A DNA stretch of 64,000 nucleotides, from NCBI GenBank assembly GCA_951799425.1, contig OX637410.1, positions 1,240,001 through 1,304,000 on the forward strand. The letters are read 5' to 3'. The notes beneath the pieces were generated by a model that worked only from the letters and a program-made list of their open reading frames with translations, was not told the origin of the DNA and made no database searches. The position numbers and the translations under genes were made by a program. Shown here one piece after another: positions 1 through 64,000 of the stretch; position 1 is the first letter of the stretch, and the number at the start of each line of letters is the position of its first letter. This DNA comes from Ilex aquifolium. Taxonomy: Eukaryota > Streptophyta > Magnoliopsida > Aquifoliales > Aquifoliaceae.

Positions 1-207
1 CTCATGACTGCCTCAACCTTCTCCGGGTCTACGGATACACCTGAAGCCCACACCAAGTGTCCCAAGAATTTCACCTCCGTCAACAAAAATTCACATTTGC
101 TGAACTTGACATACAACTGATGGTCTCTCAAAGTCCATAGAACAATCCTCAAGTGACTTTCATGTTCCTCCTCAGACTTGGAGTAGATCAAGATGTTATC
201 AACAAAG
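1..207 (-). pseudogene. Element C reverse transcriptase, downstream half (palm end, thumb)
   Basis: The minus-strand translation reads from the second half of the catalytic box through [11 protein letters not shown], then [14 protein letters not shown] and the segment [12 protein letters not shown], in the order usual for Ty3/gypsy RT. It is the continuation of the RT fragment at 2083-2640, from which it was separated by solo LTR A. It runs off the left edge, so thumb, RNase H and integrase cannot be assessed. Confidence 0.85.
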
Positions 208-2077
208 TGATGAGCACAAAATATTGTATATTTCAAGGCCTCATTACATGCATTTTAACTCAACTTTTGCATCTAAGTACTTAGAGTTAGCCGATTTTAT
301 GAATAATGTTGAATTCTCGATGTTGCATGTTTTTATGGCTTAAATCATGTATTTTAGGACCTTGCAACTATGTTGGATGTGTGGTGAAGTCATTGACACA
401 TTATATGAAGATTTGGAGGCTTAAAAGTGAAGAAATCAAGGAGGTATTGGTGTTTGGTAACAAAGGCGCCAGCAGCCACACCACTGAGTTGAAGAGCCTC
501 GGTTTTCCTCCACTTTGACCATGATCCACTTCGAATCTGAAAAAGTTCAAAACATGAAAGTTGTAGATCTGGATGTCTTCTGTATTGTGTCAAAATTTCA
601 GCTCAATCCAACGGTTGGATCAAAAGTTATGCCGATTCTACGAAAAGTGGTCCGGATCAGAAAACAGTACCGGTACACAGTACCGGTACTATACCGTTCC
701 GGTACTGCGTACCAGTACTTCGAACTCCAAAAGGTTTAGAGTACCGGTACACAGTACCGGTACTCTCCCAGAACAGCCCAGAACACCTGCAAACTCTTCT
801 CCACTTGCTTGGGGGTCCCACCAATGATTCTCCCACTTGCCCCCAACATTTCCTTACACATCTTCATGCCTCTCTTGCACATTTTGAAGAATTTTAAGGC
901 TTGGCATTAAAGGAAGAGGGGATTGAAGGGGGCTGCCAGTGAGTTGCAGGCTAGCTCTTCCTTAGCCTGTCAAGAGCCATCATTCAGCCTCCCATTGATG
1001 GGAGGTCTGCACACAGCTAAGGGGGACCACCATGCACGAAAATTGAAGGCTAACTCTCCATTATATTCAGCATTTACACATTGTATTGGGGTGGCTACCT
1101 AAGCTTAGTTTTAGTTCCATGAGGAAGAAGATGAATAGTAGAAATGTTTATGTTTTTGCATTTTCTTCCATCTTTTCACTTGTAGTTTAATGTAAGGATC
1201 TTGTAATCTTCATTTAATGTCTTTAATGTCATTTACTTCAAGTACATTTCAAGTTTAATCACATGTTCTAGATTCCACCATTGATGCTTCCAAGTTTTCT
1301 TCATTTCTTGCTTTAAAATGGGTATTGTATATTTTTCTTCATAGCTTAAGTTTTCTTGCATTAGTTTAAGTTTCATGCTTCATTTCTTCTACATGTCTAT
1401 GTCTTTCCTTTTAGCATGAGTAGTTAGAGTTTTAGTTGGTTAATCCAAGGGAGACCTCCTATTGGGTTTTCCAATTCAACTCATTTTCTTTCCTCTCTTG
1501 GTGTACGATTGTTCGGTTTGACTGGGTTGAGGGTGGATAAGTTGGTGAGTCTTTGATATTCCGTAGGCCTAGTCACGGTTTATGCTTAGATAGTGACCCA
1601 TCTTATCCCTAGCTTCCCACGAATCAATCGTTCATCTATAAACCCTCGGAGGAAGGTTTCGAGTTGATTGGGCATTCCCATTGGAGTGAACCCTTCGGAT
1701 TAGCCAACACTTATTTTATTGCATTTTCATTCACAAACACAAACACCAAAACACAAACAAAAGATTTTACACTTTTCCCTTTTTACAAAATCACCTTCAC
1801 CACACTTGAACTTTCCTTCCCTGAGGAGACGACCTTGGAATACTTTTCCAAGTAAAATACCGACACACAAAAGACTCTTTGTGATTGGGGAGCACTTTTG
1901 TTCACACACCCGCATTTCATTTCACATTTTGTTCATTCCATTTTCCACCAATCCGTTGTTGCCTAATCTCTTGCATCACCCCGAGGGAGAGTGACACTCC
2001 CTTTCACACATACACCATATACACATGTCAAATGGTGATGTTTAGGGGTTGGGAATGACAACGTTTTTGCTCAATCA
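208..2077 (+). mobile_element. Solo LTR A, Athila-type (1870 bp)
   Basis: It starts TGATGAGCACAAAATATTG and ends with CA, and is flanked by an exact 5-bp duplication CAAAG (203-207 and 2078-2082). Start, order of blocks and the conserved GAGGAGACGACCTTGGAATAC segment (about 1821-1841) match the LTRs of element B and solo LTR K. No internal domain or second LTR is present, so this is a solo LTR formed by LTR-LTR recombination. It sits inside the RT of C, in the codons of the catalytic box. It carries GTACCGGTAC palindromes at 667-763. The short ORFs within it have no family support. Confidence 0.92.
667..763 (+). repeat. Palindrome array GTACCGGTAC in solo LTR A
   Basis: Four perfect copies of the 10-bp palindrome GTACCGGTAC lie at 667-676, 680-689, 741-750 and 754-763, with degenerate copies between (about 694-718). 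Some variants differ by C-to-T or G-to-A changes in the CCGG core, as expected from decay of methylated cytosines. The array follows a block (about 525-655) shared with solo LTR K. Its function is unknown. Confidence 0.85.
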
Positions 2078-2082
2078 CAAAG

Positions 2083-2640
2083 ACCACGACAAACTGATCT
2101 AGGTAGGGTTGGAACACCCTATGCATAAGATCCATGAATGTCGTTGGGGCATTCGTCAATCCAAAAGGCATAACTGTGAGCTCAAAATGCCCATACCGCG
2201 TCCTAACCGTCGTCTTAGGGATATCTGCCTCCCTAATCCTCAACTGATGGTAACCCGTGCGCAGATCTATCTTGGAGTAGACCCGTGCTTCTCTCAGTTG
2301 ATCAAACAAGTCATCAATCCATGACAAAGGGTACCTATTCTTGATGGTAACTCGATTCAACTGCCGGTAATCTATACATAGCCGAAGGGTCTTGTCCTTC
2401 TTCTTGGAAAATAACACCGGAGCACCCCAAGGTGAGGTACTCGGTCTAATGAAGCCCTTGTCCAACAATTATTATAACTGGACTTTGAGCTCTTGCAACT
2501 CTGCAGGTGCCATTCTATGCAGAGTCATAGAAATGGGAGATGTACCGGGGTGCAACTCGATGGTGAAGTCTATATCCCGATGTGGAGGCAATCCCGGTAA
2601 CTTGTTCGGAAAAATATCCGCATACTCACAAACCACTTAA
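2083..2640 (-). pseudogene. Element C protease-RT linker and reverse transcriptase, upstream half
   Basis: The minus strand encodes the region before RT (around YADIFPNKLPGLPPHR), then [20 protein letters not shown], the CIDYRQLN and [13 protein letters not shown] segments and [10 protein letters not shown], all standard Ty3/gypsy RT blocks. Two consecutive stops (TAATAA read on minus, about 2469-2478) replace codons that encode residues in the related element D. The reading frame stops at 2083, at the catalytic box, where solo LTR A is inserted; the rest is at 1-207. Confidence 0.87.
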
Positions 2641-2699
2641 GGTAGACCCAACTCTTGTCTTACCTTGTTCTCCAGGGTAAGGCTTGTAAGCTAGCCCAT

Positions 2700-3135
2700 C
2701 AACTGCTCGTGCCAACGGGAATCATACACTACTTGTGGTAAAACATCGTGTTTCTCCCCCTAAAATTTGAAACAAACACCCTCCGGTTTACAAGTAGTGA
2801 CCCTCTTCTGATCACATTCAATGACGACTCGGTGTGCCGCCAACCAATCTATCCCGAGAATGGCATCAAACTCCGACATGTCCATGACCCTAAGGTCCAT
2901 TGTGAATAGAATCCCCGAGATCTTTAGCTCACAACCCCCACATATCTGATCAATACATACACTAGCTCCTAGGGAAGAACTCACATGCAATGGCTCTTCC
3001 TAGGTCTCAATTTCTAAGCCCAAATCCCTTTCACATGATGCAAAAATAAATGAATGCGATGCACCAGAGTCAAATAATACCCTTGCCTATAAGCGAGAGA
3101 GTAGAAATGTACCCTGAATAACCGAATGATCCATT
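2700..3135 (-). pseudogene. Element C aspartic protease
   Basis: The active-site motif DSGASHSFI is readable on the minus strand at about 3045-3071, preceded by ARVLF as in Ty3/gypsy proteases. Downstream, after one in-frame stop, an open stretch at 2760-2990 includes SEFDAILGIDWLAAHR, a segment typical of chromovirus protease ends. The family role is processing of the Gag-Pol polyprotein. The frame is broken, so the copy is not functional. Confidence 0.8.
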
Positions 3136-3139
3136 GGCT

Positions 3140-4330
3140 CAGTCTGCAATGTGAAGACGTAGACTTACCCCTGGGTCCCCAAAGTCCCAGCCTGTAAGCC
3201 CTGTCCTCGGCCTCGGCCTATGCCCTGGCCCATTTGGCTTGATTACGGAGTCCCCACTCATAAAGTAGTAGGGGCTTGTGTAGCACCCTGAAATTGAAGC
3301 TTGTTTCCCTGGCCCATGGTGGGGTAGGGAGGAATGAAAAAAGTCTGTGGATGCCCCATCGATGATTAGGACTGAGATGCCCCATAGCTTTGGAATCCCT
3401 ACCTCTAAGGACAATCCCGCTTCATATGACCCAACTGGTGGCATAGAAACATGTCCTCTGACCTGCCAGGTAGGAAGTCCTGAAGTTTCTTCCGCCTTGG
3501 GAGGATTGACCTTGGTCTTGGCCTTGATAACCACGGTCTTGTCCTTGAAACCCTTGTGGGGTAGAAGTCTTCTGCTTCTTCCTCGAGCTAGAAGAAGAGG
3601 ATTGACCCTCATTCTTCTTGTCCTTAGCACCCGCTTCCTAGATGCCCCTTGCATCTTCCACCTCTCTCTCAATGGTCATAGCTGTCTCGACCATTGAGTC
3701 CAAATCTTGTAGGCGGTGGCCCACAATCTTTCCTCAGATGGACAATTTCAAACTATCCTCCAACCTCCTCACTTTGTCCAAGACTGTGGCAAAATAATCA
3801 TTGGCAAAACGGGCTAACTCGATGAACTTAGCCACGTATTCCATCACTATCATAGTCCCTTGCTTCAAATCTAAGAATTCCCGGGCTTTCGCTTGTAGAA
3901 TAGTCGATGGGAAGTACTTGCCCATGAAGAGCTCCTAGAACTCTTCCCATGTCATTGCCTCTAGGTTCTTCGAGGCCTTTGCCGAATCCCACCATAGATG
4001 GGCCTCTCCTTCAAGCTGGAATGCAGATAGCCTTATCTTAGTGGCATCGGATGTGATCTCCATAGCCTCTAAGATCTTATCCACTTGTTGGAACCAATGG
4101 TTAGCCACCATTGGATCCGCCCCTCCCATGAAAGTCGGTGGCTTATGTGCCTTAAAATTTTGGAGGTTATTTGATCCTCCTTGGCCCACATTGGCGCTAG
4201 CTTGTGCAAAGGTAGTCGCCATTGTGCCGATAGCCTCCATGAAGGCTTGTTGGTCAAAGGCCGATGGTGGTCGGTTGTTGTTCCGCCCACCACCTCGGCC
4301 GTTCCGGTGTCCTCTTCCTCTATTTTTCAT
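3140..4330 (-). pseudogene. Element C gag
   Basis: The ORF opens with the methionine at 4330 and a basic Gly/Arg/Asn-rich stretch, followed by the retrotransposon gag core (PPTFMGGADPM, KIRLSAFQLEGEAHLWW). A TAG stop at 3935-3937 interrupts it; the frame then continues with LFMGKYFPS and further capsid sequence to about 3734. A zinc-knuckle remnant (CHQLGHMKRDCP) lies near 3425-3465 but is preceded by a one-base loss, so it is out of frame with the upstream cysteine. The 177-codon ORF at 3139-3672 is a different-frame shadow of the Gln/Ser-rich gag tail. Gag of D (from 51848) is the closest match. Confidence 0.85.
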
Positions 4331-4631
4331 CTACACATATGTCAAATAGCAATAGAGTACTAACTTGGTATCCCAAGGTAGGGATCAAGTCGAAACATTG
4401 AGATTTCTCTCCTTGTCTCACTAGTAGAGCGTATGTCACCCACTAGTAGACATCTATACCGTGAACATCCAGTTCCTTCTTTTTCCGACCCCCAATGTTA
4501 TGTTCTCTAATCCTAGTGTCTCTTTTCCATATACATTTATCCATGCGTATTATTCATATAACAGAACACATAACGTGTAACATTTAGAGCACATAACATG
4601 TAATGCACAATGGTATAACATCCCCTTCACC
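4331..4631 (-). other. Element C 5' leader without a recognisable primer-binding site
   Basis: Read on the minus strand, this matches the D leader between LTR and gag. C passes directly from LTR-like sequence (GATCCCGGTGAA on minus) to leader sequence, lacking about 180 bp that in D hold the LTR end and the TGGTATCAAAGC primer site. The PBS and LTR end of C therefore seem deleted. Confidence 0.65.
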
Positions 4632-5723
4632 GGGATCATAAACAACATAGAGTTTGGGTAGAGTCTCCCTTGTACCTGGCATTCCCAAACGCATAACCTG
4701 TGTACATTTCAATCACTTGACCTTTCAAGTTCCAATATACATCAATTTATCCTTAACATTACTCCATTTACATCCTTTGAACAAAAGGACTTGAGGCACG
4801 GAGGCTTGACAAAATTATTTTAAATTTCTGAAAATTTAAGAAGACCTACCGATAGATAATCAATGTTCTACTAGTAGAAGAGCTCTCTAGAATGTTTCTA
4901 CCGGTAGATAATCAATGTTCTACCGGTAGAAGAGCACTCTAGAATGTTTCTACTGGTAGATAATCAACATTCTACTGGTAGAAGAGCTATCTGGAATTTT
5001 TCTACTGGTAGGAAATTAATGTTCTACCGGTAGAAGAACCCACTTTGCCCCCAATTCAATCATTTTTCAATTTCAACTCATCCAATCTCATACAACATCC
5101 ATCCAAACTCATATAACATCTAATTTTACACAAAATACAATTCATATGAGTTCGTCTTACAATTCTTTATACACTATTACATGTCCAAAGACTAATTACA
5201 CACTTGTTTTACAAAAATATAATTTAAAGCCACAACTAGGCTTTCATCATCAATAAGGGCCCAAGTGAGAGCTATCCACCAACGCTTGTCCCGCACCTAA
5301 AATGTTGTCCCCATAAAGGGCGAGCCACGCTCAATAGGGTATCTCCTAAAGAGGCTACTCCCCAACCTAGATGCATATGAAATACTCACACGTAATTCAA
5401 CAATCAAACAAGCATTCATACAAGAATATGCAACTTCAAGAATGAATGTCATAATGCCATGCCATGTTATGAGGTGTGAATCACACATGCAACACAACCC
5501 GAGCCTTCACCGGCTCCCATAACACATGCAATGCCATGCGTATGAATCTGGGCATTCCAAGCCCCCGCCATTGATGTTACACATCTAATGACCATTATAA
5601 ATCTCGGGTCTTTCTTGGGGTGGGTATTTATGGACTTTCACCAATGGGCACCTAACCAACATGACATTTGTGGACTTCCACCAACGATTTCGCCTACACC
5701 GACACACTTTATGGACTCAATAC
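4632..5723 (-). mobile_element. Element C 5' LTR, downstream part
   Basis: On the minus strand this continues the LTR from 18902-20246 after the insertion of element B; the blocks match D LTR 50230-51400 in order. It contains a 52-bp tandem repeat with ACCGGT palindromes (4845-5052). Its 3' tip is missing. Short ORFs at 5297-5497 and nearby have no family support. Confidence 0.82.
4845..5052. repeat. 52-bp tandem repeat, four copies, with CTACCGGTAG palindromes
   Basis: Copies start at 4845, 4897, 4949 and 5001, an exact 52-bp period. Each carries two palindromes of the form TCTACCGGTAGA spaced by ATAATCAATGT-like sequence; several cores have changed to CTAGT or CTGGT. In LTR orientation this lies near the 3' end of the C LTR, far downstream of the TATA-like box at 19858-19865. 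Confidence 0.9.
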
Positions 5724-7458
5724 TAATGAGCATAGAATATTGTATATCATGTGTCTCTTTTACACCCATTTATGCTTTTTTTTGTGGTGAAAATTGGGGG
5801 AAATGCTTTTAAACTCACATTTAATGGAGATTCATGTGATTGTAGGCAAAGAGCAGGTGAAGGCGTGTATTAAGCCTCTCATCAAGTGATTAAAGGCAAT
5901 GGAGAAGAAGGGAAGGCAAAACGGATGGCTCGGGACATCAAGAGACCAAGAAAATTCCAAAATAGGAGAAAACCTACCGGTAAAAGTCAATAGAAACCTA
6001 CCGCTAGAAGTCAGCAGAAACCTACCGATAAAAGTTTCAAAACCTATCGGTAGGAAAAGTGCACTGGAATTCTTCTACCGCAACCTCTACCACAAACCTA
6101 CCGGTAGAAAATGCTTACGGGAAAAAACCTACCGGTAGGTTTTTGACGTTCTACTGATAAGTTTTGCCCAGAAATGCCAGAAGCATGTAAACACAACTCC
6201 ACCTACTTCGAGGGCCCACCTCTTGTCATCCCAACCATACCCTGACGCCTTTGACACACCATGATGGTCTCTTACACCCTAAAGTCTGATTTTGGAAAAG
6301 AAAAGCATGGGAGAGGTATGAGAGAGAAGAGGGATGGTTGGTGAAGCATGGGAGGTGCATGCTTGAATTGTCCTTACTTGTTGAAGTGTCCAATCTCTTC
6401 CAACTCATTGGAATTCAGTTCTCACAGACCAAGGAGGGTGTGTGAACGAATTTGGACAAGTCTTACACCATTATTTAGTTTTTACACAAACTTTTAGAGA
6501 TAGAAGGTCCAAGGAAGAAGATGAAGTTTTAGAGAGAGAAAGTTAGGTTTTTGCATTTCCTTCACCATTTTCATTGTAGTAAGTTTTATTCTACTTTTAA
6601 TCTTCACATCTTACACTTTAATCTCAATTATTTCAAGTTGTAACCAAGTCTAGCTTAATGTTCATGTATTTCCATTTCTACATTTGGGTTTTCTTTCCAA
6701 GCTTTGTATTTTGGGTATGAAATGAATTTTCTTTTGTAGTTTAACCTCCTCTTGCATCAATACAAGTTTAATGCTTCATTTCACTACCATGTCTCTTTAC
6801 ATTGTGATTGTTCTTGCTTTGATCATGAGTAGCTAGACTTTTAGTTGGCTAATCCAAGGCAAATTTTCTCTTGGGTATGTGAAATCAACTCTCTTCTATT
6901 CTTTCTCGTAGTGTAAAGTGTTTGGTTTGACTAGGTTGAGTGCGAACGTGGTTGTGAGCTCTTGATACACCGCAGACTTGTCACGGGGTATGCTTGTGCC
7001 AACACCTCCACATTAGTCCCTCACTTCCTATGAATCAATCAAGCACCGAGACACCATTGGTTGAAGGAATTGAGTTGATTTGGCATTCCCATTGGAATGA
7101 CCTTTATGGATTAGCCAACCTTACTTTCTTGCATTCTTATCAAAACACCACTCACCAAAACATAATTCAAAAGATTTTCTCATTTTCATTTCTTTATAAA
7201 TCACCATTCACAACAATTGACCTACATTCCCTGAGGAGACGACCTTGGAATACGCATTCCAAGTAAAACACGACATTGCAAGTCTCTCTTCGCTTGGGGA
7301 GCACTTTTGCACACATACACACACGTTTTTGTTCGCACACATGATTTTTCTCATTTCTAGCATCGAACCCGAGGGAGAGTGACACTCACCTACTCATATA
7401 AGCCATATACACATGAACTAGGATCATGTTTGGAGATTAGGGAGAAACGAAACAAGCA
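5724..7458 (+). mobile_element. Element B 5' LTR (1735 bp)
   Basis: It starts TAATGAGCATAG (TG altered to TA compared with the 3' LTR) and ends ACAAGCA. It aligns with 17232-18896. A palindrome module with CCTACCGGTAGG copies lies at 5973-6172. A GA-rich stretch and the GAGGAGACGACCTTGGAATAC block near 7233-7253 are shared with A and K. No convincing TATA box was seen after the palindromes. Confidence 0.93.
5973..6172 (+). repeat. Palindrome module in element B 5' LTR
   Basis: TACCGGTA cores lie at 5975-5982, 6099-6106 and 6130-6137, with decayed copies (CTACCGCTAG, CTACCGATA, CTATCGGTAG, CTACTGATA) between. The copies are embedded in A-rich spacers (AAACCTACCGGTAGG). The same module occurs in the 3' LTR (17479-17630) and, separately, inside the element at 15204-15308. 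Confidence 0.85.
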
Positions 7459-7462
7459 TTTT

Positions 7463-7480
7463 TGGCACTGTTGTCGGGGA
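7463..7480 (+). other. Element B primer-binding site (tRNA-Asp type)
   Basis: TGGCACTGTTGTCGGGGA starts 4 bases after the LTR end. It matches the complement of the plant tRNA-Asp 3' end, the primer usual for Athila/Tat elements, apart from transitions at former CpG positions. It would prime minus-strand DNA synthesis. Confidence 0.85.
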
Positions 7481-7835
7481 AGGCTAAGCGTCGAATTAGA
7501 AGCTGATTTCGGAACAACGGAGGTAAGTCCCATGATTCTAATCACGGGAAGAGGTAAGTACATATTTGTGCATACTTTTTCTTTCAATTTTAGATAGTGT
7601 TTTTGTATGTGGGGATGGGACGATCAAAATAGGCTAGTGAGACGTGCCCTGGGACAAAACATGAATCTAGACCAAGACCCACCCGAGGATGCCGGAGACA
7701 ACTTTGGGGATGATGGTGGCAATATTCTAAGGGGAGGGGGGAATGCAAAACCCTAGAATGCCAAACCCCCGAATGCAATTCCCCCCTCTGAGAAATGAAT
7801 GAAATATTCTCCTAATTGATCCTCCGGCGAGGTCA
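7481..7835 (+). pseudogene. Element B leader and broken gag N-terminus
   Basis: The leader is followed from about 7615 by short open stretches interrupted by stops, including an acidic Asp/Gly/Asn-rich piece starting at 7661 (MNLDQDPPEDAGDN). By position this is the N-terminal part of Athila gag, now out of frame with the long ORF that follows. Confidence 0.55.
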
Positions 7836-8777
7836 ATGAGGGATTATCTCCAACCAACCCGAAGCACCACCCCCTCGTGCATACTTCTACTGGTCCAAGC
7901 CCATGGCTTCCTTGTTAAATCGGGAATGTTACAAATACTTCCTCAATTCCAAGGAATTGAAAGAGAAAATCCTTATTTGCACATTAAGGAATTTGAGGAA
8001 ATTGTTGGAACATTAATCACAAACCATGTCGTGGAAGACATGACATGCATGAAATTATTTCCCTTCTCCCTCAAAGACAAAGCCAAAACTTGGTTGAACT
8101 CATTGAAACCCCGATCGATAAGTTCTTGGGCACAAATGCTTTCTGATTTTTTAAACAAATTTTTTTTGGTGCCCAAGACCACTGCTCTTAAGAAACAAAT
8201 TCAAAATTTTTCGGAAAAACCCAATGAGAAATTTTATCAATGTTGGGATAGATACAAGGACTTGCTACACTCCATTCCACATCATGGATTCGAACCATGG
8301 CAATTGGTGAGTTTCTTCTATGAAGGAATTACATCGGGCCATCGACAATTCATAGACATAATGTGCAACGAAGAGTTTCTAAATAAGGATCCCAATGAGG
8401 CCTTTCAGTACTTCAATACATTGGCAAAAAATGCTCAATCTTGGGATACCACGGATCCCGTCGATGTGACAAGGTTCTCTCTAAGTAGTCAACCAAATGG
8501 GGGAGGGATGTACAATTTGCGTGACCAAGAAGATTTGCTTGCCAAAATCACAAAATTGTCTTGCAAGGCGGAGTGTCTAGAGGTGAATAGAAGGCATGAG
8601 GTGTCAAACATTACTAAGGCCGAGGAATGTTGCTCTATATGTGAATGTGTTGAGCATTCTATCTCGGAGTGCCCAAACATTCCGGCACTTAAAGAGGTCT
8701 ATCATGAGCAAGTGAATGCTTTCAACCAAAGTAGGCAATCATTCTCTCCATACTCCAATACATATAATCTGGGTTAG
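7836..8777 (+). CDS. Element B gag (capsid and zinc knuckle), 313-codon open stretch
   Basis: The open stretch begins at MRDYLQPTR, a segment conserved in E and F as well. The gag core follows (ILPQFQGIERENPYLHIKEF at about residues 35-54, then FPFSLKDKAKTWLNSL and the FYQCWDRYKDLL segment). A CCHC knuckle, CSICECVEHSISEC (C-x2-C-x4-H-x4-C), lies near residues 268-281; the glycine usually before the histidine is glutamate. Gag packages element RNA in virus-like particles. The true start was probably upstream (7615-7835, now broken), so the methionine at 7836 is internal. The ORF ends with TAG at 8775-8777. Confidence 0.85.
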   Translation: MRDYLQPTRSTTPSCILLLVQAHGFLVKSGMLQILPQFQGIERENPYLHIKEFEEIVGTLITNHVVEDMTCMKLFPFSLKDKAKTWLNSLKPRSISSWAQMLSDFLNKFFLVPKTTALKKQIQNFSEKPNEKFYQCWDRYKDLLHSIPHHGFEPWQLVSFFYEGITSGHRQFIDIMCNEEFLNKDPNEAFQYFNTLAKNAQSWDTTDPVDVTRFSLSSQPNGGGMYNLRDQEDLLAKITKLSCKAECLEVNRRHEVSNITKAEECCSICECVEHSISECPNIPALKEVYHEQVNAFNQSRQSFSPYSNTYNLG

Positions 8778-9688
8778 AGCAATCACCCAAACTTTAGTTG
8801 GAAGAATGACAACCCTACTCCTCATGGGTCTAACTCATTGTCACCTCTCATTCCACCTAAGCAAAACCAATCCTACTATGGTCATGGTCCCTCGTCTAGC
8901 TCCCAATACCCCCAGTCCAATCAACAAGGGTTTTTCCAAAACCCACCTCAATAAGGACCATCTAACCCACCCACCTACCAACCTCCTCACAAAAGAAATT
9001 TGGCTGATGTCGTGCACCAATTCATTCAAAGCCAAACCACAATCAACAATCAAATTGCCACCAATTTTAATGATATCTAGACTTAAATCACTAAATTGAC
9101 CAATGCCATAGGGTCGTCCCAAAAGAGAAAGAGAAGTTTCCCGCTCAACCCAAAGAAAACCTAAGGGGTCAACATGTGATTGAGTCGTCCGAGTCTACCA
9201 AGGAGAGTTGTGAGCAACTCAAGGCGGTCACCACCCTTAGGAGTGACAAACAAATTGATAAAACTATTTTGCCAAAAGTCTCACTCAAAACCACATTGGT
9301 AAATGAAAAAGATATTAAGGGCAACTCCGAGGAGGGTAAGACACTTGAAAAGAAAAAAAATGTTGATTTGAATGTGCATGATTGTCCTATTCTGACCCCT
9401 TTTCCCTAACGTTTGAAGCCACCGGCTAAACTTGCTAACTATTCAGATATTATTGAAATGTTTAAGCAGGTGAAAATAAACATTCCGCTCTTTGATGCCA
9501 TCAAAAAAATACCTTCATATGTAAAGATTTTGAAAGACTTGTGTACTGTGAAAAGGAAGATGAATGTGCATAAGAAGGCATTTCTTATGGAGCAAGTGAG
9601 TTCCATTTTGAGGACCAACACACCACCCAAGTTCAAAGATCCCGGCTGCCCAAACATTGCTATAACCATCAAAAAATTGTTGTGTTGA
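8778..9688 (+). pseudogene. Element B gag C-terminus and gag-protease linker
   Basis: After the gag stop, the same coding sense continues in fragments: an Asn/Pro/Gln-rich part to about 9100, then 9176-9409 and 9413-9688. The last encodes DAIKKIPSYVKILKDLC, a segment usually found just before the protease in Athila/Tat elements. A stop near 9407 and shifts split it. The 127-codon ORF at 8716-9099 is another frame of the same DNA. Confidence 0.7.
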
Positions 9689-10403
9689 GCAAGCACTGCT
9701 AGACTTGGGAGCAAGTGTCAACCTCCTACGCTTCCTGGTGTACCAACAATTGCAACTTGAGGAGTTGAAGCCAACCCCAATCACTCTTCGATTGGCGGAT
9801 CGAAGCGTTAGAACACCAAGGGAAGTAGTTAATGATGTTTTAGTTCAAGCAGACAATTTCTATTTTCCCGTTGACTTTATTGTACTTGATACTCACCCTG
9901 TTGCTAATCCTAGTTCACAGATTCCTGTCATACTAGGTAGGCCTTTCTTTGCTTCATCTAATGCTGTGATAAATTACAGGAATGGACTAATGAAGCTTGC
10001 CTTTGGGAACATGACAATGGATCTTAATGTGTTCAATTTGTGCAAGCAACCAGGTGATGATGAGGAAGTTCATGAGGTCAATCGGATTGACACCTTGGTG
10101 GAGGACCATATGGAGCTACTTTGCAATTCAAAGTTAGAGGAGGAAGAGTTTGTTGAAGATAAGGAGCTAGAAAGTGTTCAAGGGGTAGGAAATTGGGCCA
10201 TAACATTTGAGAAACTTCCACCTCAAGAGAAGAAAATTTTTGCATCAACCGTACAAACATCAATCTTGGAGTTGAAGTTATTGCCATCTACACTCAAGTA
10301 TGCATTTCTAGGGGAGCACAAGACATTCCTAGTGGTGATAAGCTCTTCGTTGGAGCCAAAGCAAGAAGAAGATCTGTTGCAAGTGTTGAGGAGGCACAAA
10401 TAA
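9689..10403 (+). pseudogene. Element B aspartic protease and protease-RT spacer
   Basis: The active site reads DLGAS at 9702-9716, the form common in Athila/Tat proteases (Leu for Ser/Thr). Then come ITLRLADRS, PVDFIVLDT and VILGRPFFASSNAVINY, all typical of this protease family, and a long acidic spacer before RT. The frame is open from 9705 to TAA at 10401-10403, but a TGA at about 9686 separates it from upstream gag-pol. Confidence 0.85.
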
Positions 10404-10499
10404 GCCATTGGTTGGACCATTGCCGATATCAAAGGGATTAGCCCCCTCATTTGCACTCACATAATCTATTTAGAGGAAGACTCCAAATCATCCCGAAAT

Positions 10500-11743
10500 G
10501 ACAAAGGAGGCTAAATCCTATCATGAAGGACGTGGTGAGAGATGAAGTGTTCAAACTACTTGATGTGGGCATTATCTTTGCAATTACCAACAATAAATGT
10601 GTTAGTCCCACTCAAGTGGTACCAAATAAGTTGGGAGTCACTGTGGTAGCAAATGAGGAGAATGAGTTGATTCTGAAAAGGGTGGTCACCGGTTGGAGAT
10701 TTTGTATGGACTATCGGAAACTCAACTCATGCATAAGAAAGGATCACTTCCCCTTGTCATTCCTTGACCAAGTGTTGGAGAGGGTAGTTGGACATATTTT
10801 TTATTACTTCTTGGATGGCTAATCCGGCTACAACCAAATAGAGTTTTCTTTGGAGGACCAAGAGAACACCACATTCACGTGCCCTTTCGGTACCTTTGCC
10901 TATCGTCAAATGCCATTCGGATTGTGCAATGCCCCGGGAACTTTTTAGAGATATATGATAGGGATTTTCAACGATATGGTGGAAGTATTCATGGATGAAT
11001 TTTTCATGTTTGGGGACTCATTCGAGGGTTGCTTGAAAAATTTGGAGAGAGTGCTAGAAAGATGTGAAGAGAAGAACTTGGTGCTAAATTGGAATAAATG
11101 CCACTTCATGGTAACCCAAGGGATTGTGCTCGGGCACATTGTGTCCACCAAGGGGATTGAAGTGGACAAATCCAAGGTGGAAGCAATTTCCAACCTTCCC
11201 ACTCCAAAGGTCGTCAAGGATATCAGGTCATTTCTTGGCCATGCCGGTTTTTATCGTAGATTCATAAAAGATTTTAGTGCATTGGCAAGACCCTTGACTA
11301 ATTTTCTAGCAAAGGATGTTCCCTTTGCGTGGTCGGATGATTGTGAGGCATATTTTAAAAAACTCAAAAGCATGCTCACTTCACCTCAAATCATGCAACC
11401 ACCCAAATGGGAACTACCATTTGAGCTCATGTGCGACGTCAGCGATTACGCGGTCGGCGCAGTACTAGGTCAAAGGGAAGAGAAAATGCCATATGTAATA
11501 TACTATGTTAGCAAGACTCTAAATGAAGCACAAATGAATTACACTACCACTGAAAAAGAGTTGCTAGCTGTAGTGTTTGCATTAGACAAATTTAGGTCAT
11601 ACATCATTGGTTCGCCTATTGTAGTCTACACTAATCACTCTACTTTGAAGTATTTGTTATCTAAGCAAGACGCGAAATCGAGACTCATTAGGTGGATCCT
11701 CCTCCTTCAAGAATTCAACTTGATCATCAAAGACAAGAAATGA
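10500..11743 (+). pseudogene. Element B reverse transcriptase and RNase H
   Basis: RT starts with the VFKLLDVGIIF region, then WRFCMDYRKLN and PFGLCNAPGTF. Stops after YFLDG (about 10820) and at about 10949 break the frame. The catalytic box reads VFMDEF at 10985-11002, with Glu where the second catalytic Asp is normally found. The thumb has [17 protein letters not shown]. RNase H shows [14 protein letters not shown] and [15 protein letters not shown], but the usual TDHS reads TNHS (about 11629-11640), so one metal-binding Asp is lost. The stop at 11741-11743 ends the open part. Confidence 0.87.
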
Positions 11744-13154
11744 GTCGAGAATGTGGTGGCGCACCATTTGTCACGACTTGTCATCCAAGATGACGAAGAG
11801 CACACCCCTATCCTTGATTCTTTTCCCAATGAGCATTTGTTTTCTATTTATTAAGTTTTTCCATAGTATGCTGACATTTGCAATTATCTTGCCACAAAAC
11901 AAATACCACCGCATTGGAGCCTGGAGGATAAACGAAGATTCATGGCGGATGTGAAGTACTTCTACTTCGAGTATTGCCCCGATCAAATCATGAGGAGATG
12001 CGTACCTGAAAATGAACAACGGGATGTCCTTTTTTTCTGCCATTCTGAGGCGTACGGTGACCACTTCTCTTCCAAGAAAACTTTGGCTGAGGTTTTGCAA
12101 TTCGGTTTTTATTGGCCTACATTAATTAAAGACTGTGTTTCATTTTGTATAGAATGTGATAGGTGTCAAAGTTTGAGAAATGTGACCCATAGGAACATGT
12201 TTCCCCTTTCCCCTGTGCTAGTCATTGAAATATTCGATTGTTGGGACATCGATTTCATGGGTCCATTCCCCATGTCCTTTAGCTACCACTATATCCTACT
12301 AACAGTGGACTATGTGTCAAAGTGGGGTAGAGGCAATCCCAACCAAGACCAATGACCATCGAGTTGTGGTCAAGTTTTTAAAAGAAAATATTTTTTCAAG
12401 GTTTGGGATAACTCGTGCAATGATAAGTGATGGCGGGTCTCATTTTTTCAATAGACAATTTGCCTCTTTAATGCATAAATATGGTGTAACACACAAGGTG
12501 TCCACCGTTTATTACCCACATCCCAATGGCCAAGCCGAGTTGGCCAATAGGGAAATCAAGAACATACTAGAGAAAACGGTGAACCCAAATCGAAAGGATT
12601 GGTCACTTAGGTTGACCGATACCTTGTGGACTTACTGCACCGCTTAAAAGACCATCCTAGCTATGTCTCCCTATAGGCTAGTCTATGGCAAGGCTTGTCA
12701 CTTGCCGGTAGAGATGCAACACAAGGCATATTGGGCCATTAAAATATTGAACTTCAATTTGAGAATAACCGGAGAGAAAAGGAAGTTGGAGTTGAATGAA
12801 TTGGAGGAAATTCGTAGAGATGCATATGAGAGCTCAAAAATTCACAAAGAGAGGGCAAAGATTTTTCATGACAAATCCATTGTAAGAAAAAAAAAATTTG
12901 AGTCTGGACAAAAAGTAATCTTGTATAATTCTCGACTCTCTATTTTTTAAGGGAAACTCCGATCACGTTGGGATGACCCCTATCTTGTCAAGGTGGCCTA
13001 CCCTAACGGAGTCGTGGAAATAACAAACCCCGAAGATGGTAAAACATTCAAGGTCAATGGCCAAAGACTTAAACCATTCTTCGAGGGTTTTGAGGTTCAA
13101 ATGGTGGAGGAAGAGTTGGTGGATCCGGTTTACCCGGACCTTGTTGAGGAATAG
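11744..13154 (+). pseudogene. Element B integrase
   Basis: The HHCC finger is seen as FCHSEAYGDHF and CIECDRCQSL. The DDE core shows WDIDFMGPFP, then after a frameshift near 12330 MISDGGSHFF, and the Glu within QAELANREIK. A TAA near 12645 interrupts; the frame resumes with [16 protein letters not shown], a signature of Athila/Tat integrases, and another stop falls near 12948. The C-terminus reads KVNGQRLKPFF and ends DPVYPDLVEE at TAG 13152-13154. It would insert element cDNA into the genome; this copy cannot. Confidence 0.87.
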
Positions 13155-15203
13155 ATGTTCAAGTAGATTTAGTGTACAATCGCTTTCCTTTATCCTTTAC
13201 TTTGCAAGTCAATTTGTTTACTTACTTTTGTCTGTGCATAGTGTTCTTTTTTCAATTGTGCAGATAATGGTGTTTGTCAAAGCTCATTACGAGGTGTTCT
13301 CTAACCCTACTTATCTTTTTAAATCCATCATTGCATTTTATATCTTTTTTTTTACATTGAGGACAATGCATAGTTCAAGTTGTGGGTGAGGTGCACCATT
13401 TTGTATGATACAACGAATTTTTTTTGATAATACCATTTTGTGGTGAAATTCACCATTCACATATTTGACCTAATTTTTTTAGAATAGTTGCAAAATATGT
13501 GAAAATTTTCAAAATTTTTGTGAAAAATATCTGAATGTTAAACCATATTCCCCTATTCAAAGTGTTATGGGTTTAGTGATAGTTTGATCTTTGCTTGAAC
13601 TTTGAATATATGAGCACATCATAGAAGTTTATCCTATGCCTAAGTATCCCATATGTGTTTTCTTTTGAACTCAACCATTGTGCACCATGAATGTGTAATT
13701 TTGGTAATTTACGGATTGGATTCACATTTTAGAGCTTGACATGCATAGTGGAAATGAAATAAGTACCTGTGTGAGCTTTAGTGCCAATCCTTGTTGGAGG
13801 GAACTTACTTTTACTCAAAAGAATAATTTTTTAAATTCAAAATCTATTCAATAATCTCATTATGCTTGTTTTGGTTAGAGTGCATGTGGATAGTTGATTG
13901 GCTTTGTCTCGAAATGCCAATACACCTCCCCATGCTTATCTAGAAATGATCTCAGACCATCTTTGAAATGCTTTGAACCTTAGCCTTTTTCTTGGAAAAA
14001 TTTATCCCTAGTGCCGTGATTGAGCCTTATTTGAAAATTCGTTTTCATGCCACACAATTGACCAAGCCATTGCAAAATAATTACAATTACCACACCTTGG
14101 TTGTTCTGAGACTGACTGTGATTAATCATGAAGAAATGGAAATGTGGTGAGGAAACCCAAAGAGGGATAAATGGTGCCGAATTCAAATTTTGAATGAAAA
14201 CCCAAGAAAAAGGAGAAAAAAGGGTTGAAAAAGAACAGGAAAGGAAAGAAAAAAAAAGAAACAAAAAATGAGGTGAAAGTGTAAATTTGAAAATTCCGCA
14301 AAAAGGAGATTTGATAATAAAGGTCAATGCCCTCAAAATAACCCATTTTGTATCCCTCGACCTTTCATTTCACTCAGCCCAAGTATCACCCCAAGGCCTC
14401 ATTACAACCTTTGAAAGCCCTAAATGATCTAGAGAAAGCATGGTGAAAGCATAATTTTAATAAAAAGGAAAAGTTGGTTTTGTTATCTAATGCCCTAACA
14501 TTCCATTCATGAGATTATGCCAAGGTCGTTTCATTTGATATGCATGCATATAATTTTGGGATTATATGTGAGCATTTTGATTTGTGCATAAGATTCTATC
14601 TCACATATACACATGGAGAGCATGCCAGGATAATCATAGAGTTAATCAATTTTGAGAGAAACCCTTGGTGAGTTTTGCATCGAAACTGAATTTGGATAGT
14701 TAAGTGAATGTGAATTCCGTTGGGTAAATGCTTAAATTACATGTGCATTTTGCACACACACGAGTTTGAAAACAAATGTGTAGGTGTATACTCTAGAATA
14801 ACATTTAAAGCCATGATCAAGCTCATGTATGCTTAGTTCGGATATTGAGAAATTTTATCAAGTAGCCTTGTGCTTGTAGGATAGGGGAATATTGCTCAAA
14901 CTTTAGATATTAGGAAGGAATAAGAATGCCTTTTGTATTTAAATTTGTGCTTTATATGTTAGGTGTTCATTTTTTTTGTTGAATTTAGAATTCCATGTCA
15001 TATGTTTTGAAAGCATCAAAAACTCAAATTGCATTGCAATTTTGTAAATAAAGTTGGGCATGGTCACTCATTCGTGGTTCACAAGCATGGTTCAGTGTTT
15101 TGGTGGAGTTGAGGTTGTAAATAGGTCATTAGAATGTGTACGAGTTAAATAAATTTGAAGTGGAGGTGAAAACCAGAGCACAGGAAAATTTTTGAATAAG
15201 ACT
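13155..15203 (+). other. Element B non-coding spacer between integrase and third ORF
   Basis: About 2 kb of AT-rich DNA with no supported coding region; the ORFs at 13036-13389, 13980-14336 and 14122-14346 have no recognised motif and low-complexity composition. It holds the conserved hairpin-plus-G-rich segment at 13355-13391. Comparable spacers are seen in F and, on the minus strand, in J. Confidence 0.75.
13355..13391 (+). promoter_or_regulatory. Conserved CATTGAGGACAATG hairpin and G-rich tract after integrase (element B)
   Basis: CATTGAGGACAATG (13355-13368) can pair CATTG with CAATG across an AGGA loop; TTGTGGGTGAGGTG follows. Element F has the same arrangement at 28586-28621. Position and purine-rich follower resemble an internal polypurine tract, but this role is inferred. 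Confidence 0.5.
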
Positions 15204-15308
15204 AAAACCTATCGGTATAAGTTTGCATAAACCTACCAGTAGGAATTTTCCAGTGCACAAAACCTACCGGTAGGTTTTGATCGTTCTACCGGTAGGTTTT
15301 GCCCAGAA
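15204..15308 (+). promoter_or_regulatory. Internal copy of the LTR palindrome module upstream of the third ORF (element B)
   Basis: The module contains AAACCTACCAGTAGG, AAACCTACCGGTAGG and TCTACCGGTAGG and ends GGTTTTGCCCAGAA, and matches the element's LTR module (best seen at 17479-17630) in order and spacing. It lies about 290 bp upstream of the first methionine of the third ORF. A promoter or enhancer role for that ORF is inferred. Confidence 0.65.
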
Positions 15309-15590
15309 TTCAAAAAAATGAGGGTTTAAGTTTTGATTTTTCGGCAAAACCCTTCATGTTCTCCACTCTCCTCCACCTTAAAAACCCTCTCTTCTCCCTC
15401 AAAACCTCTCCAATCCTCAAAGAACCCCTACTCACTTGTCAAAACTCCCAATTAAACTTCCTAAAATTGAATTTCACTGCGATTACTTTGCATTTCATCC
15501 AAGTTTTCCCAAAAAAACCCTAATTTTCTCACAAAATCCCCCAAATCCATCAAAAACCCAATTTCTCACCAAGGGTTTGGAATCCAACGT

Positions 15591-16914
15591 TATGACTCGA
15601 TTGGGTAAGAATTCTAGCGTCTCATTTGATTTGATTGATGAGTTGTGGTGTTGGGTTTTGCCCTTTGTGTCCCTAGGGGCGTTTTTTCTTTTCCTGGTCT
15701 GAACCAAGCAAACGGGGCCAAGTCCTCCACCACCCGCGGGACCAGGATTCGTAGGAGGACGGTGGCGGGCCCCAGTGGTGGGAGTGGGAGTGGGGAGAGA
15801 TGAAAGAAACAAAAGAATGATGCTTGCACAAAGAGCATTTAGGAGAAGAGTTTGACATGCGAGCATCATTTGGACAAGCCCACCCTCAGGCCAAATGACA
15901 AAGTGGTCCGAGTGATTGAGGGACACGACATTGACATTTGGTTTGAGCCCGTGGGTGGGTACGTCCTTCCTATGTGTAGGGAATTCTATCAATGGTTGAA
16001 GGTGGTGGATGAGGACGTATTTTTGCTTAAGATAAATGTGAGGGGGAAGGTAATGGAGATTACCCCGGGGGTAATTGTGGATGTGTTGAAGTATTCCTCC
16101 TAATACCCCAGTCTACCCACACAACACCCAAGGGAGGAAATCACTCCCGGAGTACGTGCACTTGATGTATGAGGACCCGACACAATTCAAAGGAAAAATC
16201 CAAGTTGGGGAACTCAAACATTCATACGGGGTGATGAATAAGGTGTTGCATTATAACTTGCTACCTCGGGGGGTGGAGAAGACCCTGGGGGAAGAGAAGT
16301 TAGCCATCCTCCATGCCTTCATGACAGGGAAGAAGATGGATATGGCCCTTATGATCTGGGAGTTCATGAAAGAGTACGCCCAGGCTAGCAAGCTGAAGGC
16401 GAATCTCTCGTTTGCCAACCTTGTTACCAAGATATGCCTCCACAACAAGGTCAAAGGCAACCCCACAGATGTGACCTTACCTCCGGAGTTTGGAGCCATT
16501 GGTAAGTCGAGTAGTATGAAGAGGTCGGCGATGAGCAGAGGGGCGACCTAGAGAGACGAGAGGGCAAGGGCACCGAGAGGCAAGCCATCCATTACCGGAC
16601 CATCTACTGTCGGGCAATCCATCACTGCCCCGCCTCGCACAACGCCTTGATGCAATAGAGGGGAGGCTGGATGACCTCAATGGGACCATGTAGCGGCTTG
16701 CACTGATGATGACTAGGATGTTCAAGCAGAGCTTCCCTGGAGAGTCTATCCCGTTGTGCCTCCACCTTATACTATCGGGCCATCCACCTCTGTCCCCATG
16801 GGTTCTACTGCTTTAGAGGTGGAGGAGTCCGATGAGGAGGAGACCAGAGATGAGGAGGGTGATGACTATGAGGAGGGCGATGATGAGGGGTAGGAAGATG
16901 ATGATGAGGAGTAA
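15591..16914 (+). pseudogene. Element B third ORF (plant transposon-protein domain, PF20167-like)
   Basis: The start is taken at the ATG near 15591 (MTRLGKNSS). Readable parts are 15852-16103 (CREFYQWLKVV then LLKINVRGKVMEITPGVIV) and 16156-16551 (VLHYNLLPRGVEKTLGEEK, AFMTGKKMDMALMIWEF, NLVTKICL). The FY motif, the VRG motif and the LP-to-TGK segment resemble the domain named putative plant transposon protein, often found as the extra ORF of Athila/Tat elements. The C-terminus is a strongly acidic tail (EVEESDEEETRDEEGDDYEE) ending near 16912-16914. Frameshifts and stops separate the parts. No signal peptide or transmembrane segment was seen, so an envelope label is not supported. Function unknown. 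Confidence 0.7.
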
Positions 16915-17219
16915 AGAGATCATTTTTATTTTATTGCTTTTGGTAGTTGCACATAGGGTTTAGGGTTGTCGGCCTAGTAGAAGAGTCTCTAGGATCATAG
17001 GCCATCTTGTTTTTGGTTTCAAAATCTTTGTACTGAACTTTTTGGAGTAATTAATGAAAGAACCACATTTGATTTGTTCCATTTTGCCCAAGTTCATTTA
17101 CTTAATTGCATTTTGATTTGAGTATTTTGTTGCTTGGTGAATTGTCTTACATGAATGGATTGTTTATTTTTATGCAATATGGTTTGGAAATAAAATTTGC
17201 TAGGGACTAGCAAAACTCA
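16915..17219 (+). other. Element B 3' non-coding region
   Basis: AT-rich sequence between the third ORF and the PPT; no coding or structural feature recognised. Confidence 0.6.
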
Positions 17220-17231
17220 AATTGGGGGGTG
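17220..17231 (+). other. Element B polypurine tract
   Basis: AATTGGGGGGTG directly precedes the 3' LTR start TGATGAGC, the expected position for priming plus-strand DNA. Confidence 0.8.
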
Positions 17232-18896
17232 TGATGAGCATAGAATATTGCATATCATGTATCTCTTTTGCACCCATTTAGGCTTGCTTTTGTGGTGAAA
17301 TTAGGGGAAATGCTTTTAAACTCACATTTAATGGAGATTCGTGTGATTGTAGGTAAAGAGCAAGCGAGAGCGTGTATTAAGCCTCCCATCAAGTGCTTAA
17401 AGGCAATGGAGAAGAAGGGAAGGCTTAACGGATGGCTCGGAACATCAAGAGACCAAGAAAATTCCAAAACAGGAGAAAAACTATCGGTAAAAGTCAGCAG
17501 AAACCTACCGGTAGGAAAAGTGCACTGGAATTCTTCTACCGCAGTCTCTGCCACAAACCTACCGGTAGAAAATGCTTACTGGAAAAAACCTACCGGTAGG
17601 TTTTTGACATTCTACCGGTAGGTTTTGCCCAGAAATGCCAGAAGCCTACAAACACGACTCCTCCTACTTCGAGGGCCCACCTTTTGTCATCCCAACCATA
17701 CCCTGACGCCTTTGACACACCATTATGGTCTCTTACACCCTAAAGTCTGATTTTGGAAGAGAAAAGCATAAGAGAGGTATGAAAGAGAAGAGGGGTGGTT
17801 AGTGAAGCATGGGAGGTGCATGCTTGACTTGTCCTTACTTGTTGAAGTGTCCAATCTCTTCCCACTCATTGGAACTCAGTTCCCACAGACCAAGGAGGGG
17901 GTATGGACGAATTTGGACAAGTCTTACACCATTATTCAGTTTTTACACAAGCTTTTAGAGAGAGAAGGTCCAAGGAAGAAAATGAAGTTTTAGAGAGAGA
18001 AAGTTAGGTTTTTCTTTCCTTCACCATTTTCATTGTAGTAAGTTTTATTCTACTTGTAATATTCACATCTTACACTTTAATCTCAATTATTTCAAGTTGT
18101 AACCAAGTCTAGCTTAATGTTCATGTATTTCCATTTCTACTTTTGGGTTTTCTTTCCAAGCTTTGTATTTTGGGTATGAAATGAATTGGCTTTTATAGTT
18201 TAACCTCTTCTTGCATCAATACAAGTTTAATGCTTCATTTCACTATCATGTCTCTTTACATTGTGATTGTTCTTGCTTTGATCATGAGTAGCTAGACTTT
18301 TAGTTGGCTAATCCAAGGGGAATTTCCTCTTGGGTATGAGAAACCAACTCTCTTATATTCTTCCTCGTAGTGTAAAGTGTTTGGTTTGACTAGGTTGAGT
18401 GCGGATGTGGTTGTGAGCTCTTGATACACCGTAGACTTGTTATGGGGTATGCTTGTGCCAATACCTCCACATTAGTCTCTCACTTCTTACGAATCAATCA
18501 AACACCGAGACACCATTGGTTGAAGGAATTGAGTTGATTTGGCATTCCCATTGGAATGACTTTCTTCCATTTTTATCAAAACACCACTCACCAAAACACA
18601 ATCCAAAAGATTTCTCATTTTCATTTTTTTACAAATCACCCTTCACAACAATTTGACCTACCTTCCTTGAGGAGACGACATTAGAATACCCATTCCAAGT
18701 CAAACATGACATTGCAAGTCTCTTTTCGCTTGGAGAGCACTTTTGCACACACACACACACACATTTTTGTTCACACACATGATTTTTTCCATTTCTAGCA
18801 TCGAACCCGAGGGGGAGTGACACTCACCTACTCGTATAAGTCATATACACACGAACCGGGATCATGTTTGGAGATTAGAGAGAAATGAAACAAGCA
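17232..18896 (+). mobile_element. Element B 3' LTR (1665 bp)
   Basis: Starts TGATGAGCATAG and ends ACAAGCA, then TSD AATAC. It aligns with the 5' LTR, with point changes and a small deletion near 18560, so the insertion is not recent. The palindrome module (17479-17630) is better preserved than in the 5' LTR. The 117-codon ORF at 17268-17621 simply reads through this module. Confidence 0.93.
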
Positions 18897-18901
18897 AATA
18901 C

Positions 18902-20246
18902 CAATGGAGTGCGTATCCAAAACATCGGGTCTTGTACCCGAGGGATAATCTAGCATTTTTTCTAACCCCGAGCCTATTTTCAATGCAAACCCGTGTGACT
19001 CAATGGAACCTTGGTCCAACTTTCCCGAACCCATGCATCATCGATCAAGAATGGTGTTTGATCAAACCATGCACACACCCACTCTCATGTCACATGTCCT
19101 ACGAATATGATGCTTCCCGTGCTTATGCTATGTGATGAACAAGTGCAATTCCAATTCCAAGGTCATGTTCATCATATCATGAGAGTAGCATGGCATGCAC
19201 CATTTTCACAATGTCAATTATATCTTGTGCATATAATTACATTCCACAATTTCCACCAAGCATGTTATAGCATTTTCAATGAAACCAACATGCTAAATCA
19301 ACATAGACATTTTATCAAACACCTTCAAGGTATAAATGTAAACACATAGCATGCCCAATCAACACATTTCTCATGAAATTACCAAAACAAGCAATTTCAC
19401 CCAAAACTCAATTCATGCAAAAATTGGTTTTATACATTCTTATACCATTTCCCATACTCTAGTTACACTAAAAATACATTTAGACAAGAGATTTCATCCC
19501 AAGTCATGCTACCCATTTCATACGAAACCCTAGGTTGAAAATAAATCTAGTTAAGAGAAGAACCCTACCTCTTGAAGCGTAATACATGTAGTAGGAACTC
19601 CAATGAAACCCAAATCAAGCTTCAAGCCTTGATTTCAAAAAATACCATCTTTGAGACTTCGTCAAAATCCACGATTTTGGTACTTAGACGTAGCTCTCGT
19701 CGAGTAGATGGACTTTAGTTCTTGGCCCGAAGGATTTCGACCAAAGGTTGGCCCTAGATCGCAAGACGAAGATGAAGAAACCCTTGATTCTCTCTCTCTC
19801 TCTCTCTATCCAACGAAATTTAGCATCCAATTTGGGGGGAAAATCTGATTTTCCCCCTTTTTATACCCCTTGGATGCTTGGCCCACAACACACCACACGT
19901 CTCGCCTTTTACTGATTCGATTTCATCTCAAACCAATTAAATCTCGTCCCATTTTAAGTTCAACATATTTTATTTAAACTAAATTTAAATTATTTTCCAA
20001 GTTTCGCAAGTAATTCCAGATAGCATTTATTTTGGTCACGCGACTCCCAATCGCCTCGTAAGACGTAAAAAATTCGGCTGTCTCTGAATTCAATGAGAAC
20101 TAACTAGATTTCGCGAGACAAATCCAACGTTGAGATTTGTTTCACCATCTGAGTTCTAGTAAAATTTGAATTTTTAACCCACACCGTAGCGGCTAATTAC
20201 CGTTTTGCCATTTTTCATAAAAATTTAAAATTTTCAGGGTTTTACA
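18902..20246 (-). mobile_element. Element C 5' LTR, upstream part
   Basis: On the minus strand this begins TGTAAAACCCTG at 20246 and matches the start of the D LTRs (GGCAAAACGGTAATTAG, GTTGGATTTGT, TTTTACG blocks). A TATA-like TATAAAAA lies at 19858-19865 (minus), next to a GA-run (CT-run on plus, 19790-19808). The other half is at 4632-5723, beyond element B. Confidence 0.85.
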
Positions 20247-20251
20247 TCAGG

Positions 20252-20570
20252 TTCATTCTTCATTGTATTCTACTTTTTATTTTTTTGGTTTCTTTTTGGT
20301 TCTTGTGCATAATCTATTTTATTTATTTATTCTTCTTTTGTATGTGGGTAAGAGACACATTTCATAGTAGACTCGTAAGACTTGAACCCACACACATTGT
20401 TGGGATAGACGAAATTAACTATGAGAACCCATAGAACATGGAAAATCAGGGACACAACTTTCCCCTAGTTCCACCGGGTCCAAATAATGGGAATGTTGGA
20501 AATAATCTCCAACCGGCTCCACATGTGAGAACGATGAGAGATTATCTTCAACCCACTCGTTCCTCCACAC
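20252..20570 (+). pseudogene. Element E gag, N-terminal part (Athila/Tat type)
   Basis: From the ATG at 20438 the DNA encodes an Asn/Pro-rich leader and then MRDYLQPTRSSTQ, matching gag of B at 7836. Upstream is AT-rich leader cut by element C at 20246. Hobo-like element P interrupts it at 20571. The LTR and primer site of E are not in the window. Confidence 0.75.
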
Positions 20571-21386
20571 AAGGGGTGTTCACCCTACCCTACGGGTAGG
20601 AAATATAGTCTTTCGTCTTCCTATCCAATACTTTGCGAAAGAATTTTTTCTTAATCTACCCGACTTCTTACCCGATTAATTGGGTAGGAAGTCGGGTAAA
20701 CACTTTTGTAGCTATTAATTTTTGGATCATTTTAACAATTCAATTAAATAACATGCACCAATTTAACAACATAATAAATCAATAGAGAAGGGGTTTTTCA
20801 TGTTTGGGGTTTGGGGTTTTTCATGTTTGATATTAACTAGATAAGTTTTGAAAGCTTAAAAAAAAAATAGAGAAGGCCTGAACGGTGCTTGAAAGCTAGG
20901 GTTTTGAGGTTCATTAACTTGATGCTTAAAAAAAAACAGATCTGTAGATGAGGGCCTGAACAATGAAGGCCACCAAATAGAGAGATAGACAGAGAGAGAG
21001 AGAGAGTACTTGCGGAGGTCGGGACTGAATGATGAAGGCCTGAGCTATGGAGGTAGAGGCTTGAGTGATGAAAGTCGATGGAGGCAAGAGGAGTGAAGTG
21101 GAGTGAGGCGTTCGCTTAGTCAGTTGACGATAAGGTTGGTTAGCAATTAGGGTTTTTTTAGTTTATGCATATATATATATATATATATAAATTAATTAAT
21201 TAATGCGGGTAGGGTAGGGTAGGAATGTGAAAATTGATGGGTATTCCGCATTCCTACCCGATTTAATCGGAAGACCAAAAACTTTTCCTCATTCCTACCC
21301 GATTTTTGCGGCTAACCGTTCAGTAGGGTAGGCTAGGGTCGGGTAGGGTAGTAAATTGCGGCCAATCGAAAATTTGAACACCCCTA
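20571..21386. mobile_element. Element P: non-autonomous hAT transposon (816 bp)
   Basis: The ends AAGGGGTGTTCA and TGAACACCCCTA form 12-bp terminal inverted repeats with one mismatch. An exact 8-bp duplication CTCCACAC (20563-20570 and 21387-21394) fits the hAT superfamily. Subterminal regions are dense in GGGTAGG/CCTACCC (20588-20605, 20650-20698, 21207-21300, 21330-21352), the usual location of transposase-binding repeats. There is no transposase ORF; the middle is AT-rich with a TA run near 21169-21189. It would depend on a hAT transposase from elsewhere. Confidence 0.93.
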
Positions 21387-21742
21387 CTCCACACCTTCAT
21401 GCATACTTTTACCTGTGCAAACACAAACTTTTATTATAAAAATCAGAATGCTCCAACTACTTCCACAATTCCATAGTGCGGATAGGGAGAATCCTTACTT
21501 GGATATCAAGGAATTTAATGAGGTATTTAGCATGTTCTTAGAGCAGAATATGCATGAGGAAGTGGCGAGGATGAAATTATTCCCGTTCTCATTGAAAAAC
21601 AAGGCAAATCCTTGACTCAAATCTCTAAAGCCTTGAACTATGGCTACTTGGGCTAATTTGCAAAAAGAGTTTCTTAAAAAATTCTTCCTAGTTTATAGAA
21701 CAACTACTTTGAAAAAATAAGTACAAAACTTTTCTGAAAAAT
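21387..21742 (+). pseudogene. Element E gag, central part
   Basis: Continues the gag after element P: MLQLLPQFHSADRENPYLDI, FPFSLKNKA, FLKKFFLVYRTTTLKK and QNFSEK align with B gag residues about 35-130. Stops occur within it. At 21743 the 5' LTR of element F begins and the gag does not resume on the other side of F. Confidence 0.78.
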
Positions 21743-23313
21743 TGATTAACCCTAAAAATGCAGAATTGAATTAGAATTTAGGGTTAATAGTGTGTGTTAA
21801 TTGAATCAAAATGATTTAGTTAGATAGTATTATGGTAAATGTTTAATTTGTGTATTTTGTAGGGTTTCACATGTAATTATCAAAACTTGGAAGGACAAAA
21901 GTGCGAAAGGCGGACAAAGGAGGGAGGAAAGGATAAAATCAACAAAGTCCTCATCATCCAGATGGTAAAGCACCATCCCAACGCCAACAAGAGTCAACAA
22001 GTTAGCAAAAGAGGCTCCACCCACAAAATCAGAGACTTAGCACCGTCTGGACGGTGGTGGTGGCGTCCGGACGATGGCTAAACCGCCTTACCTCTCCTCT
22101 CCTCCTATTGGTCTAAAAATGCGACGAAAGAATCTGATTGGCTACCCTGGGTGTCTGCCGCCCCTGACCCCCTTCTTGGTGCCTATAACTAGCCAAGTTT
22201 AGTCATTTTTGGAGGAGACTTCGCCAGAGAAGAAAGCCAGAGCCAAAGAAGAAGAAACCCTGCCCTAAACACTCCTAAACCAGCATTTCTTTTCTTCTAC
22301 ATTTCTTATTTATCCTTTTTACTTGGAGGGTTGAACCTCTCTCACTTTTTTGCCCTAGTCGGTAATAAGAGTGAGGGTTTTTAAACTATTCCTCAAGGAA
22401 GGATTTCTTGCATTTTGTTTTTGTATTTGTGTTACGTTGTAATGAGATTATCTCACCCTTCTTGCTCGTCTATAACAATGAAGTGTTAGTAGTCCGTTTA
22501 TACTCTTTAGTGAAGGGTGAAGACATGTGTAATATTGTTTATGTTATGGAAATGTCGATGTTTTACCTACGCGTTAATGTTTATATCTCCCTTAATTGAT
22601 GGATGGTTATTATTATACCTTTTCGTTGTCGTATTACTATATGCGCATGGTTACGAATACCGAGCTAAACTTATTGCTATATACCAGTTCATCTTTATGT
22701 TATTACATACTACGTGCATGATACAATGATGCACGTAGTTGAATTTTATGTTATAGTCGGGAGATTGGTTATAGGCAGGTTAAATCTCGCCATAGCTAAT
22801 GCTTTTGATTTAATGCATAAACCAGAACTCCATCTTCATTGCATCATCAACCTGCCGATTGAATAGCTAAAGTAAACCTTTTGAATGGTTCACCTTCGGG
22901 TTTACTAGGGTTATTTGATTGTTGTATGGTACATAGACCTTCCGGATAATGTAATCAGTTGTTGTGATATGATTCAGTTTATACATCAAACCTACCGGGT
23001 AACTTTTTAGTAATATGGAAGTTAATTAGTGTAAGGTGACATTTTCTTAGTTAAGTAATAAAACGCATGTTGGATCCCCAGACTAAAGAGTAGCTTTTCA
23101 ATTACTGTAATCAAAAGCTAAGTTTAAGTATTTATTTGATCAGTTCTAAGTTTACTCCACAAGCTATTGTAAAGCACACTACGTACATGACAGTCTTACC
23201 CTTTTTTATTTTAAATTCCAACGGATAGCTCCCTATGGGTTCGACCTTGGACTTAACTGAGTAATACTATAAGTTGACCACTTATATTTAGGTGTATGAT
23301 TTAAATCAGGTCA
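21743..23313 (+). mobile_element. Element F 5' LTR (1571 bp)
   Basis: Starts TGATTAACCC, ends CAGGTCA, six bases before the PBS. Palindromes CACCGTCTGGACGGTG (22041-22056) and CGTCCGGACG (22064-22073) precede a TATA-like TATAACT at 22184; the 3' LTR keeps TATAAATA at 44654-44661. The ACTTGGAGGGTTGAACCTCTC and CTTGCTCGTCTATA blocks match the 3' LTR. Confidence 0.88.
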
Positions 23314-23319
23314 AACTTT

Positions 23320-23337
23320 TGGCACTGTTGACGGGGA
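23320..23337 (+). other. Element F primer-binding site (tRNA-Asp type)
   Basis: TGGCACTGTTGACGGGGA, close to the PBS of B and to the complement of the tRNA-Asp 3' end, lies just after the 5' LTR. Confidence 0.82.
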
Positions 23338-23367
23338 GTTACGATGATTTGAAAAAGAACATGGAAG

Positions 23368-24960
23368 TTGTCTAGCCTATATTATATGTGTATACTGTTT
23401 GTTTTATTTTTATTGTTTATGTCTGTTAAGTCATCAGTAGGGTCGGTAAATTTGTCTAGTCCTTCATCTTCATCATCTTCTTCATCACAAGCATCTTCGG
23501 ACTCTTTTGAGTTAAGTTTGGCTAATAATAATCAAAGAGAACAAGAGTTGGTTCAGAATGTCAGACATTTGAGAGGATATTTGCATCCTACACGCACTTG
23601 TGTCCCCTCATGTTTTGCTTTTTTCGAAAATGCTCCAAATTTTAATATTAAAACAGGGATAATACAAATTTTACCTCAGTTTCATGGTCTTAAGTCTGAA
23701 AAAATCCTTATTTTCATATGAAAGAATTTGAGAAAGTATGTGGTGCATTACAAGATAATTCTGAAATGGCTCGGTTGAAATTTTTTATTTTTTCTTTGAA
23801 GAATAAAGCTAAATAGTGGCTAAATTTTTTGAAAGCTCAATTTATTCCAAGTTGGCAAGTTTTACAAACTGAATTTTCAAGAAATTTTTTCTTGTGCATC
23901 GTACTAATGCATTGAGACAACAAATCATGAATTTTTGTATGAAAGAGGGAGAAAATGTTTGTCAATGTTGGGAGTGATTTAAGAATCTTCTCCAAACTTG
24001 CCCACATCATGCATTTGAGAGTTAGGCCTTAGTTGATTTTTTTTTATGATGCCCTTCCTTCTTCAATGCTAGTGTTGGGATAGATTTAAGGATATTCTTC
24101 GAGCTTGCCACATCATGCATTCAAGAGTTGGACTCTAGTTGATTTCTTTTATGATACCATTCCCTCTACATTGCATCAGTTCGTAGAAATATGGCCTAGG
24201 GAGAATTCATGGGAAAGAATCTCAATGAAGCATTTGAATTCTTTGATACCATTTCTGAGAGTTCTCAAATGTAGGACTCGACCTACCCAAACATTGTTGA
24301 AACCAAACCATCCACATCCCAGCCAGGGAAAGATGTGTTAAAATGGGACGATCGATGACTTGAGGGCCAGAATGGCTACTTTGTCTCGAAAGCTAGATGC
24401 TCTAGAGATGAAAAAAGTCAATGAAATTTCTGTTGTGTATACTACTAATCAGTTGTCTTTGTGCTTTTTCAGGAAATCCATAGGGGAGTGTCCCACCATA
24501 CCAGCATTTAAGGAAGTCTTGATGGAACAAACTAATGTTATTTCCAACTTTAACAAGCCCTATTTCAATCTATATTCTGAGACCTATAACCCAAGGTGGC
24601 AAAATCACCCGAATTTTAGCTAGAGAAACAGAAAGCCTGTAGGTCAGCAACCAGGTCCACCTGCACCACAACCTCAGACTCTGCAGCTATATCAGCCTTA
24701 CCAACCCCCACATAAAAGAAGTTTGGAAGATATAATCAATCAATTCATTTTGACTCAAATGAGTTTCAATACACAATCTACTCAGGTATTCAATGATTTC
24801 AAAGCTCAAACATCACAAAACATTGAGGATATTAAAACTTATTTAGCCAAGTTGACCTAGTCTTTGAGCACAACGAAGAAGGAAAAATTTTCATCTCAAC
24901 CTAAACCTCCATAGGGTCAAACCAAGGCTAATGTCATATAATTGGAAACTTCAAAATTGA
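23368..24960 (+). pseudogene. Element F gag
   Basis: After a Ser-rich N-terminus, the ORF has HLRGYLHPTRTCVPSC and IIQILPQFHGLKSEK, equal to the B gag core. A frameshift near 23700 is followed by FHMKEFEKVCGAL and FSLKNKAK; stops then accumulate. A diverged tandem duplication of about 105 bp (23962-24066 and 24071-24172) repeats the C-W-x-R-F-K region. Further pieces at 24105-24341 and 24360-24623 include RKLDALEMKK and SIGECPTIPAFKEV, the end of the zinc-knuckle region whose first cysteines are lost. A Gln/Pro-rich tail follows to about 24930. Confidence 0.8.
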
Positions 24961-25734
24961 GTAAGCTTTACTTGATCTTGGACCTAGTGTCAATTACTCC
25001 CGTATACAATCTATAAGCAATTAGGGTTAGGAGAGTTGAAACCCACAAATGTCATATTGCAGTTGGCTGACCAATATGCGAAAATTCCATAAGGAGTTGT
25101 TGAGGATATGCTTGTTTAGGTTGATAAGTTTTATTTTCCTACGGATTTTATTGTTTTGGATACTCAGCCAGTTTTGCATGTCTTTACACAAATTCCTGTC
25201 ATTTTGGTCATCCGTTCCTTGCCACATCAAATGCATTGATTAATTATAGGAATGAAATCATGAAAATTTCATTTCATAACATGACATGGAAATTAAATAT
25301 GTTTGATATTGCTAAGCAACCTAGGCAGGAGGGAGATTTGGAAAAAGTGAATTGCATCAAGTCATTAACATAGAGTTTGTTAGAAAATGCTTGTAATAAA
25401 AAAGAGTCGCATACATAGTTAGAGTCTGTAAATAATGTTGAGTCCATTCTAAGAATGTCCACTGTTGGAACATGGGTTCCAAAATTTTAAGAGTTATCAC
25501 CCAAAGGAACAAAGTCTGTTAAATCTAATGTCATGACTCCCAAGCTAGAGTTGAAACCTCTTCCGACTGACTTGAAATATGTCTTCTTAGGGGACGATGA
25601 AACTTATCCAGTGGTGGTATCTTCGAAGTTGTCAGAATCTCAGGAAAGTCAATTGATAAGAGTCATAAAAAATCATCAATGAGCAATTGGTTGGACAGTA
25701 GCCGATATTAAGGAAATAAGTCTTCTTCTCTTTA
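24961..25734 (+). pseudogene. Element F aspartic protease and spacer
   Basis: DLGPSVNYS lies at 24974-25000, with Pro in place of the Ala of DLGAS. VILxxxSLPHQMH-type remnants are shifted, but LATSNALINYRNEIMK (about 25214-25262) matches the B protease segment after the ILGRPF motif. The acidic spacer to RT follows with several stops. Confidence 0.72.
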
Positions 25735-27085
25735 CTAATTGTATATAATTGGAAGAAGACTCTAAACCATCCCGACAACCACAATGTAGGTTAAGTCCAC
25801 ATATTAAGGAAGTTGTTTGGGCTAAAGTGCTTAAATTGTTAGATGCTAGTATTATATACCCTATATTTGATAGTAAATGGGTCAGCCCTACACAAGTAGT
25901 ACCTAAAAAGTCTGGTGTCACAGTAGTGAGAAATCAAGAAAATGAATTAGTCCCTACATGTACAGTCACTGGTTGGCGTATGTGTATCGACTAGTGGAAA
26001 CTAAATTCTCTTATCAGAAAAGACCATTTTCGTCTACCCTTTCTATACCAAGTTTTGGAAAGGATAACTGGACATGCATTTTATTTTTTTTGGATGGGTA
26101 CTCCAGCTACAACCAAATTGAAATAGCAATTGATGACCAAGAAAAAAGCACTTTAACATGTCCTTTTGGCACTTTTGTTTATAAAAGAATTTCATTTGGA
26201 TTGTGTAATGCTCTAGCTACTTCTCAGCATTGTATGTTAAGTACTTTCTGTGACATGGTGGAGGAATTTTTAGAAATGTTTATGGATGATTTTTCTATAT
26301 ATGGAGATTCATTTGAATTGTGTCTAGAAAATCTTGAAAAAATCCTTACTTTGTGTGAGGAGACAAATTTTGTTTTGAATTGGGAAAAATGTCATTTTAT
26401 GGTTACACAAGACATTGTCTTAGTTCAAGTTGTTTCTGAGGGAATTAAAGTTGATAAGTCAAAAATTGATTTGATAGAAAATCTCCTTCCACCAAAGACA
26501 GTAAAAGATGTTCTATCATTCCTAGGTCATGCAAGATTCTATAGAATATTCATTAAAGTTTTTTGTTTGATATCCAGACCAATGTGTAATCTTCTATGTC
26601 AAGATGCACAATTTGATTGGAATGAAGCACGCCAAACAACATTTGATAAACTTAAGAGCATGCTTATCTCTGCACCAATTATGCAACATCCTGACTAGTC
26701 CTTACCTTTTGAATTAATGTGTGATGCTAGTAATTGTGTTGTAGGAGCTGCCTTAGAACAAAGGAAATATAAGAGACCTTATGTGATTTACTACACAAGT
26801 AAAATTTTGAATGATGCACAGATGAATTATTTCACAATAGAAAAGGAATTACTTGCTGTAGTATTTGCTTTAGATAAATTCAGATCATATTTAGTTGGAT
26901 CCTCAATTGTTGTATTTACTGATCATGTAGCTTTGAAGTACCTATTCACGAAGAAGGATGCTACGACACATCTGCTCCGATGGATACTGTTATTTCAAGA
27001 ATTTGATCTTATTATCAAAGACAAGAAGAGAGTTGAAAATGTAGTAGCTGATCATCTATCAAGGCTAAATTGTGATACAAAAGAG
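25735..27085 (+). pseudogene. Element F reverse transcriptase and RNase H
   Basis: Segments seen: VLKLLDASIIYPI, VSPTQVVPKKSGVTVV, a frameshift near 25990, FLDGYSSYNQIEIA, SFGLCNALATSQ, and the catalytic FMDD at 26279-26290, which is intact. RNase H keeps its three acidic positions ([38 protein letters not shown]). A TAG at 26696-26698 splits RT from RNase H. The end reads [15 protein letters not shown], the usual RNase H-integrase joint. Confidence 0.87.
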
Positions 27086-28441
27086 GAGCCAGTATCGATC
27101 AAAAAAAATTTTCATAATGAGAAAATTGTTTACAATAACTGAGGTACAATGGTATGTAGATATAGCCAACTACTTGGCCATAGATACCATTCATTTTCAC
27201 TATACCTTGACCAACAAACATAAATTTTTAAGAGATGTATGCAATTTCTTTTGGGAAGATCCCTATGTGTTCAAATACTGCAAGGATCAGATAATAAGGA
27301 GTTGTGTACCCAATCATGAAATTGGTCAGGTTATTTCTTTTTGCCATTCTAGAGCCTGTGGTGGGCATTTTGCTTTAAAGAAAATCGCTGCTAAAATTTA
27401 TAGTGTGGATTTTACTGGCCCATTCTTTTTAAAGATGTACATGTTTTCTATCTAAATTGTGATCGATGTCAAAGTTTGGGAAGTATTTCAAAAAGAAATA
27501 TGCTGCCATTAAATCCTATTTTGATTATTGAAATTTTTTATTGTTGGGACATCGATTTTATGGGACCATTCCCTCCCTTCTTTGGATATCTGTATATTTT
27601 GGTTGCTATTGACTATGTTTGAAAATGGGTTGAGGCAATTCCGTGTTGAAATAATAATCACTGCACTATGATTAGATTTTTAAAAGAAAATATTTTGTTC
27701 ATATTTGAAATTCCTTGAGTTATTATAAGTGATGGGGATGCACATTTTTACAACAAACCTTTTGAAAATCTAATGAAAAAATATTTGATTTCACACAAAG
27801 TATATGTCCCTTATCAGCCTCAGACAAGTGGACAAACAGAATTAGCCAATATGGAGATAAAACATATTTTGGAAAAAAAGGTTAACCCATACTACAAATA
27901 TTGGTCCTTGAGGTTGATTGATGCACTTTGGGCATACTACATTGTGTATAAAACTATTTTGGGAATGTCTTCTTATCGGCTAATTTATAGAATACCATGT
28001 CACTTACCTGTGGAATTGGAACATTGAGCATATTGGGCAATCAAAAATGATGAATTTTGATATAGACAAAGAAAATGCATCCTACAAACTTCAAATTAGT
28101 GAATTGGAAGAGCTGAGAAATGCAGCGTATGAAAATGCAAAAATTGCCAAGGCCAGAATGAAGATTTTTCTTGATAAAAACATTTTCCAAAAGTCCTTTG
28201 TACCATCCCAAAAAATCCTATTATAAAAATAAAGGCTTAGCTTATTTCTTGGCAAGTTAAGGTCTAGGTGGATGGGTCCATATATTTTAAACAAGTTTTT
28301 GAATATAGGGCAGTTGAGATTGAAAACCCGTTAAGTGGCAATGATTTTAAAATGAATGGTCAAAGGCTTAAGCCATATTATGATGGATTTGTTCGAAATG
28401 TGGATTCCATTAAGCTAATGGAACCAGAGTATTCATCTTGA
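27086..28441 (+). pseudogene. Element F integrase
   Basis: The finger is partly kept (FCHSRACGGHFALKK; NCDRCQSLG after a frameshift). DDE core: WDIDFMGPFPP at about 27546, [10 protein letters not shown] at about 27728, and the Glu in [11 protein letters not shown] at about 27834. [18 protein letters not shown] follows, as in B. The C-terminus is NGQRLKPYYDGF and ends at TGA 28439-28441. Several stops and shifts make it inactive. Confidence 0.85.
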
Positions 28442-28585
28442 AAAACTATTATGTGTGTTTGTTTGAAAAGAGTAGTATTGATTGTTTCTTTGTTTGTTTT
28501 GCAGATTAGGGTTTTGCACTATGGATGTGTTTCAATTCCAGACCTTATTATCAATTGTCTTTGAATTATACCATATGATGTTATA

Positions 28586-28621
28586 CATTGAGGACAACGT
28601 TAAATTTAGGTTGGGGGAGGG
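28586..28621 (+). promoter_or_regulatory. Conserved CATTGAGGACAACG hairpin and G-rich tract after integrase (element F)
   Basis: CATTGAGGACAACG (28586-28599) is followed by TTTAGGTTGGGGGAGGG. It corresponds to 13355-13391 in B. The G-rich part resembles the PPT at 36268-36279 (TTTGGTTGGGGGTG), so an internal plus-strand primer is possible. Confidence 0.5.
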
Positions 28622-28854
28622 AACAATCCATAACCGTCTTGGCGATTGGTAGACGTTAAAGAGCCAGATAGTGAGTCTTTTACAAATCTTAAAAAAAAAA
28701 TTCAAAATTTTTCGAAAAGTGGATGAAAAACTCTATTGGTATAGTCTTGGAGTGTTACGCACATTCCCAATGTATGTGCACCATTTGATAATGTTAAAAG
28801 CAAGAGGGGTTAGAAAGAAAGAGTTAATTGAAAATCAACCAAAACTCTTGTGCA
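28622..28854 (+). other. Element F spacer, left of solo LTR I
   Basis: AT-rich spacer after integrase; no supported gene. It continues at 31288 after solo LTR I. Confidence 0.6.
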
Positions 28855-29384
28855 GAAAATGTAACACCCCGCATTTTCTTTTATATTTGTATATAGATAT
28901 ATAGTAAATAATTGTTGTAAAAATGTTGATATGTATAATGATGTAAGAATGAACTATATAGATTGTAATAGTAGGAGAAATGCTAGAGATGCATATTGAT
29001 TGGGAAGTTTGAGTTTCAAAGACGTTTAAACTTGGAAAGGGTGATTAGATGAATTTCTAAATATTTTTAGGTCAAAATAAGGTGTCCATTGAATCCGGAA
29101 GGTCGAACAACCTTGGGAGAAGTAATATGAGGTGTATTGGAAGTTAGGAAGTATTTTGGAGTAAAGACACATTTAGAGAGAGTTGGGTAAAAATGGATCT
29201 TGGACACTGCTTAGTATTTTGGCCATAACTTTTTATCCTTATTTCCAATTGATCTGAAAATTTTACAGTAGATAGTAGACATCTAGGGCTACAAAAGTGT
29301 ATCTCATGAAAAATTTTCAATTCAACCTCTAAATGGGTCAAAACTTCCCTGGAAGTCGAAGTAGCCGAAGTGTACCGGAACACA

Positions 29385-29454
29385 GTACCGGTACCGTACT
29401 GTACCGGTACGCCCGAACCAGTAGCTAAACCGTACCGGTACAGCGTACCGGTAT
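29385..29454. repeat. Palindrome array GTACCGGTAC in solo LTR I
   Basis: Copies at 29385-29394, 29401-29410, 29432-29441 and 29445-29454 (last base changed). Located about 40 bp before a TTTTAAAA box. The same position in G carries the same palindrome. Confidence 0.85.
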
Positions 29455-30240
29455 GCCCGAAGTTTGGCACAGTAAAAGTCAGGATTTTGGTGTTTTAAAA
29501 TACCCTTTTAAGCCTCATTTGACCCATTCTTCCATCCCACTCTCACCCCAAACATCTTAGAGCCCTAAGAGAAGAGAAAATGAGAGAAAAACACAAAGAT
29601 CTTGAGAGAGTTACCCCTTATAGAGATCAAAACCGAAATTCCTCCAGAACACCATTCTTCTACTCTCTTCTTCTACACTTTCACTACACCCTTACCCACA
29701 CCTCTTGGAATCCTAGAGAGAGTCTTAGAAAAGAATAAAGAAGGAGAAAACACAAGATCAAAAGGGAAAAACAAAGGGTTTAAGAGTGATTCAAGATCAA
29801 ACTCTAGATTTTCAAGAACATCAAGGTTGGGGTTTTCTCTCACTCACTTACATTGAGGCTAGGGTATTTATATATGTATACTTTGGCTATCAATGGTATA
29901 TATATGCTATGGAATCATCCTCTCTTAGGCTTTTTGGTAAAGATTACATGTTTTGAACAAAATTATGGTTTAATACCCATGAAATCTCTTCTCTAGTTTT
30001 AAAACTCTCATTTTTGGAGAGTGATGTATTTCCTTCTTAAATGCTTTCTTTATTATGGATTTTCGAAACCTTAGTGTTTTGTGTTGGGTAGAAAAATGAT
30101 GTTATTGTGATCTCATGTATTTTTCTTTGTTGGTTGTGGAATTGTTACATGATATATTTTGGGGATTTCGAATAGATGTTTGTAAATTGAGATAAATGTT
30201 GGAATTGTATGCTTGGTTGGGTTGTGCTGATGCACATGAG

Positions 30241-30620
30241 TGAGAGGTTCCTTGTAAGGATGCTCACCCCTTCTCAAGAGGTTCCCGGTAAGGATGCTTG
30301 AGAAATAAGTCCGTTATAGTGAGAGATTCCTTGTAAGGATGCTCACCCCTTCTCAAGAGGTTCCCGGTAAGGATGCTTGAGAAATAAGTCTGTTATAGTG
30401 AGAGGTTCCTTGTAAGGATGCTCACCCCTTCTCAAGAGGTTCCCGGTAAGGATGCTTGAAAAATAAGTCCGTTATAGTGAGAGGTTCCTTGTAAGGATGC
30501 TCACCCCTACTCAAGAGGTTCCCGGTAAGGATGCTTGGGAAATAATGTAGTGATTGGTGAGAGGTTCCATGTAAGGATGTTCATCCATTCTCAAGAGGTT
30601 CCCGGTAAGGATGCTTGAGA
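30241..30620. repeat. 79-bp tandem repeat, about 4.8 copies, inside solo LTR I
   Basis: Copies start at 30241, 30320, 30399, 30478 and 30558. Each unit is itself a dimer: GAGAGGTTCCTTGTAAGGAT and CAAGAGGTTCCCGGTAAGGA halves of about 40 bp. Copies are nearly identical, suggesting recent expansion. The LTRs of G and H lack it. Confidence 0.93.
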
Positions 30621-31287
30621 ATCAAATGAGACCTAAAGGGGGGTGGAGGTTACCACAAAGTATGCCACCTACCGAAAGAATTGTTGGGAATTGTTTATGG
30701 CAATTAATGGTGATTATTTGTATGTGGTGCTCGTCTATTCATTTAAGTAATGTTTTTACATAAACTTGAGATCCTTTTTAAATGTCGCTGCTTTAATTCA
30801 AATTATGTATCTATGTTATGTTAAAAATGAGACCGACAGTTTTAAATGCTTTTCTAAACCTTGTATGGGTTTGAGAGAATTTTTCTACAGAGCTTCGTGC
30901 TCACCCCCTACCGCTAACATTTTTCAGATTACCCGCTTGAGGAGGACGTAAGGGTCGAGGAGCCCGCTACTTGGGAGACTCCACTTGACGGGAGTGTGGA
31001 TCCCGAGGTGGACGCATAGAGCGACCTCCTTTCCTTTTGTACTAGACTAGGGCATTCTTTTGGAACATCGTGTAGTCTAGTTTCTTTTGTTTATTCCGCT
31101 ATGCTACTTTAATTAATTTTTGAGATGTAATAGCCATAATTTGGGCTTATTCTTTTGGATCACTTTGTAAATATTTGTGGATGACAAATGGAGTCTCGTT
31201 TCTTAAGGAATTATATTAGTACTCTCATGATATGAATGTTTTATAATGTAATGTCGTCCAGGGTGTGTTTTGGGGCGTTACAGAAAA

Positions 31288-31745
31288 AGTTCATATGCTA
31301 AGCGTCAGCGAGCAAGACGTCTCAGTGGGTGTGAAAGATGTGGTCGATTCATGCACATGAGGGAATTTAATCAGTGTTCTCAACCAATCTCTCATCTTAT
31401 ACTAGTCCAATGCTTACAAGATATGTGCGAAATGAGATTGGTCGGTTCACTAATCTATTGGAATAGGAAAAGTGGAATAAAAATCAAGCCTTTTCTATAA
31501 ATAGTTAGGAAGTTAGGGTATTTTGGTGTTATTTTATGTGTTTTTGGTGTGTTTAATTTAAATTTTAGAAAGTTGCATTTTTTATGTTTAAGTTGATACT
31601 TTAATGATGATTTGTGTTAATTAGGCAATTAATTGAGGAATTTTGAATTAATATGAAGTTTTATGACTGCAGGAGGTATAACTGAAATCAGGAAGCTGAA
31701 CTGTTGAACTCTCAAACTGCTTGCCTGCCAAAAACAGGCAACCAA
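31288..31745 (+). other. Element F spacer, right of solo LTR I
   Basis: Continues the spacer between integrase and the third ORF; AT-rich, no supported gene. It leads into the palindrome module at 31746. Confidence 0.6.
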
Positions 31746-31812
31746 CACCGTTTGGACGATGGTGGTGGCGTCTGGATGGTGGTGGTGTCTGGACGGTAGT
31801 GCTCCTATAAAA
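31746..31812 (+). promoter_or_regulatory. Internal copy of the LTR palindrome module with TATA box, upstream of the third ORF (element F)
   Basis: CACCGTTTGGACGATGGTGG, GTCTGGATGG and GTCTGGACGGT (31746-31797) repeat the order seen in the F 5' LTR (22041-22073). TATAAAA follows at 31806-31812, and the third-ORF methionine is at 32005. This is a promoter-like arrangement inside the element; activity is inferred. Confidence 0.68.
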
Positions 31813-32004
31813 GCAAAATGTTGATGAAGCAGACCATCTTTTTCCCTCGCAGCAGTTTTTCGAAAAAACAGCAACCCTCGTTGCCTTTTCTCCTCACATC
31901 TGCCATACCCATCAGTTTTTCTTCGATTCCACTCCAATTAAACACTTACCCATTGCATTATACATACTTTTACCGATTGAAATCTTGTGAAACCCACTTT
32001 CATC

Positions 32005-33141
32005 ATGAGTCCAAGAAAAAATGGAATATCTCACAAGGATGGCAAGTCTTCAAGCTGTCTAAGGCAAGGAGTTTCTCCACCGCCCCCAACGATGCCACAA
32101 GAACCCGAGCAGCCCCAGGTTCAAAATCAATTTGAAAATGCTATGTTTGAGAATATTGAGCAACAAATTTAGTTTGATAGGCATTTCTTATTCAAAACTA
32201 TCATTGTTGAAAGGCCTGTTATCTATGAGGATTTGAGCACATTGGGGTTAGATAGAATTTAGCGGCACAGGGTTGGTTTGATTATATGAAAAATGTGAGT
32301 ACTACATATGAATGTTTAGTGCAGGAATTTTACGGTAACGCTGAGGTTACTGGGGTTAGAAACTTATCCGCATATGTTAGGGGGTTAAATTTCAAGTTAT
32401 AGTGTCTACTAATACTGATCACTTAAAACCTATTAGGAGACACCCTGATGCCCAATACTTGTTGAATCTATTACCTCGCATGTCTGATGTTGGGATTGAG
32501 TTGACTGGCAATCCGGATTATGTCTGGGGTAGGCTCAATGAATACATTAAGCAGGGTGATTTAACTGACAAATATCGAATTTTGAACCTGATCACTATAA
32601 ATAATTTGTTACCCCAATCCTAGAAAAATCAAGTCTACACTTAGAAAGCATATTTTCTGTACTCTTTCGGAATGAGACACATATTGACCTGGTGACTCTG
32701 ATTATAGATCAAATGATTATGACAGTGGAAAATAAGAAACCCTCACTCCCTTGTTGTGTTAGTGTCTAATTTATGTAGATAGAAGGGGTGATATTAGATC
32801 CATCATGGCCTACGGTGGAGCATCTGGAACCATTAGACAAGACCTCATTGAAAAAGAGCCATGGAATCCAGGCAAAAGCACAGCAAGAAATACCACCCGA
32901 GCCATCAGTAGACCCATTCCAAGAAGGGGTAGATTTCCAAGCCCCAGAAGAGTAGCAGCAAGAACAGGAGGAGCAGCCCTATATTCTGGTGGATGATCAG
33001 ACTGATAGGTAGATTTTGTTGGGACTAGATACAAGGATGACCCAATTTCATTGGAGAATGACCCAGTATGAGGAGAACCAGAGAGAGATACTGAAGCTAC
33101 TTGGGAGGAGATACAATGCTGGCCCATCATTGTCAGCTTAG
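32005..33141 (+). pseudogene. Element F third ORF (PF20167-like)
   Basis: Starts MSPRKNGISHKDGKSS at 32005, the same MSPRK start as in J (59093, minus). A Pro/Gln-rich stretch is followed by a TAG at 32170-32172. Beyond it are FDRHFLFKTIIVERPVIYED, then in another frame VQEFYGN and YVRGLNF, which match the FY and VRG positions of the B third ORF. The C-terminal part reads MTQFHWRMTQYEENQREILK and ends at TAG 33139-33141. Function unknown; broken by several stops and shifts. Confidence 0.68.
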
Positions 33142-33498
33142 TCAACTGGAGTCTCTTGCATATTCCTACTCTCTCTCTACCTTTCTCAAACTCTTTATTT
33201 ACCTTCCATTTTATGCACAAGTTTTTTTACTACTTTGGATATTTTTTGGAATTTAGTTTTATGCTTTGGATGTTAGTTTAATTTTAGTTAATATAGTTGG
33301 TTTGTGTTTATTTCAAATAATTTGGATGGTACTATTTGCTATGTTAAGGTGATTAGTTCATATGATTCAAAATAGGATTACATTGTCATCCCGTTAATTT
33401 GCGAGTATAACCCTAACCGAATCACAAGGGATTTTCATACTCTATTTGTGCATTGTTCTTATATTTTTATGGAAAACTTACTGATTCGCACTATTTCA
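33142..33498 (+). other. Element F 3' non-coding region, left of LTR N
   Basis: AT-rich; no gene or clear motif. It is cut at 33498/33499 by the inverted F-type LTR N. Confidence 0.55.
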
Positions 33499-35271
33499 TG
33501 ATCTGATTTATATTATACACCCAAGTATAAGTGGTCGAATTGTAGTTTTCTCGGTTTTAAGTCCAAGTATCGATCCCACGAAGAGTTTTTAATAATTAGG
33601 AAATAAAATAAAAACAGTGTAGTTGTTATATAAGTAGTGTGACATGAGATAGCTTGTGATGTGAGCTTAGATTGATAACTAGTCTAATTAAGTTTTTGTT
33701 TGCAGATAGATTGTTTAAAGATGATGACAATAATATAAAAAGTATCCTTCAGTTTAAGGATCTCATATGCTTTATATTGGTCAAGTACTGGAAATGACAC
33801 CTTACATCAATTAACTTCCATGTTATTGGCAAGTTAACCGGTAGGTCTGATGTATATAAACCATCACACAGCAACTTCTTAGGTTAGCTGGTGGTATCCA
33901 TGACAATTGATTAATCCAAGCAAACCAGAAGGACAAGCCATTCATGAGGAATACTTGAATTATTCAATTGATCTCTTAATAGTAAGTGCGTACATAATAA
34001 ACCATAACACAACAACTTCTTAGGCTAGCTGGTGGTATTAAGTCATAACACAACAACTTCTTAGGTTAGCTGGTTATAGATGTGTCAATTGACGAATTCG
34101 AGTGAACCAGAAGGACAAGTCATTCATGAGAAATACTTGAATTACTCAATAGGTCATCTGTGATATATATATACCAGTTAAACATCATCAGCGTTCCGGT
34201 GGATGACAAGCCATACCAATAGGAATACCGTAGATATTCGACTGGCAATATAGTTATATATAGTAGTTAAACAACCATAATAACCCAGAAGGACTAGTCA
34301 TTCATGAGGATCATTTAGGTTTTGTACCATGCATCAGTAGAACATCCTCAGCGTTCCGGTGGAGGACAAGCCATACCGATAGGAACACCGTAGTTATTTA
34401 ACCGGCAGGTTGATGATGCACTGATGACATAATTTCAGGCACAACACGTAAATTACGTACATCACTGTATCATGCATGAAGCATATAATACATATATAAA
34501 TAAATATATGAATAAAACATCAGCATTTTCAGAGGTTAACCAATATTATACATATGTTTATCTCTCACTGAAGGATATAAGTAACTACCCACGCCCCATT
34601 GCTACAGACAAGCAAGGAGTGCGGGCAGTTTCCATTACAACTGAAATTAAAATACAAACTCTAAAAATTCTTTCACAAGGAACAACTGAAACACAACCAC
34701 TTTTATTATCAGTCAAGACAAAAAAGTGGCGGCAGTTCAACTATCTGAATAGAAAGATACAACAGAAATGTAGAAATACAGAGTATCGGTTGGAGTATAT
34801 CACGGACCGGATTGGATTGCAATTTCTATTTCCCTCTTTCTTTTTCTCTTTTGGAATTCTCTCAAGAGCTCTTGGGTGGCCGATCTTGTTCAAATGAAGG
34901 AGGGCACCCCTATTTATAAGCAAGAAGAAACAGGAGATGGAAGGATAAAGCTCAGCCGCCAAGGGCCACCGTCCGGACGCCCCTCCACCGTCCAGACGGT
35001 GGAGCCTTGCTGGATCATCAACTTGTTGATGTGCTGACTCTTGTTTTGTTTATATTACACTTTGCTCCTTTGTTGTTTCAAGCTTTGACATATCGTTCCT
35101 CGTATTCTCCGGTAATTCTGCATTAAACCCTGAAATTTTGAACATAAAGTATTTAAAACTTTAATTTATGCACAAACCCTAATTGACTCTAATTGATAGT
35201 TTTTAGTTATTTTATCATATCAATTTGACTTATTTAACTATTCTAATTTACATACTAATTAGGGTTAATCA
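33499..35271 (-). mobile_element. Solo LTR N, F-type, inverted (1773 bp)
   Basis: On the minus strand it begins TGATTAACCCTA (at 35271) and ends CAGATCA (33499), like the F LTRs. It has TATAAATA (minus) at 34911-34918 and the palindromes CCGTCCGGACG (34969-34979) and CCACCGTCCAGACGGTGG (34985-35002). Its left half holds diverged duplicated blocks with CAACTTCTTAGG (about 33871-34075). No clean TSD was found (TTTCA versus CTTAC). The 141-codon ORF at 34472-34897 is on the antisense strand and has no family match. Confidence 0.82.
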
Positions 35272-36267
35272 CTTACAATTTTGAGCACATAATGATTTCT
35301 TATTTTGAAATTTTTTTTGAAATAACATAGTCCTTTGTAAGGTTTACATATATAGTGGAGATGTGAAACCCTTGTGCAGATTTTGAACCTATCCTCCTTG
35401 AAGAGACTTTAAACTCTTACTCAAGTAAGAATTTCAGTCCAACATAAGATTTCTTTGAATAATCTCATTAATCTTGTTTTGATTAGCACTGATTAAGTGA
35501 TAGCATTCTCTTTTAAATAATCTCATTAATCTTGTCTTGAAAAGGATAGATTTTGAATCTCTTAGATGTAGTTTCTTAAACCCAACACCCTTGGCCTCAT
35601 TACAACCCTAATAAAGACTTTTTTTTTTATTATTCCAGAAGTTGTGCATATGTATTGTTCTCAACTATTCATTATAAGGGTGTGTTGATAACGTTTTTTT
35701 ATGTAGTGTTGATATTTTTTCATGAGATTATGCCAAATTCCAATTTTATTCTAATAATCTCCTTTTGGAATAATACATGTGCCATTACTTTGTTTTGTTT
35801 ACAATATTATTATCACATGTAATTTTTTGAGTGATAGTCACTAAAACTTGAGTGCATTCTTTGCTGAGTGATTTCCAGGAAAGGATTGACGTCGAAACTA
35901 ATTTTTGTACAACTTAGCTAAGGGCTGTGATATTTCTTACGAAATTCACACACAAAAGTTTTTCATGAAAATATAATGAATAGTGTTATAAATGGTGTGT
36001 GTTACTCTTATAGTGATAAGGAAAGGGGAGTATTCTGGCATAAGGATGGAATGATGATTTAATTTTATGTGTGAAAAGTATGAATTATTTTATCTTAAAT
36101 GTTGAAGTTTGTAGGTAACTTCACTGAAAACCTTCACGAGATAAAACTCGTCCAGTAGGGATCACCTAGGGGTTTAACGGTTTGTTGTATAGGTTAAATG
36201 CAATAATGAAATCTATGAAATTGATTTTGTAATTTATTTGTTTATATTAATATAGACTAGTAATATT
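35272..36267 (+). other. Element F 3' non-coding region, right of LTR N
   Basis: One kilobase of AT-rich DNA with no supported ORF. Its end (36105-36205) contains a block conserved in element J, close to the PPT. Confidence 0.65.
36105..36205 (+). promoter_or_regulatory. Conserved non-coding block before the PPT (element F)
   Basis: Blocks AAGTTTGTAGGTA, AACCTTCACGA, CACCTAGGGGTTTAA and GTTAAATGCAAT match, in the same order and spacing, the minus strand of 48404-48504 in J, although surrounding sequence is unrelated. Position, about 60-160 bp before the PPT, suggests a cis-acting RNA or DNA signal. Confidence 0.55.
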
Positions 36268-36279
36268 TGGTTGGGGGTG
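36268..36279 (+). other. Element F polypurine tract
   Basis: TTGGTTGGGGGTG-type G-rich tract directly before the 3' LTR start TGATTAACCC. Confidence 0.75.
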
Positions 36280-36635
36280 TGATTAACCCTAGAAATTGCG
36301 GTATTGAATTAGGGTTTAGGGTTAATTTTGTGCGTTAATTGAATTAAAGTGTTTAATTTGAATTATATTATGGCTAATGTTTGAATAATATGTTTTGTAG
36401 GGTTTCATTTGTGAGTACAGAGAATTAGAGGGCTAAAGTGCAAAGAAGGAGAAGATAGGAGAAAAGACCAAAAGAGAAAAATCAACAAGGTACCATTCAG
36501 ATGGTACAAACCACCATTTCAATAGTGGCCAAAGTCAAAAAGTCAACAAAGGAGGCTGCAAGGCAAAAATCCAGAGAACCGGCACCGTCTAGATGGCCTA
36601 AACCGACTTAAGAGACGTTCTTCCTCCATTAGTCC
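36280..36635 (+). mobile_element. Element F 3' LTR, segment 1
   Basis: Aligns with the first 350 bp of the F 5' LTR. It has only a weak trace of the palindromes (CACCGTCTAGATGG near 36584). Element G interrupts it after AGTCC (36631-36635). Confidence 0.83.
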
Positions 36636-39151
36636 TGTAACACCCCGCATTTTCTTTTAAATATGTATATAGATATATAGTAAATAATTGTTGTAAAAAT
36701 GTGGATATGTGTAGTGACGGTAGGAATAAAAGCAAAAACTAGAGATACAAATTGATTGGGAAGTTAAGTTTCGAAGGTGTGTAAACTTGAGAAGAGTGAT
36801 TATGGAAGTTTCTAAATATTGCTAGGTCAAAATAAGTTCTCCATTGAATCCGGAAGGTCGAAAAACATTGGGAGAGGTAATGTGGAGTGTATTGGAAGCT
36901 ATGAAGTATTCCGGAGTGAAAACACACTTAGAGAAAATTTGGGTAAAAATGAGTTGGGACACCTTCTAGTATTTTGGTCATAACTTTTTATCCTTATATC
37001 CAATTGATCTGAAATTTGGACAGTAGATAGTAGAAATCTAGGGCTACAAAAGTGTATCTCATGACAATTTTTCAATTCGACCTCTAAATGGGTCAAAACT
37101 GCCCTAGAAGTCGGAGCAAAAATTTGTCAAACCGTACCGATACGCCCGACTCCAGTAGCTTTGGAGTACCGGTACTGAGTACCGGTACGATTTTCTCTGA
37201 CATTCGCCGAACAGTTAAAAATTCAGGATTTTTGGGTTTAAAACACCACCTCAAGCCCTCATTTGCCCCATTCTTCACTCCACTCTCATCCCAAACATCT
37301 TAGAGCCCTAAGAGAAAAGAAAAGGAGAGAAAAACACAAAGATCTTGAGAGAGTTATCCCTTATAGAGATCAAAACCGAAATTCCTCAAGAACACCATTC
37401 TTCTACTCTCTTCTTCTACACTTTCACTACACCCTTACCCACACCTCTTGGAATCCTAGAGAGAGTCTTAGAAAAGAATAAAGAAGGAGAAAACACAAGA
37501 TCAAAAGGGAAAAACAAAGGATTTAAGAGTGATTCAAGATCAAACCCTAGATTTCAAGAACACCAAGGTAGGGGATTTCTTCTCTTTCTCTTACATTGAT
37601 GTTAGGGCTTATGTATATATGTATGTTTTGCTCTAAATGTTATACATATGATATGAAATCATCATCTCTTAGTCTTTTGGGCAAAGATTACATGTTTTTA
37701 ACAAAATTAGAGTTGAATACCCATGAAATCTCTTTTTGTGTTTTAAAACTCTAGTTTTTGGAGAGTGAAGGATTTTCTTCTTAAATTCTTCCTTTATTAT
37801 TGATTTTGAAACCATAGTGTTTTATGTTGCGTAATAAAATGATGTTGTGGTGATCTCTTGTATTTTTGTAATTGTTTATTGAAATGGTCATGTGATAAAT
37901 TTGGGGGTTTTTAAGATATACTTGTAAATTGTGAAATTGGGTTTGGTATTGTATCTCTTATGAGTGTGGGATGACCATGGGTGGCCTTTGACGAGATATC
38001 GTAGAGTGGGTAGACGTGTTGCTTGCTCCGTGTGGGTTGTCATTTTTCCTACCACTCGTAGTGGGGTTAGTGCTTTGGTAAGACTAAACCGCTATTGCTC
38101 ACGGGTGCCGTGTCAGAGGGTTAGTATACTAATACCTGGGTTGGATACGTCACTGCCATTGGTATGGCATACGCCCTTCCTAAATGATGGATATCTTTGA
38201 GAAGATTTGTGTGCGTGTGTGTGGGCTAGATATTACTCAATGTGTCGATTCATGGGGTTTGCCTTACATCATGGTGGAGATACATGTTTATAATGTTGAT
38301 ACGAATGAAATGGTTAGTATTTGTTCATTCTACTAGATACGTTTTCTACAAGAGTTTTGGGAAGTATGGGATTCCGCAAGAACTTGTGAGAAACGGTTTA
38401 TGGTGGAATGTATTATTAATTGTGTAATTGGTTCCATTTATTCATTAAATTACTGCTGTTACCTAAACTTGAGATCTATTGAAATGTCCTTGCTTTCTTT
38501 CAAAATTGATATATGATATTTGCGAAATGAGACCGGCCATTTTATATGCTTTTATAAACCATGTTCGATATTGGGAGGAATGTTGCTACAGAGCTTAGTG
38601 CTCACCCCTTACAGTTAAACATTTTCAGATTTGGTGCTAGAGGAGAACCTCGGAGTTGACGAGCAGGGGTATTGGGAGGCCCCATCCGAGGGAAATCGAG
38701 ATTCCGAGGTGGACATATAGAGATATAGCTTCTTTTGCACTAGACTAGGGAATTTAATTTGAGATCATGTATAGTCTAGTATTTTGTTTGTTCCGCTGCT
38801 AAGTTTGAGTGCAATTCTTTTGGAATGTAATTGTCATAGATTGGCCTATTCTTTTGGGATGATATTGTGGATATTATTTATGGTGAATAGAATCTTATTT
38901 TGTGATGTGAAAATGGACTCGGTGTGGTCAATATGTAGTCATACTTGGACCCGGTGTGGTCAATATAGTATAATTGTACAGGTTGTATTTTGGGTAGAGC
39001 TCCCCGAACAAAGGAGACTCTGCCCAAATTTTGTTAAATTAAGGAATGGTTTTTATGAAGTCTTATTTATGGATGATTTTTATTAGTTACTCTCATGGTA
39101 TAAATGGTTTTAGAATGTAATGCCGTCCAGGGTGGTATTTAGGGCGTTACA
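36636..39151 (+). mobile_element. Element G 5' LTR (2516 bp)
   Basis: TGTAACACCCCGC to GGGCGTTACA. GTACCGGTAC at 37166-37175 and 37179-37188, then a TTTAAAACACC box near 37218. Short ORFs at 37345-37599, 37964-38200 and 38242-38427 recur in the 3' LTR because the LTRs are near copies. Confidence 0.93.
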
Positions 39152-39155
39152 AAGT

Positions 39156-39167
39156 TGGTATCAGAGC
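39156..39167 (+). other. Element G primer-binding site (tRNA-Met initiator type)
   Basis: TGGTATCAGAGC, the perfect complement expected for the 3' end of initiator tRNA-Met, 4 bases after the 5' LTR. Confidence 0.9.
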
Positions 39168-42032
39168 TTAGGCTTTAGGTCCTACATGGGAGCTGTAAGT
39201 TATGGATTACCACTAGAGCATTAGGACTAAGTTGAATAAAAGGGTTTGAGTTAGATTTCACACCCGTCTTGTGTTATAGACTAAAGTGATACTTAGGATG
39301 TCTTGCACATCGAGGAATTAAATTGTGAATTGATGGCAGACATGGTTGTATTAGACATGAATGGGTACTCTAGTTTGTATCATGTGGTTTAGACTAGTCT
39401 AGGAAACGGATGATAATTTGGCTTTTGGTTGGTAAATGAGATTAGGCATGGATCTTGATAGTGAGTCATATTATTTATATTGGAGATGGGTAGGAGATAG
39501 GATGTGTGACAAAGACACCCAAACTTGAGTTGGACAAATATAAAGGAACCAAACAATCCGGCAGACTACCTCGCACTAATTCGATCATAACTCTTCATTG
39601 GAAAGTCCAAATTGTGCACCGTTATTTTTGTTAGAACCCTAACTCGTATATCTTTCCAACCATATAGGTCACGCATGCTCAAAATACCCGAGTCAAATCA
39701 GTTTATTTTTCGAAGTTGGTCAAAAATCTGCACTGTGGTGTTCTTTGGACAGTAAAGTGTTGTACTTTCTTCTTAGATTCTGAAGGACCTATCCTTAAGT
39801 GAACTTCCACATTATTTAGGCTTTGATTGAGAGACACCCCATATTGATTGAAGTGCTTTTAATGGATAACAATATAAAAGATGATTATGATTTGGTGCTT
39901 GTCAACTTTAAGTATTCTCTTCCACTAATAATATTGCTCATATTTTAGAAGTCAAGGGATATGATAAACCAATTGGGAGGTGTGGAGATAAGGTTAACCT
40001 AGAGGTTCTCTAAGATGAATTTAGTACCTAATGATAAGGGTATGGAAAGTTACATGTGTTATTTAAAAGGCATAGAAATTAAGGAATGAATGTAGTTTTG
40101 GTCCTATAATAGAAACCCTGGGAGGGTAATGGTGAGTGCGATGTATGAGGTTGAATAATTCTTAAAGATGACTAATTGATGGAATATGGAAAAGTTACCT
40201 CGAATGAGAGCCTATTTTGGATTAACGATAGAAATTGTGATTATGGTACTTAAATGGATCGGAGTTTGTTTTCAGAACCGCAAACTTGAGGTTACCCATG
40301 TTGTTTTGAAATATTATAGAGAGTTGATTAAATTTACTTTGGAAGTATTGATGGTTTAGAAGGGTCATACCTAGGATACTCCTTGAGGACGTTATACTTA
40401 GGTAATCTTATTTTGTTGTGGACTTAGTTCACTATAGTTAGACTTTCTAAAATGTTAACAATCAAGAATCTATTGGGTGAGTGTGTAGTTAATAGTTGAC
40501 TTGTATTTACAAATATGGATTTGAAATTGAGGTCAAGTTATGGAAACGAATTTATAGACATGGAAAAAGGGAAATCTAAGAAGCATGACTAAGTTGTAGT
40601 AATTACCTTTGACCCTTGATATTGTAGGGTTAAAGATTATAGATGTTAAAAGCTTGAGGTTGTATATAGTAGACAATTATGAAAAGAGGATGATATCCCA
40701 AATTTGAGGTGAACCTCTATTGTTCTAGGAAACCTTTTAATGTCATTGGATTTGTGTTGGGGGAATAGGACGTTCTTCTTTTTGCCTCTTTTAGTACCTT
40801 GTTAAGATCGGAATGATTAGTTATACTTGAGGAATGTTAGTATGAGTATAGAAGACTTGAACTTATGGTTGATGGTGATAATGGTAAAGAAGTAAATTGA
40901 AGAATCAAGCATGATACCTATGAAGATTGCTTTGACATGGGATAAATCATTGAGAGTCTTATTTTAGTTTAGATTATTTTAGTTTTGGGATCCTTGACAG
41001 TCTATCCTCACATTTTGATATGATACAAGAAGTATATTGTAATGAATGGTATCAGAAGGATTAGAAAGTATAGGTATCATTAAAAGAGTTGTGAGGTGAA
41101 TGAAAGCCACTAAGAATTGATTAAATGGTTATTAGTTCTAGCTCAAGATTGTAGATCGAGAGCAAATATCTTGGAGATATAATTTGATCCTGAGCTTAAG
41201 TATTATAGCTGGTTAATTACCCAAAAATTCTCTTTTGAATGGATTTGATGGATCGTTAGTGTACACATTTTGGAAGCTATAATTGGAAAACAAGGGCGGT
41301 TAGGTTTCACTTGTATACTTTGGTGGAATCTAAGATACTCTCTCAGAACTTTCAAATCTATGCGAAGTTCTTATCTTGTAGCATATTTTGACTTGTGAAT
41401 CAGTGGATTATAATTTATATTAGAGTGCGCAGCGAGCTTTTGGATTAATGACTATAATAGTGACGGTAAGGAGTATTATGAGAAAGTACAAATTGATGTG
41501 AAAACTAAGAGTTGATCTTAGAACATTGACTTGTGTGGAGTGTGTAGTTATGAATTGAAATGATGGCAGATTTCAAGATTTTGAATCCCTCTTGGGTTGT
41601 GAGAGACGAAATCTTGAAGAACGTTGTATCTATTTTCAGGAATTGCGGTAAATCTTACCGTGATGCCATTAACAAATTTGGTGTTACACCATGATGTTAG
41701 TATAGGAAAGATGAGTAATCCTAATGGTGGAATTGCATTTGAGTTATTTTAATATGCTTATGAAGAAGATACATGTAAGAAGCAAATATGAGGTTGATTG
41801 AAATGATTGGTGAAATTCAAAAGAGAATTGATATTTGATGAGTAGACAATTAAGTATTATGACTTAGTAGTTATGCATGATGAGAAATTAGTTGGAACAA
41901 CCGTAGACAATTATTAAGAATAGAGGTGATAAATGAATTCTAGTGAAGGAATGTATTTTGATTCTAGTCTCTCAAATTATTGAGAATTTGAGAGACTAAC
42001 TCGACGATTAAGTTTCGAGTACGAAACTTTCT
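39168..42032 (+). other. Element G non-coding interior
   Basis: No gag, protease, RT, RNase H or integrase motif is visible on either strand. A segment at about 39557-39764 matches solo LTR H (46868-47061) in LTR sense. A strong stem-loop lies at 41965-41998. Confidence 0.82.
41965..41998 (+). other. 14-bp perfect stem-loop just upstream of the element G PPT
   Basis: TAGTCTCTCAAATT (41965-41978) pairs with AATTTGAGAGACTA (41985-41998) around the loop ATTGAG. It ends 35 bp before the PPT. A role in RNA folding, 3' processing or plus-strand priming is possible but unproved. Confidence 0.75.
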
Positions 42033-42047
42033 TTAAGGGGGGTGGAT
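42033..42047 (+). other. Element G polypurine tract
   Basis: TTAAGGGGGGTGGAT directly before the 3' LTR. Confidence 0.85.
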
Positions 42048-44581
42048 TGTAACACCCCGCATTTTATTTTAAATATGTATATAGATATATAGTAAATAAT
42101 TGTTGTAAAAATGTGGATATGTGTAGTGACGGTAGGAATAAAAGCAAAAACTAGAGATACAAATTGATTAGGAAGTTAAGTTTCGAAGGTGTGTAAACTT
42201 GAGAGGAGTGATTATGGAAGTTTCTAAATATTGTTAGGTCAAAATAAGTTCTCCATTGAATCCGGAAGGTCGAAAAACATTGGGAGAGGTAATATGGAGT
42301 GTATTGGAAGCTAGGAAGTATTCCGGAGTGAAAATACACTTAGAGAAAATTTGGGTAAAAAGGAGTTGGGACACCTTCTAGTATTTTGGTAATAACTTTT
42401 TATCCTTATATCCAATTGATCTGAAATTTGGACAATAGATAGTAGACATCTAGGGCTACAAAAGTGTATCTCATGAAAATTTTTCAATTCGACCTCTAAA
42501 TGGGTCAAAACTGCCCTGAAAGTCGGAACAAAAATCTGTCAAACCGTACCGGTACGTCCAACTCCAGTAGCTTTGGAGTACCGGTACGGTACCGTACCGG
42601 TACGGTACCGTACCGGTACGATTTTCTCTGACACTCGCCGAACAGTTAAAAAGTCAGGATTTTTGGGTTTAAAACACCACCTCAAGCCCTCATTTGCCCC
42701 ATTCTTCACTCCACTCTCATCCCAAACATCTTAGAACCCTAAGAGCAGAGAAAAGGAGAGAAAAACACAAAGATCTTGAGAGAGTTACCCCTTATAGAGA
42801 TCAAAACCGAAATTCCTCAAGAACACCATTCTTCTACTCTCTTATTCTACACTTTCACTACACCCTTACCCACACCTCTTGAAATCCTAGAGAGAGTCTT
42901 AGAAAAGAATAAAGAAGGAGAAAACACAAGATCAAAAGGGAAAAACAAAAGATTTAAGAGTGATTCAAGATCAAACCCTAGATTTCAATAACACCAAGGT
43001 AGGGGATTTCTTCCCTTTCTCTTACATTGATGTTAGGGCTTATGTATATATGTATGTTTTGCTCTAAATGTTATACATATGATATAAAATCATCATCTCT
43101 TAGTCTTTTGGGCAAAGATTACATGTTTTTAACAAAATTAGAGTTGAATACCCATGAAATCTTTTTTTGTGTTTCAAAACCCTAGTTTTTGGAGAGTGAT
43201 AGATTTTCTTCTTAAATTCTTCCTTTATTATTGATTTTGAAACCATAGTGCTTTGTGTTGAGTAATAAAATGATGTTGTGGTGATCTCTTGTATTTTTGT
43301 AATTGTTTATTGAAATGGTCATGTGATAAATTTGGGGGTTTTTAAGATATACTTGTAAATTGTGAAATTGGGTTTGGTATTATATCTCTTATGAGTGTGG
43401 GATGACCATGGGTGGCCTTTGATGAGATATCGTAGAGTGGGTAGATGTGTTGCTTGCTCCGTGTGGGTTGTCATTTTTCCTACCACTCGTAGTGGGGTTA
43501 GTGCTTTGGTAAGACTAAACCGCTATTGCTCACGGGTGCCGTGTCAGAGGGTTAGTATACTAATACTTGGGTTGGATACGTCACTGCCATTGGTATGGCA
43601 TACGCCCTTCCTAAATGATGGATATCTTTGAGAAGATTTGTGTGCGTGTGTGTGGGCTAGATATTACTCAATGTGTCGATTCATGGGGTTTGCCTTACAT
43701 CATGGTGGAGATACATGTTTATAATGTTGATACGAATGAAATGGTTAGTATTTGTTCATTCTACTAGATACGGTTTCTACAAGAGTTTTGGGAAGTATGG
43801 GATTCCGCAAGAACTTGTGAGAAACAATTTATGGTGCAATGTATCATTAATTGTGTAATTGGTTGCATTTATTCATTAAATTACTGATGTTACCTAAACT
43901 TGAGATCTATTGAAATGTCCTTGTTTTCTTTCAAAATTGATATATGATATTTGCGAAATGAGACCGGCCATTTTATATGCTTTTATAAACCTTGTTCGAG
44001 ATTGGGAGGAATGTTGCTACAGAGCTTAGTGCTCACCCCCTACAGTTAAACATTTTCAGATTTGGTGCTAGAGGAGAACCTCGGAGTTGACGAGCAGGGG
44101 TATTGGGAGGCCCCATCCGAGGGAAATCGAGATTCTGAGGTGGACATATAGAGATATAGCTTCTTTTGCACTAGACTAGGGAATTTAATTTGACATCATG
44201 TATAGTCTAGTATTTTGTTTGTTCCGCTGCTAAGTTTGAGTGCAATTCTTTTGGAATGTAATTGTCATAGCTTGGCCTATTCTTTTGGGATGATATGTGG
44301 ATATTATTTATGGTGAATAGAATCTTATTTTGTGATGTGAAAATGGACTCGGTGTGGTCAATATGTAGTCATACTTAGACCCGGTGTGGTCAATATAGTA
44401 TGATTGTACAGGTTGTGTTTTGGGTAGAGCTCCCCGAACAAAGGAGACTCTGCCCAAATTTTGTTAAATTAAGGAATGGTTTTTATGAAGTCTTATTTAT
44501 GGATGATTTTTATTAGTTGCTCTCATGGTATAAATGATTTTAGAATGTAATGCCGTCCAGGGTGGTATTTGGGGCGTTACA
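42048..44581 (+). mobile_element. Element G 3' LTR (2534 bp)
   Basis: Matches the 5' LTR closely. The palindrome region at 42545-42620 is longer than in the 5' LTR, with extra GTACCGGTACG units (42577-42620). Ends GGGGCGTTACA, followed by TSD AGTCC. Confidence 0.93.
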
Positions 44582-44586
44582 AGTCC

Positions 44587-44900
44587 ATTCATGCAACAAG
44601 AGGGCTCCTATAGGCCAGCTTATTTCAACCGAATTTACCCCTCCCCTTAGGCCTATAAATAGGCTTGTTTTGGAGCCATTTGAAGCCAAGTTCTCTTCCA
44701 TTTCATTGGAAGACCAAGAAGAGAAAAGATATGAGGGAAAAGAGAGAAATACCCTACACCCCTAACCCAATATTTCTTCTACATTTCTTGTATTCCTTTC
44801 TACTTGGAGGGTTGAACCTCTCACTTTTTCGCCCTAGTTCAGTAATAAGTGTGGGAGTGTTTCAACTATTCCTTGGGGAAAGACTTGCTGTGTTTATTTT
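44587..44900 (+). mobile_element. Element F 3' LTR, segment 2
   Basis: Continues the F LTR after G: TATAAATA at 44654-44661, the CTACATTTCTT and CTTGGAGGGTTGAACCTCTC blocks. Interrupted by H after ATTTT (44896-44900). Confidence 0.85.
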
Positions 44901-47350
44901 TGTAACGCCCCAAAAACCCCCTTGGGTGACTTACATTCTAAAAACCATTCACCTCATGAGAGCACTAAATAAATCTATAAAATAAGGAAGTTTCATTCAT
45001 CAACCATCGATATTTTAACAAAATTCGGGCAGAGTCTCCTTTGTACGGGGAGCTCTACCCAAAACACAACCTGTACAATTTAAGCTACAATTGACCACAC
45101 CGGGTCCCCATATGCCTCATAAGATAAAATTTCATTCAACATATATCATATCCACACTATCATCCCAAAAGAATAGGTCAAACAATGGCATTTACATTCC
45201 CAAAAGAATTACACTTAAACTTAGCAGCGGAATACAAAATAAACTAGGTTTCACTGTATTCAAGAGAGTATTCTAGTCTAGTGCAAAAGAAAAGGGGTCG
45301 CTCTATGCGTCTACCTCGGGATCCAAACTCCCGTCAATTGGAATCTCCCACTGAGCAGGCTCCTCGTCTCCTAACTCCTCCTCGAGTACATAATCTGAAA
45401 GGTGGGGAAGTAAGGGGGGTGAGCACAAGGCTCTGTAGGAGGATCCTTCCAAACCCATTCAAGGTTTTGAAATCAAGTAAAACAGGTAGGTCACATTTCG
45501 CACATACATATAAATGAATTTTGAAATAAAATAAGGACATTTTAAAGGAGATCTCAAGTTTGTACAATAATAAAGAATTGAAAGAGAATAAAACCACGTT
45601 TAATTGACAAACAATTTCCAACATAATCCACTCCACCATACACCATTTCCACAAGTTATCGCGGCATCCCATACTACCCGAAACTCTTGAAGAAATAATA
45701 TTTGGTACAATGAACAATAATTTCTATTTGGTACCACTCAAGTAGGTTGTCGCTTCTCATGAATCTACCCGACGATTCTACCTCGTTCACCCATTTCCAC
45801 TAACAATCACAGACCAATTTAGGAAGGGCGTGTACCGTCTCATACGGCATTGACGAGATCCTCCCAAGGTGTCTAGTATACTAACCCTTTTCCCCGGTAT
45901 CCGTGAACAATAGTGGTCACTGTCACCACAATGATCCACTACGAGCATTAGGCAACCGTCTCACCCCCCATTGGGATAAACTAACCTCTAACGCTCTACG
46001 GCAGTTTTCGAAGGTAATCCAAGTCCTTCACAACACCATACACAAGAGTGACATACCAACAATATACTCAACCTCATATACAAGCAAATTCCATGATTTT
46101 CCCCAATTTTCACAAGCAAGATACATAATAGTACAATTTAAGAAAACATACCCATTTCGCAAATCATGTTACAAGAGACAAGTTTAAAGGAAATAAGCAT
46201 GAGATCATCAATACAATCATTTTACTACCCAACACAAAGTTCTAGAATTTTCAAAATCAAGATGATGTGAAGATATAGAGAAAAATCCATATTTCCCCAA
46301 AAAACTAGAGTTTGATGGATTTCCAACCATCATTTTGTTCAAATCATGTGAATGTTTGTAAACATACCAAGGAACAAGGAACCCATAACAAATACATACT
46401 ATTAAGAGCCAAATTCTACGTGTATAATAACTCTAACATCAATGGACAACAATGGAAGAAAACCCTACCTCAATGTTCTTGAAAACCTAGGTTTAGTGTG
46501 AAGAAGATGAAGATTTGATCTTGAATCACCCTTGAATCTCTTGTTTTTTTCCTTCCTTTCTTCCTCTCTAATGCTCTCTAGGGTTTCAAGAGGTGTGGGG
46601 GTGTGAGGGGAGTGAAGGAAATGAGGGCAAATGGGCTGAATCTGTGTTTTAAACACAGCAGTCCGCGAGTTTACTGTTCATGGCTGAATTTTGGGTTTTC
46701 TCCAAAATTACGGTTTTGCCACTAAAAATCTCCAATTTGATCCGTATGACTACCCTAAGGTTTTTCGACGTTCCGGATTCATTTTTAATGTTATTTTAAC
46801 CTAAAAATATTTATTTTTATGATTTATTTCAAAACTAAAATAAATTTACACTCGAAACATTAAAATTACTATCCAAAGAATACCAATGCAGATTTTTGGT
46901 CAACTTCGGAGAATAAACTGATTTGACTCAGGTATTTCTAGTATGTGTGACCTATATGGTTGGAAAGATATACGAGTTAGGGTTCTAACAAAAATAACGG
47001 TGCGCAATTTGGACTTTCCAACAAAGAGTTATGATCAAATTGGTGAAAGGTAGTCTGCCGGACTGTTTCGACATCGCTTCGTTATCTGGGTATAACTCTC
47101 TCATCCGAGCTCCGATTGAGGTGATTAAAGATGACATGGAACGCTAAGAAAGAGTTCTAAAACTTCCATGTTTTGAGTTTTGAGAGATATTGATTGTATC
47201 AAGGTCGAAATTGGGTTTGAAGTTGCAGCTAGTGCACTGTTCACTTGCACTGTTCATGTGCAATGTTTATTTTATTTTTACGTCATTACATATATAAGAA
47301 TCGATAAATAAGTACATTACTATATTAATATAAGCATGTGGGGTTTTACA
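44901..47350 (-). mobile_element. Solo LTR H, related to G and I, minus orientation (2450 bp)
   Basis: On the minus strand it starts TGTAAAACCCC (47350) and ends GGGGCGTTACA (44901), with exact TSD ATTTT (44896-44900 and 47351-47355). Its downstream half aligns with the LTRs of G and I; its upstream part differs. It has no ACCGGT array but has the 17-bp palindrome CTGTGTTTTAAACACAG at 46642-46658, where G and I have their TTTAAAA box. Confidence 0.93.
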
Positions 47351-47355
47351 ATTTT

Positions 47356-48108
47356 GTATTTCTATTGCCATAGGATTCATTTACACTTCTTGCTCGTCTA
47401 TAGCAATGAGGAGTGAGTAGTCTTTCTTATACTCTTTATTGAAGGGTGAAGACATGTGTAATATTTTTTAAGTAATGAAAATGCCGAAGTTTTATTTATA
47501 CTTTAATGTTTATACCTCCCTTAAATGATGGATAGTTCTCAATTATGTTTTGTACTATGTATTATTATAACTTAGGTTATGCTCATGGTTATAAGTACCG
47601 AGCTAGACTTATTGTTATTTACCATATCATGTATACTCTACGATGTACTTCATGCATGATATAATGATGCACGTAGTTGGGATTTATGTAACAGTCCGGA
47701 GATTGGTTATAGACGGGTTAAGTCTTTCCATAGTCATTTTTTTCGATTCAATGCATAAACCGGAACTCCGTCTTCATTAATTCATAGACCTTCCAATTTA
47801 ACAGTCATAGTAAACCTTTTGAAAGTTTCACCTTTGGTTTTACTAAGGTTATTTGGTTGTTGTATGGTGCATAGACCTTTCGGCTAACTTAACCGTTGCT
47901 GTGATTTAATTCAATATATACATCAGACCTACCGGTTAACTTTTTGTTGACATCGGAGTTAATTGATGTAAGGTGGCATTTTCACAGTCAAGCACCCTTT
48001 CTATTTTAAAGTTCTAACAGATAGCTCATTGTGGATTCGACCTCAAACTTCACTGATAATATTACAACTTGACCACTTATACTTTGGTGTACGATTAAGA
48101 TCAAGTCA
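47356..48108 (+). mobile_element. Element F 3' LTR, segment 3
   Basis: Aligns with F 5' LTR 22430-23313 (CTTGCTCGTCTATA, GGTGAAGACATGTGTAATAT, GACCACTTATA blocks) and ends CAAGTCA at 48108. Confidence 0.85.
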
Positions 48109-48301
48109 TCTTCAATTCACCTAATCAATTTATCAAGCATCAGAATTCGGCTCAATCTCCCTATTTTATCTAATAAATCAACCAAACACAAAAAAAAACC
48201 ATCAAAGCATAAAATCAATAAGATAAACAATAATTAGCTCAAAATAAATGCAAGTTATCATAACTGTCAAGTAAAGAATTGGTAAGTTACATGACGAATC
48301 A
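48109..48301 (-). mobile_element. Element J LTR, first 193 bp (minus orientation)
   Basis: On the minus strand an LTR-like start TGATTCGTCATG at 48301 follows a G-rich tract (TTTGGGGAGTG on minus, 48302-48312), as in F. The rest of the LTR is replaced at 48108 by the end of F. So J is a minus-strand Tat/Athila-type element whose 3' LTR has been cut. Confidence 0.65.
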
Positions 48302-48980
48302 CACTCCCCAAACTACATCTCACCAGTCCCTAATAGGATCAGTTCATAAACAAAACTAATTAAAATAATCTAACAAAACTAATCAAATTTCGTCAGATTC
48401 GCAATTGCATTTAGCGTATGCAATAAGCCTTTAAACCCCTAGGTCTCCCCTAGTGGACAAGTTATAGTATCGTGAAGGTTTCAAGTAAAGATACCTACAA
48501 ACTTCCATTAATTTGCCTACTGCTTGAATTCATCATATAACTTAACCAATAATCAAATGTTGGATATAAATAAAAATATGAATAAGTGCATGCACAGTTA
48601 AATTATAGAGACACGGATTATGCAACAATATTTACAAATCTCGTCCCTATTGAAACTTGTGTGTAGTGTGAAAACGATCCGACAAGAGTAGAGAATCAAT
48701 CAAAAATACATTACCTTTCTACTATCCACTGCTAGCTTCAAATCAAGTCTACATTGTTCTCTCAACAATTAGTTCACTCCGATTATACTAGCTAATTCCC
48801 ACCATTTTTCCATATGTAAGCAGAATTATTATAACAAAGACACAAGATAACTCACATATGACTATGACAATGAACGTTATCTCAATAGAAAGGAACTTAG
48901 CATAGTTTCTTGATCAAAAATCAACTCAAAACATATCAAACAATCATCATCATCTTCCTCGCCCACACAAGTCATGTATT
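48302..48980 (-). other. Element J PPT and 3' non-coding region
   Basis: On the minus strand this corresponds to the 3' end of F: a PPT-like tract (48302-48312) and the conserved block (48404-48504). No ORF is supported. Element D interrupts it after GTATT (48976-48980). Confidence 0.62.
48404..48504 (-). promoter_or_regulatory. Conserved non-coding block before the PPT (element J)
   Basis: Minus-strand counterpart of 36105-36205 in F, with matching AAGTTTGTAGGTA, AACCTTCACGA, ACCTAGGGGTTTAA and TAAATGCAAT blocks. It lies about 100 bp from the PPT. Confidence 0.55.
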
Positions 48981-51497
48981 TATAAAACCCGAAAAAATTA
49001 ATACTTAATTAAAAAGGGCAAAACGGTAATTAGTTATTATGGTACGGATAAAAAATTCAAATTCCTTTAGAACCCGAATGATGAAACAATCTCACCATTG
49101 GATTTGTATCGCAAAATCTAGCTGCCCAGTCAATTTTCGTCGAATTCTTAGGCAATCGGATTTTTTACATTTTACGAGGCAATCAGGCGTCGTGCGATAA
49201 AAATAAACAGGATCAGATTTTATTCGCAGAACCTGGAAAATAATTTAAACTTAGTTCAATAAAAATGTACTAAACTTAATACAGAGCAAAATTTAATTGA
49301 TTCGAATAAAATTGGACCAATTAAAGAGGGATGTGTGGCGCAACGAGGGCCAAACACTTGAAGAGTATTTAAATGGGAAAAAAATATATTTTTCCCCATT
49401 CTTTACCTAAAAATTTTGGAAAATAGAGAGAGAGAGAAAGAAAGAAAATCTCAAAGTTCTCCTACCTTCCTTGCTTGATCTGCCAAGATCCAACTGTTGG
49501 ATCTCTTCGGGCCAAGAGTTAAAGTCGCTCTATGCAACGATAACTACGCAATCATACCAAAAATTGTGATTTTCTCCAAAATACAAAGACAGGAATTTCA
49601 GGATAAAGCTTGGAAGGCCTGATTTGGTGTTTTCGGGGCTTCTACTACGCGGACATACACTACAAGAGGTAAGGTTCCCTCTTATTTAGGTTTATTTTCA
49701 TCCTAGGGTTGAGATATGAAATGAGTTGGGTGATTGAGATGAATTCTCATGTATAGCACACACCTAGTGTAACTAGAATATGAAAAATGAGTATGAGAAC
49801 ATGTTAAAACCAATTCTTGCATGATTTGAGTTTGATGAAATTGCTTGATTTGGATTTCATGAAATTGATTGTTGGGCATGCTATGTGTTTACCTATTTTT
49901 GCCTACTAGTGTTTGATAAAATGCTTATAAATTCAAGTATATTAATTGGATTGAAATCATATGTGACATGCTTGTGAATGTTGTGGAAAATGACATGTTT
50001 ATAATATGCTTTATGATATGATGAACATAATGATATGAATTACAGTTGTACATTACATTTGTATATGCACGGGTATAATCGCATTCATGGGCATTCGACG
50101 TGAGTGTGGGTGCGTGTGCATGTTTTTAATCAAACACCATCCTTAGTGGGTTGATACGTGGGCTCGAGAAAGTTGGACTAATGTTCAACTGAGTCACATG
50201 AGTTGCATTGACAATACGTGTCAAGTATAGCAAGAAGGGATAGATGCTCCATTGGGTGTAAGACCCGGTTACTTGGTTTATTCACTTGCTCAGAAATGAA
50301 ATTCCAGAAAAGTGTGTCGGTGTACTTGAAAACGGAGGTGTGATGCCCTCAAATGCTGTGTTGGTTTGGTAAACCGTTGGTGTGATGCCCATAAATTACC
50401 TACCCAAGAAAGACACAAGATTTTATAAAAATAGTGATTGGATGTCTAACATGAATGACAAAGGCTTGGAATGCCCGGATGTATAAGCATGGCATAGCAT
50501 GTGTTATGAGAGCCGGTTGGGGCTCGAGTGTGCATTGCATGCGTGAGTTTTAATCTCATGACATGGCATGGAATTGCAGCATTCATTTATGAAAAATATA
50601 TGTTTGAATGGATGCTTGATATGATGACTTGCATGTGACATTTCATATCCATCTGAGTTGGGAGTGACCTCCTAAGGAGATACTTTATTGAGTTTGGCTC
50701 ACGTTTTATGGGAATACATTTCAGGTGTTGGACATGCTCTAGCGGACAGCTCTCACTTAAGCCCGTGTTGACAAAAGAGCTGGGCTATGGCTCTTGAATT
50801 ACATTTTGTAGTCACTTGTATATTTCTATATTGGCCTTGTATAAATTATGCACAAAACTTGTACTTTAACAAAGGCATGTAATGGGAATCTCTTGGACAT
50901 TATTCTTTTGTAAGCAAATGAATGTAATGGATGTTTTATGAGTTTGTAGTGTTAAAAGGGGAAATTTGGGGAAATCGAGGACCTAGGTACTAGTATCTCA
51001 CAGATACCTAGCTTCCAGTGGGCTCAAGTATCGGTACCTATGCTCACAGGTAGCGGTACTTCACTGACAATAGGCCCGAGCCCAGGTACCAGTACCAAGT
51101 CTTATAGGTACCGGTACCTGGCTTCCAGAGGGCTCAAGTACTCGTACTCCTTATCAGAAGTACTAGTACCTCTTCCCGAAAATTGGTTTTTTAACTTCAA
51201 CGTCTCCAAGGCTTCATATCTTTACCTCTTTTCTTTGGATGACCTAAATGGTTAAATTTTAAGTCCTATACTTTGAGATGTGGACCTTAGAATGATCGTA
51301 TGATTAATAGATGCATAGGTTATGTATTGAGTAGTGCTCTCGTGCAAATAAGACTCTGTCCGAATTTCATTTTGTTTTGATCCTGGTGAATAGGGTTTAA
51401 CGACATGGTATCAGGTTATACGGTATCCACGGGTATTTCGCAGGTTGATGGGTGATCAACTGGTCAAGAAATGACCCCCTAATTTTGGGGTGTCACA
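48981..51497 (+). mobile_element. Element D 5' LTR (2517 bp)
   Basis: Starts TATAAAACCCG (TG altered to TA; the 3' LTR has TGTAAAACCCG) and ends TGTCACA. AT-rich TATA candidates lie near 49385-49395, followed by a GA-run. Palindromes such as GGTACCGGTACC (51107-51118), with many decayed relatives, lie at about 50986-51175, close to the LTR end. The 71-codon ORF at 51040-51255 only reads through this array. Confidence 0.9.
50986..51175. repeat. Palindrome array in element D LTR (GGTACCGGTACC type)
   Basis: The perfect 12-bp palindrome is at 51107-51118. Variants include GGTACTAGTATC, GTATCGGTACC, GGTACCAGTACC and AGTACTAGTACC. Two longer units with GGCTTCCAG and GGGCTCAAGTA show a repeat of about 120 bp. 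C, of the same family, has a different flank (TCTACCGGTAGA) at this LTR position. Confidence 0.8.
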
Positions 51498-51500
51498 ACT

Positions 51501-51512
51501 TGGTATCAAAGC
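51501..51512 (+). other. Element D primer-binding site (tRNA-Met initiator type)
   Basis: TGGTATCAAAGC, one base different from the site in G, 3 bases after the LTR. Confidence 0.85.
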
Positions 51513-51847
51513 TTCAGTTCCCGATTACCTTGGGGCTTAAGGGTAGATTAGGTTAAGCCATTCCATTCATTATGCATTACATGTTATGTGCATTAAATGC
51601 TACATGTTTTGTGATATGAGATTATATGCATGATTAAATGTGTATAGGAATGAGACACTAGGGTTAGAAAACATAAACTTGGGGTCGAAAAAAGGAAAGA
51701 ATGAGAAAGTTTACAGTTTGGGCATCTGCAGGTAGGTGGCATAACTTATACCAGGGAGACAAGAGGAAAATTTCTAACATTTTAACTTTTGATCCCTAAC
51801 TTTGGGATACTAAGTTAGTGGTATATTGTTATCTTACGTGTGTGTAG

Positions 51848-53030
51848 ACGGCAAATAGAGGAAGAGGACATCACAATGATCGAGGGGGTGGACGAAACAA
51901 CCAACCACCATCACCAGCCTTTGACCAACAAGTCTTCATGGAGGCTATGGATGCAATGGCGGTCACTTTTGCACAAGCTAGCGCCAACATAGGCCACGGA
52001 GGCTCGAGCAACCTCCAAAAGTTTAAGGCACCTAAGCCACCAACTTTTATTGGAGGAGCAGATCTAATGGTGGCCGATCATTGGTTGCAACAAGTCGATA
52101 AGATCTTGGAGGTTATGGAGATCACATCTTATGCCACTAAGATAAGACTAGCAAAGTTCCAACTTGAGGGAGAGGCCCATCTATGGTGAAATTGGGCAAA
52201 GGCCTCAAAGAATATTGGGGCAATGATTTGGGAAGAGTTCTGTGAGCTCTTCATGGGCAAGTATTTCTTGTCAACTCTTCAACAAGTGAAAGTTTGGGAA
52301 TTTCTGGAACTAAAGCAAGTGACAATGACGATGTGATACGTGGCGAAGTTCATCGAGCTAGCCCATTTTTTAGATGATTACGTGGCCACATAATTGACCA
52401 AGGTGAGAAGATTTAAAGACGACTTGAAGTTGTCCATTTGAGGAAAGATTGTGGGTCACCGCCTACAAGACCTAGACTCAATGGTCCAGATGGCCATGAC
52501 TATTGAGAGGGAATTGGACGACGCTAAGAGCATCTCGGAGGCCGATGCTAAGGACGAGAAAAATGAGGGTCAATCCTCCAACACAAATTCGGGAAAGAAA
52601 CAGAAGGCCTCTACATCACAAGGGTCTTAAGGGTAAGGCAGGGGCTACCAAGGCTAATGCCAGAATCAGTTTTCCCAAGGAGGGAAAAACTTCAAAAGGA
52701 CATACCAAGGAGGCCAAAAGACATGTTACTTGTGTCATCAGTCGAGCCGCTTGAAACGGGATTGTCCTCAGAGGTGGGGATCCTAGAATTACAGGACATC
52801 TCAGTCCCAGTCATCAATGAGACCTCCAAACATTTTCATTCCTCCCTATCCCACCATGGGCCACAGAAGTCAGTTCCAGTTCAAGGGTGCTACACAAGCC
52901 CCTTCGCAATCAGGCCAAATGAGCCAAGGTTGAGATCGAGGATAGGGCTTGCAGGCAGGGACTTCAGGGACCTAGGGGCGAGTCTTCGCCATCACACCAC
53001 AGACTTAGTTAACGGATCAGTCAGTGATTC
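51848..53030 (+). pseudogene. Element D gag
   Basis: The start codon that is ATG in C reads ACG here (51848-51850), followed by the same basic Gly/Arg/Asn stretch. The core (PPTFIGGADLMVADHWLQQ, KIRLAKFQLEGEAHLW) is stopped by TGA at 52187-52189, where C has Trp. More stops follow (GKYFLSTLQQVKV, YVAKFIELAHF). The zinc knuckle reads CYLCHQSSRLKRDC (about 52723-52764): the usual Gly-His is Ser-Arg, so one zinc ligand is lost. The ORFs at 52503-52754 and 52657-53076 are other frames. Confidence 0.83.
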
Positions 53031-53600
53031 AGGGTACATTTCTACTCTCTCACTTATGGGCATGGGTGTGGTTTGATCCAGGTGCATCTTATTTATTCAT
53101 TGTTGCATCTTGTGTGAAAGATTTGGGCTTAAGAGGTTGAGACCTTAGAGGAGCCATTGCATGTGAATTCTCCCTATGTGCTAGGGTTTGCATTGATAAG
53201 ATATGTCGGGGTTGTGAGTTAAAGATCTCAGGGTTTCAACTCATGGTGGACCTTAGGGTTGGACATGTTAGATTTTGACGTCATCCTTGTGATGGTTTGG
53301 TTAGCAGCACACCGAGTCTTCATTGATTGTGATCGAAAGAGGGTCACTGCTTATATACTAGAAGGTGTCTGATTCAAGTTTCAGGGGGAAAAGCACAATG
53401 TTTTAACCCAAGCCATGTATGACTCTCGTTGGCATAGACAATTGATGAGTTGGTTTGCGAGCATTGCTCTTGAGGACAAAGCGAGACAGGAGTTGGGTCT
53501 ACCTCAGGTAGTTTGCGAGTATGTGGATTTTTTCCCAGACGAGTTACTAGGATTTCCTCCACATTAGGATGTCGACTTCTCCATTGAGTTATAACCCGGT
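53031..53600 (+). pseudogene. Element D aspartic protease
   Basis: The active site reads DPGAS at 53075-53089 (Pro for Ser) in WFDPGASYLFIVAS. Shifted remnants of the ILGMDWL-type segment and the linker to RT follow (VVCEYVDFFPDELLGFPPH-type sequence near 53507-53565). Broken by stops. Confidence 0.75.
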
Positions 53601-54410
53601 GCTTCCCCTATTTCTATGACACCGCATAGGATGACACCGGCAGAGTTGCAAGAACTAAAGGTCCAGTTGCAAAAGTTGTTAGACAAGGGTTTTATTAGAC
53701 CAAGTATGTCACCTCAGGGTACTCCGGTGCTATTTGCCAACAAGAAGGATAAGACCCTTAGAAAATCTATTGGCTACCGACAGTTGAATTGGGTCACTAT
53801 GAAGAACAAGTACCCACTATCGAGGATCGATGATATTTTTGATCAACTAAGAGGGGCACGGGTCTACTCCAAGATAGATCTGCACACGAGATATCATTAG
53901 TTTGAGGATTCGGGAGGTCGATATCCCTAACACAGTGTTCAGGATGTGATACAGGCATTTCGAGTTTATAGTTATGCCCTTTGATTTGACAAATGCTCTA
54001 ACGGCATTCATGGATCTCATACATAGGGTGTTCCAACCATATCTTGACAAGTTTGCCGTAGTCTTTGTTGATGACATTCTGATATACTTCAAGTCTGAGG
54101 AGGAGCAAGAGGGTAACTTGAGAACTATTCTCTAGACCTTGAAAGACCATCAGTTATACACCAAGTTCAGCAAGTGTGAATTTTGGCTGAGAAAAGTAAA
54201 ATTTTTAGGACACATGATGTCTGCTTCAGTTGTGTCAATGGACCTAAAGAAGGTTGAGGCAGTTATGAACTGGGAGAGGCCTAAGTTAGTCTTCGAGATA
54301 CACAGTTTCTTGGGATTGACAGGATATTATTGGAGGTTTATTGAGGACTTCTCACGGCTAACAGCCCCTATGACTAGGTTGACCATGAAAGAGGTCAAAT
54401 TCTAGTGGGA
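53601..54410 (+). pseudogene. Element D reverse transcriptase
   Basis: Open from 53616: [51 protein letters not shown] and [12 protein letters not shown], then a TAG near 53898. After a shift, VMPFDLTNALTAFMDLIH and the intact catalytic FVDD (54064-54075) are read. The thumb is open from 54139 to 54405 (KFSKCEFWLRKVKFLGHMM, FLGLTGYYWRFIEDFS). It is the best-preserved part of D. Confidence 0.87.
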
Positions 54411-54845
54411 TGACTCGTGTGAGATGGCATTCCAAGAACTGAAGACGCGGTTGACTTCAACTCATATTTTGATTATCCCAAAGAGGGGGAAAGGTACACA
54501 ATTTATTGCGATGCCTCAAATGACAGACCTGGATGTGTTCTGATGCAGTCTGGGAGGGTGGTAGCTGATGATTCATGGTAATTGAAGAGCCACAAGCAGA
54601 ACTACCCCACACACGATATGGAATTGACGGTTGTTGTCTTTGCCTTGAAGGCATGACACCATTATTTATCGAGAGAGCAGCTTTAGGTGTTTTAGATCAC
54701 AAGAGTTTGAAATACATCTTCACACAGCGGGACCTCAATATAAGGCAGTACAGGTGGATGGAGTTCCTAGAGGATTACAACTTCACTTTGCATTACCACC
54801 CTGGTAAGGCAAATGTGGTGGTTGTTGTGCTCAGCCAGAAGTAAC
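54411..54845 (+). pseudogene. Element D RNase H
   Basis: Readable: YTIYCDASNDRPGCVLMQ, then after two stops [16 protein letters not shown], and from about 54690 [20 protein letters not shown] and [20 protein letters not shown], the standard RNase H end of this lineage. Frameshifts separate the three parts. Confidence 0.83.
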
Positions 54846-56365
54846 AAGGAGTCTTGGCTAGGATAGCTTTCCAAGAATGGCAGATGCTCAAGATTGTGGG
54901 ACAGTTCGGGCTACACTACAGGGATCAGGCTTAGGACATTTTGGGAAGTCTGGTAGCTACGCCTTCCTTATTGAGTAGGGTGATCGAGTCCTAGGGGCAC
55001 GACACAAAGATATTTTCCATTAGGGACCAAGTATATTCGGGTACAGGTGACGAGGGTTGGGCTATTCACGCTGATGGTAGCCTTCGATTTAGGGCAATGG
55101 TCATGGTTTCCCAATCTACGGATCTGAGAGAGGAGATCCTCAGGGAGTTTCATTGCTCCCGTTTTGATGTTCATCCTAGTGGCAAGAAGATGTCCCATGA
55201 TCTTCGCCGTCATTATTACTGGAGTTGGAATGAAAAGACAAGTCGGAGACTTTGTTAGTAAGTGTCTCACATGTCAGCAGGTCAAAGCTGAGTACCAAAG
55301 ACCAGCAGGGTTGTACCAACCTTTGGAGGTGGTTGAGTGAAAATGGGAACACGTCACTATGGATTTTTTGACCCACTTACCTCGGACTTCGTGTGGGCAT
55401 GACACAGTATGGGTGGTAGTGGACCGACTTACGAAGTAGGTGCACTTTTTTGGCTATGCGGATGACATTCACACTAGAGGAATTCTACAGGTTATATATA
55501 CGGGAGATATTTCGGTTACACAAAGTACTCATATCTATAGTATTGGATCGGGATCTCAGGTTCATGCCTCACTTCTTGTAGAGCTTCCAGCGAGCTATGG
55601 AGACACAATTGATGATGAGTATAACTTTTCATCCCTAGACGGGCGGTCAGTTAGAGAGGACCATCCAAATTTTAGAGGACACACTTCGGCCATGCGTCCT
55701 TGACCTCAAAGGTAGCTAGGAGGAGCACTTACACGTAGTAGAGTTTGCCTACAACAATAGTTACCAAGCAAGCATACAGATGATACCCTATGATGCACTT
55801 TATGGGAGGTCGTTCCGTTCTTCGATATGTTGGATGGAGCTAGCACAGGGACCTTCCACAGGTCCAGACTTGATCAGGGACACCTCAGAGAATGTGGACA
55901 TGATACGAAAGGGTATGCTTATGGCTCAAAGCCGACAGAAGAGCTACGCCAATAGGTGGTGGAGTCCTTTGGAGTTCAAGGTTAGAGATCGTGTCTTCTT
56001 GAAGGTTATGCCTAAGAGGGGAGTGGTCAGATTCGTGAAGCGAAAAAATCTATCAACGAGGTATGTCGAGCCCTTCGAGGTACTCGAGAGAGTTAGTACA
56101 GTTGCTTACTGGTTGGCGTTATCATCAAATCTATCAAGTATTCACGTAGTGTTCCATGTCTTTGTGCTCTAGAAGTACACTCCAGATCCAACATATGTGG
56201 TCGATTGGGGTGAGCTGGTTGTTGATACAGATGGGACCTTCGAGGAGGGACCGGTTCGTATCTTGTTTGAGGATGAAGGTACATTGGAGCTTGAGGACAC
56301 TCTCCGTGCTACCTACCTGTTCGTATTTGAGGATGAAGGTACATTTCTTATAGTCATAAAGTAGT
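54846..56365 (+). pseudogene. Element D integrase with chromodomain-like C-terminus
   Basis: The finger and DDE core are heavily shifted but recognisable (HCSRFDVHPSGKKM, the RRHYYWSW region, [10 protein letters not shown]). From 55735, VEFAYNNSYQASIQMIPYDA and LYGRSFRSSICWMEL match chromovirus integrases, then FKVRDRVFLKVMPKRGVVRF and STRYVEPFEVLERV. The tail WGELVVDTDGTFEEGPVRI leads to a chromodomain remnant (LELEDTLRATYLFVFEDEG). Much of the chromodomain core is missing and a 17-20-bp direct repeat (56267-56286, 56327-56346) flanks the site. It ends near 56363. Confidence 0.8.
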
Positions 56366-56428
56366 AAATGACTTGTTGCATATATATTTTGCTATACATG
56401 CACGTGTGTAATATCGGGTACGAAATTC

Positions 56429-56444
56429 CTTTAAGGGGGGAGAA
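56429..56444 (+). other. Element D polypurine tract
   Basis: TTTAAGGGGGGAGAA directly before the 3' LTR start TGTAAAACCCG. Confidence 0.85.
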
Positions 56445-56934
56445 TGTAAAACCCGAGAAAATTATAACTTAATTTAAAAGGGCAAAACGATAATTAGCCA
56501 TTACAGTAGGGCTAAAAATCTAAATTTTTTCAGAACTCAGATGATGAAACAAAACTCACCATTGGATTCGTATCCCGAAATCTAGTTGTCCAGTCAATTT
56601 TCATCGAATTTTGAGACAATCAATTTTTTTGTGTTTTACGAGGCAATTGGGCGTCGCATGACTAAAATAAATGCGATCAGATTATATTCGCAGAACTCGA
56701 AAAATAATTTAAATTTAGTTCAATAAAAATGTACTGAACTTAACACAGTGCAAGATTTAATTGATTTGGAATAAAATTAGACTAATTAAAGAGAGATGTG
56801 TGGCGCAACGAGGGCCAGGCATTTGAGGAGTATTTAGAGGGGAAAAAATCAGATTTTTCCCCATTCTTTACCTGAAATTTTTGGAAGAGATAGAGAGAGA
56901 GAGAAGAGAAAATCACAAAGTTCTACCTCCTTCC
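56445..56934 (+). mobile_element. Element D 3' LTR, segment 1
   Basis: Aligns with D 5' LTR from 48981 onward. Interrupted by O after CTTCC (56930-56934). Confidence 0.87.
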
Positions 56935-58191
56935 TATTGGATCGGACATCCCAAGAATCATTGACAGCGCGTATGTATCGAATACAAAAAATTTTCTTTA
57001 AAAAAACCCTACAAGGCGGAATTAGGGTTTACCTTCGAGATCGTTCTGGTTTGATCTTGTCTCAACACGAACACAGAAAACAGAAGATAGACATAAAAGG
57101 TAGCTCGCTAAACCTCATGATCTTCTGTCGTATATCCTCAAATGCCAAAAATTCGAATGCAATGTGGGCTGCAAGAACCTCCGAACTTTTGCTCTCTCTC
57201 TCAGCCTCTCTCAAAATGTGAGTAATAAATTGATGCAGATTTAGAAAGCCTAGACGTCTATATATAGGCTAAGACAGAAACCCTAAGGAGAAATAAGAAC
57301 CGAGCTTCCAATGGGTCTAGGATTCCGATGTTCAACCCAGAACAAACATCTTACAACCCATTAATAATAAGTCAGTCCACCAAAAACTTATTATTGATCT
57401 CCTGAGTCTTATCTCAAAATTATATTTGAGCTCCTTATTATTATATGCTTAATAATCTCCCCACGTTTAAGATTATAGATGTCCATCAATTAAATAAATT
57501 ATTGACAACTATAATTAAATCCACTTGCAGGGTTTGACATAGACAAAATTTATGAGGTTCCTCAAGAGGACATCATCAACTCATTTAACTACTAGGATGT
57601 GGTTTCCTTTAATAATTAATTTTCACCATACAAATAATATCGTCTCTCAATTCACCGAACTTATTGACTCAACATGAATCTCACTCTTTAATGAATTAAA
57701 GTGACAAACATTATATGCACGTGGCAATTAAATATTTTAGTATTAATAGTATAAGCAATCATAATAATCATGAGGTATGTATTATCTTATTGAATCAGTA
57801 AAAGATAATAACCTCAACATGCGTCTGTTCAATACACAAAGTGTACTAGTGCAATAATCTGAGACATCAAACAGTCTCCTATAGTCAAGACAGACTATGC
57901 CAAAATATTACACTACAATCATACTGATGGTGTGTCCAATTCCATCTAAGATTGTGAACCTATACTCATATTATACAAGGATCTGATAATCTCGTCTTCT
58001 GTGCATAAGCCGAACTCTACACACCAGATTATCTACAATGTAAAATAAAAGACACACATGCATACCATATATTAAATATAATGCAAACATTTTGCCCATA
58101 TAGATTCTCAATAAAATGGAAGAACAAACTTCTATCAATTAATAAAATAAGTTTCACTACAAAAAGCAAGCTTTAGTATACTACTCTATCA
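56935..58191 (-). mobile_element. Solo LTR O, probably Ty1/copia type (1257 bp)
   Basis: Flanked by an exact TSD CTTCC (56930-56934 and 58192-58196). On the minus strand it starts TGATAGAGTAG and ends GATCCAATA; the end would be canonical CA with one transition. TATATATAG near 57257-57266 and the ACGTGGGGAGATTATTAAG segment (minus, near 57448-57466) suit a copia LTR, but no coding part is present to prove the superfamily. The 94-codon ORF at 56937-57221 is antisense to it. Confidence 0.75.
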
Positions 58192-58196
58192 CTTCC

Positions 58197-58958
58197 TTCC
58201 TTGATCCGTTAAGATCCAACTGTTGGATCGCTTCAGGCCAAGATTTAAAGACACTCTACGCAAGGAGAGCTACGCAATCATACCAAAGATTGTGATTTTC
58301 TCCAAAATGTCAAAGGCGGGAATTTTGGGATATAGCTTGGAAGTCTTGATTTGGGGTTTTCGGGGCTTTTACTACGCGGGCATAGGCTAAAAGAGGTAGG
58401 GTTCCCTCCTATCTAGGTTTATTTACAACCTAGAGTCGAGATATGAAATGGGTTGGGTGATAGAATGAATTCTCCTATAGAACACACCTAGTGTAGCTAG
58501 AATATGGAAAATGAGTATGAGAATATGTTAAAAGTAATTCTTGCATGATTTGGGTTTGATGAAATTGCTTGGTTTGGATTTCATGAAATGGATTTTTGGG
58601 CATGCTATGTGTTTACATATTTTTACCTACTAAGTGTTTGATAAAATACTTATGAATTCAAGTATGTTAATTGGATTGAAATCACATGTGACATGCTTGG
58701 GAATGTCGTAGAAAATGACATATTTATTATATGTTTTATGATATGATGAACATAATGATATGAATTGCAATTGTACATTACATTTGCATATGCACGGGTA
58801 GCATCACATTCATGGGCATTCGATGTGAGTGTAGGTGCATGTGCATGTTTTTAATCAAACATCATCCTTGGTGAGTTGATACGTAGGCTCAGAAAAGTTG
58901 GACCTAGGTTCGACTGAGTCACACGGATTGCATTGAAAATACGTGTCGGGTATAGCAA
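58197..58958 (+). mobile_element. Element D 3' LTR, segment 2 (truncated)
   Basis: Continues the alignment with the 5' LTR (GATCCAACTGTTGGATC to ACGTGTCGGGTATAGCAA) and stops abruptly at 58958. The missing 3' part corresponds to about 1.25 kb. Confidence 0.85.
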
Positions 58959-58973
58959 CCCCTCACTCAATCA

Positions 58974-59093
58974 TCACTGGTTTGTGAGCATCGTACTTGG
59001 GGTTGGAAATTGAGTGCTTTCATTAAAGATCACCTCGTCTTCCTCCGGAACTTCATCAACCCTAGCCCTCCTTTTTTTTTTACGGGGAGACAT
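58974..59093 (-). pseudogene. Element J third ORF, N-terminal fragment (39 codons)
   Basis: Starts MSPRKKKRRARVDEVPEE at 59093 (minus) and reaches TGA at 58974-58976; 15 bp further it is cut by the end of D. The MSPRK start matches the F third ORF at 32005. The very basic first 12 residues could be a nuclear-localisation-type stretch; this is inference. Confidence 0.6.
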
Positions 59094-59239
59094 AGCTTCA
59101 AGCACTCTATGAATCTAGGTCTCAAGTGTATGGATCTCATGAATCGACATTAAAATTATGTTAGAATGTGTTTGGGAATTTCTTTTGAGTGATAGTTGAG
59201 GGTTTTGGAAGGATGGGATCTTGATTAGAGGTGTTTAGA

Positions 59240-59310
59240 ATGCAAAAAGGCCATTTGTTTAAGTATTTAAAACCCTAGGCGCCGACTTGTCACAGTGATC
59301 CCTAATATTG
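59240..59310 (-). promoter_or_regulatory. Candidate promoter region upstream of the J third ORF
   Basis: On the minus strand: GTCACTTGGAC, then ATCACTGTGAC (59289-59299, with the 9-bp palindrome TCACTGTGA at 59290-59298), then a TATA-like TTTTAAATACTTAA near 59258-59271. Layout and distance to the ORF resemble 31746-32005 in F. The J LTR region needed for comparison is not in the window. Confidence 0.4.
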
Positions 59311-60683
59311 TGTTGTCCAAGTGACTGTTCAGCATTCAGTCGTCATCAAACCATTCCAACTCTTTATGTACCCCTCCAATCTATCTGTTAAGCCTCAAAA
59401 CTAATGCATGTATGTATGTACAATGTAAAAGCAACTAAATGCACATGCATAGAAGAAATATGGATCAAAATGTAACGCAATTTTTAAATTTAACAATAAA
59501 TGCATAATGACATCAATTATGAAAATCACACATGTTCAAGTGTAGTAAATACATCCCTATTTCATCATCTATTACATTACTCTAAGACATATTAATGAAT
59601 ATAGAACCCAGTTTGCATGAATCTTATAGTAATATACTCTCACTTAGTTCAATTTCACTCACACTTTTTCAAACTTTTCATCTTTGATCAATGCATGTCT
59701 AATGTGTATGAAACCAAACTCTAACACAACTTGAAATCAATCTAGATCAAATCATTAATAAGGCTTTACATGAATTTATAATGTATCTTCAAGGTGAATA
59801 TATAATTAGTTAGTGAGTGTCATATTCAAATATTTATTTTTCTCATCTTTTTTAGACGTTCCCCCTTGTTTTTACATCCTTTCTACTCATAATGACTTCA
59901 ATTAGACAGGTTGTGAATTTTGTACTTTACAATTTATGCTTCTAAATTTGTGTAACTTTAGCTCTTTTAGATTTACATGTGTTTAATGACATTAAGCATA
60001 TAGTTCTGCCAACAATTCAAGTGCAATTGACACTAGCCATTCATTTTTTATGCCTCACTTTTTATAATTGGCCACATTGGACTCTTTGCACACATTTGGC
60101 TCTTTGGCATCTTTTTAAGGGATTTAGAGCTTTACTATCCTTTAGCTATTTGTTCACCTTTCACCAACACTTAAAGTCATGTAAGTTCATTAATCATTCA
60201 AGCTAGAAAGACTCCTAAGTATGAAGGTGAATGGTCGACGTGCACTTGTTTTTATAAATTTTTACAAAGATTGCACTATCCAAAAATGCTAGGGTGGAAG
60301 AGAATTGGTTCAAGGATCATGCACTATGACTTATAGCCACTAAGTTCTCTATCCCTTAATATGATTCATATTAATGTACTTAACTTTGTTTTAAAAATGG
60401 ATACACTACAAATCAAATCGAAGTGTTTTTATCATGATTAACAATGAAAACTAAACAAAAGAAAATCTTTTTGATTTTTTTTTATGTTTTAGTTTTTCTC
60501 AAATAATATAATAACATAAAAATATGCATAGCTATGCAATAACAAAGGAAAAATAAAGCAATTACCCATAAACCCTATAAGGATGTCCAACTAGACATCA
60601 AAAATCTTTTGGGTTTCAATTTTTTTTCCATATAACAAAAGCAAAGTAAATAAACAAAGAAAAAATATTCACAATGCATGAAC
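59311..60683 (-). other. Element J spacer between integrase side and third ORF
   Basis: About 1.4 kb of AT-rich DNA with no supported gene. By position it equals the 13155-15203 spacer of B. The 75-codon ORF at 59979-60206 has no recognised motif. Confidence 0.5.
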
Positions 60684-60688
60684 CTAGG

Positions 60689-62254
60689 TGATGAGCGCAT
60701 AATATTGCATATTTAACGGCCTCATTACATGCATTTTGACTCAACTTTGAATTTAATTATTTAGATATAGTCGAATTTGTGAATAATGTGAAAATTTTGA
60801 TGTTGTAGAATCATAGGGTAAATGATGGTTTTCTGAACCCTGCAACTAAGTGTGGATGAGTGGTGAAGAGATGGAAATATTATATGAGGATTTGGAGGCT
60901 TTAAAAGTGAAAGAAATCAATGAGGTACTGGTACCTGAGCCTACTAGAATATTGGTACTGGTACCCACACCATTTGGTATCGGTACCCCGGTATTTCCCA
61001 TTTTTTATTATGATCCAATTCGAATATAAAAGAGTACAAAACATGAAAGTTGTAGATCTGGATGTTCTCTATCTTGTGTCAAAATTTCAGCTCAATCGGA
61101 CTATGGGATAAAAAATTATGACAAATTTACAAAAACTAGTCTGAACTGTCATTAAAGCTCACTGCCATCGAGGTAAGGGTACCTCATCACTAGGTACTGG
61201 TACTACAATTAAAAAAAATTAGAAAAACTTGGGTCAAATTCGGGATTTGACTGAGAATAATCCACACTTTCCACTAGATCAATATATATCTCTCTTTCAG
61301 AAGTTGTAAGGAGGGAGGAAGGGTTAGAGAGGGAGGCTACCTAAGCTTAGGAGTAGTGTAGACAGAAAAGGCTAGGGTTTGTGATTTTTCTTCACCATTT
61401 TCATTCTTTTAAGCTTCAATCTACATGTAATCTTTCTTTCTAGCACATTAATCTCATTTATTTCAAGTTGTATTGAGTTTAGGTAGGGTTTACTAGTTCT
61501 ATTGCTTGTATTTGGGTATTTTCTTTAAGCTTTACATTTTGTGTATGAATGTTATTTCTTTTGTAGTTTAAAATTTTTCTTACATTAATACATGTTCACG
61601 TTTGATTTCATTACCATATTTTTCTCTTTCATGTTTGTCTTGCCTTTATTATGAATAGCTAAACCTTTAGTTGGCTAATCCAAGAGGGATTTCTTTTTGG
61701 GTATGTGAAATCGGCTCTCTTTCATTCTTTCTCGTAGTGTAAATTGTTTGGTTTGACTAGGTTGAGTGCGGATGAATGTGGTTGTATACTTTTGATACAC
61801 CATAGACTTGTCATGGGGTATGCTATTGTCCAAGCAACAACATTCATCTCTCGCTTTCTACGAATCAATCAAACACCTAGGCACCATTGGTTGAATGAAA
61901 TGAATCACTTTGGATTAGCCAACCTTCTTTTTACTTGCATATTTCCCAAACACAAACTACCAAACTTCAAATCACAATATTTTTCATTTTTCCCTTTCTC
62001 AAATCACTTTCGAAAACACTTGACATTTCCTTCCCTTGAAGAGACGACCTTGGAATACCATTTCAAGTAAAATATGACACCATAAGTCTCTCTATGCTTA
62101 GGGAGCATTTTTGCATAGTCACACGTGTTTTTGTTCATACACACACAATTTTCCTGCATCTTGCACGAGCTTGAGTGAGAGTGACACTCGCCCATCATTA
62201 TAATCCATAAACATAATCATGTTCGTGTGGGAAGCAAGGGAAACCAATCAAGCA
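60689..62254 (+). mobile_element. Solo LTR K, Athila-type (1566 bp)
   Basis: Starts TGATGAGCGCATAATATTGC and ends AATCAAGCA with exact TSD CTAGG (60684-60688 and 62255-62259). It aligns with A and B throughout (ACATGAAAGTTGTAGATCTG near 61041, GAGACGACCTTGGAATACC near 62041). Palindromes are decayed (GGTACTGGTACC 60924-60935, GGTATCGGTACC 60976-60987). Confidence 0.93.
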
Positions 62255-62577
62255 CTAGGATATAAGATGTAGTGAATAACTATGCACCTAGGTCCATACT
62301 CTCACCTTACCTACCTCTTAGGTGAGTCAACCTCTTTAATAGCACTCAGGGCTTCTAATTTGGTTGAGGCGATGAGCATCTCAAGTTCCTTACTACTCAA
62401 CCACACTTGTCTTTCCTTATATCTAGGGTTTGCTCAAGGCATGGGTGTAGGACTCACTATTAACTTTCAAATGTTACATTTAATAATGCATTATAATGGT
62501 CAATTGCATTGGTTTTGTAATTAATTCGATGTAATTGCAATGATTTGGTGACGAATGCTTGGATTAGAAAAATGTCA
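62255..62577. other. Element J flank, right of solo LTR K
   Basis: No recognised gene. On the minus strand a 41-codon open stretch (62310-62433, with KERQVWLSSKELEMLIA) has protein-like composition but matches no family known to me. Confidence 0.4.
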
Positions 62578-63299
62578 TGATTCCTAGGGCAAATCAGTCA
62601 TTTTAGTTCATGTGGAGACAAAGGTAAGATATGGAATCATCTAAGGAGGTTGGAATTTGAATTTTGGGAGGTTGTGAATTCCGTTTGAATGCACCTCTTC
62701 CACTTGAACGGAGGTTAGCTGTACAAAATTAGACAGGATAAAGCAAGGAGTAGCTAGAGTAGCCATAGGGTGACTGGAGTCTATATTGACTCCGTTTGAA
62801 CGGGAATAGTGGCGTTTGAACGAGATCCACTTACAACATCTAGAATTTAGATAGAAAAGCATGCAAGAATCAAAGAAACTAAGGACTCCATTCAAATGAC
62901 AATCTTTGCATTCAAATGGAAGTATCATACAGCTTTTTGCCAACTTTGACTTATAAGCTGACCGGATTAGAGGCTCCCTTTCCCTATAAATACCCCCTTG
63001 GCCTTAGAGACCTCAAAATCTAGAGATTTTCTTCTTGTATTTCTCTCATTTTATAGTTAGTTTGTTCTTTCTTTTGGAGTGACTTTTCTCCCTTTTTCTT
63101 TACTCAATCTTCTTGTTTTTTCCATAACAATGAAGAGTAAATAGTTCCTCTATTCTCTTTAATTGAGGTTGATATATTTTTAAATATTTATTTTGGTATT
63201 GTACTTAAGAAACTTCCTGGTTTAATGCTACATCTTTCTTGCTTATAGTTGACTCAATAATTTATCCAAGCTTGATACTTTGTATAAGTTATTTGATTG
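62578..63299 (+). mobile_element. LTR M, Tat-type, 5' portion
   Basis: A TATA box TATAAATA at 62985-62992 is followed by sequence like the F LTR (TGACTTTTCTCCC, then CATAACAATGAAGAGT and GAGGTTGA, compare 22470-22520). Upstream are repeated motifs such as CCGTTTGAACGG (62788-62798 region). The start is taken at TGATTCC (62578) by analogy with F and J and is uncertain. Element L interrupts it at 63300. Confidence 0.6.
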
Positions 63300-64000
63300 T
63301 GTAAAACCTACAAAAATTAAAATCTTAGTTAAAGGGATAATACGGTAATTAAGTTGTTGAAGTGAGGGTTAAAAAATATCTAAATATAACTCAGATGACG
63401 AAATGGACCTCATCGTTGGATTTGTCTCACGAAATTGAGTTAACTAGTCAAATTTCATTAAATTCTGAGACAGTCGAAATTTTCATGTGAAATGAGACAA
63501 AATGCGCGATCGGGTAACCTACGATTAAAAATCTCAGCAACTTAATTATATGCAGGACACATAATATAAATGATCTAAATATTTTTAGAGAGAATTATCC
63601 ACTAAGACATGTGGCGCAATTTGATTGGGTGTGGAAGATATCTAACCAATGGAAAGTTGACACGTGGTGTATTGTGAGCCAAGTATTAGAGGTATTTACA
63701 GGGGAAAAAAAGATTTTCCCCCATTTTGGCTTGCAATTTCGTTGGAGAGAGAGAAAGAGAAAGCCAAATTCTTCAACCTCTTCCAACTTTTCCCTTCCAT
63801 AACTCCAAATCCAACTGTTAAAATTCGATCAACAAAAAACAAAGGTTGTTCTCCTCGACGAGGCTTATGCATCAACACCAACAAAGACTATTTTCTACAA
63901 TTTTTTGAAATCAAGGGTGTTGGAAGCTAGGGTTTTCTTGGGCATTCTTGGAGATTTTCTTCCTTGATTAAGTGATTAGCACAATATATTGTATGATTCA
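63300..64000 (+). mobile_element. LTR L, related to elements C and D, running off the right edge
   Basis: Starts TGTAAAACCTAC. The order of blocks (GGTAATTAAG, CTCAGATGACGAAATGGA, CGTTGGATTTGTCTCACGA, CAATTTGATTGGGTG, GGGGAAAAAAAGATTTTCCC, GA-run) equals the start of the C and D LTRs. A possible TSD half is GATTG (63295-63299). Whether this is a solo LTR or a full element cannot be seen. Confidence 0.8.

Follow-up and report, generated by a model that had tools for sequence, protein, structure and literature searches.

The 64-kb window analysed here (the whole stretch of DNA) holds many nested LTR retrotransposons. One of them, element F, raises the question of why the interval 31746-31812, which sits between F pol and the third open reading frame (ORF3), carries the same palindromes as the F LTR and ends in a TATA box. 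The interval probably forms the core of an additional promoter, internal to the element, from which the accessory ORF3 would be expressed; its array is shared with the LTR and would be recognized by one trans-acting factor. The sequence reads CACCGTTTGGACGATGGTGGTGGC-GTCTGGATGG-TGGTGGT-GTCTGGACGGT, followed by TATAAAA, and the features of element F were located as follows.

21743-23313, plus strand: F 5' LTR; it matches the pieces of the broken 3' LTR at 36280-36596, 44773-44904 and 47383-48108
22041-22075, plus strand: F LTR palindromic module, two GTCYGGAC units 20 bp apart
31283-33482, plus strand: F internal segment, with the putative ORF3 promoter region and the decayed ORF3
31746-31797, plus strand: F internal palindromic module, three GTCYGGAY units, matching the F LTR module
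31806-31812, plus strand: TATA box, TATAAAA in 10 of 11 aligned F copies
31813-32004, plus strand: probable 5' untranslated leader of an ORF3 transcript, judged from the identity profile
32005-32172, plus strand: F ORF3 start (MSPRKNG...), broken downstream
36583-36596, plus strand: first unit of the F LTR module in the interrupted 3' LTR

First, the internal module was compared with the LTR. One 35-base module, CACC-GTCCGGAC-GGTGGTGGTGGC-GTCCGGAC-GGT, was present both at 31746-31780 (internal) and at 22041-22075 (LTR). The best local alignment of the F internal region with the F 5' LTR covered 37 bp with a score of 49, while the maximum of 100 dinucleotide shuffles was 28, which confirmed the claim of an earlier note on this DNA that the repeats at 31746 match the F LTR module. 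An ungapped scan of both strands of the window with the 35-base module (at most 10 mismatches) gave two matches, at 22041 (2 mismatches) and at 31746 (5 mismatches), and no match was obtained in 40 order-2 Markov sequences of 64 kb each. Chance as the origin of the match was excluded by these shuffle and Markov controls. A third copy of the module, on the minus strand near 34969-35009 within a reverse LTR-like repeat, was missed by the ungapped scan because of a one-base gap. The 12-base sites (at most 3 mismatches) occurred twice in the 5' LTR, three times at 31741-31810 and not at all in four other F segments (8.7 kb). In the genome, the 28-base core GTCCGGACGGTGGTGGTGGCGTCCGGAC occurred 300 times with at most one mismatch, and the backwards pattern did not occur. 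The start of the F 5' LTR was set at 21743, where matching begins in three other copies (L014, L018 and L024); a TATA-like CTATAACTAG (22183) follows its module at a distance of about 110 bp, and a TATA-like CTATAAATAG was present at the equivalent place in all three other F-type LTR copies.

The stretch downstream of the internal module was then analyzed in the window copy and in ten other F copies, selected as the highest-ranking of the remaining matches to window 31700-32000, which gave 43 matches in total. TATAAAA follows the module at 31806 and the ORF3 ATG lies 199 bp on, at 32005, in agreement with the order of TATAAAA and MSPRK start that had been described before. The one aligned copy that departs from TATAAAA, L023, reads TATTAAA. 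Mean pairwise identity, calculated in 20-base windows for ten F copies (L027 was excluded for its insert), was 0.66-0.91 from 31793 to 31992, 0.48-0.66 at 31453-31632, and 0.64-0.77 at 31393-31452 and 31633-31692. The module's own windows showed identities of 0.70, 0.57 and 0.18 and did not stand out in the profile, because the extra unit of the window copy opens gaps. The conservation profile thus favours the stretch from the TATA box onward, not the module. The window copy has three units in the internal array and each of the ten other copies has at most two. By ungapped scan, the internal module was found within 8 of 35 mismatches in eight of these ten copies; much of it is lost in L019, and L021 has a one-base deletion in it. 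C>T and G>A changes dominate the decay: they make up 19 of the 23 mismatches counted in six short modules, the two modules of the L023/L024 copy being left out of the count. A second TATA-like CTATAAATAG is found at 31495-31504, where conservation is poor and the internal module lies 250 bp farther downstream, and L027 has a 3.3-kb insertion (L027:5067-8360) by the module, between the equivalents of 31685 and 31769.

A module of this kind might also be a functionless fragment left by an LTR, or a separate LTR insertion, and nested LTR pieces are indeed abundant throughout the window; among them, a reverse LTR-like repeat at 33499-35271 holds a similar module. However, pol-side sequence was found directly upstream of the segment that matches 31283-31285 onward in all ten other copies, and therefore the internal region belongs to the F element and not to a stray LTR. 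The pol-side sequence ends at the equivalent of 28844-28862 in eight of these copies and at 28623 and 28816 in the other two; in the window copy, a nested repeat at 28860-31282, which contains a tandem array of a 79-bp unit (30239-30624), splits the pol side from the internal segment. Moreover, only 37 bp match the F LTR, and the LTR ends are absent. A separate LTR insertion at 31746-31812, which the earlier note had named as an outcome that would speak against its reading, was ruled out by the shared position in ten copies. The same note had also named family members whose internal region bears no similarity to the LTR; none was found among the ten copies, in which the internal region is present by construction because they were chosen by matching 31700-32000, so that F members without the module would have escaped sampling. 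We consider a leftover LTR fragment highly improbable, also because of the separately matched arrays and the unrelated H spacers reported below for three other families.

Next, element B of the same window was examined, and its features were as follows.

5726-7458, plus strand: B 5' LTR, with a CTACCGGTAG array at 5974-6138
15209-15295, plus strand: B internal CTACCGGTAG array before ORF3
15592-16914, plus strand: B ORF3, broken, ends approximate; its pieces match PF20167 (Transposase_32)
17234-18896, plus strand: B 3' LTR, with a CTACCGGTAG array at 17481-17621

The proposal that F and B differ in their palindromes and that each repeats its own LTR type internally was borne out by the CTACCGGTAG arrays in the two B LTRs and at 15209-15295. 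The stretch 15226-15308 is colinear with LTR positions 17552-17634 over 83 bp (score 91, shuffle maximum 35). Sites with at most one mismatch numbered five and four in the two LTRs and three in the pre-ORF3 stretch, and none was found in the other 9.2 kb of B. The B pair pattern occurred 80 times in the genome, including window positions 15264 and 17590, and its backwards control gave no occurrence. By eye, B showed no clear TATA box downstream of its internal array, nor in its 5' LTR. One B ORF3 piece matched PF20167 with an E value of 5e-12, and a second piece (7e-4) was under the cut-off.

A search of the genome with PF20167, in which 150 of 6661 candidates were scored, led to two more families, H and G. 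The one H element read as sequence (L059) has an intact ORF3 of 358 aa (PF20167 E 2e-31). Upstream of this ORF3, eight CGTCCGGACG sites occupy 1099-1351; six of them are exact and the other two each differ at one base. CTATAAATAG follows at position 1363 and the ORF3 ATG at position 1466. The 3' LTR of the element has four exact CGTCCGGACG sites followed by TTATAAATA. The sites form three pairs in the internal array and two in the LTR, with a spacing of 23 bp in every pair; no such sites were found in 200 replicates of a Markov control. The 23-bp pair, which is its own reverse complement, was present at 1941 places in the genome, and the backwards control was present at none. The spacers of H were compared in eight LTR and eight internal pairs (12 of the 16 from places selected for holding the exact pair, 4 from L059, which was chosen on other grounds). 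The middle nine bases were 0.23 identical between LTR and internal spacers (shuffled 0.22) and the whole spacer 0.37, so in H the sites and their spacing were kept while the rest diverged.

The distribution of the H pair was also analyzed. Among 50 listed places of the 1941, split at gaps of more than 8 kb, 16 clusters were obtained. Three clusters were full-length, with 10.4-10.6 kb between the LTR pairs; in these, 3.3-3.5 kb separate an internal pair from the 3' LTR pair. Two further clusters held internal and LTR pairs, one was ambiguous and five were single. The other five were short (4.1-4.5 kb; two with H-like spacers) and had LTR pairs and no internal pair, as judged by pair positions only. 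Among the 150 scored rows, 17 contained a 377-aa open frame, and 13 of these had an identical score, which suggests young copies.

In family G, ORF3 matched PF20167 with an E value of 4e-48. Thirty PF20167 loci were examined, and the 11 that lack the ORF3-start motif were left out of the count. In 16 of the 19 loci with a recognised ORF3 start, CGCCTAGGCG (at most 2 mismatches) was present upstream of ORF3, and downstream of ORF3 none was found in the 19 loci. The distance between adjacent sites was 61-62 bp at 10 of these 16 loci; it was 61 bp in one LTR, that of L061, which was called an LTR from its position and start and is the G LTR read as sequence. In a first pass over the same 30 loci, almost no CCGG-centred palindromes were seen. 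Another locus, L060, with an intact 384-aa PF20167 ORF, showed no sharing between LTR and internal sequence in the 6 kb read, and its membership in an LTR element is not clear; tandem repeats of about 217 bp lie upstream of this ORF (L060:1-1056), and other 384-aa frames are present among the scored rows.

LTR-type repeats thus lie upstream of the gene after pol in all four families (F, B, H and G), and we compared the four internal regions with the four LTRs. Both members came from one element in F, B and H, and from different copies in G. The scores of the internal regions with their own LTR were 49 (F), 91 (B), 49 (H) and 35 (G), with shuffle maxima of 28, 35, 29 and 29, while the off-diagonal pairings scored 17-27. 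Of the 24 possible assignments, the one that gives each internal region its own LTR ranked first. The H internal region scored 27 with the F LTR, just above the shuffle maximum of 26, in keeping with the GTCCGGAC core that is common to these families. This family-specific match in four families supports a shared regulator of LTR and internal region. In B and F, spacer letters are part of the match, so copying may have occurred there. The data bear in two ways on the idea, put forward in the earlier note, of co-evolution between internal promoter and LTR: the matching between four families agrees with it, but within F the proposed check, whether the two sets of palindromes change together, gave no signal. 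In the four F copies with both modules, mean mismatches were 8.0 within a copy and 7.8 between copies, where a deletion in L023 inflates the distances of this copy.

The palindromes could also be CG-rich marks of the host side, bound by a host factor or targeted for silencing, common to many retrotransposons and without a link to ORF3. In accordance with this, a CTACCGGTAG array was found at 4846-5044, within what is probably the 5' LTR of another, minus-strand Ty3/gypsy element (RT 2031-2468, gag 3938-4330); its sites are alternately 22 and 30 bp apart and some are mismatched. Arrays of GTACCGGTAC were likewise found in LTR-like repeats of the window at 649-754, 29372-29445 and 42546-42610. 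However, marks of this kind leave unexplained why the internal copy precedes ORF3 and why its type and spacing agree with those of its own LTR, and the five short H-pair clusters, from pair positions alone, have LTR pairs without an internal pair. On balance, we regard host-side marks as an improbable explanation. The LTR-like repeats with GTACCGGTAC arrays include those of an element at 36636-44582; its repeats are 2.5 kb long, and between them there is no ORF of at least 80 aa and no GTACCGGTAC array.

A role of the sites in RNA or replication (hairpins, packaging or extra priming), with ORF3 expressed from a spliced LTR transcript, was also considered. A splice acceptor has been predicted for the env-like ORF of Athila (Bousios et al., 2010, PMC2829016), so that ORF3 could in principle be expressed without a promoter of its own. 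By eye, T-rich stretches with TTGTAG or CTGCAG at their end were seen before the arrays in some sequences. In contrast, the palindromic repeats of the LTR lie upstream of its TATA box in F, H and G (B has the repeats without a clear TATA box in its 5' LTR), so genomic RNA would carry the array only near its 3' end, and in F and H the internal array is directly followed by a TATA box. These observations make an RNA-level role unlikely.

We therefore return to an internal promoter as the preferred reading. Such a promoter would combine a TATA box with a short array of palindromic sites, each probably bound by a dimer, and the accessory third gene (PF20167, 'env-like') would be transcribed from it into an mRNA of its own. 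Since the LTR carries the same array before its own TATA box, one trans-acting factor, which may come from the host or may be the ORF3 protein of the element itself, could switch on both genomic RNA and the accessory gene, and each family would keep its own palindrome type and spacing at the two places. The functional internal promoter claimed in the earlier note accordingly gains from the TATA boxes in F and H, and its activity is predicted from sequence. The arrangement suggests that the 'env-like' gene of Athila-like Ty3/gypsy elements, a gene of unsettled function, has a promoter of its own. The matched sites offer a directly testable target, namely whatever binds CGTCCGGACG pairs 23 bp apart.

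The class of the elements was examined using protein models. A PF20167/PF03078-type accessory ORF between pol and the 3' LTR was found in B, H and G, and an F-related piece (L017) matched PF20167 weakly and under the cut-off (E 0.012). The place of ORF3 before the 3' LTR is given by paired LTRs in F and B and by recurring LTR pairs elsewhere in H, and is presumed in G. The F RT piece matched RVT_1, with no RVT_2 match at E ≤ 1; B showed RNase H and a weak RVT_1, with no RVT_2 match at E ≤ 0.01. RVT_2 is the Pfam model of the copia-type reverse transcriptase, and membership in the Sireviruses (Ty1/copia) was rejected for F and B, whose RT pieces lack it. 'Athila-like' is used here as a provisional name based on PF20167 and position; RVT_1, found in F and B only, does not set the lineage. 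After the 5' LTR, TTTGGCACTGTTGACGGGGA (F) and TTTTTGGCACTGTTGTCGGGGA (B) resemble what we take to be a primer binding site of the tRNA-Asp type.

Four known systems resemble this arrangement in part. In Sireviruses, as described in PMC2829016, family-specific palindromes, nearly all with a CGG-CCG signature, form clusters at two places, namely ahead of the LTR TATA box and in the linker that precedes ENV; the linker of the four elements lacking ENV has none, and an internal promoter was suggested. The likeness lies in palindromes both before the LTR TATA box and before the gene after pol. However, Sireviruses are Ty1/copia elements, while F and B have an RVT_1-type RT together with a PF20167-type ORF3, and here the spacing as well as the sequence is matched between LTR and internal array. 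The motif was called Sirevirus-specific in the same paper, and the arrangement is now seen in the other superfamily. In Arabidopsis, Athila6A has an annotated promoter for the ENV ORF after pol, and transcription start sites are reported to have been defined (Panda et al., 2016, PMC4977677), but LTR-like palindromes at this promoter are not mentioned in the excerpt available. Maize Grande likewise has an accessory gene between pol and the 3' LTR with its own promoter, gene23, which encodes a nuclear protein (Gomez-Orte et al., 2013, as cited in PMC7264820 and PMC11963269); that gene is antisense, and LTR-matched sites are not mentioned in the citing passages. In foamy viruses, a single transactivator, BTas, binds at two promoters, that of the LTR and an internal one (excerpt of PMC4929722); these are animal retroviruses, with which no sequence relation is claimed, and the transactivator proposed here is hypothetical. 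No description of LTR-matched palindromes before ORF3 in Athila-like elements was found in searches of the open-licence PMC literature. A Sirevirus-like arrangement therefore appears to be new for Athila-like Ty3/gypsy elements, which show it here in four versions, each specific to one family.

Finally, we considered whether ORF3 itself might be the regulator. Tentatively, and with rather low confidence, it may be a nuclear, dimeric, sequence-specific DNA-binding activator or anti-silencer of the palindromes in its own family's LTR and its own promoter, which would give a foamy-virus-like positive feedback with protein and palindrome co-diverging between families. If so, the product of the 'env-like' gene would be a regulator rather than an envelope. 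Binding of the sites by a host factor has at least the same probability, because CTACCGGTAG and GTACCGGTAC arrays also lie in other elements. In sunflower, an Athila sense ORF with PF20167 was predicted to be nuclear, and the antisense ORF of the same element had a transmembrane helix (excerpt of PMC11728184). In the H and G ORF3 proteins, the highest Kyte-Doolittle value of any 19-residue stretch was 1.03 and 1.46, respectively, both below 1.6, the N-termini are basic, with KRAR or KRQR, and the C-terminal parts look like coiled coil by eye. A search of H ORF3 against the PDB gave no match at E ≤ 1, and the predicted fold of a 153-aa stop-free piece of B ORF3 was uninformative (mean pLDDT 39). 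The F ORF3 piece was nearest to H (49% over 43 aa), matched B over 24 aa (E 0.004) and showed no match to G. The nearness of F and H in ORF3, together with their common GTCCGGAC core, fits a protein that would bind its own palindromes, but two families prove little. Pointing away from a nuclear protein, an apparently hydrophobic run, LWCWVLPFVSLGAFFLFLV, closes the first open piece of B ORF3; this run may stem from the broken frame.
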